From Nanoarchaeota archaeon (GTDB lineage Archaea; EX4484-52; LFW-46): a stretch of 38,271 nucleotides of DNA. The notes beneath the pieces are model-generated. The model worked only from the letters and a program-made list of their open reading frames with translations. It made no database searches and was not told the DNA's origin. This document shows, piece by piece, positions 1 to 38,271 of the stretch; the first letter of the stretch is position 1; each line of letters begins with the position of its first letter. Made by a program: the position numbers and the translations under genes. The DNA lies in the NCBI GenBank assembly GCA_018897155.1, contig JAHILE010000023.1, forward strand, positions 1 to 38,271. Direction: 5' to 3'.

Positions 1-2
1 AT

Positions 3-131
3 TTCGTTAATCCGCATATGAGCTTGAAAGGAAAAACGCCTGCTGAAGAAGCTGAAATACATTTGAAATTAGGGCGAATGAAGTTGTTGAATTTGATTGC
101 TTATGTTGTTAATATGGATGACGATAGTTAG
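3..131 (+). CDS. C-terminal end of a DDE-type transposase/integrase (partial)
   Basis: An open frame enters from the left edge and stops with TAG at 129-131. The 42 visible residues contain NPHMSLKGKTPAEEA followed by LKLGRMKLLNLI. This resembles the C-terminal end of IS-element DDE transposases (rve fold), where an N-x-RPH-x-SL-x-GKTPAEAAG segment precedes an L-x-LGRNKW-like tail. The catalytic residues lie outside the window, so I cannot say whether the gene is intact. No terminal inverted repeat is evident between its stop and atpH. The family call rests on a short motif and is moderate. Confidence 0.55.
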   Translation, partial: FVNPHMSLKGKTPAEEAEIHLKLGRMKLLNLIAYVVNMDDDS

Positions 132-150
132 ATAGTATCTCGCGATACTC

Positions 151-161
151 AAAAATATAAA
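151..161 (+). promoter_or_regulatory. TATA-like box of the ATP synthase operon
   Basis: An A/T run (AAAAATATAAA) lies between the transposase fragment and atpH. A start about 25 nt downstream would give a leader of roughly 25 nt that contains the GTGAT ribosome binding site of atpH. Seen by eye only. Confidence 0.45.
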
Positions 162-207
162 GCTGCGCGAATTAATTCAGTAAAGTTGAACGTATCTTGT
201 GATATCC

Positions 208-534
208 ATGATTGAAGAAAGCACACTTTTATCGATAAGGGCTGCGGAAAAAAAGGCGGTCGAAATGCGCGTAGAAGCCGAAAAAAGCAGCCAGAAAGCG
301 ATTGAGGCTGCACAGAAAAAGGCGATGGAAATCATTTCATCTTCTGAAATCGAGATTGAGCGAAAGAATTCAGCCTCTTTGAAAAAGTTCTCCGACGACT
401 TGAAAAAGCGCAAGGAAGAAGTAACTTCCAAAGGCGCCGCAGAAAGCGAGAAACTAAACTTTGCAGGTGAGAAAAAACTGCCGAAAGCAGTTGATTTTTT
501 GCTCGCAGAATTCCGGAAAGAAATTGAAAAGTAA
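208..534 (+). CDS. atpH: A-type ATP synthase subunit H
   Basis: A 108-residue, almost entirely helical, Lys/Glu/Ala-rich protein (for example AEKKAVEMRVEAEKSSQKAIEAAQKKAMEI). This is the expected coiled-coil peripheral-stalk partner of subunit E. It is first in an H-I-K-E-C-F gene order typical of archaeal A1Ao operons, which supports a call the sequence alone could not give. A GTG at 199 is in frame, but GTGAT at 199-203 is a good match to the archaeal anti-Shine-Dalgarno and sits 4 nt before ATG 208, so I take ATG 208 as the start. The next gene begins about 30 nt after the stop. Confidence 0.8.
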   Translation: MIEESTLLSIRAAEKKAVEMRVEAEKSSQKAIEAAQKKAMEIISSSEIEIERKNSASLKKFSDDLKKRKEEVTSKGAAESEKLNFAGEKKLPKAVDFLLAEFRKEIEK

Positions 535-564
535 TCTTTCTTCTAATTGAATATATGTGATTTG

Positions 565-2442
565 ATGCTTAAGCCGAAAAAAATGTGCAGACTTTCCGTA
601 GTCGGTTCAAAATCAGTAATGAAGGAATCGATAAATATTCTTCATAGCATGGCGCTTCTACATATTGATGAATTCGGGGGGTTTGCGGTTGCAGATGGCG
701 AGAATGCTATTGAAATTGGCGCGCCAATGCTAGAATCAGAATCTGTTTCAGCATCGCTTATCAAAGTCCGCTCGATGGTCTCCCATCTTCCGAAAATTTC
801 GGAAAAGCGCACAAAAAATCTTCCGGCAGCTGCAGGGAAAATAGACCCAAAGACTCTTAAGCGGTTGGACTCAGAAATAAAGGTGTGTATAGATGCGCTT
901 AAGTCTGTTGAAGATGAAAAAAGCAGAATCAATGCGAGACTTGTTGAATTGAAGCCGTTTGCGGCATCAACACTTAAGCTTGAAAGTTTTGGCGAATATA
1001 ATTCTCTTGCCGTTTTTGTCGGATATATTTCCGGAAAAAAAGCTTCGGTTATTGATGAATTGAAAAGCGCATCACAGAAAAAATTCCCGAAAAGCAGCAT
1101 TATTTTATGGAATTCTGACGGAAAGAACGTTGCCGCATTCTTTGTGAATTCGGAAAAAAAGGATGACGCGCGTGACTTTCTTTCAGGATACGGATACTCC
1201 GAGATAAATACCGCGCCGCTAAAAGGGCTGCACGGGCATTCATCAGATATTGTCCGCGAATTAGAGCAGAGCAAAAAAAAGCTTGAAGACAAAAGAGCGA
1301 AAATAAATTCAGAACTGGCAAAAATCAGCGAAAGCTGGCTGTTTTTGGCGGAAAAAAAAGAATCTGAGCTTGTCTCGGAGTCTGAAAAAGCCCAAGCTCC
1401 GCTGAAATTTGCCACAACAAAAAATGCTTTCATTGTCGAGGGGTGGATCCCTGAAGAAAAGTGTACTGAAGCTAAAAACCGGCTTGTCGCGGCGACAAAA
1501 AACCGCGTCCATATTGAAGAGTCAAAACACGTGCATGACGCCCCTATTTTACTTGACAATCCTAAGCCCGTACAGCCATTTGAGTTTTTCATGAACCTTT
1601 ACGCGCTTCCAAAATATCTTGAAGTAGATCCCACGTCTTTTATGTTTCTCACATTTCCGCTATTTTTTGGCATGATGCTTGGCGATATCGGCTACGGCAT
1701 TGTTTGCCTTGCGTTATTCATGTTCCTCAAATCCAAATTCAAAACCGGGGAAATGAAGGCTCTTTTAAACATCATGATTATTTCAGCAATTTCAAGCACG
1801 GCTTTCGGATTTGTATTCGGCGAGTTTTTCGGCGAGGAGGAAGTTGCAGGGTATGCGCTTCCGCACCTGATAAGCAGAATTCACAGCGTTAATGAGATGA
1901 TGTTGATAACTGCGGCAATGGGCGTTATCCACATAAATATAGGCTTTATTGTCGGGTTTTTCAATAAGCTGCAACACGGGTTCGTTCACGCATTTCTTGA
2001 GAAGGGCTCCTGGATTGTTCTTGAAATCGGAATTGCGATTATTGTAGCATCATCTTTGGGCTATGTTTCGGTAAGCGCATCTATCGGATATGCTCTTGCG
2101 ATTATTGCAATAATTATGCTTTTTAAAGGAGAGGGAATAAAAGGGATTATTGAAATTCCGGCACTGCTTAGCAATTCGCTATCTTATGCGCGTATTATGG
2201 CTGTCGGCCTTGCATCGGCAAGCCTTGCTCTGGTTGTCAATGAATTTGCGTTTGAGATGTTTCATGCTGGCGGATTTATGACGGTTCTTGGCGTGTTTGT
2301 TTTGCTTGTGGGGCATGCGATAAATATCGCGCTTGGCATCTTGGGGCCGTTTTTGCATTCTTTGAGATTGCATTATGTTGAATTTTTTACAAAGTTTTTT
2401 GAGGGCGGCGGCAAACGATACAGGCCCTTTGGCGAAAAGTAA
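565..2442 (+). CDS. atpI: A-type ATP synthase subunit I (membrane stator, a-subunit)
   Basis: A 625-residue protein in the usual size range of archaeal subunit I. The N-terminal half is soluble and coiled-coil rich and opens with MLKPKKMCRLSVVGSKSV, like the KPEKM-x-x-VRIVG start of the family. The C-terminal half has about seven hydrophobic segments. It includes FFGMMLGDIGYG and the segment LSNSLSYARIMAVGLASASLA; its SYARIMAVGLA core carries the Arg expected for ion translocation against the c-ring. It ends with LGPFLHSLRLHYVEFFTKFFEGGGKRYRPF, which is very characteristic of the family. ATG 565 is chosen because GTGAT at 557-561 precedes it; an in-frame TTG at 547 lacks such a site. Confidence 0.95.
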   Translation: MLKPKKMCRLSVVGSKSVMKESINILHSMALLHIDEFGGFAVADGENAIEIGAPMLESESVSASLIKVRSMVSHLPKISEKRTKNLPAAAGKIDPKTLKRLDSEIKVCIDALKSVEDEKSRINARLVELKPFAASTLKLESFGEYNSLAVFVGYISGKKASVIDELKSASQKKFPKSSIILWNSDGKNVAAFFVNSEKKDDARDFLSGYGYSEINTAPLKGLHGHSSDIVRELEQSKKKLEDKRAKINSELAKISESWLFLAEKKESELVSESEKAQAPLKFATTKNAFIVEGWIPEEKCTEAKNRLVAATKNRVHIEESKHVHDAPILLDNPKPVQPFEFFMNLYALPKYLEVDPTSFMFLTFPLFFGMMLGDIGYGIVCLALFMFLKSKFKTGEMKALLNIMIISAISSTAFGFVFGEFFGEEEVAGYALPHLISRIHSVNEMMLITAAMGVIHINIGFIVGFFNKLQHGFVHAFLEKGSWIVLEIGIAIIVASSLGYVSVSASIGYALAIIAIIMLFKGEGIKGIIEIPALLSNSLSYARIMAVGLASASLALVVNEFAFEMFHAGGFMTVLGVFVLLVGHAINIALGILGPFLHSLRLHYVEFFTKFFEGGGKRYRPFGEK

Positions 2443-2483
2443 GCAAAAATGGCAAAAAAGGCATTAATAAAGAATTAATAATT

Positions 2484-2500
2484 AATCTCTCAAAGAGATT
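2484..2500 (+). other. Perfect 7-bp hairpin upstream of the proteolipid gene
   Basis: AATCTCT, loop CAA, AGAGATT lies in the 86-nt gap between atpI and atpK. It is A/T-flanked and ends about 28 nt before the atpK start codon. Elsewhere in this operon gaps are shorter or lack stems. The proteolipid is needed in many copies, so an mRNA-processing or translation-boosting role is possible; that is inference. Confidence 0.5.
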
Positions 2501-2528
2501 GAGATAAAATACTAAAATGTGATAACTT

Positions 2529-2753
2529 ATGGCAGACGTAGGATTAATAGCAATTGGTGCAGGATTGGCAATAGGATTGTCAGCACTTGCATCGGCAATA
2601 GCAGAAAAAGACATCGGTACAGCCGCAGTAGGCGCAATGGCAGAGAAAGAAGAACTTTTCGGAAAGGCTTTGATTTTGACAGTCATTCCTGAAACACTCG
2701 TTATATTCGGGCTTGTTGTGGCGCTCCAGATTATCGCGCTTGCTAAGGTTTAA
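2529..2753 (+). CDS. atpK: A-type ATP synthase proteolipid subunit K (c-subunit)
   Basis: A 74-residue two-helix hairpin. Helix 1 is Gly/Ala-rich (IAIGAGLAIGLSALASAIA), then a polar loop AEKDIGTAAVGAMAEKEELFG, then helix 2 ILTVIPETLVIFGLVVALQII. The carboxylate expected to bind the coupling ion is Glu55 in the PET motif. The single-hairpin length means one ion site per subunit. GTGAT at 2519-2523 stands 5 nt before ATG 2529. The N-terminal helix lacks an obvious Gln ligand and the PET motif is followed by Leu, so I do not claim Na+ over H+ coupling. Confidence 0.93.
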   Translation: MADVGLIAIGAGLAIGLSALASAIAEKDIGTAAVGAMAEKEELFGKALILTVIPETLVIFGLVVALQIIALAKV

Positions 2754-2815
2754 TCTCGACTATTTTCTGTCCATTCAGGCAGATATAGTGGATTAGAAAA
2801 ACATTGCGTGATAAT

Positions 2816-3379
2816 ATGGGTCTTGAAGAAGTAGTAAAGGATATTCTTGATGCGGCGAAGGTCGACTCGGCAAAAATAGCCAAAGAAAGAAACGAAAAGA
2901 TAGCTGAGATAATCAAGAAAGCGGAAGCCGAAGTTCTGATAAAAGAGCAGCGCGCCCGAGAAGATCTCCAACGGGTCAAGGATTCCGAGGAGCGAAAGGA
3001 GCTGTCTGATGCTGCGCTTATGTCTAAGAAAGCGCTTCAGAATGTTAAAAAGGAGCTTATAGAAAGCGCATATACCGGCTTAAAAGGTAAATCTGCGGAC
3101 ATTCCGGAACGCGAGCGCGCAAAAATTCTGAAAACGCTTTTTGCAAAATGCGCGAAAGAAGTAAGTGACATTGGAAAGGTCTATGTGGCTAGAAAGGATG
3201 TCCGGCTTGCAAACGATGTTGTTCGGCCGGCAAAAATTTCTGTTCTTACTGAAAACATAATCGGCGGAATAATCGCTGAAAGCAGGGACGGAAAATTCCG
3301 CGTGGACTATTCCTTTGACAGATTTATCGAACTCATAAAAGAGACGCGCACAAAAGAGCTTTCGAATATTCTTTTTTAG
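2816..3379 (+). CDS. atpE: A-type ATP synthase subunit E (peripheral stalk)
   Basis: A 187-residue protein with a long charged N-terminal helix (IAKERNEKIAEIIKKAEAEVLIKEQRAREDLQ) and a globular C-terminal half with IIGGIIAESRDGKFRVDYSFDRFIE. This matches the subunit E pattern GG-V/I-x-DG-x-I-x-x-N/DNT-F/L-x-x-R/R-L. Its usual partner is subunit H. ATG 2816 is preceded by GTGAT at 2808-2812; TTG 2804 is in frame but lies upstream of that site. Confidence 0.88.
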   Translation: MGLEEVVKDILDAAKVDSAKIAKERNEKIAEIIKKAEAEVLIKEQRAREDLQRVKDSEERKELSDAALMSKKALQNVKKELIESAYTGLKGKSADIPERERAKILKTLFAKCAKEVSDIGKVYVARKDVRLANDVVRPAKISVLTENIIGGIIAESRDGKFRVDYSFDRFIELIKETRTKELSNILF

Positions 3380-3401
3380 ACGGGTGTGAAATGGTGGTCT
3401 T

Positions 3402-4460
3402 ATCATAAAAACTGAAAAAATATTGAAGCTTGGAACATATCCTTATGTTGCTACGCGAGTCAGGGTTATGAAGACAGAGCTTGTTGATAAACAGAACTAC
3501 CAGAAGCTTATGAAGATGAGTGTGAATGAAATAGTTCAGTTTCTTCAGCAGACAACCTATAAAAAAGAAGTCAATGCGCTTGGAATGAAATATTCGGGAA
3601 TCGAGCTGCTTGAAGCCGCTCTTAACATAAACTCTGCCAATACTTATGAAAAGATACTGGCTATGTCCTCGCGCGAGATGAAGGAAGTAGTCGGCGTTCT
3701 TCTAAAGCGCTTTGAGACTAACAACATAAAGAATATAATTCGCGGGAAATTCGCCGGCGCGACAAGCGAAGAAATTTCAGCATCGCTGATTCCTGTGAAC
3801 GGGACTGATCTGGACACGCTGACAGGGCTTCTTAAAAAAGAAAAAATCGCAGATATACTTCTTGCGCTCAATCCTTCGGTAGAGTTAAAGGAATCTTTAC
3901 AGGAATTTGAGAAAACCGGCAAAATTTCGGCAATTGAGAATGCACTTGACCATGAGCTTTACACAGAGCTTTCAAATCTTGCGAAAAGAATTCCAAAAGA
4001 AGGAAAGCTTCTTTCGCAATTCATGAAAACCGAGATAGATAATGTAAATATCAGGATACTTCTTAGGCTCAAAAGCGCAGGGGTAGAAAGTCCGGAAATA
4101 GTGAGGCACCTGAATCTTGAAGGCCATAAGCTATCGAAAAAGATGCTTGTTGATCTTGCGAACTCGCAGGACCTTGTGACACTTATCGAGCGCCTTGAAA
4201 AATCACCTTACTCTAATGTACTTTCGCGCGGCATAAAAAAATACCGCGAAACAGGAACTCTTGCAGTTATGGAGACCGAGCTTTCAAAAAACCTGCTTGC
4301 TCAGGCAGATTTATTTTTGCACCAGCACCCTATTTCAATCGGGCCGATTATCGGTTTTTCAATAGCAAAAGAGGCCGAGGTGCGCAACTTGAGAATGATA
4401 GCGCAGGCGCGCCACCGCGGCTTGCCGGAATCGTTTATGGAAGAAATGCTGGCGATTTAA
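3402..4460 (+). CDS. atpC: A-type ATP synthase subunit C, probably with an AUC start codon
   Basis: The V-type/A-type C (d) subunit that caps the rotor: helical, with the family N-terminus Y-P-Y-V-A-T-R-V-R-V-M-K near the start, DNVNIRILLRLK in the middle and the C-terminal end IGFSIAKEAEVRNLRMIAQARHRGLP, which is highly typical. The only conventional in-frame start before the YPY motif is TTG 3423, which leaves four residues before YPY and has no ribosome binding site. GGTGGT at 3393-3398 followed by three bases puts ATC 3402 exactly where a start is expected and gives the usual 10-12 extra residues. A TGA at 3387 closes the frame upstream. The start is inference; the product is secure. Confidence 0.9.
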   Translation: MIKTEKILKLGTYPYVATRVRVMKTELVDKQNYQKLMKMSVNEIVQFLQQTTYKKEVNALGMKYSGIELLEAALNINSANTYEKILAMSSREMKEVVGVLLKRFETNNIKNIIRGKFAGATSEEISASLIPVNGTDLDTLTGLLKKEKIADILLALNPSVELKESLQEFEKTGKISAIENALDHELYTELSNLAKRIPKEGKLLSQFMKTEIDNVNIRILLRLKSAGVESPEIVRHLNLEGHKLSKKMLVDLANSQDLVTLIERLEKSPYSNVLSRGIKKYRETGTLAVMETELSKNLLAQADLFLHQHPISIGPIIGFSIAKEAEVRNLRMIAQARHRGLPESFMEEMLAI

Positions 4461-4497
4461 TAATTGGGTATTTTAACCCAATGCATAATATGATGGT

Positions 4498-4556
4498 TAA
4501 AAATCCGTTCGCGATGCTTTAGGAACCATGAAGAGCATCGCTCTCGGCTTTTCAAT
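4498..4556 (+). repeat. Copy of the ATCCGTTCG/CGGCTTTT palindromic repeat family
   Basis: Lies in the gap between atpC and atpF. It starts AAAATCCGTTC, forms an 8-bp stem (GCGATGCT 4511-4518 with AGCATCGC 4534-4541) around a loop holding TTAGGAACCAT, and ends CTCTCGGCTTTTC. A diverged copy at 12892-12950 keeps both flanks and the loop but has GCGACGC/GCGTCGC, a compensatory T:A to C:G change. Conservation of flanks, loop and pairing points to a structured element rather than random sequence. Confidence 0.75.
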
Positions 4557-4581
4557 CCAAGTTAGTGGGGAATGATTGAAA

Positions 4582-4878
4582 ATGAGTTTTGAAATAGCAG
4601 TTATCGGAGACAACGATTTTACCCTCGGCTTTAGGCTTGCTGGGATAAAAAAATCGTTCGACATCAAAAAGATGCCGATAAAGGAAGCGGTTGCTGATAA
4701 AAGCATAGGCATAATTATATTGAATGATGTTGATGTGCGCGCCCTTCCCACCCATATTCAGGATAGCGTACGCAATTCAGTATCGCCGGTTGCTGTTGTA
4801 ATATCAGATGACGGCGGCGCGGAAGAAAATTTGCGCAAGCTGATAAAGAAGTCGATTGGAATTGATTTGAGGAAGTAA
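4582..4878 (+). CDS. atpF: A-type ATP synthase subunit F
   Basis: A 98-residue protein with the subunit F pattern: IAVIGDNDFTLGFRLAGI at the N-terminus, a central IGIIILNDVDV strand and a basic end ENLRKLIKKSIGID. This subunit sits on the central rotor stalk. Position after C fits the H-I-K-E-C-F-A-B-D archaeal order. ATG 4582 gives the normal family start MSFEIAVIGD; GGGGAATGAT just upstream is a plausible ribosome binding site. In the standard order atpA would follow directly; here it lies 2.7 kb away. Confidence 0.9.
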   Translation: MSFEIAVIGDNDFTLGFRLAGIKKSFDIKKMPIKEAVADKSIGIIILNDVDVRALPTHIQDSVRNSVSPVAVVISDDGGAEENLRKLIKKSIGIDLRK

Positions 4879-4885
4879 TGCGGTT

Positions 4886-5058
4886 TCTCTTTTTCTTTTC
4901 AAAAAAGAAAAAGAGACAAATCATGACACTTCGTGTCAAGCTTTTGAATCCTATGACGATTGTCAATGGTTCAAAATCCGGGTAGAGAATAAGAAAAAAG
5001 CGGCATTTTCGGGCCCGAAAGAGACCGAAAAGCTTGAAAATTCGCAAGAATTTTCAAG
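4886..5058. repeat. Hairpin cluster at the break in the ATP synthase operon
   Basis: Between atpF and mntA there are four perfect inverted repeats: a 14-bp pyrimidine/purine stem at 4886-4916 (loop CAA), a 6-bp stem at 4924-4938, a 14-nt palindrome around GGGCCC at 5007-5020, and an 11-bp stem with a GCAA (GNRA-type) loop at 5033-5058. A pyrimidine/purine stem of the same kind recurs inside the tRNA-Ile intron. The first stem, just after the atpF stop, could end transcription. The density of palindromes also marks this as an insertion-prone junction. Confidence 0.7.
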
Positions 5059-5085
5059 ATTCGCTTCGTGAAGCCGCAAAAGATA

Positions 5086-5095
5086 TTATTTATAG
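5086..5095 (+). promoter_or_regulatory. TATA-like box upstream of mntA
   Basis: TTATTTATAG lies about 38 nt before the mntA ATG, after the hairpin cluster. It suggests the TA pair and the following genes have their own promoter, separate from the atpH operon. Confidence 0.5.
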
Positions 5096-5128
5096 ATTAG
5101 GTAATTCAATATAATCGGTGTGTTTGAT

Positions 5129-5422
5129 ATGAAAACGCTTGAAGAGATAAAAAAGATTCTGGCAGTCCATAAAGAAGAATTGCGCGAGAAATTCAAAGTC
5201 CTCGAAATCGGCGTTTTTGGCTCTTACGCTAAAGGAGAGCAGAAAAAACAAAGCGATTTGGATATTTTAGTCGAGTTTTATGAGCCTGTCGGGCTTTTCC
5301 GGTTTATCGAGCTTGAGGAGCATCTTGAAAAACTGCTCAATGCAAAAATTGATTTGGTATCAAAAAAAGCATTGAAGCCGCATATAGGGGAACATATATT
5401 AAAAGAGGTTGTATATGCGTGA
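5129..5422 (+). CDS. mntA: MntA-type minimal nucleotidyltransferase antitoxin
   Basis: A 97-residue protein of the minimal nucleotidyltransferase family. The active-site signature GS-x10-D-x-D is visible as [20 protein letters not shown] (Gly31, Ser32, Asp43, Asp45). In characterised HepT/MntA pairs this enzyme AMPylates and silences the HEPN ribonuclease encoded beside it. Its last codons overlap hepT by 8 nt, the usual arrangement. ATG 5129 follows GGTGTG at 5117-5122; an in-frame GTG at 5120 is less likely. It is the first gene of the block that interrupts the ATP synthase operon. Confidence 0.9.
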
Positions 5423-5768
5423 ACAAGATAGAGATTTTCGGGATTATGTAGAAGATATTTTGAATTCGGTAATCGAAATAGAGCAATTTATCGGCGATAT
5501 GGAATTTGAGGCTTTTGCAGAAGACAAGAAAACAATAAACGCAGTCATAAGAAGTATTGAAGTAATCGGCGAGGCAGCCAAAAAAATTCCAGAGCAGATA
5601 AAAGAAAAATATCCTGAAATTCCTTGGCGAAAAATGGCTGGAATGCGCGACAAGATGATACACGAGTATTTTGGCGTAGATATTGAAAGTTTATGGATTA
5701 CTGCAACAGAAGATATTCCTGCGATTAAGCCGCTGGTTCAGAAGATGTTGAAGAATTTGGAGAAATAA
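5415..5768 (+). CDS. hepT: HepT-like HEPN ribonuclease toxin
   Basis: A 117-residue all-helical HEPN protein (DUF86 type). The RNase motif R-x4-H-x-Y is present as RDKMIHEY (Arg78, His83, Tyr85), and [15 protein letters not shown] is typical of the family. It is expected to cleave RNA and to be controlled by the overlapping mntA. The start ATG 5415 has GAGGTTG directly upstream, inside mntA. All expected motif residues are intact, so the pair could be active. Confidence 0.9.
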
Positions 5769-5824
5769 TAACTAAAGCGCGTATCCTGTGAAAGAGAAGT
5801 TACGCAAGTGGATTACGTGATTTT

Positions 5825-6391
5825 ATGGATAAACTTGTAATTGATGATTCATTCATAAGTAAGTGGCACCCGAAATATGATGAATCAGAAGATGATGAAA
5901 AAGAATATTGCGATCTCGTTGCCAAAGTTTCAGAGGAATTATCTAAAAGCGATACCTTATCCGAAGAAGTATTCATAGGTATATTGAACTGGAAATCACC
6001 GCGCGTAAAAGGTAAAATACTAGATGATTTTAACTATTATGCAAAAGGCATTAAACAAGCTATAAACGCACCAGAAAATCAAAAAATAGAAATTTTAGAT
6101 GATTTGTATGGGATTGGTATTCCTGTAGCATCAACAATATTGCACATTATCTATCCAAAAATATATCCTATTGTGGACTTTAGAACAGTTACCGTTTTTA
6201 AATGGTCGGGGTATTTTAATAAAAAAATGCATTTTTATCGTAACACTAATAAAGGATATGATGTTTTTCGCGCTACAATAAGAGACATCTCTAATCAAAA
6301 TCCTAACTGGAATTTGCGCCAAATTGATAGAGCATTGTTCGCATACCATAAAACGAATGCTCATTTATTCGGACGAGAAAGTAGTTGTTAA
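5825..6391 (+). CDS. HhH-GPD-like protein of unknown function
   Basis: A 188-residue protein. Residues about 90-120 read LDDLYGIGIPVASTILHIIYPKIYPIVDFRTV, a helix-hairpin-helix (G-I-G-x-x-x-A-S) followed by a V-D-x-R segment as in HhH-GPD DNA glycosylases. The Lys used by bifunctional glycosylase/lyases is absent (GIGIPVAS), so if it acts on DNA it would be monofunctional or catalytically altered. GTGAT stands 3 nt before ATG 5825. Base composition is more A/T-rich than the atp genes, in keeping with an acquired accessory gene. The fold call is fair; the function is not known. Confidence 0.55.
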   Translation: MDKLVIDDSFISKWHPKYDESEDDEKEYCDLVAKVSEELSKSDTLSEEVFIGILNWKSPRVKGKILDDFNYYAKGIKQAINAPENQKIEILDDLYGIGIPVASTILHIIYPKIYPIVDFRTVTVFKWSGYFNKKMHFYRNTNKGYDVFRATIRDISNQNPNWNLRQIDRALFAYHKTNAHLFGRESSC

Positions 6392-6423
6392 CTATCAAAA
6401 TGGTTTAATTGTTTGTGATAAAT

Positions 6424-7038
6424 ATGCATTCAGGATATGTTGTTGGTGGAATTGTTCTAATACTTTTTGAGACGATCGTATTAGGAACATTTGGGATTTT
6501 CGGCGTATTTGGCATTATTCTTATATTGGGAGGATTAATAGGCGACTCCGAAGAAACAAATCAATTAAAACAATTAAGAGAAGAACTAAAATCATTAAAA
6601 CATCCTTTAAAATCGTCGAAAACTTCTGATAGACAAGAACAATCTGTAAAGGAAGAATATGTTGAAGAAGAAAATTCTTCAATCATGAATCAGATTGGTT
6701 TAGATCGACAATTCTTTATTTCTTTGAAGAAAGTTTTGTTTGTGGTGGTTATTGTAGTGATTTTGGGAGTGATATTCAGTTTGTTTCCATCCACAAGCGT
6801 GAATGAAACAAAGGAGTATGGAAGCGGGCCTTCGACATCTTCTATTGAAACATTATCAACGAGATGTGCGACAGTAAAAGTAACATGTAATGAAATACTT
6901 GGGAATTATGCAAGTCTTAAATTGCGTGAAGATGACTATACAAGACAAGGGATGAAAGCAGATTATGATAAATTAATAAGAGGTTATGAAGACGATTTAT
7001 TTCCAAAATGTAAAGAACAATTGAGTGGATGTAATTAA
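6424..7038 (+). CDS. Predicted membrane protein with two transmembrane regions
   Basis: A 204-residue protein I do not recognise. The N-terminal 45 residues are a Gly/Ile/Phe-rich hydrophobic hairpin (VVGGIVLILFETIVLGTFGIFGVFGIILILGGLIG), then about 60 charged residues likely forming a coiled coil, then a second membrane segment (VLFVVVIVVILGVIFSLF) and an outer Cys-containing domain (RCATVKVTCNE ... FPKCKEQLSGC) with four Cys that could form disulfides. GTGAT at 6415-6419 precedes ATG 6424. It lies in the A/T-rich block between atpF and atpA, possibly co-transcribed with its neighbours. Confidence 0.6.
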   Translation: MHSGYVVGGIVLILFETIVLGTFGIFGVFGIILILGGLIGDSEETNQLKQLREELKSLKHPLKSSKTSDRQEQSVKEEYVEEENSSIMNQIGLDRQFFISLKKVLFVVVIVVILGVIFSLFPSTSVNETKEYGSGPSTSSIETLSTRCATVKVTCNEILGNYASLKLREDDYTRQGMKADYDKLIRGYEDDLFPKCKEQLSGCN

Positions 7039-7136
7039 TAAAATGGCGCGTCTATTGAATTTGGTTAGTGGAAGAGGTAGAAACATTGAAAAAATCATCT
7101 TGCAGAAATAAAACATTCTAAACGCAGGTAGTGGAT

Positions 7137-7538
7137 ATGCAGACAAAAATATTTGAAATAGGCGATCTGAAGAAAGGGGATAGTGTGACTTGGAATTATA
7201 AATTTTTTCAAATAAACATCACCGAAGAAAATGTGTCGTTCTTTCCGCCATTAAAAGAAGAATTCAAAATACGGCTAAAATTTCCAAAAGGTAAAGCAAC
7301 AAATGTAAATGGAAAGGAATACGTGGATGGCACTTTTTTGACCAGAGTTGTCAATGACCAACATAATAGATTTGGAAAAGGTACTGTGAATGCAATTTGC
7401 GCTATTTGGGCAGATAGTAGAACTAAAGATGGACTTCTTATCGCATGGCTAAAGGAGCATGGTTTGAAGGCGGGAGATAAAGTAAAAATAACAATATTGA
7501 ATAATAACTTATATTTATTAGAGACTTATTTGATTTAA
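7137..7538 (+). CDS. Hypothetical protein, small beta-rich
   Basis: A 133-residue protein I cannot assign. It is predicted mostly beta (KIRLKFPKGKATNVNGKEYVDGTFLTRVV) with a C-terminal stretch DGLLIAWLKEHGLKAGDKVKITILNNNLYLLE. That ending resembles the L-x-x-GD-x-V-x-I finishing strand of AbrB/B3-like DNA-binding barrels, but the match is too short to rely on. The start ATG 7137 has GGTAGTGGAT just upstream. Last gene before atpA, which starts 19 nt after its stop. Confidence 0.5.
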   Translation: MQTKIFEIGDLKKGDSVTWNYKFFQINITEENVSFFPPLKEEFKIRLKFPKGKATNVNGKEYVDGTFLTRVVNDQHNRFGKGTVNAICAIWADSRTKDGLLIAWLKEHGLKAGDKVKITILNNNLYLLETYLI

Positions 7539-7556
7539 ATGATTACGGTGTTAAAA

Positions 7557-9374
7557 ATGCCAAAAAAAACAGAAGTTAAAGAAGAAAAATCAAGCTTAAA
7601 AGCGTCAAATACAACTGCAACAGCTGCTGCCGGTAAAAGCAAAGGTATGGGCGAAATCTATCGTATAGCAGGCCCTGTTGTAGTTGCAACAGGAATCGCT
7701 GCAAGGATGTATGACGTCGTGCGCGTCGGAAACGAGCGCATAATGGGTGAAATCATCCAGATAAACGGAGATCGCGCAACAATTCAGGTTTACGAAGACA
7801 CAAGCGGAATAACGCCGGGCGAGCCGGTTGAGACAACCGGAAAATCACTTTCTGTTGAGCTAGGTCCCGGTCTTCTTACTTCAATTTACGACGGAATACA
7901 GCGGCCTCTTGAAGTCTTGCAGGACAAGATGGGGGATTTTATCAAGCGAGGCGTTGATGCGCCGGGCCTTGATCATGCGAAAAAATGGGACTTTAAAGCA
8001 ACTGCAAAAAAAGGCGATGAAGTGAAATTCGGCGATGTCATCGGAACAGTTGAAGAGACAGAAGGATTTACGCATAGGATAATGGTTCCAAAGGGCGTGT
8101 CAGGAAAAATCAAGGAAATCAAAAGCGGAAAATACACAATTGAAGAAGCAATCGCGATTCTTGATTCCGGCGCGAAAATCGCAATGCTCCAGAAATGGCC
8201 CATCAGAGTTCCAAGAGCTGTCAAAGAAAAACACATGCCTTTTGCGCCTCTTGTTACAGGACAGCGCGTTTTTGACGGCTTGTTCCCTCTTGCAAAAGGA
8301 GGCACTGCGGCAATTCCCGGGCCTTTTGGCGCAGGAAAAACAGTGTCTCAGCAGCAGCTTGCAAAATGGTCTGACGCAGATATCATAGTTTATGTCGGAT
8401 GCGGAGAGCGAGGAAATGAAATGACTGAAGTTCTTACAGAATTTCCGCACTTAACCGACCCAAAGACTGGAAGACCGCTGATGAATAGAACTGTCTTAAT
8501 CGCAAACACATCAAATATGCCTGTGGCTGCGCGAGAAGCATCCGTATATACTGGGGTCACAATCGCAGAATACTACCGAGACATGGGCTATTCTGTCGCA
8601 CTGATGGCCGACTCAACTTCCAGATGGGCGGAAGCTATGCGAGAAATCTCATCCCGCCTTGAGGAAATGCCCGGAGAAGAAGGCTATCCTGCATATTTGT
8701 CAACACGGCTTGCGGAATTCTACGAGAGGGCTGGAGTTGTGACACCTTTAGGCGTAAAGACTCAGGGGTCTGTCACAATCATTGGCGCAGTTTCACCTCC
8801 TGGAGGAGACTTTTCAGAACCGGTAACTCAAAACACGCTTCGAGTAACAAAATGTTTCTGGGCGCTTGATGCAAAGCTTGCGCAAAGAAGGCACTTTCCG
8901 TCAATAAACTGGATAACTTCTTATAGTTTATATCTTGAAAGCCTTGAGCCGTGGTTCGCTAAAAACGTTGCTCCTGACTGGAATGAATTAATCGCTCGCG
9001 TAATGAAAATCTTGCAGGAAGAGGATAAGCTCCAGGAAATTGTGCAATTGGTAGGAAGCGATGCATTGCCGGATAGGGAGCAATTGACTCTTGAAGTCGC
9101 AAGAATGATTCGGGAATTTTTCCTGCAGCAGAACGCGTTCCATGACGTTGACACATTCTGCCCGCTTGACAAATCTTATCTTCTTTTGAAGACGATTCTG
9201 CACTACAACGACATTGCAAAATCAACGCTTGAGTCCGGAATTCCTCTTTCATTGATTCTTGCGACAAAGGCAAAGGACAGCATTTCGAATGTCAAGTTTG
9301 AGAAGGATTACAAGAAACTCCTTGCAGACATAACAAAGCAGATGGATTCGGAGTTTAAGGGATTGAAGGCTTAG
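7557..9374 (+). CDS. atpA: A-type ATP synthase catalytic subunit A
   Basis: The catalytic subunit, 605 residues from ATG 7557. Visible features are the N-terminal barrel [15 protein letters not shown], the bulge domain, the P-loop GPFGAGKT (about residues 255-262), [29 protein letters not shown] and the [12 protein letters not shown] segment. No intein is present. A 30-residue low-complexity Lys/Ala/Thr-rich extension precedes the normal family N-terminus. GGTGTT upstream of ATG 7557 supports that longer form. ATG 7647, at the conserved [10 protein letters not shown], has AAAGGT upstream and would give a standard-length protein. It is separated from atpH-F by the inserted block, and no atpB or atpD follows it. 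Confidence 0.95.
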
Positions 9375-9436
9375 TTTAATCCGTCAAATGTCTGAATGTG
9401 TGTAGGCGACCTTGAACAAGTAAGAAAAGACTGGTG

Positions 9437-10288
9437 TCACTCATCTCTTTTCTTAAGATACTTTAGCTCCCTGTCGACATCTTCTTGTAAACAAGGCTCT
9501 ATAGAATCATAGATATCGTCAATGATACGGTTTAGTACATCCAGATTACTAAATTCATTTACTTTGAATATCTGTTTAAGCACGTCTTTATCCACTGAAA
9601 TGTCATTTTCGAATAGCTTACCATATCGCCATATTTCTCTTTTATCTACAAGATAAATTTCGATTAAAAGAGTCTTGAACTGTCTTTTTGAAGATTTCAT
9701 TCGGTATAGAAAATCATAAAGATACAGTTGAATCAGTGCTTTTCTTAGTGTTTTTTCAATGTTTTTTGAAGTTGTCAATTTAAACTCATATATTGCTTCG
9801 GTTGAGAGTAAGTCATATTGATAGTGGATGATATCTCCAGTTTGCGGAATTTTAACATGCTCTCCGGGTTCAGAAATCTTTCTTTTAAAAGATTTATGAA
9901 AATTCACAAAAGGTGTAAAAGAAATATACTTTTGTGCGTAATTTCCGGCTTCTATAGGACCTTTTATGGGATTTGAGCCATATATCACATCTATTATTTC
10001 CGATATTTTTTCAGGGTTCTTAAAGTCAGGCAAATTTTTAATTAACTTTTCTATACCGATGCCTTTTTTCATAAATCGCTTGTGCTCCATAATCCACTTT
10101 CGAACTTTTTCAGGATTCTGCTTTTTTGGAAGCGATAGAATTCTCGATATCGCATCATCTTGAAAAGATTGACAAATGAAATAAATTCTTTCTTCAACGC
10201 GTTCTATTCTATCTCTTTTGGGTAGGGATAACTTCGGATTTGTTTTTAAGAAACATTCGACCAATTTAGAAACGTCTTTTTCTATCAT
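9437..10288 (-). CDS. PD-(D/E)XK (RecB/Cas4-like) nuclease candidate
   Basis: A 283-residue protein. Residues 151-191 read GD-IIHYQYD-LLSTEAIYEFKLTTS...QLYLY. The Asp159/Glu168-Phe-Lys170 spacing fits the PD-(D/E)XK catalytic core, and Q187-x3-Y191 fits the QxxxY motif of the RecB/Cas4 branch. The N-terminal 130 residues are helical and basic and unlike anything I know. No cas genes, helicase or methylase are adjacent, so the role (repair, defence or mobile-element nuclease) is open. It converges with atpA and has its own promoter. Confidence 0.6.
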   Translation of the reverse strand: MIEKDVSKLVECFLKTNPKLSLPKRDRIERVEERIYFICQSFQDDAISRILSLPKKQNPEKVRKWIMEHKRFMKKGIGIEKLIKNLPDFKNPEKISEIIDVIYGSNPIKGPIEAGNYAQKYISFTPFVNFHKSFKRKISEPGEHVKIPQTGDIIHYQYDLLSTEAIYEFKLTTSKNIEKTLRKALIQLYLYDFLYRMKSSKRQFKTLLIEIYLVDKREIWRYGKLFENDISVDKDVLKQIFKVNEFSNLDVLNRIIDDIYDSIEPCLQEDVDRELKYLKKRDE

Positions 10289-10310
10289 GGATTATTTCTG
10301 TCATTAATTG

Positions 10311-10319
10311 GTATATAAA
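10311..10319 (-). promoter_or_regulatory. TATA box of the RecB-like nuclease gene
   Basis: TTTATATAC on the minus strand, centred about 27 nt from the ATG at 10288. This implies a leaderless or near-leaderless transcript. Confidence 0.6.
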
Positions 10320-10400
10320 TAAAAGGGGTACATGGATAATAGATTTTGTTTTTCGCTAGAAACAGTTCTTTAGAGCACCTATTTCTTGTTTGATACCGAT

Positions 10401-10628
10401 TTATATCACCTTCAACCATTTCAAAATGAACAGCAAAATAGCCAGTATTGTCAACAATTTTATTATTTTAACGAACATTATTTTTTGCATGCGTCTTTTT
10501 CCTCTCTTCGTATATTTATCGCAGTCATGGCTGCTGATGTGATATACGCAAAACCAGTCATCGCAATATTTGCAGTATTTATGGTTATCTCCTGAACGTT
10601 TACAAGAAGCGCAAACATGGTTTCCCAT
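10401..10628 (-). CDS. AN1-like zinc-finger protein with C-terminal membrane anchor
   Basis: A 75-residue protein. Residues 6-36 carry C-x2-C-x9-C-x2-C-x4-C-x2-H-x3-H-x-C (Cys6, 9, 19, 22, 27, His30, 34, Cys36), eight ligands able to bind two zinc ions, as in AN1-type fingers, with a shorter His-His spacing than the classical x5. A basic linker (KYTKRGKRR) and one transmembrane helix (IKLLTILAILLFILKWL) follow, so the finger probably faces the cytoplasm. Small membrane-anchored zinc fingers of this sort occur in archaea without a firm function. A TATA-like AATATAAAAA on the minus strand (about 10648-10657) lies 20-30 nt from the start. Confidence 0.6.
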   Translation of the reverse strand: MGNHVCASCKRSGDNHKYCKYCDDWFCVYHISSHDCDKYTKRGKRRMQKIMFVKIIKLLTILAILLFILKWLKVI

Positions 10629-10758
10629 ATGTATAAATGGCGAATGGTTTTTATATTCTTTAATCTCTCTCTCTCTGTTTCAGGAGATAAGTTATTTTTC
10701 AGTTTGGATTCTCGCGCCTTCAACCCATTCACCGCCGCGCCCGAAACAGCGCGCCTCA

Positions 10759-10849
10759 TTTTCAGTTTGGGTTCAAACTGAAAAGATAGAAATTGCCGAT
10801 TCGCGTAAGTGAAAAAATTGCGCGTAGCGCAATTTTAGGCAATTTCTAT
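10759..10849. repeat. TTTTCAGTTTG hairpin plus nested hairpin (repeat copy 1)
   Basis: Within a 309-nt gene-free gap (10629-10937). An 11-bp stem TTTTCAGTTTG/CAAACTGAAAA (10759-10784, loop GGTT) is followed by a nested structure: outer 12-bp arms ATAGAAATTGCC (10786-10797) and GGCAATTTCTAT (10838-10849), inner 10-bp stem AAAATTGCGC/GCGCAATTTT (10814-10836). The same CAGTTTG stem with the adjoining TTTCTATC/GAATCGGC segment recurs in inverted orientation at 13107-13153. A further TTTTCAGTTTGG start occurs near 10693 and near 38141. The rest of the gap holds the Bro-N gene promoter. Confidence 0.8.
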
Positions 10850-10906
10850 ATTCTTTTATGCGCCCTTAATCATCATATGCGCGATATCGGCAACTCTTAA
10901 GACATA

Positions 10907-10916
10907 CGTTTATATT
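10907..10916 (+). promoter_or_regulatory. TATA box of the Bro-N gene
   Basis: CGTTTATATT, centred 26 nt before ATG 10938, implying a leaderless transcript. Confidence 0.6.
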
Positions 10917-10937
10917 CTGCGCGCAATTATTAGTTGT

Positions 10938-11834
10938 ATGGCAGAGGAGCAAAAGCGCGATAATTCGAGGCAACCGCGATTGAGCGACGATGAAGAAATA
11001 TGCAAGTCAAGCAAACTCGCGCTTTTCGAGGGAAAGCAGATTAGAAAAACATGGCATAATAACGAGTGGTGGTTTGTGCTAGAGGATATTGTTTTTGCCC
11101 TTACAGACTCAAAAGACCCTAAGCAGTACATTCAGAAAATGAAGCAGAGAGACGAGCCTTTATCCCAAGGGTGGGTACAAATTGTACTTACCCTTGAAAT
11201 AGAAACTTTTGGCGGAAAACAGAAAATGAACTGTGTAAGCACACAAGGAGCATTTAGGATAATACAATCTATTCCATCACTTCGGGCAGAACCATTCAAA
11301 CTATGGCTTGCTAAAGTCGGCTATGAGCGCATTCAAGAGATAGAAAACCCCGAGCTTGCGCAGGATAGAATGAAACAGCTTTACGAACAGAAAGGATACT
11401 CAAAAGAGTGGATTGAGAAGCGGCTTCGAGGCATTGCAATTCGCCAGGAGCTTACGGATGAGTGGAAACAGCGCGGAGTAGAACAAAACTTGGAATTTGC
11501 GATCCTCACCAACGAAATTTCAAAGGCGACATTCGGAAAAACCGTTGACGAATACAGAAAGCACAAAAACCTGTCAAAAGAAAACCTGCGTGACCATATG
11601 AATGACTTGGAACTAATTTTTACTATGCTTGGCGAAAAAGTTACCACAGAAATCACAAAAAGCAAGGATGCAGAAAATTTCGTCGAATGCAAAACCGCGG
11701 CGAATGATGGTGGAACTGTTGCAGGAAACGCCCGAAAAGACGCAGAAAACCGAATCGGGCATTCCGTTGTTTCAAACGAGAATTATCTTACTGAGCCCGA
11801 AAACAAAAAAAGGCTTGAGAATAAGAAGAAATAG
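10938..11834 (+). CDS. Bro-N domain protein (phage antirepressor/DinD-like)
   Basis: A 298-residue protein. Residues about 25-130 match the Bro-N domain: ALFEGKQIRKTWHNNEWWFVLEDIVFALTDSKDPKQYIQKMK, then a MNCVSTQGAFRIIQSIPS segment and EPFKLWLAKVGYERIQE. The middle (IRQELTDEWKQRGV ... EISKATFGKTVDEYRKHKNL ... DLELIFTMLGEK) resembles the conserved C-terminal part of the DinD/antirepressor-like group found in many bacteria and archaea. The last 60 residues are low-complexity. Such proteins bind DNA and are often carried by viruses or mobile elements. It stands alone, with no phage structural genes nearby. Confidence 0.8.
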   Translation: MAEEQKRDNSRQPRLSDDEEICKSSKLALFEGKQIRKTWHNNEWWFVLEDIVFALTDSKDPKQYIQKMKQRDEPLSQGWVQIVLTLEIETFGGKQKMNCVSTQGAFRIIQSIPSLRAEPFKLWLAKVGYERIQEIENPELAQDRMKQLYEQKGYSKEWIEKRLRGIAIRQELTDEWKQRGVEQNLEFAILTNEISKATFGKTVDEYRKHKNLSKENLRDHMNDLELIFTMLGEKVTTEITKSKDAENFVECKTAANDGGTVAGNARKDAENRIGHSVVSNENYLTEPENKKRLENKKK

Positions 11835-11915
11835 TCTATTGCTCTCCGGCAAAGCCCGAAATTTCACCAATTAACGCTTTTAAGCTTTTATCATCCATAT
11901 TCGATAGCGTGACTT

Positions 11916-12800
11916 ATGCCAAAAAAACTTTTAGTTGCCGCGCCAAAAAATATGGCTGTAACAACAAGGCTCATCATCGAGGAAGCCAAAAAGCTCTTCA
12001 AGGTGCATTACGCGCCAATAAAGGATGTTGCGCTTACGGTTTCAGAGGACAGGACGCTGATTGAGCATAACTCGCGCGACTTGACAGACATTGATTATCT
12101 TATGCCTAAAGTCGATTCGTTTCGGGCGTACTACGGCTACCAGATAGTCAAAGCATTCGAGTTTTATCCTGAAATCATCAAGCCATATTCTCCAAGGGCA
12201 ATACAAATCGCTCATGATAAATTCCTTACAATGGCAATACTTTCTCACAACAAGATTCCAGTTCCTAAAACATATCTGGTTAAAACAAAAAAAGGAATAA
12301 AAAACATTGCCTCAAAAATAATTTTTCCGGTTATGGTAAAGCTTATGAACGGCTCGGGCGGTATTGGCGTGATGTATGTTGAAAATGAGGAAGCAATGGA
12401 ATCAATAATCGAGTCGATGAATCTCTTAAAGCAGGAGGCGCTTGTTCAGGAATACATTGAAAACCCCGGCGAAGACATAAGAGTACTTGTTGCCGGCGGC
12501 GAGGTTCTCGGGGCTATGAAGCGCATTGCAGCTCCTGGAGAAAAAAGGGCAAACATAAAAGCCGGCGGCCACGGGATAAAATATCTGCCGACAAGTGAAA
12601 TTTCCGAGATTTCTTTTAAGTCCGCAGAAGCTATTGAAGCAAAGATATGCGCGGTTGATATTGTTGAAGGAACGAACGGCGCGGGGCCGAAAGTCATAGA
12701 AGTCAATATTAATCCGGGCATCCGTGGTTTAACCGCGGCGACCGGAACAAATATTGCGAAGAAGATTGTGGAGTATGCTTATATGGAGTGCAGGAAGTAA
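11916..12800 (+). CDS. RimK-family ATP-grasp ligase
   Basis: A 294-residue ATP-grasp protein. Key segments are HDKFLTMAILSHNKIPVPKTYLV (domain start), FPVMVKLMNGSGGIGVMYVE (nucleotide-binding loop), VQEYIE...EDIRVLVAGGEVLGAMKRIA, EKRANIKAGGHG, and the metal-binding end IEVNINPGIRGLTAATGTNIAKKI. This is the RimK/LysX/MptN/CofF group, which joins an amino acid (usually glutamate) to an acceptor protein, coenzyme or carrier. I cannot tell which acceptor from the sequence or the context. ATG 11916 is preceded by GTGAC; a TATA-like stretch lies around 11876-11892. Confidence 0.85.
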   Translation: MPKKLLVAAPKNMAVTTRLIIEEAKKLFKVHYAPIKDVALTVSEDRTLIEHNSRDLTDIDYLMPKVDSFRAYYGYQIVKAFEFYPEIIKPYSPRAIQIAHDKFLTMAILSHNKIPVPKTYLVKTKKGIKNIASKIIFPVMVKLMNGSGGIGVMYVENEEAMESIIESMNLLKQEALVQEYIENPGEDIRVLVAGGEVLGAMKRIAAPGEKRANIKAGGHGIKYLPTSEISEISFKSAEAIEAKICAVDIVEGTNGAGPKVIEVNINPGIRGLTAATGTNIAKKIVEYAYMECRK

Positions 12801-12837
12801 TTTTACTCTTTTCGCTTAATGTATAAATGAATGGCGA

Positions 12838-12950
12838 AAAATCCGTTCGTTGCGCTTATGCGCAACTCTCAGCTTTTCAAGCTTCGCTTGAAAATCCGTT
12901 CGCGACGCCTTAGGAACCATTATGCGCGTCGCTATCGGCTTGCCAACCCA
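12838..12950 (+). repeat. Two tandem copies of the ATCCGTTCG/CGGCTT palindromic repeat
   Basis: Unit 1 (12838-12880): AAAAATCCGTTCG, a stem GTTGCGC/GCGCAAC (12849-12864), then CTCAGCTTTTC. A linking hairpin TTTTCAAG/CTTGAAAA (about 12874-12894) leads into unit 2 (12892-12950): AAAATCCGTTC, stem GCGACGC (12902-12908) with GCGTCGC (12926-12932) around the same TTAGGAACCAT loop as the copy at 4498-4556, then ATCGGCTT. It lies just downstream of the tRNA-Met gene within the 709-nt gap 12801-13509, whose other contents are two tRNAs, another repeat and the purP promoter. Confidence 0.75.
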
Positions 12951-12974
12951 AAGCGGTTGGTGTATGGTTGTCAA

Positions 12975-13049
12975 TGGCGAAGGCGGGGATTGAACCCGCG
13001 ACCTCGAGGTTATGAATCTCGCGCTCTAAGCCAACTGAGCTACCTCGCC
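12975..13049 (-). tRNA. tRNA-Met(CAT), probably elongator (or Ile2)
   Basis: Reads as a full cloverleaf on the minus strand: acceptor GGCGAGG/CTTCGCC (one G:U), T8-A9, D-stem GCTC/GAGC, anticodon loop TTCATAA, variable AGGTC, T-stem GCGGG/CCCGC with loop TTCAATC, discriminator A. CCA is not encoded. The anticodon stem CGAGA/CCTCG has one A31-C39 mismatch next to the loop. G1-C72 argues against initiator tRNA. A CAT anticodon cannot by itself separate elongator Met from modified Ile2. A TATA-like TTTCTATATC on the minus strand lies about 37 nt upstream, inside the repeat at 13084-13153. Confidence 0.9.
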
Positions 13050-13083
13050 AAAAAAGACGAGCCTTCAGGCACGAACGCGCAGA

Positions 13084-13153
13084 TATAGAAATTGCTTATT
13101 CGTTTGCGTGAATCGGCACTTTCTATCTTTTCAGTTTGAAATCAAACTGAAAA
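13084..13153. repeat. TTTTCAGTTTG hairpin repeat (copy 2, inverted relative to 10759)
   Basis: The stem TTTTCAGTTTG/CAAACTGAAAA at 13128-13153 (loop AAAT) is preceded by GAATCGGCACTTTCTATC, which is the reverse-complement counterpart of the sequence beside the copy at 10759-10849. The left part (ATATAGAAATTGC) can pair loosely with GCACTTTCTAT and also supplies the likely TATA box of the tRNA-Met gene. The two copies bracket the Bro-N, RimK-like and tRNA-Met genes in opposite orientation. Confidence 0.75.
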
Positions 13154-13183
13154 TGCGTACTGAAGACTCTAAATATTTGTTAA

Positions 13184-13370
13184 TGGTCGAGGGGAGATTT
13201 TCGCCAGCTCTAGGTAATTCCGCCCTCGGCTTTAGCCGAGGTCGGTTTTTCTTTCTTCTTTACCCAGATTTGTTTCTTCTTTCTTTTTTAAAGAAAGAAG
13301 AAAAACTGGATTTGAACTCCCGACCCCCACGTTATCAGCGTGGTGCTCTAACCAGCTGAGCCACCCGACC
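13184..13370 (-). tRNA. tRNA-Ile(GAT) interrupted by a T-loop intron
   Basis: The 5' exon (13311-13370) runs from acceptor GGTCGGG through D-arm GCTC/GAGC, anticodon stem CCACG/CGTGG with loop CTGATAA (anticodon GAT), variable GGGTC, T-stem GGGAG and the first six T-loop bases TTCAAA. The 3' exon (13184-13197) supplies T60, T-stem CTCCC, acceptor CTCGACC and discriminator A. Joined, they give a 74-nt cloverleaf with all acceptor pairs formed (one G:U). CCA is not encoded. A TATA-like CATTTATAAAACT on the minus strand (13401-13413) lies about 37 nt upstream. Confidence 0.88.
13198..13310 (-). other. 113-nt archaeal tRNA intron at position 59/60 with BHB motif
   Basis: The exon-intron junctions fold as bulge-helix-bulge. 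The T-stem GGGAG/CTCCC is the outer helix. The central helix is TTCA with CGAA (three pairs plus an A-C mismatch). There are two 3-nt bulges, both AAT, and the inner helix is CCAG with CTGG. Cutting after the second bulge base on each side restores the seven-base T-loop TTCAAAT. Inside the intron are a long pyrimidine/purine hairpin (14-bp stem, loop TTT, about 13272-13303) and a palindromic stem CCTCGGCT/AGCCGAGG (about 13223-13240), both similar to repeats elsewhere in the window. Confidence 0.85.
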
Positions 13371-13478
13371 AGTTTATAACTAACTTCATATTCTTGCAAG
13401 AGTTTTATAAATGTGACGGGCGCGCCTATAACATCAACATATGGCGTTTAGCGACAGTTTGGTGATTAAAACGGATGG

Positions 13479-13488
13479 GTTTATAAAT
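13479..13488 (+). promoter_or_regulatory. TATA box of purP
   Basis: GTTTATAAAT, centred about 26 nt before ATG 13510, suggesting a leaderless transcript. The sequence 13371-13478 otherwise holds the tRNA-Ile promoter and an 18-codon open frame (ATG 13441) that I do not count as a gene. Confidence 0.65.
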
Positions 13489-13509
13489 TTTTGATTATGT
13501 TCATTTCGC

Positions 13510-14772
13510 ATGGAATTTAAAGATTGGCTCAAGGTTTCTGAGGGTGATATTGCCGACATAGTGGCGGGTTATGATTTGTCGAATGTTCGTATAGGCGCAA
13601 TAGGAAGTCATTCTGCTCTGGATGTTTCAGATGGCGTTCAGCAGCACAATAAGTACCAAAGGCAACAGGCAGGCCTTTGGAAAGAGCTCCTGCATAAACT
13701 CAACTTAAAAAAGCGCGATGATTTCAAGAGCATCGTGTTGTGCAAAAAAGGTAGAGAAAAAACCTATGACGTTTACAACAAAGTTCGCGAAAGAGATGGA
13801 GAACAAATAGGATGTGTTGACGAAACAATAATAGTCAATGATTGGGCGGATGCATTAAAACCGGAATATACAGAAGTCTTACGCAAGAAGAACACGCTTT
13901 TTGTTCCGAGCAGATCCACAGTCGTCTATTGGGGTTATCCTGCAATTGGAAATTATTTTGTTCCCTTTATCGGCGAACGAGGGCTCTTGCAAATTGAAGA
14001 GCGAAGCGGAAACTTTTGCATGGAAAAAAATCAGGATTACCTTGTAGAAAAGGCAGGTATTCCCCACTCAAAGAAATTCAAAAAAATTGAAGATGCGGAT
14101 ATTGAAGTTCTTGTAAAGGTAACAAAGGGTATCGGTAATAGACATTTTGAAAGAAGATTTCAGCGTATTAATCCTTTGGATGGAGATCCAAAAGAGATTT
14201 ATGAGCAAAAATGTGCGGACTATATTAATAATACTTTAAGGGAGTATGAAAAAGAAATTAAGCGACCGCTTCGCGTTGATGATGGAGAGGAGGCTCAGTT
14301 AAGGCAGCAGCTTGATGCACATTTTAGGGGCGCAAAATTTGAAGAGTATATTCCCGGTGATTCCGGAGTTAACCTTAACATGTTCTATTCTCCAATGAAG
14401 GAGGAGCTTGAGCTTTTGGGAATCGATTGCAGAGGACAATTTCCTAATGGAGAAGAGATGGTGCACTTTCCTGCAAGTTTGCGTGAATCCCTATTGGGGA
14501 AGGCATACGAGATGGGTGAGAAGTTTCTTGACATAACAAAACGGGAATTTGGAAGAAAGCTAAAATGCTCCTTTGCTTTGCAGTGCCTTGGCGATGAACT
14601 TGAAAATCTCAAAGTTGTTGATGTGAGCGGAAGAATTCCGGGGTCTCCGGATTCGCCATATAGCCCGAATTCCAGATATTTATTCAGACGGCCTGTTTCT
14701 TTTGGAGAGCGGACTGCAATGGAAGTGGGATATGCTCTTAAGCAAGACAGGCTTCTTGAGATTCTGAGTTAA
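13510..14772 (+). CDS. purP: PurP family: FAICAR synthetase (formate-dependent)
   Basis: A 420-residue ATP-grasp enzyme of the PurP family. PurP formylates AICAR with formate and ATP, the archaeal replacement for the folate-dependent step of purine synthesis. Family segments: IGAIGSHSALDVSDG at the N-terminus, CKKGREKTYDVY, VDETIIVNDWAD, NTLFVPSRSTVVYWGY, EKAGIPHSKKFK, NLNMFYSPM...LELLGIDCRGQ, PASLRESLLGKAYEMGEKF, FALQCL and VVDVSGRIPGSPDSPYSP. It is about 60 residues longer than typical PurP; the extra length lies mainly between residues 230 and 275 (charged, YINNTLREYEKEIKRPLRVDDGEE). PurP paralogues of unknown specificity exist, so the exact reaction is likely but not certain. The next gene starts 49 nt downstream. 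Confidence 0.85.
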   Translation: MEFKDWLKVSEGDIADIVAGYDLSNVRIGAIGSHSALDVSDGVQQHNKYQRQQAGLWKELLHKLNLKKRDDFKSIVLCKKGREKTYDVYNKVRERDGEQIGCVDETIIVNDWADALKPEYTEVLRKKNTLFVPSRSTVVYWGYPAIGNYFVPFIGERGLLQIEERSGNFCMEKNQDYLVEKAGIPHSKKFKKIEDADIEVLVKVTKGIGNRHFERRFQRINPLDGDPKEIYEQKCADYINNTLREYEKEIKRPLRVDDGEEAQLRQQLDAHFRGAKFEEYIPGDSGVNLNMFYSPMKEELELLGIDCRGQFPNGEEMVHFPASLRESLLGKAYEMGEKFLDITKREFGRKLKCSFALQCLGDELENLKVVDVSGRIPGSPDSPYSPNSRYLFRRPVSFGERTAMEVGYALKQDRLLEILS

Positions 14773-14806
14773 GGGCTGCAAATACATTATTTATACTTTC
14801 AGCCCT
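14772..14806 (+). promoter_or_regulatory. fdhA promoter: TATA box between inverted-repeat arms
   Basis: A TATA box ATTATTTATAC (14786-14796) lies about 29 nt before ATG 14821. It is flanked by perfect 7-bp inverted arms AGGGCTG (14772-14778) and CAGCCCT (14800-14806). The left arm begins in the purP stop codon. The symmetric arms with a 21-nt spacer could be an operator or a weak terminator hairpin for purP. Confidence 0.55.
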
Positions 14807-14820
14807 CATAAAATAAACAT

Positions 14821-16818
14821 ATGGCGCCCAGTTCTCGCATAAAAACCGTCCAAACCATCTGCCCATACTGCGGATGCGGCTGCAAGCTCAACTACGTCGT
14901 TCAGGCAGGTAAAATCGTAAAGGCAGAGCCTATAAAAGACGACCCTGCAAGCCAGGGCAGGCCGTGCATAAAAGGCCTTACTTCTTTTGAGCCATTGACA
15001 GTCGAGCGCCTGAAATACCCGATGATGCGTCGCCGAAAAGACGGTCCGCTGCGCAAAACAACATGGGCTGCTGCATTCAAATATATAAAGGAAAAGACAA
15101 AAAATCTCAAAAGCAGAGATATTCTTTTCACAGGCTCCGGCGAATACACAAACGAAGACAATTACATTATGCAGAAATTCGCGCGTGTGGTTTTTAAAAC
15201 AAACAACATCGACTGCTGTGCAAGGCTTTGCCACGCTTCAACTGTTAAGGCGATGCAGGGCACATACGGCATCGGGGCAATGTCTTCATTCATGGATGAT
15301 GTGCTTGGTGCAGACGTCATTCTTGCTGTTGGAACAAATCCGGCGCATAACTATCCTGTTTTTTTCAACAGGATTCTTGATGCAAAGAAAAAAGGCGCTA
15401 AATTAATAACCGTTCATGCAGTTCCTAACGCCACTTCAAAATTCAGCGATATCCACATAAATGTGCCGTACGAATCGCTTACCGCGTTTATTGCAGGGCT
15501 TCTTAATGCAGTTTCTATAAAGAGCCAAAGCAAAATTGATGGATTTTTTGGATGCGAAGCAGATAAAAAAGCCGAGAACGAGCGAAGCAAAGTGACAGGA
15601 TTCGAAGACATGAAAAAAAGCATAAGCTATCTTACTCATAATTATCTTTCAAAGCGTTCTGGCATCGATATGAATTTATTTAATCGCGCCGTTCAAATGA
15701 TTTCAGAATCAAAAGATTTTGTGGCTCTTCACGGAATGGGGCTTACACAGCATGCGAACGGCACGCAAAATGTCACCGCGCTTCTTAATCTCTGTACGTT
15801 AAAAAACGGAAAAACAATTCCTATGCGCGGAAAATGCAATGTTCAGGGTGCTGGAGACATGGGCTGCTGCCCGAATTGGGCGCCGTTTGGCGGCAGCAGA
15901 AGCATGGCAAAAGAAGTTTGGGGCATTGATATAGATCAAAAAGAAGGGCTGAAAATAACTGAAGGGCTTGAAAACAATCCTGTTCGCGCTGCATACATTA
16001 TGGGCATGAATCCGGCGCAGTCAATGCCGAATTTGAACGAGGTCCATACTCAGCTGAAGTCAATGTTTGTTATTTATCAGCACCACCACCCGTCTGAGAC
16101 AATGAAGTTCGCTGATGTGGTTCTTCCAAGCGCGATGCTGCCTGAAAAAGACGGTACTGTAACGAATGCAGAGCGGCGCGTCCGGCGCGTAAGAAAAGCC
16201 ATAGAATCCCCTGGGAAAAAACAGGACTGGGAAATTATTTGCGGGCTTGCAAAAGAATTCGGCTACAGTAAGCAGTTCGGCTATAAATCAGCAGATGATA
16301 TTTTTGGCGAAATCATTCGCGCAGTTCCGGAATACGCCGGCTTGACATGGAAAGGTGTATCTGAGAAAGACAATTGTTTTGCTGACAAGGAGGAGCGATT
16401 TAAGAAATTCGTTCCGCTTGAAAAAATTGTGCAGGTTGAGAGCCCGAGAACAAGCGAGTATTCATTCACACTTACAACTACGAGATTGCAATATCATTTC
16501 TGCACAGGAGAAGCAACACGAAGAAGCAAGACTATGATGAAGATGCAGCCAAAGCCGGTGTGCAAGATGAATGAATCCGACGCAAAAAAACTTGGCATAA
16601 AAACAGGCGACATAATGCTGATAAAATCTGTCGCAGGTGAAATCAAGATCGAGGCAGAAGCTGACGCAACCGTGCCTTCAGGCATGCTTGTTGCGCCATA
16701 TCATTTTGAAAGCGTTCTCATAAACAAGGTAATCCCTTCGCACAGGCACCTTGATGAAATTACGCAGACGCCGAATTACAAGGCGATAAAGGTGAATGTT
16801 GAAAAAATCGGTAAATAA
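14821..16818 (+). CDS. fdhA: Formate-dehydrogenase-like molybdopterin oxidoreductase, catalytic subunit
   Basis: A 665-residue protein of the Mo/W-bisPGD family. A [4Fe-4S] site lies at the N-terminus (Cys14, Cys17, Cys21, Cys49: CPYCGCGC ... GRPCIKG). The metal ligand region NNIDCCARLCHAST has Cys137 where selenocysteine or Cys binds Mo/W in formate dehydrogenases, followed by the catalytic-type His138. The C-terminal domain carries the molydopterin-binding barrel (DAKKLGIKTGDIMLIKSVAGEI). No signal peptide is seen, so it is cytoplasmic. No fdhB, ferredoxin-type or hydrogenase partner is in the window, so its electron partner is unknown. It could oxidise formate, or make formate for the PurP enzyme next door. 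Confidence 0.82.
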   Translation: MAPSSRIKTVQTICPYCGCGCKLNYVVQAGKIVKAEPIKDDPASQGRPCIKGLTSFEPLTVERLKYPMMRRRKDGPLRKTTWAAAFKYIKEKTKNLKSRDILFTGSGEYTNEDNYIMQKFARVVFKTNNIDCCARLCHASTVKAMQGTYGIGAMSSFMDDVLGADVILAVGTNPAHNYPVFFNRILDAKKKGAKLITVHAVPNATSKFSDIHINVPYESLTAFIAGLLNAVSIKSQSKIDGFFGCEADKKAENERSKVTGFEDMKKSISYLTHNYLSKRSGIDMNLFNRAVQMISESKDFVALHGMGLTQHANGTQNVTALLNLCTLKNGKTIPMRGKCNVQGAGDMGCCPNWAPFGGSRSMAKEVWGIDIDQKEGLKITEGLENNPVRAAYIMGMNPAQSMPNLNEVHTQLKSMFVIYQHHHPSETMKFADVVLPSAMLPEKDGTVTNAERRVRRVRKAIESPGKKQDWEIICGLAKEFGYSKQFGYKSADDIFGEIIRAVPEYAGLTWKGVSEKDNCFADKEERFKKFVPLEKIVQVESPRTSEYSFTLTTTRLQYHFCTGEATRRSKTMMKMQPKPVCKMNESDAKKLGIKTGDIMLIKSVAGEIKIEAEADATVPSGMLVAPYHFESVLINKVIPSHRHLDEITQTPNYKAIKVNVEKIGK

Positions 16819-16831
16819 AATACGTGATTCT

Positions 16832-18211
16832 ATGGGCGGCATATTTCGGGCATACGACATACGCGGGGTTTATCCCGGCGAGCTTAATGATGAAATCGCA
16901 TATAAAGTAGGCAGAGCCTATGCGGTTTTTATGAAAAAAGAGAATGGGATGGATGAGGCCGTAGTGTCTTGCGATTGCAGGCTTTCAAGCCCGGCTTTGA
17001 AGAGATTCCTGATTGCAGGGATTCGTGACGGAGGCATAAATGTTCTTGATGTTGGAGATGCGCCGGTTCCGGTCTTTTATTTCACAATTGCAAATCTCGG
17101 GAAAGCAGGCGGAATAATGGTTACCGGCTCCCATAATCCGAAAAATTATAACGGCTTGAAGCTTCAGAGAAAGGATGCAAAGCCGATTGTTGCAGAAACA
17201 GGAATATCGGAGATTGAGAAGCTTGCAAATGCAGGAAAATTCGAGAAAACATCAGGGAAAACAGTGCATAAAAAAATCGATATGAATCAGGCATATATTG
17301 ACTACGTATTCAAAAAAATATTCCTCAAGATTCCGCTGAAAATTGTTCTTGACACAGGAAACGGATCGTGCGCGAATATTCCTGAAAAAATATTTAGCAG
17401 TCTTGGATGTACCGTAGAGACTCTTTTTCCAACACCTGACGGCAATTTTCCGAATCATCAGCCTGATCCGCACGATGAGAATTCACTTGAAGCATTGAAA
17501 AAGCGCGTCATTGAAACAAATGCGGATATGGGTCTTGCGTTTGACGGCGACGGAGACCGAATCGGCCTTGTCGATGAAAAAGGCAATACAATCACAGGTG
17601 ATTTCATTTTGATGATGCTTGCGCGCCAGGCGCTTGAATCGCGCAAAGGAACAGTTGTGTTTGAGGTGAGGGCATCAAACACCCTGATTGAAGATGTGAA
17701 AAGCCGCAAAGGAGCACCGATTATCACGCGTGCAGGGCATAGCTATTTGCTTGATGAGATAATTGCGTCTAACGCAGTTTTTGGCGGCGAGATTACCGGG
17801 CATATGTACTTTCCGTATTGCTATTACAATTATGATGACGGCATTTTCGCAGGGCTCAAGCTTGCTGAAATTGTGTCCGAGCTCGCTGCAAAGCACATAA
17901 AATTGTCAGAATATGTTGCGGGACTTCCGAGAAACTTTTCGACGCCAGAAATATTCATAGAGTCAACTGATGACACTAAATTCAAGATTGTCGACGAATT
18001 GAAAAAATACCTTGAAAAGAATAAATACGATTTTCTTGGCATTGATGGCGCCCGCATAAACTTTAAGCATGGATGGGGACTGGCACGCGCATCAAATACA
18101 ACGCCGCATATCAAATGCAGATTTGAGGCGGATACAAAAGAGCATCTGGACGAGATTCTTGCAGAAGCCAAATCCATTTTGAAGAAGGTGGGTGTGGAGT
18201 TGAAGGTTTGA
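16832..18211 (+). CDS. manB: Phosphomannomutase/phosphoglucomutase
   Basis: A 459-residue alpha-D-phosphohexomutase. Domain 1 has the start FRAYDIRGVYPGELN and the phosphoserine loop TGSHNPKNYNG (catalytic Ser100). Domain 2 has the Mg2+ loop DGDGDRIG. Domain 3 has the sugar-specificity loop GEITGHMYF. The C-terminal domain has the phosphate-binding RASNTTP. It interconverts hexose 1- and 6-phosphates for sugar-nucleotide and glycan synthesis; mannose versus glucose preference cannot be read here. GTGAT at 16824-16828, 3 nt before ATG 16832, decides the start. It begins 13 nt after fdhA and is probably co-transcribed. Its last 126 nt are duplicated at 19290-19415. Confidence 0.93.
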   Translation: MGGIFRAYDIRGVYPGELNDEIAYKVGRAYAVFMKKENGMDEAVVSCDCRLSSPALKRFLIAGIRDGGINVLDVGDAPVPVFYFTIANLGKAGGIMVTGSHNPKNYNGLKLQRKDAKPIVAETGISEIEKLANAGKFEKTSGKTVHKKIDMNQAYIDYVFKKIFLKIPLKIVLDTGNGSCANIPEKIFSSLGCTVETLFPTPDGNFPNHQPDPHDENSLEALKKRVIETNADMGLAFDGDGDRIGLVDEKGNTITGDFILMMLARQALESRKGTVVFEVRASNTLIEDVKSRKGAPIITRAGHSYLLDEIIASNAVFGGEITGHMYFPYCYYNYDDGIFAGLKLAEIVSELAAKHIKLSEYVAGLPRNFSTPEIFIESTDDTKFKIVDELKKYLEKNKYDFLGIDGARINFKHGWGLARASNTTPHIKCRFEADTKEHLDEILAEAKSILKKVGVELKV

Positions 18212-18264
18212 TAAGGATTGCGATACGGACGGCCCAAATACCTAAAATATGGACAAACGATACA

Positions 18265-18285
18265 TTTAAAAAGATACAATTGTAT
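18265..18285 (+). promoter_or_regulatory. Promoter and palindromic operator of TA cassette 1
   Basis: A TATA-like TTTAAAAAG (18265-18273) is followed directly by the perfect 12-bp palindrome ATACAATTGTAT (18274-18285), which covers the expected start region 8 nt before ATG 18294. The gene behind it begins with a winged helix, so autoregulation is likely. The same ACAATTGT core appears at the promoter of cassette 2. Confidence 0.65.
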
Positions 18286-18293
18286 ATAAAAAT

Positions 18294-18905
18294 ATGCAAT
18301 TTAGAAACTTCGCCGAGAATCTTCTTGGCTCAAAGGTCAAGGTAAAACTGCTGAAGTACCTTATTTCCGAAGGCGCGATAACAAGCGAGCGCGAAATATC
18401 GCGGATTATTGGGGCATCTTCCGGAGCAGTGAATAGGACTCTCAAAGAATTTAGTGACCTTAATCTCATACGCTCGACAAGAATAGGCAATGTAACCGCT
18501 TGGCAATTGAATGAAAAAAGCTACGCGTACAGTTACATAACGAATTTTTTTAATAAGCTGAAAAGCCGCGAGGAGCCTATATCTGAACTTGGGCGAGATA
18601 TTTCTAAAGCTTTAGCTGATACTTCGGGCATAAAAAAGGCAATTTTATTCGGATCAGTAGCTGAGGGCCGGGAGTTGCCTGAGAGCGATATTGATTTATT
18701 TATTCTCATAGAAAATGAAAAAAGCCGCGGCGGCATACAATCTGCAATAGGGGCGCTAAACGAGCTTTGCCTGCAAAAATACGGAAATATTTTGAGTCTG
18801 TATGTGCTTACGCCAAATGAGGTGAAAGAACAAAAAAAATTCTATGAAAAAATACTGTTGAATGGAATCCGGGTGACGGACAATGAAAACGCGGCAAGTG
18901 GATAG
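18294..18905 (+). CDS. Winged-helix + nucleotidyltransferase protein (TA cassette 1)
   Basis: A 203-residue protein. Residues about 10-75 form a winged helix-turn-helix (KVKLLKYLISEGAITSEREISRIIGASSGAVNRTLKEFSDLNLI). Residues 115-140 carry the minimal nucleotidyltransferase signature GS-x10-D-x-D (Gly120, Ser121, Asp132, Asp134: GSVAEGRELPESDIDLF). It overlaps the HEPN gene by 23 nt. By analogy to MntA/HepT it would be an antitoxin that modifies the HEPN partner, with a built-in DNA-binding domain for its own promoter. That role is inferred; the domains are clear. Confidence 0.85.
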   Translation: MQFRNFAENLLGSKVKVKLLKYLISEGAITSEREISRIIGASSGAVNRTLKEFSDLNLIRSTRIGNVTAWQLNEKSYAYSYITNFFNKLKSREEPISELGRDISKALADTSGIKKAILFGSVAEGRELPESDIDLFILIENEKSRGGIQSAIGALNELCLQKYGNILSLYVLTPNEVKEQKKFYEKILLNGIRVTDNENAASG

Positions 18906-19281
18906 GTCAAAGGCAGGCTTTTACCTGCAAAAAGCAGAGGAATGCAAAAACTCAATGGAGCGGGCATTTGAATCTCATGAGTGGAACGCGTGCGTAATCA
19001 ATGCAATACATGCGGCAATATCATCTGCCGACGCGCTTTGCATTGCAAATCTCGGCGAAAGAAATGCCGGCGAGCGGCACGAAGATGCAGTGGTACTGTT
19101 CCATCGCATAGACTCGGGAAGCGAAGATATCAAGCGTAATATAAAGCATCTCTCGGAGCTTTTGAGCATAAAGACCGATGCAGAATACGGCGAGAGGCTG
19201 TTTTACGAAAAAGATGCAGAAAGCGCGCGAAAGCATGCTGAAAGATTATTTGTGTTTGTGAAAGGGATTGTGCAGAGATAA
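18883..19281 (+). CDS. HEPN-domain protein (TA cassette 1)
   Basis: A 132-residue helical protein of the HEPN class: YLQKAEECKNSMERAFESHEWNACVINAIHAAISSADALCIANLG is the typical first half, and ESARKHAERLFVFVKGIV the last helix. A canonical R-x4-6-H RNase motif is not clearly present; a possible relative is RHEDAVVLFHR. This could therefore be a HEPN that binds nucleotide or RNA rather than a proven RNase. The start ATG 18883 lies within the preceding gene. Eight bases after its stop the duplicated manB 3' end begins. Confidence 0.8.
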   Translation: MKTRQVDRSKAGFYLQKAEECKNSMERAFESHEWNACVINAIHAAISSADALCIANLGERNAGERHEDAVVLFHRIDSGSEDIKRNIKHLSELLSIKTDAEYGERLFYEKDAESARKHAERLFVFVKGIVQR

Positions 19282-19289
19282 ATGTGATT

Positions 19290-19415
19290 CGCGCATCAAA
19301 CACAACGCCGCATATCAAATGCAGATTTGAGGCGGATACAAAAGAGCATCTGGATGAAATTCTGGCAGAAGTGCGCGGGATTTTGAAGAAAGTTGGAGTG
19401 GAGTTGAAGGTTTAA
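19290..19415 (+). pseudogene. Duplicated 3' stub of manB
   Basis: 126 nt align without gaps to the end of manB (18086-18211). By eye about 110 of 126 bases match. Both encode RASNTTPHIKC ... KKVGVELKV plus stop, and differ at three adjoining or nearby residues (AKS versus VRG). Most other differences are synonymous, so the two copies diverged while both were functional coding sequences. No start codon or 5' part of the gene is present. The stub directly follows the HEPN stop codon and its own stop overlaps the stop of the convergent zincin gene. Confidence 0.92.
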
Positions 19416-20599
19416 TTCAATTTGTTTTTTCTTAAAAATAGAAAAAACGCGGCTAAAAAAATAATTGAAACTATTGTGTATGGATTGGTGGCCATTGTTT
19501 GGGTAACCAAACCTACTGATACTGAAGTTGTTTCTTTGTTTATTTCAAATATTAAAAATGCAATCAAAAGTATTGCTGAAACCACTGCAACCTGCGCGCT
19601 CTTTTTTTCTCGTTTATTGACTGGTTCGTATATTGTATTTACCATCTTTTCTAAATTATCTTCAACTTCTTGAATATTTGATTTCATTTCGACATTAGTA
19701 CTTGGCTTGTTTTTACGCATTTCGTTCTTATATATTTCAATGCCTTTTTCAGCTAAAGTTTCCAATTCATTCAACCTATTGTGTGAATCCGGATCTTTCA
19801 AAAGTTCATTTATTTTGGAGATTTTCTCTTTTTTGGATAAGTCGTAAGCACTCAAGGCTGCAAGTGCTCCTAATCGATACCCCCAAAGTGATTCGTATGA
19901 TCCTGTTTCTTCGTTTTTTACAGTATCTTTTAATTTAGCAATTCTTTTTTCATTATCGGGTATTAACACAGCAGTAAATAAAGCATTCATTTTTCCAAAC
20001 AGATCCGTTTTTCCTGTTTTTCGTTTTTCTACTTCCTTTAAATACTCATATACCCCAGTCTTTTTTAAATGATTTCGGCTTTTTGGAGGTCCATTATCAC
20101 GATATTGGTGAATGAGATTTACTACTTCTTCTTTTGTCTCATTTGTAAGCAATAATGTAGCAAAATCCGCAATCCCCTCTTGACCTCTTCTAAGCACAGG
20201 TTCTTTGGATGCATCGGCTTTTTCAAAATCATGGATTATTTCATGAACTGTTGTTCCTTTTATCGATTTATATGTCTCGTCCATTACCGATTTAACTTTT
20301 TTAACCGCGGCTTCGTATTTTTCTGGCGCCCTAATATCCTCAGGCATTTTTTTCAAGTAGGCTTCATTATCCAAGCACTTGACATATAACCCAACCTGAT
20401 CCTTTCTGAGAATTATTCTATTTTTATCGCGGTTGTATGCTCCTAACTCATCGTTAGCTAAATCATCAAGCCGAATTTTGGGTGGTTTATAGTTAGTAAT
20501 GCCGAGTTCTTTTGCAACCTCCGCATAGCAGTTATGAACTATTTCCGAAGCGATCTTTTTTTCTTTTCTTGATTTAAAGAAACCATCAAACAAAGCCAT
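19412..20599 (-). CDS. Predicted membrane-anchored zinc metallopeptidase
   Basis: A 395-residue protein. H119-E-I-I-H123 is a zincin active-site helix, and QEGIADFATLLL (Glu141) supplies a likely third ligand of gluzincin type. Residues 1-330 are soluble and two transmembrane segments end the protein (about 335-355 VAVVSAILLIAFLIF and 370-388 PYTIVSIIFLAAFFLFL). I do not recognise a named family. It sits between the two TA cassettes, with the manB stub on one side and the MFS stub on the other, and its stop codon lies in the manB stub. A TATA box CGTTTATATTTTT (20619-20631, used on the minus strand) is about 26 nt from the start. Confidence 0.7.
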   Translation of the reverse strand: MALFDGFFKSRKEKKIASEIVHNCYAEVAKELGITNYKPPKIRLDDLANDELGAYNRDKNRIILRKDQVGLYVKCLDNEAYLKKMPEDIRAPEKYEAAVKKVKSVMDETYKSIKGTTVHEIIHDFEKADASKEPVLRRGQEGIADFATLLLTNETKEEVVNLIHQYRDNGPPKSRNHLKKTGVYEYLKEVEKRKTGKTDLFGKMNALFTAVLIPDNEKRIAKLKDTVKNEETGSYESLWGYRLGALAALSAYDLSKKEKISKINELLKDPDSHNRLNELETLAEKGIEIYKNEMRKNKPSTNVEMKSNIQEVEDNLEKMVNTIYEPVNKREKKSAQVAVVSAILLIAFLIFEINKETTSVSVGLVTQTMATNPYTIVSIIFLAAFFLFLRKNKLN

Positions 20600-20642
20600 A
20601 TTATTTATTGGGTTGCTGCGTTTATATTTTTCGAAAATTGTT

Positions 20643-20820
20643 TTACTCCCCGACCATCCACCAGAAGCCCGCCATTACAAATCCAAGGACTAAAAACATC
20701 TCGCGCATGCCGAAAAACCCGATAAGCGCGGCTGCGGTAAGAGGCCCGATAAAATAAGCCACGCAAATGCTGCGAGAAATTGGATAAAATGAGTTCGTCA
20801 AAGCGATATTGGTTGAGTCA
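20643..20820 (-). pseudogene. Duplicated 3' stub of an MFS transporter gene
   Basis: The minus strand encodes, up to a stop at 20643, about 50 residues ending FIGPLTAAALIGFFGMREMFLVLGFVMAGFWWMVGE. The intact transporter at 21945-23102 ends FLGPLSAAAMISLFGMREMFLVLAIIMVGFWWMVRK; by eye about 26 of the last 39 residues match. Homology fades near NSFYPISRS, close to 20820, where the HEPN gene ends. No start codon of its own. It is the counterpart, on the other side of the zincin gene, of the manB stub. Confidence 0.88.
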
Positions 20821-21255
20821 TTAATTACGCTGCAATATCTTCTCAATTTCATTTACAAATACCTTTGCGTCATTCATTGCAAGAAATGCATCGTCTATTT
20901 CCGGTTTGTATTCCAATCCATACATAGTTTCATGCCGCTCGATTCGATGGATATTCAGAAAATTGAGGATATTCATAGGTATTTTGTTGGCGTATTTTTC
21001 TTTAAGATAAATAAATATTGCAAAATGGCTCTTTTCTTGAATCCCGTCTTTGTAGAGTAAAGCTCGTGAGGCATGAAACATCGCCATGTAAGCCTCAAGA
21101 ATAGCGAATTGGAAGAAATTTGCTTTAAGGGCCATTTCTCCCTGACTCAGCCTTTCCTTTGCAACATCCATGGATCTTTTGACTTTTTCCATATCCGGAG
21201 GAATCTTTCTCAAAAGACGATACTCGAAACAATCATCAACATTTCGCACATTCAT
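20821..21255 (-). CDS. HEPN-domain protein (TA cassette 2)
   Basis: A 144-residue helical HEPN protein. The pattern MDVAKERLSQGEMALKANFFQFAILEAYMAMFHASRALLYKDGIQEKSHFAIFIYLKEKY is characteristic of the COG1895-like group, followed by the basic segment NIHRIERHETMYG where RNase-type residues would lie. The start ATG (21255-21253) forms TGATG with the stop of the nucleotidyltransferase gene and has GTGAT 3 nt upstream, so the two are translated together. Its stop is at the edge of the MFS stub. Confidence 0.85.
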   Translation of the reverse strand: MNVRNVDDCFEYRLLRKIPPDMEKVKRSMDVAKERLSQGEMALKANFFQFAILEAYMAMFHASRALLYKDGIQEKSHFAIFIYLKEKYANKIPMNILNFLNIHRIERHETMYGLEYKPEIDDAFLAMNDAKVFVNEIEKILQRN

Positions 21256-21797
21256 CAAATCACGGGTTTTTCTCCATACACACAAATGCCATTGGCTATG
21301 ACCTCAAGGTAAAACGCTTTATCTGTTTTTGCCTTTTTATTCCAATTACTCCAGCCGAAAACGTGCAGTGATATATCTCTTCTGATTATCTCTTCGAATT
21401 TTTCTAAGTCCATATGTTTTTCTTTTCCAATTACCAGTAAATCCGCGTCGCTTTTTTCATCGTCTAATCCCTTTGCCATGGAGCCGAATAACACGATGGA
21501 TGAAACATTTGATGTATTTTCTGTTAAATGGAGTATTAATCCGGATTTTTGAAGCAGATTCACATTAAAAGCAATTTTCAGATGTTTAAAGAACACATTA
21601 TTAACATTGGCCTTAAAATATCTCAAGTTGGCACGTTTATCTTCTAGAATAAGCCCTTCTTTAATTAGAAAATCCGCGTATTTTTTTATCGCAAATGGGC
21701 TTAGGCCTGTTTTTTTTGCCAATTGCCTTAAATAGACTTCTTGATACGGGTGTTCTAAAAAAAAATGGAGTGTTTTAAAAAGCATTAAGTCTTGCAT
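21255..21797 (-). CDS. Helix-turn-helix + nucleotidyltransferase protein (TA cassette 2)
   Basis: A 180-residue protein with an N-terminal winged helix (VYLRQLAKKTGLSPFAIKKYADFLIKEGLI, residues about 21-50) and a minimal nucleotidyltransferase core with GS-x10-D-x-D (Gly105, Ser106, Asp117, Asp119: GSMAKGLDDEKSDADLLV). Same domain order as the cassette 1 protein, but sequence similarity by eye is limited to motifs, so the two cassettes are not recent copies of each other. Likely antitoxin of the overlapping HEPN gene. Confidence 0.87.
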   Translation of the reverse strand: MQDLMLFKTLHFFLEHPYQEVYLRQLAKKTGLSPFAIKKYADFLIKEGLILEDKRANLRYFKANVNNVFFKHLKIAFNVNLLQKSGLILHLTENTSNVSSIVLFGSMAKGLDDEKSDADLLVIGKEKHMDLEKFEEIIRRDISLHVFGWSNWNKKAKTDKAFYLEVIANGICVYGEKPVI

Positions 21798-21860
21798 ACG
21801 ATTGTTTTTATTTTTTAGTATTTATAAGCTTTTGTTTTTATATAAAAACAATTGTTTTTA
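21798..21860 (-). promoter_or_regulatory. Promoter and palindromic operators of TA cassette 2
   Basis: A minus-strand TATA-like CTTATAAATAC (21818-21828) is about 26 nt from ATG 21797. Upstream is the perfect 18-bp palindrome TAAAAACAATTGTTTTTA (21843-21860), overlapped by a second palindrome GTTTTTATATAAAAAC (21834-21849). Immediately before the start codon a near copy of the half-site (TAAAAACAATCGT, minus strand 21810-21798) occurs. The ACAATTGT core is shared with cassette 1. Confidence 0.65.
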
Positions 21861-21944
21861 TTATTTTATTAATCATCCAGATAACTGGCAGCAAAGTTAT
21901 GGATTATTCGTATGTGGGGCAAAAATACATATTTCATTCATCAT

Positions 21945-23102
21945 TTATTTCCTAACCATCCACCAGAAACCCACCATAATTATTGCAAGAACCAGAAACA
22001 TCTCGCGCATGCCGAAAAGCGAAATCATTGCAGCCGCGCTGAGGGGCCCGAGAAAATGAGCAATGCGTATTGATGTTTTGAATACTGACATGTTCTCGAT
22101 TATATTGCTTTTCTTTGAGTGCTTGTCAAGTTCCATCTCATTTAGCGGCTCTATTGCCGCAGCGCCCATGAAGGCCAAAAAGAAGAAAAGTATCATTGAG
22201 TTGATTGCGCCATAGTTTACATAAATCAAAAATGATGCAATCGTTATTGCAAAAAATCCGAGAGAGATGTATTTTTTTGAGCCTTCTTTTTCTGCGAGCC
22301 GGCCTATGGGGTATTCAAGCATGATGTACGGCACAATCATTATTGCAAATATTATTCCTATTTTGCCGAAATCAAAACCCAGGGACATTAATATAATTGG
22401 CAGGTACAGAAATGCGACAAAGCTCCAAAAATACAGGCCGAGGTTTGATACGAATATTTTTCTGAGTTTTATATCTGAAAAAAAAATAATTGCGTTTTTT
22501 ATGCTGTTTTCGGATTCTTTTCGTTTTATGGCGATGTCTCTTATACCCATACTTCCTGAAATGGCATATATTCCTAGGAAAAAAAGGGATGCGTAGGAAA
22601 AGACAGTTGTGTAGCTATATGACTTTGCTATTATGCCGCCGTTCAATATCCCCAAGAACATCCCTAAGTTCATGACGGTGAAATATTTCCCTTCTGAACT
22701 TCCTAGGTTTTTCTTTTTTGAACTGTTGTTAACAAGAATGCTTAATGCAGTTGTGCAAAGGCATACTGCTACTGCAAGAATTACCTGCACTAGCGCTAGA
22801 GCAATAGTGGAATTTATGAGTGTGTATGAAGCGAATACGAATGAGAATAGAATAAGGCCTATCTTGAGATTTTTGAGCACACCCCATTTTTCAAAGAACG
22901 TCATTATGTGAAAACTTATGAATATCGCGCTTAGCCCAAAAACAGCAGTTATCAGCCCAACTCCTTCAGGTCCGCCGTATATTTTTTCTGCAAAAATAGG
23001 GAAAATGGGTGTGGTTAGCGAAAATGTCATTGTGATAAGAAAGGCTATTATTGCAACTTCAGTTAGCTGCGAGAAATTCATGCGTATTTTTCCCCTGAAC
23101 AT
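21945..23102 (-). CDS. Major facilitator superfamily transporter
   Basis: A 385-residue integral membrane protein with about 11-12 hydrophobic segments. It starts FSQLTEVAIIAFLITMTFSLTTPIFPIFAEKIYGGPEGVGLITAVFGLSA, typical of the N-terminal MFS half, and has PYIMLEYPIGRLAEKEGSKKYISLGF at the equivalent of the conserved G-x-L-x-D/E-R/K-x-G loop of the second half. The substrate is unknown. ATG 23102 is chosen because a TATA box (minus strand, 23124-23135) lies 27 nt upstream. Its 3' end is echoed by the stub at 20643-20820. Confidence 0.85.
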   Translation of the reverse strand: MFRGKIRMNFSQLTEVAIIAFLITMTFSLTTPIFPIFAEKIYGGPEGVGLITAVFGLSAIFISFHIMTFFEKWGVLKNLKIGLILFSFVFASYTLINSTIALALVQVILAVAVCLCTTALSILVNNSSKKKNLGSSEGKYFTVMNLGMFLGILNGGIIAKSYSYTTVFSYASLFFLGIYAISGSMGIRDIAIKRKESENSIKNAIIFFSDIKLRKIFVSNLGLYFWSFVAFLYLPIILMSLGFDFGKIGIIFAIMIVPYIMLEYPIGRLAEKEGSKKYISLGFFAITIASFLIYVNYGAINSMILFFFLAFMGAAAIEPLNEMELDKHSKKSNIIENMSVFKTSIRIAHFLGPLSAAAMISLFGMREMFLVLAIIMVGFWWMVRK

Positions 23103-23123
23103 TGTTAATATACTTGGTTTTTG

Positions 23124-23168
23124 CTTTATATATGGATATGCGCTGTTCGGCAGATTATTAACTTTTTA
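23124..23168. promoter_or_regulatory. Divergent promoter region, MFS transporter and maf
   Basis: A minus-strand TATA box CCATATATAAAG (23124-23135) serves the transporter. A weaker plus-strand TTAACTTTTTAAG (about 23157-23169) lies 15-25 nt before the maf ATG. The two genes are only 81 nt apart. Confidence 0.5.
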
Positions 23169-23183
23169 AGCTAATGACAGTAC

Positions 23184-23765
23184 ATGTGCCCAACAATTAT
23201 TCTTGCGTCAAAATCGAACGGACGGGCGAAAATACTGCGCGAAGCCTGTTTTGCCTTTGATTCAGTGCATGGTAATGTGGACGAATCGGCAATACGTGAA
23301 AAGAGTCCTGAAGAGCTCGTGAAAAAACTCGCGCTTGCAAAGGCAGAGGATGTCGCGTTAAAAGCAGATGCTAAAGCAGTTGTAATCGGCGCAGACACAG
23401 TCTGCGTTTTTGGCGGAAAATTCATAGGGAAGCCGCGCGATAAAGACGATGCATTCAGAATGCTTTCCGCGTTCTCCGGAAAAACACATATGCTATTCAC
23501 AGGAATCGCAGTTTTGTGCATGGGGGATAAAAAATCTCTCGTTGATGTTTCGGTTTCCACAGTCACTTTCAGAACCATTTCAAAGGCAGAAATAGACGAT
23601 TACTTAACGACAGATGATGCGATGAATTTTGCCGGAGGCTACAATATTGATGCGACAAAAAGCATGCGCTTTATCGAAGGCATAAGCGGTTCATATACCG
23701 GAGTAATCGGCATGCCGCTCGAGAAATTGGTTCCGATGCTGAAAAAGTGCGGTTTTGATTATTGA
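23184..23765 (+). CDS. maf: Maf-family nucleotide pyrophosphatase
   Basis: A 193-residue Maf/ITPase-like protein that hydrolyses non-canonical or modified nucleoside triphosphates. Family landmarks: the N-terminal loop ILASKSNGRAKIL, VDESAIREKSPEELVKKLALAKAEDVA, GADTVCVFGGKFIGKPRDKDDAFRMLSAFSGKTHMLFTGIAV, and YNIDATKSMRFIEGISGSYTGVIGMPLEKL near the C-terminus. Length matches the family. First gene of a tight run (maf, GNAT, unknown, small membrane protein) with gaps of 4-9 nt. Confidence 0.92.
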   Translation: MCPTIILASKSNGRAKILREACFAFDSVHGNVDESAIREKSPEELVKKLALAKAEDVALKADAKAVVIGADTVCVFGGKFIGKPRDKDDAFRMLSAFSGKTHMLFTGIAVLCMGDKKSLVDVSVSTVTFRTISKAEIDDYLTTDDAMNFAGGYNIDATKSMRFIEGISGSYTGVIGMPLEKLVPMLKKCGFDY

Positions 23766-23774
23766 TGTGGTTTT

Positions 23775-24257
23775 ATGGGTGAAATTGTTAGGCTCGATGA
23801 AAATTATCTTGACCAGCTTGCAAAAATTGATTCTGAATCAGGGCACGAAATGGGAAAGGCGCGCCGCGTAACTTTACAAAAATATAAAACCGAATTAATT
23901 GAACGATTTAATCGCGGACACGAATTGTTTTTCGGCTACAAAGAAAATGGACTTTTGAAAGGATATGTAACATTAATTCCATTTTTTCCAGGACACAAGC
24001 ATTGCGAAGTTTATTGGCTTTCTGTGCGTAAAACATTTCAGGGCAAAGGGATAGGAACTGCTCTTATGACATTTATTGAAGATTATGCGCGAAAACTCGG
24101 GCTTAGAAAAGTCTGCCTTTATACAAATAAGGAAATGGATGGTGTAAGAAAGTTCTATGAAAAACTCGGTTATGTTTTAATAAATGAGTTCTCTGATTAT
24201 TATGGATATACTGATGTTTTAAAGAATACTGCGGTGCTTTATGCAAAAGTTTTGTGA
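23775..24257 (+). CDS. GNAT-family N-acetyltransferase
   Basis: A 160-residue protein with the acetyl-CoA-binding motif A at about residues 83-115: VYWLSVRKTFQGKGIGTALMTFIEDYARKLG (Q-G-K-G-I-G-T), then VRKFYEKLGYVL, the usual motif B. The substrate is unknown. The start is 9 nt after maf with GTGG upstream, so it is likely co-transcribed and translationally coupled. Confidence 0.85.
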   Translation: MGEIVRLDENYLDQLAKIDSESGHEMGKARRVTLQKYKTELIERFNRGHELFFGYKENGLLKGYVTLIPFFPGHKHCEVYWLSVRKTFQGKGIGTALMTFIEDYARKLGLRKVCLYTNKEMDGVRKFYEKLGYVLINEFSDYYGYTDVLKNTAVLYAKVL

Positions 24258-24262
24258 TTTTA

Positions 24263-24787
24263 ATGAGATGTAATAATGATGCTGAAAAAGCGATCAAAAT
24301 CCTGAAACGCCTGAAAGGGCTTGGCAAAGAGTTTGTCGTGCTTTCAGACTCGGACAAAAAAGCAATTGCGCAAATGCCCGAAGAAAAAAATCATTTCGTT
24401 TCGCTTCGCTCACTCAAAGCTTTTTTATTTTCTTCGAAAATAAAAAATGTAATAAATCGCGGCGTTATTGAAGTGTTGTCGCGCGAAATCACAATCGCGT
24501 TTTCGCATAACGAAAAATTTAGGCCGCCTCCGTGCGCCATAGTCCAACTTTTTTGCAAAGGAAAAATTGTCGGGGAAATGAATGATTCTGAAAAGAAGTT
24601 TTACAACGGTACGAAAGACGTTGATAATTATATTCTTCCGCCAGTGCCTTTTCCAGAGCTTGACGGAGCGTTCAGCAATGTTTGCTCAGCATCTCCGGGT
24701 TATGTTGCAGATGCTTTTTTAAGAACGCGGATTAAAGTAGCGGAAAGCGACGCGACATTGTTTGTCGGCTTCAATTTGAAAAGGTAA
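24263..24787 (+). CDS. Hypothetical protein carrying an in-frame palindromic repeat
   Basis: A 174-residue protein I do not recognise. The N-terminal 40 residues (AEKAIKILKRLKGLGKEFVVLSDSDKKAI) and the C-terminal 95 (for example FRPPPCAIVQLFCKGKIVGEMNDSEKKFYNGTKDVDNYILPPVPFPELDGAF) look like two normal protein segments. Between them, about residues 40-62 (NHFVSLRSLKAFLFSSKIKN) are encoded by a copy of the dispersed palindromic repeat. GTGAT at 24254-24258 precedes ATG 24263. The frame is open throughout, so the insertion is tolerated or exapted. Confidence 0.65.
   Translation: MRCNNDAEKAIKILKRLKGLGKEFVVLSDSDKKAIAQMPEEKNHFVSLRSLKAFLFSSKIKNVINRGVIEVLSREITIAFSHNEKFRPPPCAIVQLFCKGKIVGEMNDSEKKFYNGTKDVDNYILPPVPFPELDGAFSNVCSASPGYVADAFLRTRIKVAESDATLFVGFNLKR
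24386..24447 (+). repeat. Palindromic repeat copy inside a coding sequence
   Basis: AAAAATCATTTCG, then TTTCGCTTCGCTCACT and CAAAGC, then a 12-bp hairpin TTTTTTATTTTC/GAAAATAAAAAA (24421-24447, loop TTC). The spacer part matches the reverse complement of a unit of the array at about 37028-37066 with four differences by eye over 31 nt. Length is compatible with an in-frame insertion into the host gene. Confidence 0.8.
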
Positions 24788-24791
24788 TTTC

Positions 24792-25115
24792 ATGATTGTC
24801 CAGATTTTCGGCGCAACAGATTTGGTTGCAGCGGGGCTGTTGTACTTCGGCAAAATTTCAGGGCCGCAGTTTCTTGTCAGTGCGTGCATAATCCTTCTGA
24901 TTTTGAAAGGCGCAATGTCGCTTTTTCCATTTCCTTTTTATCTGCCGGGATTCTTGATGAACATTACAGATATCACAACAGTAATTCTGCTTTATTTCGG
25001 GGCAACGCCGATTCCGGAGCTCAAGGCTTTTATAATTGTGGTGCTTTTGGTAAAGGCGCTTCCTTCATTGATTTCATCAGCATTTTTGCTTCTCGGATGG
25101 ATTACGAAAAAATGA
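24792..25115 (+). CDS. Small membrane protein, three to four transmembrane segments
   Basis: A 107-residue, almost wholly hydrophobic protein (IFGATDLVAAGLLYFG, FLVSACIILLILKGAMSLFPFPF, ITDITTVILLYFGATP, LKAFIIVVLLVKALPSLISSAFLLLGW). I do not recognise a family. The pattern suggests two related hairpins (DLVAAGLLYFG and DITTVILLYFG), an internal repeat. It starts 4 nt after the previous gene, with AAAGGT as ribosome binding site. Confidence 0.65.
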   Translation: MIVQIFGATDLVAAGLLYFGKISGPQFLVSACIILLILKGAMSLFPFPFYLPGFLMNITDITTVILLYFGATPIPELKAFIIVVLLVKALPSLISSAFLLLGWITKK

Positions 25116-25128
25116 AGGTGCTAACACC

Positions 25129-25144
25129 GTTTTATATTTATAAG
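25129..25144 (+). promoter_or_regulatory. TATA box of iscU
   Basis: GTTTTATATTTATAAG, centred about 28-30 nt before ATG 25167, indicating a leaderless iscU transcript separate from the maf operon. Confidence 0.65.
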
Positions 25145-25166
25145 CATTCTCGCGCATTATTCAATT

Positions 25167-25538
25167 ATGTACTCGAAAAAAGTCATGGAGCACTTCCAGA
25201 AGCCGCATAATATGGGTGAAATGAAGAATCCTGATGGCGTCGGCTTGGTTGGAAATCCGCAATGCGGCGACCAAATGAAAATATTTATCAAAGTCAAAGA
25301 CAATAAAATCGCCGACATAAAGTTCCAGACTTACGGCTGCGCGGCGGCAATCGCCACAAGTTCCATGATTACAGACCTTGCAAAGGGAACGGCTCTTGAG
25401 GAAGCAGAAAAAATCACGCGCAAGAATGTTTCTGACGCGCTTGAAGGCCTGCCTCCGGTAAAGGAGCACTGCTCGAATCTTGCAGCGGACGGATTGCGCG
25501 CGGCAATTGAGGATTATAGGAAGAAAGCGAAGGCTTGA
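25167..25538 (+). CDS. iscU: Iron-sulfur cluster scaffold IscU/NifU-N
   Basis: A 123-residue scaffold on which Fe-S clusters are built. The three ligand cysteines are present: Cys33 (GNPQCGD, with the conserved Asp35), Cys58 (YGCAAAIA) and Cys102 (KEHCSNLA). MYSKKVMEHFQKPHNMGEM is the classical N-terminus. It is likely to serve proteins such as the FdhA-like enzyme, but no cysteine desulfurase gene is beside it. It is convergent with the ACT-domain gene and the two stop codons are adjacent with no base between. Confidence 0.95.
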   Translation: MYSKKVMEHFQKPHNMGEMKNPDGVGLVGNPQCGDQMKIFIKVKDNKIADIKFQTYGCAAAIATSSMITDLAKGTALEEAEKITRKNVSDALEGLPPVKEHCSNLAADGLRAAIEDYRKKAKA

Positions 25539-26192
25539 TTATTCTTTAATCAACCCGTACAAAATCTTAACGCCGTTCAGAAAGTCTTTTTCTTTGACCA
25601 AGATAATCAATTCAGGAACGCACGTTAAAACTTCCTGCATATTTACATTATTTGAAGAAAGCTCATTTGTCACAACAGATACAAGCCCGGGAGTGTTTTC
25701 TGCCTCGCCATCAAAAATGACATTCAGTTCTGCAAGTCCCTTTGTTGTTTTTACTATGAAGTTTTCCGGAATTATTTCGATAATTTTTGCGAGATTATGT
25801 TCGTCCACAATTACCTTGACAAACAGTTCGCCCTGCACAATACGAAGCACTTCTCCTTTTGAAAAATCAACGCCTGAAAATATGTGCGGAAGAATGTTCC
25901 GGATTTCTATGTCTTTTTTCAGCGTAATGCATGCGATGTTGCTCTTTGAGGAAAATGTGGATTTTTTTAGAAGTTCGCGCGCTTTTTTGTATGTTTCCTC
26001 AGTTTTGTTTTCCCAGTCATCATAGCGTCTTATTGCGCTGACAATTGTTTCTGTGGATGTGCGAAGCCCAAGATCACGCATAGCCTTTTTTGCCAGCGCC
26101 CGATTATTTATCAGGCCGCTATGAAGGAGTTTCTTAATCGAGGCATCATTGCTTATGTATTTCCAGATTTGTGTTGTAATGTTTTTTGCCAT
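25539..26192 (-). CDS. HTH-like and ACT-domain regulatory protein
   Basis: A 217-residue protein. The N-terminal 55 residues look like a helical DNA-binding domain (IKKLLHSGLINNRALAKKAMRDLGLRTSTETIVSAIRRY). The C-terminal half holds one or two ACT folds; the last, NTPGLVSVVTNELSSNNVNMQEVLTCVPELIILVKEKDF, has the typical small-molecule-binding layout. Proteins of this design are widespread, uncharacterised archaeal regulators, often presumed to sense amino acids. A TATA box CTATATAAATC (plus 26214-26224; used on the minus strand) is 27 nt from the start. Confidence 0.72.
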   Translation of the reverse strand: MAKNITTQIWKYISNDASIKKLLHSGLINNRALAKKAMRDLGLRTSTETIVSAIRRYDDWENKTEETYKKARELLKKSTFSSKSNIACITLKKDIEIRNILPHIFSGVDFSKGEVLRIVQGELFVKVIVDEHNLAKIIEIIPENFIVKTTKGLAELNVIFDGEAENTPGLVSVVTNELSSNNVNMQEVLTCVPELIILVKEKDFLNGVKILYGLIKE

Positions 26193-26304
26193 ATCATATT
26201 ATTAAAATAAAACTATATAAATCATTCATAAATGTTTCATTTTTAAATAAATGCGCTATATAGGTCACTAAATATTTAAACTGCCGGGAAAATATGTGTG
26301 TTTT

Positions 26305-26448
26305 ATGTACAAACACAAATTAATTGGCTTAAATACGCTTGATCCGTTTGCTCTGGATGGATTATCGCGACCAGAAAAACGTCGCGTTGAAAAAGAACTT
26401 TTTAAAGTTTACTGCAAAGAAGCGGTCGTGAAAAAATATGCAACTTAA
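26305..26448 (+). CDS. Small 47-residue protein overlapping an acetyltransferase gene
   Basis: ATG 26305 opens a 47-codon frame, MYKHKLIGLNTLDPFALDG then LSRPEKRRVEKELFKVYCKEAVVKKYAT, ending TAA at 26446-26448. TATA-like AATATTTAAA (26271-26280) is about 28 nt upstream. The acetyltransferase start codon overlaps its last four codons, so it may couple translation of that gene. It is basic and helical, and I do not recognise it. The promoter spacing and overlap argue that it is real. Confidence 0.6.
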   Translation: MYKHKLIGLNTLDPFALDGLSRPEKRRVEKELFKVYCKEAVVKKYAT

Positions 26449-26923
26449 AGACTTTGGAATTCGTCCGATTATTACGGGCGACATTCCACGAGTAGTATTA
26501 TTGATTGAGCAATGCGTATTTGAATCTTGCAGAACGGTTTATGATGCTGATGAGCTGAGTTATTGGGCATCGCTTTATTCAGAAGAAAAGTTTTGCGAAT
26601 ATACCCAAGAGTGGAATTTCTGGGTTTTGTGCGATAAAAACGCAAAAATAAAAGGTTGTGTCGGGATATATAATAACGTGCTCAAAGGGCTTTTTGTTGA
26701 GCCATCATGTCAGGGTGTTGGGTTTGGCAAAAAATTACTTGAGTTCGCAGAAAGCTACGCGAAAGAAAAAGGCGTGAAAAAAATTATCCTAGACGCATCG
26801 CCGAACGCTGTGCGGTTTTACGAGAAAAATGGTTATTATATGCTTGGAAAAAGATTGTATGCTACAGGCATTCAAAACGGGTGCCTGAACGTTATGCGGA
26901 TGGAGAAAAATATACTTCATTGA
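26438..26923 (+). CDS. GNAT-family N-acetyltransferase
   Basis: A 161-residue protein. Motif A is LKGLFVEPSCQGVGFGKKLLEFAESYAKEKG (Q-G-V-G-F-G), followed by the beta-strand KIILDASPNAVRFYEKNGYYMLGKR, the classical motif B region. The substrate is unknown. The start overlaps the preceding small gene by 11 nt. It converges with the beta-helix surface protein gene, whose stop is 4 nt away. Confidence 0.85.
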   Translation: MQLKDFGIRPIITGDIPRVVLLIEQCVFESCRTVYDADELSYWASLYSEEKFCEYTQEWNFWVLCDKNAKIKGCVGIYNNVLKGLFVEPSCQGVGFGKKLLEFAESYAKEKGVKKIILDASPNAVRFYEKNGYYMLGKRLYATGIQNGCLNVMRMEKNILH

Positions 26924-26926
26924 TCA

Positions 26927-29884
26927 TTATTGCGTCAGCTTTTTCGCTTCCTTAAGTCGTTCTATTAAATATTCTGTTTCAGCTTCTTCGAAAACCTTTT
27001 TTCTTGAATTTATGTAGGCAGAAGCCATCTTCGGATCTATGAGCTTTTGCTGAGGCTGTTTAGCCATTTCTATTTTTTGTTGGTTCTTTTTTTTGTTTTT
27101 GCGGTCTATGAAATAGAAAGCGACAGCGATGAATATACTTGCCACAGTTATTAGAGCAATAATCCAGCCATATGATGTTGTTCCGGAAGGGATTGTAGTG
27201 TCGGGTTCATTTGCTGCCGTATTTGAATAAGGTGTATCTATATTGTCGTTAGTTGAATCCAGTGATGTGTTTTCTGCATCATCTGCAGAGTTCTCTTCAG
27301 GCGGCTCTAAAATTTGTTCTGGAGTTTTCGGAGTCTGTACTGCCTTTCCAATAATTGCAAAATAAGAAAATCCAGGCGTTTGAGCACTATACGTCGTATA
27401 TTTTTCTGTAGAGTTTACAAGCTGCGTATTCAGAGCAATCCATCCGTTATCATATCGTGATAGATATATGGATGTTATGTTGTTTGAAACAATCCAGCTT
27501 TTATTTACGGTAAATTCAATTAGCGCTTCATCAATGTCTGAGTTGTTGAAATTGTTCTTTGAGATTTCCAGATATTGATAGACCTTATTCGGAGGCGCTG
27601 CAAAAGAAACGGATTGTTTTTTTGTTACTGAAACAGCCGGATTGGTCATTGATGACTTTAAATAAATTTCTACTTTTGTCACAGGGTTATTTGAAGGCGT
27701 TGATCTTATGAAGTCGGTTATTACGTCACCACCTCCACCGCCGTCTGAACTGCATGCATCGCATGAGCCTCCGCAGTCAGTGCCGGTTTCATCCCCATTT
27801 TGGATGTTGTCAGAGCATGTTGGTGCAGGCACGGGTGCAACATAGTGTCCGTAATACACGGCCTTTATTTCCGTGTTGCCTTTAAGCGCGATTTTAAACG
27901 GTGGTAGGTTTCCGCTTGCGTCTGTTGTTTTATTGTATGGGTTTTTCTGCACGCCTGCAGAAGCATTGTATATGATGTATATGCTTGTTGCCTGCAAGCC
28001 GGTTATTATGTAATTCGCGACAATTCCGGCAGTGGAATTTGTATCGTTCCATTGCATCAGCGCGTTGTTCCAGTTTACAAGAGTTCGGTTTATCGAGCTT
28101 TGCGCAGAAACGTTTGTCTTCAGCCAGATATTTTTCGTACTGTCGTTGTTGTAGTTGAAGTATGATGATGTATCCGCGAAATATATTTGGCGAGATGTGG
28201 TGAAGTTTGTGTTGGTGAAGTTGTTTGTGCTTGTAAACGAAAGAAAGTAATCATAAGAATTCATTGACATTATTGAACCTCCCGATATTGCATTTGAGTT
28301 AGAGGATGACCAAAAATATATGCCGATACCCTCATTACCAAATGCTGAGATACTATTATTCAAGAGTGTATTTCCATCACTATATACTATAGATATACCG
28401 ATTCCTAGATCCTCCGTCACAGCAATATTGTTGCTTAGAAACAGATTGATGTCAGAATTGTCTAAGATTATGCCATTACTTGAAGCAGTAATATTATTGT
28501 TAGAGATGGTATTTGAGTTGGACGAAGAGATAAGTCTTACCCCCAAACCAGAGTCACCAAAAGTAGTTATACGGTTATTAGAAATATTATTTGAATTGCT
28601 AGATGAATAAAGAAGTATGCCTTGGCTATGCTTTTCAAATGCTGTGATATTTGAGTTCAATATTGACGAATTTGTCGTCATTGCAAAAATTATCCCGTCT
28701 TTATAGATTGTAACATTTCTTATTGTTATATTTGTTGAATTTGTTATATAGAGTTGCCCAACATTAGTCAGGTTTTCAATAACTATGGATGAATTCGCGA
28801 AATAATAATATATAGGTTCACCTTGTTCTGTGTTTGTGGTGTCTATGGTGTGATCATAATAGGATGTGTTAGTCGATGGCACAATGTATATTGCATATGT
28901 GTTTGTCGTGTTTAAAACATTTCCGATTATGGTTGAATTTGTCGATGAATCTAAAACTATGCCATAACTGGCCGTTCCCGTTGTTTTAATTGTATTATTC
29001 CGGATTGTATTTGAGGATGCACCAAGTGCGATGCCGTAACTATTTACTCCTGAAGTAATAATCGTATTATTTAAAAATGTGTTTGAATTACTATTTGTTA
29101 CGCTAGTAATACCCAAACTAGCGTTACCAAGCAACAGTATCGTGTTATTTGAAATCTCATTTGAGCTACTGAATGATTCAAGGAAGATACCGTAACTGTA
29201 TTGACCTGATGTTGTGATTGTACTGTTCTGGATAATACCATTTGAACTCCTGTTGAAATAAATCGCAAAAGCTATGTTATTTGTCGCTCCCTGAATAATA
29301 TTCGCATTCTTTATTGTCGTGAAGTTGTAGCCCGAATTATCCACCCCATATCCCGTCTCACTTTGCGAATAATTAATCGTATATCCCGCGCCGTCAAGGG
29401 TTATGTTATTCGCGCTGATTGTAAAGCACGTTCCTGCCGACGAAACATTCTGCGCCAAAACATAGCTGTCGTTTTCTATTGTCAAATCTTGGCAGGCATA
29501 AAGGCTGTAAGGCGCAACGGTGTCAACAATTACAAATCTTTGCGCGCTTTGGTTCCACTCGCCAGTCATGTTTTCAGTCCAGATGGTGTAGTTGTATGTT
29601 CCATCTGCAAGGTCGGTCATGTTGTAATACCACGCGGTCAACGAATCATTCAGCATTGAAATATTAGTAAATCCGGAAGAATTACCCCATTCAAGGAGGG
29701 ATTGGTTAAGCGCGTCATTTGAACTGACATTAATATACGTCCAGTTTATGTTTGTCGTGGCATTATCAGGTATTGTTGGCGCAACAAACTCGCCAGATGT
29801 AAACGAAACAGATGATACTGCAATTATTATTAATGCAGCTAATAAGATTATGCTCGATCCATTGTCGCGTTTTGATCTGCCCAC
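26927..29884 (-). CDS. Large cell-surface right-handed beta-helix protein, membrane anchored
   Basis: 985 residues from GTG 29884. The start is chosen because GGGGAT (minus strand, about 29894-29889) precedes it and the N-terminal signal anchor (SSIILLAALIIIAVSSVSF) then lies at residues 10-30. Next come an Ig-like segment, a NosD-type beta-helix of about 20 rungs (repeats such as SNTISNNNITASSNGIILDNS), very many N-x-S/T glycosylation sites, a Cys motif CSDNIQNGDETGTDCGGSCDAC, and a domain ending TPGFSYFAIIG as in PGF-pre-PGF modules. The end is a transmembrane helix (WIIALITVASIFIAVAFYF) and an 80-residue charged cytoplasmic tail. Probably an exported, glycosylated surface protein; its ligand is unknown. 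Confidence 0.82.
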   Translation of the reverse strand: MGRSKRDNGSSIILLAALIIIAVSSVSFTSGEFVAPTIPDNATTNINWTYINVSSNDALNQSLLEWGNSSGFTNISMLNDSLTAWYYNMTDLADGTYNYTIWTENMTGEWNQSAQRFVIVDTVAPYSLYACQDLTIENDSYVLAQNVSSAGTCFTISANNITLDGAGYTINYSQSETGYGVDNSGYNFTTIKNANIIQGATNNIAFAIYFNRSSNGIIQNSTITTSGQYSYGIFLESFSSSNEISNNTILLLGNASLGITSVTNSNSNTFLNNTIITSGVNSYGIALGASSNTIRNNTIKTTGTASYGIVLDSSTNSTIIGNVLNTTNTYAIYIVPSTNTSYYDHTIDTTNTEQGEPIYYYFANSSIVIENLTNVGQLYITNSTNITIRNVTIYKDGIIFAMTTNSSILNSNITAFEKHSQGILLYSSSNSNNISNNRITTFGDSGLGVRLISSSNSNTISNNNITASSNGIILDNSDINLFLSNNIAVTEDLGIGISIVYSDGNTLLNNSISAFGNEGIGIYFWSSSNSNAISGGSIMSMNSYDYFLSFTSTNNFTNTNFTTSRQIYFADTSSYFNYNNDSTKNIWLKTNVSAQSSINRTLVNWNNALMQWNDTNSTAGIVANYIITGLQATSIYIIYNASAGVQKNPYNKTTDASGNLPPFKIALKGNTEIKAVYYGHYVAPVPAPTCSDNIQNGDETGTDCGGSCDACSSDGGGGGDVITDFIRSTPSNNPVTKVEIYLKSSMTNPAVSVTKKQSVSFAAPPNKVYQYLEISKNNFNNSDIDEALIEFTVNKSWIVSNNITSIYLSRYDNGWIALNTQLVNSTEKYTTYSAQTPGFSYFAIIGKAVQTPKTPEQILEPPEENSADDAENTSLDSTNDNIDTPYSNTAANEPDTTIPSGTTSYGWIIALITVASIFIAVAFYFIDRKNKKKNQQKIEMAKQPQQKLIDPKMASAYINSRKKVFEEAETEYLIERLKEAKKLTQ

Positions 29885-29912
29885 AAAATCCCCACTGCAG
29901 TTATTTATTTGT

Positions 29913-29962
29913 GTTTTATATATTATATATGATTCAATTGGCGGATTATTTGCTTTTATCTC
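29913..29962. promoter_or_regulatory. Divergent promoters, surface protein and methyltransferase
   Basis: Minus-strand ATATATAAAAC (29913-29923) is placed for a start just upstream of the ribosome binding site of the surface-protein GTG. Plus-strand GCTTTTATCTC (29952-29962) is 25 nt before the methyltransferase ATG 29982. Confidence 0.5.
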
Positions 29963-29981
29963 TAATTTAACAAATATTTGC

Positions 29982-31115
29982 ATGCCAGATTACAAACTTA
30001 CATACCGCCTTGACCTTGGGACTCTTGCGACATTTTTGCCGAACAAAAGAGTTCCCATATACAACTGGTACTATTACAAAGAAAGCTTTTCCCGCGATTT
30101 GGTCTTTTATATTATCGATTCTTTCGGGATAAAAGCCGGCGATAAAGTGCTCGACCCTTTTTGCGGAATAGGAACAACGCTTCTTGCCTGTCGCGAGAAA
30201 TGCATTGATTCAATAGGTTCTGATGTATCAGAGATTGCGGTTTTTGCATCGCGCGCAAAGACGCGCATCTACGGCATTGAAAATCTGCGCGAAGAGGCAC
30301 GGAATCTTTTTAAGGACAAATTTGTTAGCCCTTGTGTAAAAATCGATTCTGGCGTTGTTAATCGATGTTTTTCAAAATTTTCGCTTGAACGAGTCATTTC
30401 TTTCAGGGATAAAATCGCGAAAATTGAAGATGAAACGGTTCGTGATTTTATGATGCTTGCGCTTATGGTCTCTGCAATGGAGACAAGCTCTGCAAAAAAG
30501 ACAGGGCGCTCAATACGTTCACAAAAAAACCAATCTGCACCGCCACTTAAATTCCTTCTTAAGCGCAGGATAAAGAATATGTTGAGGGATCTTAAGAAAA
30601 CCGGGAGTTTCAATGCGCGCGCCGAAGTTATGCAAACGAGCGCCACTGTATTGAATGTTGACAGCAATTCTGTTGATGCGATTATAACCTCCCCACCTTA
30701 TTTGGGCAAGACCGAATACGCTCAAATATATTCTATCGAGCAAGTGCTTTTTTTCGGAGGGTGCGGCAGGCCGCATGTGAAATCATTTATTGGTGAACAA
30801 GAAGAGGTCTCTGATATATTTTGCGGAAAGCATGATTTGCCAAAAAAATCATTTGGCTATTTTCATGATATGAATCTTGCGATTTTAGAAATGCACCGCG
30901 TCCTTAAAAGTGGCGGAAAAGCGGCAATAATTGTCGGCGAAGGATGCTTTCCCGACAAAGTTGTTGCAAGCGATATATTGCTTGCAGAGCTTGCTGAAAA
31001 TGCTGGATTCATTGTGCGCGAAATATTAGTTCTTAACGAGCGATGGTGTATGCGCGAGAGGACGGAGAAAGTTGGAAAGTTGCGAGAGAGCCTGATAGTG
31101 CTGGAAAAACAATAA
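29982..31115 (+). CDS. N4-cytosine-type (or tRNA guanosine-N2-like) methyltransferase
   Basis: 377 residues. Motif I DPFCGIGTT is at residues 58-66 and motif IV TSPPY at 236-240, i.e. SAM-binding motif before catalytic motif, with about 170 residues between. TSPPY favours N4-cytosine DNA methylation, but archaeal tRNA/RNA methylases of the Trm11-like group share the same motif order with (D/N)PPY, so RNA is possible. ATG 29982 fits the promoter position. A longer frame runs upstream but covers the divergent gene. No restriction endonuclease is adjacent, so it is an orphan enzyme. It converges with the pilus gene 7 nt away. Confidence 0.75.
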   Translation: MPDYKLTYRLDLGTLATFLPNKRVPIYNWYYYKESFSRDLVFYIIDSFGIKAGDKVLDPFCGIGTTLLACREKCIDSIGSDVSEIAVFASRAKTRIYGIENLREEARNLFKDKFVSPCVKIDSGVVNRCFSKFSLERVISFRDKIAKIEDETVRDFMMLALMVSAMETSSAKKTGRSIRSQKNQSAPPLKFLLKRRIKNMLRDLKKTGSFNARAEVMQTSATVLNVDSNSVDAIITSPPYLGKTEYAQIYSIEQVLFFGGCGRPHVKSFIGEQEEVSDIFCGKHDLPKKSFGYFHDMNLAILEMHRVLKSGGKAAIIVGEGCFPDKVVASDILLAELAENAGFIVREILVLNERWCMRERTEKVGKLRESLIVLEKQ

Positions 31116-31122
31116 GACTTAT

Positions 31123-33228
31123 TCACACACTCATCGAAATCGCATTTATTAGCGGATTGAACATAGTCATCACGAGCACTAGCGTGATTACGTAGAATAT
31201 TATCCCGAATATCAGAAGCGTTTGCGTCATGTTGCTTTCTTCAATCTCATCGCTTCCGAATTCTATTCTGCTGATGAATGCCCCCATTATTGTCAGGATT
31301 TCAACAATATAGAAGCCTATGATTAGTTGAAGAACTTCTGCAGAGACCGCGCTTTCAGTAGGGAATATTCCGCTGATTCCTATGCCTGCGGCTCCTGAAG
31401 GCATTGTTCCTTCAAGCGTCCTGAATTGCGCGCCAAGATCCATCAATATTTTTAATATCAATTGCGCTACGGCGACAACAACGCCGGACATTACGGGTAT
31501 TAGTATGAATGACTGGAACTTCAGCGATGAAACAATGGATGACAGCAGATCTTCTATTCTTTCCTGTGTTGAGCGTATATCACGCAGGTATCTTGAAATC
31601 GTAAGCATTGACATTGAGGCCGCGCGTGTTCCTTTCTGAACAGATTCTGAAACTGCTTTCATAACTGTTCTTACAAGGGATGATGGATAATATTGCAGCG
31701 CCCCGTATTTTTCATCAAATAAAGCATCTTTGAAGGTCATGCTCAGACGGTTGATGTTTTTTATGATGATTCTAAACATCTCCGATATTTCCAGCTCTTT
31801 TGTATCACGTTCTGCAGCTACAACAGCAGACTCTATTGGTGTTCCTCCTGCAATGCGGCTTCCAAGCGCAAAAAGCGCATCCTCGAATTCACTTTCAATT
31901 TGCGAGATTTTTCTGCGTAATGCAATTTTCTGGAAACATGATGCATAATTGTATACTATATCGCCTATAGCTAATGCAACTACAATTGAAACACTCATAA
32001 GCATGCTAAACATTCCATGTTCCATGCCTTCCTTCGTAAAAAAATCTGTTGACAGCATATAGCTTATTCCCGGAATCATGAGGATAAGAGAAACTGCCGC
32101 CGCCAGTGGCAGAGCGGGTATTGATTCTGTTTTTCCAAAAATATGCACTGCTATATTGTTTCCGGGAACATAATCCGGATGTTTTGTTATGTCTATTTTA
32201 GTATGTGTGGCTGGCCTTTGCTCAAGCGTCCGGCTCATGAAAAAATAGACTAGTGCCGGAAGTATTATGTTGTAACCGACAGCAAGATAAAGCCCGATGT
32301 TTTTCATCTCTTCAGCAAGAAAAATAGTAAGAAGAGGAAACACTATCATCCCCATTACTGGAAGCAATATTCCCAGGCCCTCAAGTATCATGATGGGGGT
32401 CTCAAGTTCTCGAGCGTATTTTTTCATCTTTTCGTTGGTTCCTATCAGGATGACGTCGATTGCTTTGTCAAGAAGTGCTTCCCTTCGAGAAAGTGATGAT
32501 TCAAGTCTTGATTCTCGGATAAGCAATATTGATTCTACAAATTCCTTATTGTATTCTTTCCACTGGACTAGATAGTTGTTGAGTCCTTCTTCAACCGTGT
32601 TGTACCTTCCTGTTTCAACCTCCCAAAGTATCTTTTTTAAATCCTTTCCGACTTTTCCTGAAACATTGTTTGATGCAAATCTGATTGCGCCTTCAAGAGT
32701 CGGATTTGTTTTCATCAATATTGTCATGTAAAGGACTGCCATGACTACATCGCTTCCGCTTTCAACGCGATATCGGCTTGCGAGATTTATTGGATATGTG
32801 TAAAGAAGATATGTGCTGACAATTGCCGTAACAAAAATCAGGAATTTGAAAATGAAAGGGATTGGCACAAATATTGAAAAAACGCTGATAAAAAAAAGAA
32901 ATAGTCCCGTAATTATTGCAAAGCTTGTGACACCAATAGGAGTTACATTAAGGCCAGTAAATAGTATTGATGCTTCAAGCTTTATTTTTGTTACTGGGTC
33001 TGGTGAAATTTTCAAAATGCTCTCGGAATCGGCACAAAGTTTTTCATATGTTGTTTTTTTGCGTTCTTGCGCTTCTTCTTTCTTGAATATCCTATATTCT
33101 CTTGAGAATGCCTGCTTGTCGGTAGAATATCCTGGAAATTTGGCAGATACTTTATACTTGTCAAGTATTTTTGAAAGAAGTATGTTATCTTCTTTCTTTT
33201 CATCTGACTTTTTATCTGCCTTTGGCAT
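31123..33228 (-). CDS. Type IV pilus/archaellum-type membrane platform protein (TadC/ArlJ-like)
   Basis: A 701-residue inner-membrane protein with two T2SSF-like cores. Each core has a cytoplasmic helical domain (for example SDVVMAVLYMTILMKTNPTLEGAIRFASNN...KDLKKILWEVETGRYNTVEEGLN, and EFEDALFALGSRIAGGTPIESAVVAAERDT) followed by transmembrane helices, about nine in total. It anchors the pilin-assembly motor. The first 90 residues are charged and cytoplasmic. It starts 16 nt after the ATPase gene, with GAGGAA as ribosome binding site. No pilin or prepilin peptidase gene is in the window. Confidence 0.87.
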   Translation of the reverse strand: MPKADKKSDEKKEDNILLSKILDKYKVSAKFPGYSTDKQAFSREYRIFKKEEAQERKKTTYEKLCADSESILKISPDPVTKIKLEASILFTGLNVTPIGVTSFAIITGLFLFFISVFSIFVPIPFIFKFLIFVTAIVSTYLLYTYPINLASRYRVESGSDVVMAVLYMTILMKTNPTLEGAIRFASNNVSGKVGKDLKKILWEVETGRYNTVEEGLNNYLVQWKEYNKEFVESILLIRESRLESSLSRREALLDKAIDVILIGTNEKMKKYARELETPIMILEGLGILLPVMGMIVFPLLTIFLAEEMKNIGLYLAVGYNIILPALVYFFMSRTLEQRPATHTKIDITKHPDYVPGNNIAVHIFGKTESIPALPLAAAVSLILMIPGISYMLSTDFFTKEGMEHGMFSMLMSVSIVVALAIGDIVYNYASCFQKIALRRKISQIESEFEDALFALGSRIAGGTPIESAVVAAERDTKELEISEMFRIIIKNINRLSMTFKDALFDEKYGALQYYPSSLVRTVMKAVSESVQKGTRAASMSMLTISRYLRDIRSTQERIEDLLSSIVSSLKFQSFILIPVMSGVVVAVAQLILKILMDLGAQFRTLEGTMPSGAAGIGISGIFPTESAVSAEVLQLIIGFYIVEILTIMGAFISRIEFGSDEIEESNMTQTLLIFGIIFYVITLVLVMTMFNPLINAISMSV

Positions 33229-33244
33229 GGCGGTTCCTCTTTAA

Positions 33245-35506
33245 TTATTCTGTTTTCATTTGCTTTATCATTGTCTTTATGCGTTCATCCCATATTGCGA
33301 AAATTCTCTGCGAGTCAAAGTTTCCATGCTCCTCTTTTACAGTTTCGCTGATAATGTGGAACATGTCGTTTGCTTCTGAAACAAAGCGCGCTTCGATTAT
33401 GTCCGGATTACCTGTTTTTCTTGCGTAGTCGACAAGAGTTTCTTTTACTTTTGCCCGCAGTTGTATGTTGTCCCAGACGGCGTCCCAGTTATCTTTCCAT
33501 TCTTTTACTTTATTTGCTATCTCGTTGACTATAAAGCTCTCGCCGTTAAGCAGGGTTTCTGTCGGTTCAAGCATATCTTTTTTGGAATTATATGCCATGA
33601 GCTGAACAAAAGCATGCTCTTTTTGCGGGTCCGTGGTCCATTCTTTCAGCACTTCGGTTATTTCCATCATGCGCCTGAAGGTGTGCAGCCCGTCTGCGCT
33701 TTTTAGCCGGTTTGTGATTGCGATTATATCGGTTGCCTTAAAGCTTGTCGGCGGAACTTGTAGGTCGTTTACAACTCTGTCAAAGACGCCGTAAGGCGAA
33801 TCACCATGGATTGTGCCTGCAACTACATTTGAAAGCGCACCTATTCTCATTGCTTCGTAAAGAGCCTTTGCCTCAAGGCTTCGGATTTCTCCGATTATCA
33901 GGCTTGAATCCCCCAAACGCAGTGATGTCCTTATCACTTCGTCTGTCGGCATTTCGCTCTCGACATGTGTTATTACCGAGCGCGATTTGAGCGACTCTAT
34001 GTTGTATCCGAGCTCTTTTAGGTTGATAACTGGAAGTTCAAGAGTATCTTCTATTGTGATGATTCGAAAGCGCTTCATTATTTCAACCATTGTCGCGCCA
34101 AGGACTGAGGATTTTCCTGAGCTCCTTGTTCCTGCAAAAAGTATTGTGCGTGCCCCATCAACCAAAAAACTCATAAGCCCTCCTGCAAGAGGAGTCAGCA
34201 TCCCCTTTGAGATGAAAAGAGGATATGTCCATGGCTTGTCTCTATGGCGCCTGAATGCGAAGGCAAGCCCGCTAGGCGATACGGACTTAGTGATTGCTGC
34301 AACTCGCGCGCGCCCTCCGGGCAAAGTTATGTCTGTGTCAAGAACAGGGCTTGATTCATCAAGAGGCCTTCCAGACTCTATCCTGAATCGCGTTGCCCAC
34401 GCTTCGGCATCATCCCTTGTCGGAACTATGTTGCTTGTGCATTCCTCGTATTTTTCATGAAATAGGAATATTGGCGAACCCCCTACAGGCGAATTTATAA
34501 ACGCGTCCTGTATTGCAGGGTCCGCGAGCATGACTTCAAGAATGCCGTAGCCTGCAGTGTATCGGGTAAGTATTTTTGAAAGGAACTTTACGCCTTTTTG
34601 GTCCAGCGTTGTGCCGGTGCTTTCGGATATTTCAATAAGCATGTCGCGCCCGATGTTGTTAAACACATCCCTGATTCTTGTCGGGTCCAAAAACTCGTCC
34701 CGTGTCGGCTTATGCGCCGCCATGTACTGCCTTGCAATATCAAGAAGAACATACTGCTCTTCAGACAGGGTGAATTCCGGTGGAAGCAGATGATAATGGT
34801 ATTGAACTTTTCCCGGAATTTTGAATATCTGTACTTGCGCATCATCTATAGAATATCGGTCAACCTCCTGCGCATTAAGAGGCGGAACCATCATATATCG
34901 CGTAAACATAAAGTTCGGCCTGATGAGCGGATGAAATATTTCGCGGTATATTGCCCTATCTCCTACATGATACCCTGCAAGGTATGGAATTGCGAACTTT
35001 ATCATTTTTGTAGTTTCAAGGCCTTCTTTTATCGGGAACAGCGCTTGAGATAGATAGTGCTCATAATCCCTTGCTTTTACAGCATTTACGGTCTTGATAA
35101 GGGATGTGAGCCGGCGTATTTCACGAAGAAGTATGACGTAGGTTCCGATTGGGTCTCTGCGTATTTTGTTGATCATCAGATCCTGGACAAAGCCAAATCT
35201 TTGCGCAACAGCATTTTTGTTTTCCGGAACCGCCATGCGGCTTGGAGTCAGAATTTTGTCATTTCGAAGAAGCTGGACACTGAGTTGGGCGATTTCCACA
35301 AGAATCTGGGTTTGATCGTAGTCGTATTCAAAATCGCGCGTTTGAGACAGAACTATTGATTCGACTTCTTTAACCTCTATGATTTTGTCTATTGTGCGCG
35401 CCATGCATTCTTCAAAGTCTTCAATGCTTGCCCCGTAAATGCACCCGAGGCAGTTCACTGTGATGCGATGCCCCTCCCGTGAATAAGTATAGCCGCATAC
35501 TTTCAT
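33245..35506 (-). CDS. Type IV pilus/archaellum-type secretion ATPase (ArlI/TadA-like)
   Basis: A 753-residue VirB11/GspE-superfamily ATPase that powers pilin insertion or removal. Walker A GTRSSGKSS is at residues 459-467, the Asp box is IITIEDTLELP, Walker B is SLIIGEIRSLEAKALYEAMRIGA, and the His box is GTIHGDS. It is longer than usual: the N-terminal 250 residues include a Cys pair (VNCLGCIYG) and the C-terminal 100 an extra helical region. Together with the platform protein it forms the minimal motor seen in archaeal adhesive pili. Whether it builds a pilus or an archaellum cannot be decided here. Confidence 0.92.
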   Translation of the reverse strand: MKVCGYTYSREGHRITVNCLGCIYGASIEDFEECMARTIDKIIEVKEVESIVLSQTRDFEYDYDQTQILVEIAQLSVQLLRNDKILTPSRMAVPENKNAVAQRFGFVQDLMINKIRRDPIGTYVILLREIRRLTSLIKTVNAVKARDYEHYLSQALFPIKEGLETTKMIKFAIPYLAGYHVGDRAIYREIFHPLIRPNFMFTRYMMVPPLNAQEVDRYSIDDAQVQIFKIPGKVQYHYHLLPPEFTLSEEQYVLLDIARQYMAAHKPTRDEFLDPTRIRDVFNNIGRDMLIEISESTGTTLDQKGVKFLSKILTRYTAGYGILEVMLADPAIQDAFINSPVGGSPIFLFHEKYEECTSNIVPTRDDAEAWATRFRIESGRPLDESSPVLDTDITLPGGRARVAAITKSVSPSGLAFAFRRHRDKPWTYPLFISKGMLTPLAGGLMSFLVDGARTILFAGTRSSGKSSVLGATMVEIMKRFRIITIEDTLELPVINLKELGYNIESLKSRSVITHVESEMPTDEVIRTSLRLGDSSLIIGEIRSLEAKALYEAMRIGALSNVVAGTIHGDSPYGVFDRVVNDLQVPPTSFKATDIIAITNRLKSADGLHTFRRMMEITEVLKEWTTDPQKEHAFVQLMAYNSKKDMLEPTETLLNGESFIVNEIANKVKEWKDNWDAVWDNIQLRAKVKETLVDYARKTGNPDIIEARFVSEANDMFHIISETVKEEHGNFDSQRIFAIWDERIKTMIKQMKTE

Positions 35507-35560
35507 GCTGTTTCCCCCAAATAAATAACACGCTTAATCAGCTTCGTATAACCGTATAAT

Positions 35561-35589
35561 CTTATATATGTAGTGCGCCAAATATATAC
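35561..35589. promoter_or_regulatory. Divergent promoters of the pilus motor and coiled-coil operons
   Basis: Minus-strand ACATATATAAG (35561-35571) and plus-strand AAATATATAC (35580-35589) lie back to back in the 120-nt gap. Each would give a short leader containing a ribosome binding site (GGGGGAAAC before the ATPase ATG; GGAG at 35616-35619 before ATG 35627). Confidence 0.5.
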
Positions 35590-35626
35590 TCGAATGGAGC
35601 ATTATTGTTTGCTTCGGAGTTAATTT

Positions 35627-36037
35627 ATGCCTTTCAGCTCTGATACCAATGTTGCTCTGGTGAATGAGCTTGCGCGCAGGCTTAATGACAACACAAGAAG
35701 AATAAGGACTCTTGAGGAGAAGCTGCTCAGCCTTGATTTGCGCGTCAACGGCCACGACCAGCGCATAATGGATACTACAAAACAGATTAACACTGGAGAG
35801 CTTGAAGTGTCCAATGAGCTGACAGAAATCAAGGATAAGCTCGCAAATATTTTGCTTGATATTCAGAACTTGAAGATAGAAATACGGAAGTCTGCGACAG
35901 TGAATGACATGCGCGAGATTCAGGATTATATTGAGCTGATAAATCCAATAACCACAAAATTTGCGACCAAAGGCGAGGTTGCCGAAATTGTTCGGGAAGA
36001 GTTTCGAAAGCAGGCAAGAAAAGTAATGTTGAAATGA
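35627..36037 (+). CDS. Coiled-coil protein, possible pilus-motor accessory
   Basis: A 136-residue protein that is almost all predicted coiled coil (heptads in ELARRLNDNTRRIRTLEEKLLSLDLRVNGHDQRIMD and ELTEIKDKLANILLDIQNLKIEIRK), ending in a short basic helix. No enzyme motifs. It is divergent from the motor ATPase and followed 41 nt later by another coiled-coil gene. In archaea, coiled-coil proteins beside archaellum/pilus ATPases (ArlC/D/E) act as switch or scaffold parts; that role here is inference from position only. Confidence 0.6.
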   Translation: MPFSSDTNVALVNELARRLNDNTRRIRTLEEKLLSLDLRVNGHDQRIMDTTKQINTGELEVSNELTEIKDKLANILLDIQNLKIEIRKSATVNDMREIQDYIELINPITTKFATKGEVAEIVREEFRKQARKVMLK

Positions 36038-36078
36038 TTGTCTATGGTTAATTTTTCAGGCATTTGAGGTGTTGATGT

Positions 36079-36879
36079 ATGAAGTTCAAGCTTTTTGGCC
36101 GCCTAAAAAAGGAAGAGCCTGCTGCGGCCGCTCCCGCGCCACCGCCAGAAACGCAAGCTAGCAGTAAACCGCAGCAAAATAGCGCGCCGACAAGGCCGCT
36201 TCCTGAGGAGCGCGTTTCAGTCCTTTTGTCGCAAGGATTTGCAGAGCCTGAAATAATACGGGTGCTGAAGGAAGAAGGATATTCATTTCAGGAAATAGAC
36301 AGTGGAATAACTAATGTTCTTAAGCAGAAAGTGTCAAGCGATCCTGCCGCATTTAACGCATCTTTTCAAGGCATGCCTGTTGAGGATCTTTCGCCGGTGT
36401 TTCGTTCCAATCAGGCAGATGTGCTGCGCGACGAGAGTGATCGGCGCGACAAGACCGCGATAATCGAGGAGATGGAGGAAGTCATAGAGACGCTTATTGA
36501 GGAGAAGTTTTCGCGTGTTCTTGAAGAGCTCGAACATGCGGACAAAAAATTTACTGATTTGAATGAAAAATTTCATTCGCTTAATTCGAAGCTGGACACT
36601 ATAGAAAGTCAGGGAAAAGGAACTTTTGCCGCAGAGATAGAAAAGATAAATGCGGTTGATTTGAAGGAGGAGACTCTTGAGCCAAGAATAGCGAGCCTTG
36701 AAAAGGCTTTCAAAGACATAATACCGAATTTAGTTGACAGCATTCGGGAAGTTAGGGAAACGCAGGCATCTTCCAAGCGCAGGGAAGCGCATGCACGCGA
36801 ATTTGCAGGCGATGTTCCAACAAGTTTTGAAACTGGTTCGGAAGAAGAAAAAAATGAAAAAGAGAGTATTTTTGATTAA
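36079..36879 (+). CDS. Coiled-coil protein with UBA-like segment
   Basis: A 266-residue protein. Residues 14-42 are Pro/Ala-rich and disordered. Residues 43-80 (ERVSVLLSQGFAEPEIIRVLKEEGYSFQEIDSGI) look like a helical UBA-like module. Residues 125-235 form a long coiled coil (EEMEEVIETLIEEKFSRVLEELEHADKKFTDLNEKFHSLNSKLDTI), and the tail is acidic. GAGGTGTTGATGT just before ATG 36079 is the strongest ribosome binding site in the window. Its stop codon lies inside the first hairpin of the repeat array. Probably works with the preceding coiled-coil protein. Confidence 0.62.
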   Translation: MKFKLFGRLKKEEPAAAAPAPPPETQASSKPQQNSAPTRPLPEERVSVLLSQGFAEPEIIRVLKEEGYSFQEIDSGITNVLKQKVSSDPAAFNASFQGMPVEDLSPVFRSNQADVLRDESDRRDKTAIIEEMEEVIETLIEEKFSRVLEELEHADKKFTDLNEKFHSLNSKLDTIESQGKGTFAAEIEKINAVDLKEETLEPRIASLEKAFKDIIPNLVDSIREVRETQASSKRREAHAREFAGDVPTSFETGSEEEKNEKESIFD

Positions 36880-37101
36880 CTTTTTTAAAAGTTAATCAAA
36901 AAGCTTCGAGCGATTAGCGAGATGATTTTTGACTGAAAGTCAAAGAGCCTTGAGCGACAGCAAAAGGATTTTCGATTAACGAAGTTAATCGAAAAGCCGA
37001 GAGCGCGAGCAAACGGATTTTTGATTAGGTCGAAAAGCTTCAAGTGAGCGCAGCGAAACGAGAAGATATTCGATTAAGTTTCTTTGAAACTTAATCGAAT
37101 A
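36871..37101 (-). repeat. Array of alternating palindromes and conserved spacers
   Basis: Four perfect hairpins: 36871-36900 (14-bp stem), 36928-36944 (7 bp), 36969-36995 (12 bp, loop GAA), 37067-37101 (16 bp, loop TTT). They are separated by spacers of about 25-35 nt of the form AAGC(T/C)-(C/G)GAGCG...GCGA...GGATTTT, the reverse complement of the ATCCGTTCG...CGCTC...GCTTTT element at 4498, 12838 and 24386. Hairpin sequences differ from each other yet each is perfectly paired. A degraded fifth unit extends to about 37140. The rest of this 307-nt gap (36880-37186) holds the ribosome binding site of the DUF202 gene. Confidence 0.82.
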
Positions 37102-37186
37102 GCCGAGAACGGAGCGTAAGCAGAGTGAACGGATATTTGACTGAATGTTTTCAATTAATTTTCTAAAGAATTAAATCGGTGGTTTC

Positions 37187-37519
37187 ATCAAAACTAAAAA
37201 CAACAATATTGTAAAAAGCATTGATAATGAGCAGGTTGCTGAATATACTTTAAGCGAGGAGCGCACCATTCTTTCAAAGCAGAGAACCCAGCTTGCGTTT
37301 ATGCAGACTGGCATTGCCATGGTAGGGCTCGGGCTGGTTGTCCTGAAATTCTGGCTCGAATATTCAATAAAGATAGCCGGAACTGTTTTGCTTGGCTTAG
37401 GGCTTTATGAAATCATACGTTCTTATCAGAGGCTTTTAGAATACAACCGAAGGCTTGAGCGCGTAAAGAAGCTTGTGAAAAAGAGCAAGTGGGGTGTAGT
37501 GGAATATGGAGAGGATTGA
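37187..37519 (+). CDS. DUF202-family small membrane protein with a probable AUC start
   Basis: The conserved DUF202 signature E-R-T-x-L-S-x-x-R-T-x-L-A-F is encoded at 37259-37300, upstream of the first ATG (37301). It is followed by two transmembrane helices (TGIAMVGLGLVVLKFWLEY and IAGTVLLGLGLYEII) and a basic tail. From the upstream stop at 37172 to ATG 37301 there is no ATG, GTG or TTG in frame. GGTGGT at 37178-37183 and a 3-nt gap place ATC 37187 as the start, giving 110 residues. Starting at ATG 37301 would remove the family signature. Function unknown. Confidence 0.75.
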   Translation: MKTKNNNIVKSIDNEQVAEYTLSEERTILSKQRTQLAFMQTGIAMVGLGLVVLKFWLEYSIKIAGTVLLGLGLYEIIRSYQRLLEYNRRLERVKKLVKKSKWGVVEYGED

Positions 37520-37539
37520 GGGCTGGTTGATGCTCTTCG

Positions 37540-38076
37540 CTATTTGCCAATATTTTTTTCACTATCGTATTTTACAAGGCTAAAGACTGTGTACCCATCA
37601 AGCGTTTTTCTTCCGGGTAGAAACGTTAGTTCGATTATAAATGTAAATCCGGCGACTTTTCCTCCAAGCCGCTCAATAAGCGCGGCAGATGCTTTTGCAG
37701 TGCCGCCTGTTGCAAGAAGGTCATCAACAATCAGCACTTTTTGTCCAGGAATAATGGCGTCTTTATGCATTTCAAGAGTGTCCGGACCATATTCTTTTTC
37801 ATACGTCTCTGAAATTGTTTCTGCTGGCAGTTTTCCTTTTTTTCGCACAGGCACAAAACCGACGCCAAGCTTATGCGCAATAAGCCCGCCAAGGATAAAG
37901 CCGCGCGATTCTATTCCTGCAACCAAATCGATTTTCTGTCCGTTGCAGTGCTTTACAATTTCATCAACAACGTATTTGTTTGCTTCTGCGTTCTTGAAAA
38001 GCGTTGTGACATCAAAGAACAGGATGCCCTTTTTTGGATAATCCGGTATTTCGCGGATAACTGATTTTAGGTTCAT
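37540..38076 (-). CDS. apt: Adenine phosphoribosyltransferase
   Basis: A 178-residue type I phosphoribosyltransferase. The PRPP-binding loop [14 protein letters not shown] is intact. The N-terminus [17 protein letters not shown] and the segment [31 protein letters not shown] are diagnostic of Apt, which salvages adenine to AMP. Together with purP it shows both salvage and late de novo purine steps in this genome. Length is normal. A minus-strand TATA-like CTTATATTTC is about 25 nt from the start. Confidence 0.95.
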
Positions 38077-38095
38077 AAAAATAACTGCAGAGAAA

Positions 38096-38107
38096 GAAAT
38101 ATAAGTG
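38096..38107 (-). promoter_or_regulatory. TATA box of apt
   Basis: CACTTATATTTC on the minus strand, centred about 25 nt from ATG 38076. Confidence 0.55.
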
Positions 38108-38136
38108 TTTTCATTGAAGCCTAATATCTGTTTTAT

Positions 38137-38271
38137 TTTTCAGTTTGGGTTTAATACCCCGCAGCTCTGCTGCGGCTGGGATTTTGAGAACTGAACGTTC
38201 TCAAAAGCTTCGAGCGATTGGCGAGATGATTTTGAGGTTTGGAGTCCTCAAATCATGCCGCTCTTGCGGCA
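38137..38271. repeat. Repeat cluster at the right edge
   Basis: Starts with TTTTTCAGTTTGGG (as at 10693 and 10760). Then come a hairpin CCGCAGC/GCTGCGG (about 38159-38175), a 10-bp stem TTTTGAGAAC/GTTCTCAAAA (about 38182-38206), and a spacer AAGCTTCGAGCGATTGGCGA that differs by one base from the spacer at 36901-36920. A stem around GAGG/CCTC follows, then TGCCGC/GCGGCA at the very end. The cluster continues beyond the window. No gene is seen in it. Confidence 0.75.

What the first reader, a model, noticed from the sequence alone, without database searches (positions are those of the whole stretch)
18086..21990. Two TA cassettes, each followed by a 3'-end stub of the gene it sits behind
manB - [wHTH-NTase, HEPN] - manB 3' stub - zincin - MFS 3' stub - [HEPN, HTH-NTase] - MFS reads as a mirror-symmetric block. 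In both halves the HEPN stop codon is followed at once by a truncated copy of the 3' end of the full-length gene on the far side of the cassette. The cassettes are not recent copies of each other and the target genes are unrelated, so the same geometry arose twice. This suggests a recombination route in which HEPN/nucleotidyltransferase cassettes travel with, or insert at, the 3' ends of host genes and leave a stub behind. I know of no described system with this signature, though I cannot search.
Basis: partly seen in the sequence, partly recalled or inferred. Interest (0 to 1): 0.9.

Follow-up and report, generated by a model that had tools for sequence, protein, structure and literature searches.

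The report
Toxin cassettes closed by gene-end stubs
In an uncultured archaeon, small toxin-antitoxin and defence gene cassettes sit directly behind ordinary genes and are closed by a leftover copy of that gene's last piece, a scar which shows that the cassettes were brought in by recombination with relatives; this suggests how such selfish modules can spread without any transposase of their own.

Summary
manB's last 127 nt recur after the first MNT-HEPN cassette (87%). The MFS gene's last ~120 nt recur after the second (76%). The sister genome G001 has manB, another gene, then MFS, with no cassette and no stub.

It is not local. In Aenigmatarchaeota (9 genomes, 4 families) I found about 20 inserts closed by 3'-end stubs, plus some with 5'-end stubs. 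Examples: gatD, a NosD-like gene (three inserts, three stubs), peptidase U32, ileS, and a four-copy array. Cargo is mostly MNT-HEPN, AbiE, PIN, DUF2283 pairs and DUF4143/DUF234 ATPases, so HEPN is not required. Orientation varies.

In 14 full/stub pairs, differences are mostly synonymous (101 versus 74; pN/pS 0.21; P about 1e-10 against a decaying in-situ duplicate). Homology stops at the stop codon in 13 of 14. The stubs are therefore alleles that diverged as functional genes in other lineages. Most likely cassettes enter by recombination anchored in the homologous gene end, with an illegitimate or secondary join inside the resident gene, leaving its old end behind.

Similar scars are known (restriction-modification genes; T6SS and CDI orphan arrays). 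As a general route for archaeal toxin-antitoxin modules it appears undescribed in the library searched. Which copy is native, and how DNA enters, remain open.

The parts
16796..18211 (+). Full-length phosphomannomutase/phosphoglucomutase gene (manB), the anchor gene of cassette 1
   Evidence: Pfam PGM_PMM I-IV; 83% identical in G001
18086..18212 (+). 3' end of manB, the full-gene copy of the repeat
   Evidence: Direct repeat with 19290-19416, 127 nt, 87%
18294..18905 (+). Cassette 1: winged-HTH + minimal nucleotidyltransferase (MNT)
   Evidence: Pfam NTP_transf_2/Polbeta, weak HTH_24; PADLOC candidate PDC-M05A
18883..19281 (+). Cassette 1: HEPN protein
   Evidence: Pfam HEPN PF05168
19290..19416 (+). 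manB 3' stub, in frame, stop codon kept (TAA instead of TGA)
   Evidence: 9.3 synonymous versus 5.7 nonsynonymous differences from manB; homology ends at the stop codon
19412..20599 (-). Zincin-like gene (HEIIH motif) between the two stubs; different gene in G001
   Evidence: ORF; no Pfam/PADLOC family
20642..20764 (-). MFS 3' stub, in frame, stop codon kept
   Evidence: Direct repeat with 21944-22066, 76%; 14.5 synonymous versus 15.5 nonsynonymous differences, pS 0.57, pN 0.17
20821..21285 (-). Cassette 2: HEPN protein
   Evidence: Pfam HEPN
21255..21797 (-). Cassette 2: HTH + minimal nucleotidyltransferase (MNT)
   Evidence: Pfam Polbeta/NTP_transf_2; PADLOC PDC-M05A
21944..22066 (-). 3' end of the full-length MFS gene, the full-gene copy of the repeat
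21945..23102 (-). Full-length MFS transporter gene, the anchor gene of cassette 2
   Evidence: Pfam MFS_1; 3' part 71% identical in G001 up to the contig end

Best explanation
Each cassette came in from a related lineage by recombination anchored in the homologous end of a conserved gene. The incoming DNA carried a diverged copy of the gene end with the toxin-antitoxin cassette next to it. The homologous side paired with the resident gene. The cassette's other side was joined inside the resident gene end, by homology-facilitated illegitimate recombination (HFIR) or an equivalent. The product keeps one complete gene, then the cassette, then the displaced old gene end as a stub. Repeating this at the same gene builds gene-cassette-stub-cassette-stub arrays. 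The cassettes are passive passengers kept because they are addictive or protective. Shown: the scar, its recurrence, the cargo bias, the codon pattern, and cassette-free relatives. Inferred: which copy is native, the illegitimate join, how DNA enters the cell, and that cargo is kept for addiction or defence.
For: (1) Full and stub copies differ mainly at synonymous sites: 101 versus 74 over 14 pairs, pN/pS 0.21, P = 1.6e-10 against a neutral stub beside a constrained gene; 0 of 1500 simulations reach it even with strong transition bias. So the copies diverged as working genes in different lineages. (2) Homology ends 0-6 nt from the stop codon in 13 of 14, and the next 40 nt are 23-45% identical; flippase 5' stubs start about 4 nt before the ATG. 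Coding ends are the homologous anchor and the flanking DNA is not shared. (3) Recurrence with different anchors and cargo. (4) Cassette-free sisters: manB, beta-helix gene, MFS and gatD, 29 nt, transporter in G001. (5) The slot after manB differs in the close relatives G001, G025, G032 and G007. (6) In the G012 array, identity to the largest copy read (1737-2027) is 98, 96 and 90% for the three others; the decline fits outward ageing, although the complete gene lies off the contig. (7) The mechanism is the one proposed for T6SS immunity arrays (PMC5361080).
Against: No donor genome carrying the same gene-cassette junction was found. The sister-species comparison does not tell which copy is native. 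Several cassette ends lie only 3-56 nt from the stub, tighter than a random illegitimate join predicts. No ComEC competence gene was detected in 34 genomes, so the uptake route is unknown. HFIR is reported as rare where measured. Some stubs carry in-frame stops (U32, NosD stub 2), so part of the divergence came after insertion.
Confidence: 0.58

Rival explanations
1. Legitimate homologous recombination on both sides. Once a gene-cassette-stub unit exists, a circle [cassette + gene end], or a linear piece with gene end on both sides, inserts by a RadA crossover in the gene end. The repeats act as reusable addresses, and the reverse crossover removes the cassette cleanly.
For: It explains the compact units (3-56 nt between cassette and stub in several cases) and arrays on one anchor gene. 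It also fits homeologous divergence between the copies.
Against: The first unit still needs an illegitimate join. The same cassette-stub junction was not seen in two genomes; the one shared cassette (ileS, G000 and G001) has a stub in G001 only.
Confidence: 0.22
2. Insertion with long target duplication, as described for restriction-modification genes: the cassette inserts and about 60-200 nt of target are copied on both sides.
For: Same outward look: a defence or addiction gene pair bordered by a long direct repeat (PMC1643837; PMC4978471).
Against: The copies should start identical and the stub should then decay neutrally. The excess of synonymous differences rejects this. The boundary at stop or start codons would be a coincidence.
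Confidence: 0.08
3. Tandem duplication of the anchor gene followed by deletion, with the cassette inserted between the copies.
For: It produces two copies of a gene end.
Against: No duplicated manB or MFS in G001; only gene ends remain, mostly ending at the stop codon, in about 20 inserts; the codon pattern is against it.
Confidence: 0.03
4. A site-specific recombinase or transposon moves the cassettes and repairs the gene end on integration, as prophages do.
For: Integration at gene 3' ends with the end restored is common for integrative elements (general knowledge).
Against: No integrase or transposase was recognised in the cassettes read. The anchors share no site (manB, MFS, gatD, NosD-like, ileS, U32, others). 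Repeats diverge to 76%. Orientation is not fixed. No viral relatives of the cassette-1 HEPN.
Confidence: 0.05
5. Assembly artefact of metagenome-assembled genomes.
For: All genomes with this pattern are draft assemblies.
Against: The two copies differ by 2-25%, so they were not collapsed; the pattern recurs in nine genomes, including a 310-kb contig (G003:C1, L220), and inside long contigs.
Confidence: 0.02

Closest known systems
Insertion with long target duplication of restriction-modification genes (Nobusato 2000; cited in PMC1643837, PMC4978471)
   Same: Addiction or defence gene pairs flanked by a long direct repeat of target sequence; no transposase (recalled).
   Different: Here the copies are diverged coding alleles ending at stop or start codons, form arrays, and occur in archaea with many cargo families. 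The original paper was not read, only papers citing it.
T6SS effector-immunity arrays in Vibrio cholerae, explained by homology-facilitated illegitimate recombination (PMC5361080)
   Same: Sequential insertion anchored in a conserved gene, with the old 3' end pushed downstream as a remnant; arrays grow next to the anchor.
   Different: There the anchor gene is the toxin gene itself and its 3' part is replaced. Here the anchors are unrelated genes, many of them housekeeping, which stay intact, and the cargo is independent toxin-antitoxin or defence modules.
Orphan cdiA-CT/cdiI and rhs modules (PMC3150448)
   Same: Strings of toxin/immunity modules, several carrying leftover fragments of the upstream gene without start signals.
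   Different: Cargo and anchor are one gene system in CDI/Rhs; here they are unrelated.
Integron gene cassettes (general knowledge)
   Same: Compact cassettes in arrays, new ones expected next to the anchor.
   Different: No integrase recognised; each anchor gene supplies its own homologous sequence.
MNT-HEPN toxin-antitoxin modules (PMC2701414)
   Same: The cargo proteins belong to this widespread archaeal two-gene family, described as mobile.
   Different: The passages of that survey read here report mobility without a mechanism; the scar offers one.

Membership tests
MNT-HEPN toxin-antitoxin module | Adjacent genes for a minimal nucleotidyltransferase and a HEPN protein | tested here: met
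   Pfam hits above cut-off for both cassettes
MNT-HEPN toxin-antitoxin module | Toxicity of HEPN and neutralisation by MNT | not testable with these tools
   Needs expression assay
Insertion with long target duplication | Insert flanked by a long direct repeat of target sequence absent from the empty site | tested here: met
   Repeats flank the cassettes; G001 manB-MFS and gatD loci have neither cassette nor repeat
Insertion with long target duplication | The two copies descend from one target sequence duplicated at insertion | tested here: not met
   Synonymous-dominated divergence rejects neutral decay after an in-situ duplication
Homology-facilitated illegitimate recombination | Homologous anchor on one side of the foreign DNA | tested here: met
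   Coding end of the anchor gene is homologous, flanking DNA is not
Homology-facilitated illegitimate recombination | Non-homologous or microhomology join on the other side | tested here: inconclusive
   Cassette-stub junction seen, but the donor sequence at the junction is unknown
Integrase-mediated integration at gene 3' ends | Linked integrase and a shared or conserved attachment core | tested here: not met
   No integrase recognised in the cassettes read; anchors unrelated
Integron cassette array | attC sites and IntI | not tested
   No integrase among the genes read; attC was not searched for specifically

The most novel reading that the evidence does not exclude
Gene ends act as reusable homologous addresses for a transposase-free cassette system: toxin-antitoxin and defence modules bordered by gene-end repeats enter, stack and leave by ordinary RadA recombination among relatives, so that conserved genes become platforms for defence arrays across this archaeal phylum and perhaps elsewhere.
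Probability: 0.3. Interest if true: 0.87.

Novelty: new variant of a known kind. Interest (0 to 1): 0.74.

Why it matters
Toxin-antitoxin and small defence modules are known to be highly mobile, yet most carry no transposase, and how they move is an open question. The stub is a readable scar of the event. It lets one find insertions, orient them, compare donor and resident alleles and search for new cargo by the scar alone: in an unselected sample of the window's genome, every repeat-flanked insert kept carried toxin-antitoxin- or defence-like genes. It also gives a first concrete route for gene gain in DPANN archaea with small genomes.

Tried and rejected
Tandem duplication and target duplication: rejected by the codon test. 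HEPN/NTase specificity: rejected by AbiE and DUF4143/DUF234 cargo. Fixed orientation with HEPN next to the stub: rejected by gatD and the G012 array. Virus-borne cassette: no viral relatives. Natural competence through ComEC: no match in 34 genomes, so no support. Finding which copy is native from G001: inconclusive for manB, gatD and ileS. Comparison sets: 30 glycosyltransferase loci gave one or two unclear flanking repeats (L240, L245); the other 19 manB loci gave none of this kind; 29 Thermococcales-like HEPN loci gave one 5'-type case (L167) and short promoter-like repeats in L173/L179. The 3.3-kb loci are short, so these frequencies are rough: 4 of 40 HEPN loci pass the strict test there, whereas about 7 of 17 HEPN loci of the window's own genome do when longer stretches are read. 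Not counted as stubs: tandem paralogues in L139, L145, L146, L279, and the L10/L12 ribosomal repeat in L118. PDB sequence searches with the cassette-1 proteins gave no hits.
Full report
What is in the window. manB (16796-18211 +) is followed by a winged-HTH nucleotidyltransferase and a HEPN gene (18294-19281 +), then a 127-nt copy of manB's own 3' end (19290-19416, 87% identical). The zincin-like gene follows (19412-20599 -). Then comes a 3'-end copy of the MFS gene (20642-20764, 76%), a second HEPN/nucleotidyltransferase cassette (20821-21797 -) and the full-length MFS gene (21945-23102 -). The two cassettes are distant relatives only. Chance is excluded for both repeats (E about 1e-39 and 1e-18).

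Where it comes from. The window is contig 23 of a 1.43-Mb draft genome. A same-order genome, G032, is titled Candidatus Aenigmatarchaeota, so this is a DPANN archaeon. The one genome of the same genus, G001, has manB, then a 695-aa beta-helix gene on the opposite strand, then the MFS gene, with no cassette and no stub. The slot after manB is different again in G025 (a DUF234-like ATPase 21 nt after the stop), G032 (a convergent HEPN/MNT pair) and G007 (an antiporter).

The pattern recurs. Self-comparison of HEPN loci in the window's genome and its relatives showed the same scar elsewhere. G000:C48: gatD 3' end, HEPN/MNT in the opposite orientation, gatD stub. G000:C19: a NosD-like gene, then MNT-HEPN, stub, MNT-HEPN, stub, DUF4143 ATPase, stub. 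G012:C82: four copies of one membrane-gene 3' end separated by MNT/HEPN, a DUF2283 pair and HEPN/MNT. G019:C63: peptidase U32 with a stub 12 nt after the HEPN stop, the window's geometry. G032:C142: a metallo-beta-lactamase-fold gene. G027:C62 and G001:C56 (ileS) are further cases. G029:C74 has a HEPN gene end repeated beyond a methyltransferase-like gene. A mirror version exists: 5'-end stubs of a flippase gene (G000:C4, C37, C5) start about 4 nt before the ATG. In L107 and L117 the repeat also includes 30-57 nt past the stop codon, so the stop boundary is a strong tendency, not a rule.

Cargo is not only HEPN/nucleotidyltransferase. Stretches of the window's genome taken without regard to HEPN (about 380 kb) contained five inserts flanked by such repeats after tandem paralogues were set aside. 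They carry AbiEi/AbiEii, two DUF4143 ATPases, one DUF234 ATPase and one MNT pair. For two of them (L132, L135 at 6863-8374) the repeat could not be assigned to a gene end. Searching from the cargo side, DUF4143 loci in G019 and G023 and an AbiE locus on a 310-kb contig of G003 also have stubs. Glycosyltransferase loci, used for comparison, gave one or two unclear cases in 30.

The decisive test. If the stub were an in-situ duplicate (tandem duplication or target duplication), it would be free to decay and nonsynonymous changes would accumulate in it. In 14 full/stub pairs there are 101 synonymous and 74 nonsynonymous differences (pS 0.28, pN 0.059). Against a neutral stub beside a constrained gene this has P = 1.6e-10; no simulation of 1500 reaches it for transition bias up to 8. 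Two of the G012 pairs have 10 synonymous and no nonsynonymous change. The copies therefore diverged as working genes in different lineages and were brought together afterwards. Homology runs to the stop codon in 13 of 14 pairs and then drops to 23-45%, close to random. Coding ends were the shared, homologous part; the DNA beyond them was not shared. Pairs from one array are not fully independent, which the test ignores. Four G012 and NosD pairs alone give P about 1e-8; every one of the 14 pairs has pS above pN.

Empty sites. In G001 gatD is followed after 29 nt by a DMT-family transporter; in G000 the same two genes are separated by the HEPN/MNT cassette, the gatD stub, a TIR-domain gene and a large restriction-modification-like gene. 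At ileS both genomes carry the same HEPN-MNT (84-89% identical in its core against about 79% along ileS), but only G001 has a stub and a further hypothetical gene. One reading is that the G001 lineage imported the cassette next to its own older ileS-hypothetical gene order; the identity profile along ileS shows no clear donor tract, so this stays a reading.

Mechanism. Best supported: recombination anchored in the homologous gene end, with the second join inside the resident gene end. This is what has been proposed for successive T6SS module insertion in Vibrio cholerae as homology-facilitated illegitimate recombination (PMC5361080), and the orphan CDI modules look alike (PMC3150448). The tight cassette ends make me keep open that, once formed, such units also spread by ordinary two-sided homologous recombination, with the stub as second arm. 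Which copy is native, and by which route DNA enters these cells, is not shown; the ComEC competence family was not found in 34 genomes.

Novelty. The outward signature is known from restriction-modification genes (insertion with long target duplication: PMC1643837, PMC4978471), but the allele test says the process here differs from a simple target duplication. Text searches found no account of this route for toxin-antitoxin modules in archaea; the library holds open-licence papers only, and the 2000 paper itself was not available.

Limits. Draft genomes; short loci for the comparison sets; several gene names by eye from translated sequence (manB neighbours, U32, gatD, ileS, flippase, TIR); the count of about 20 inserts in nine genomes is a hand count over. 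The relatives sample holds only one genome of the same genus.

Noticed in passing
L081 (G000:C19:17000-28341), 4075-8610: Three inserts in a row behind one NosD-like gene, each closed by a 3' stub ending at the stop codon: MNT-HEPN, MNT-HEPN, DUF4143 ATPase.
   Followed up: yes
L092 (G012:C82), 1-5456: Array of four copies of one membrane-gene 3' end separated by different toxin-antitoxin pairs; identity to the largest copy is 98, 96 and 90%.
   Followed up: partly
L084, L088, L135 (G000:C4, C37, C5): Many 5'-end stubs of a flippase gene spread over short contigs, next to PIN, MNT-HEPN and ATPase genes; probably one large region broken by the repeats.
   Followed up: partly
L077 (G000:C48:35000-45000), 738-4426: A TIR-domain gene and a large restriction-modification-like gene lie beyond the gatD stub and are absent at the same place in G001.
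   Followed up: partly
L089 (G001:C56) and L078 (G000:C55), behind ileS: HEPN-MNT shared by both species, more alike than the ileS gene beside it; the stub is present in G001 only.
   Followed up: partly
window 4497-4560, 12888-12951 and 10757-10816, 13096-13155: Dispersed intergenic repeats (83-87%), some also found in G001, plus short palindromes at 13128-13153, 13273-13303 and 36869-36902.
   Followed up: no
L173 (G093:C1) 1412-1461/2797-2846 and L179 (G127:C34): About 50-nt promoter-like repeats (90% identical) around HEPN and VapBC-like genes in genomes of the G038 phylum (Thermococcales-like).
   Followed up: no
L220 (G003:C1), 2285-2362: The AbiEii reading frame runs into the stub of the neighbouring gene, so the stub supplies the last codons of that gene.
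   Followed up: no
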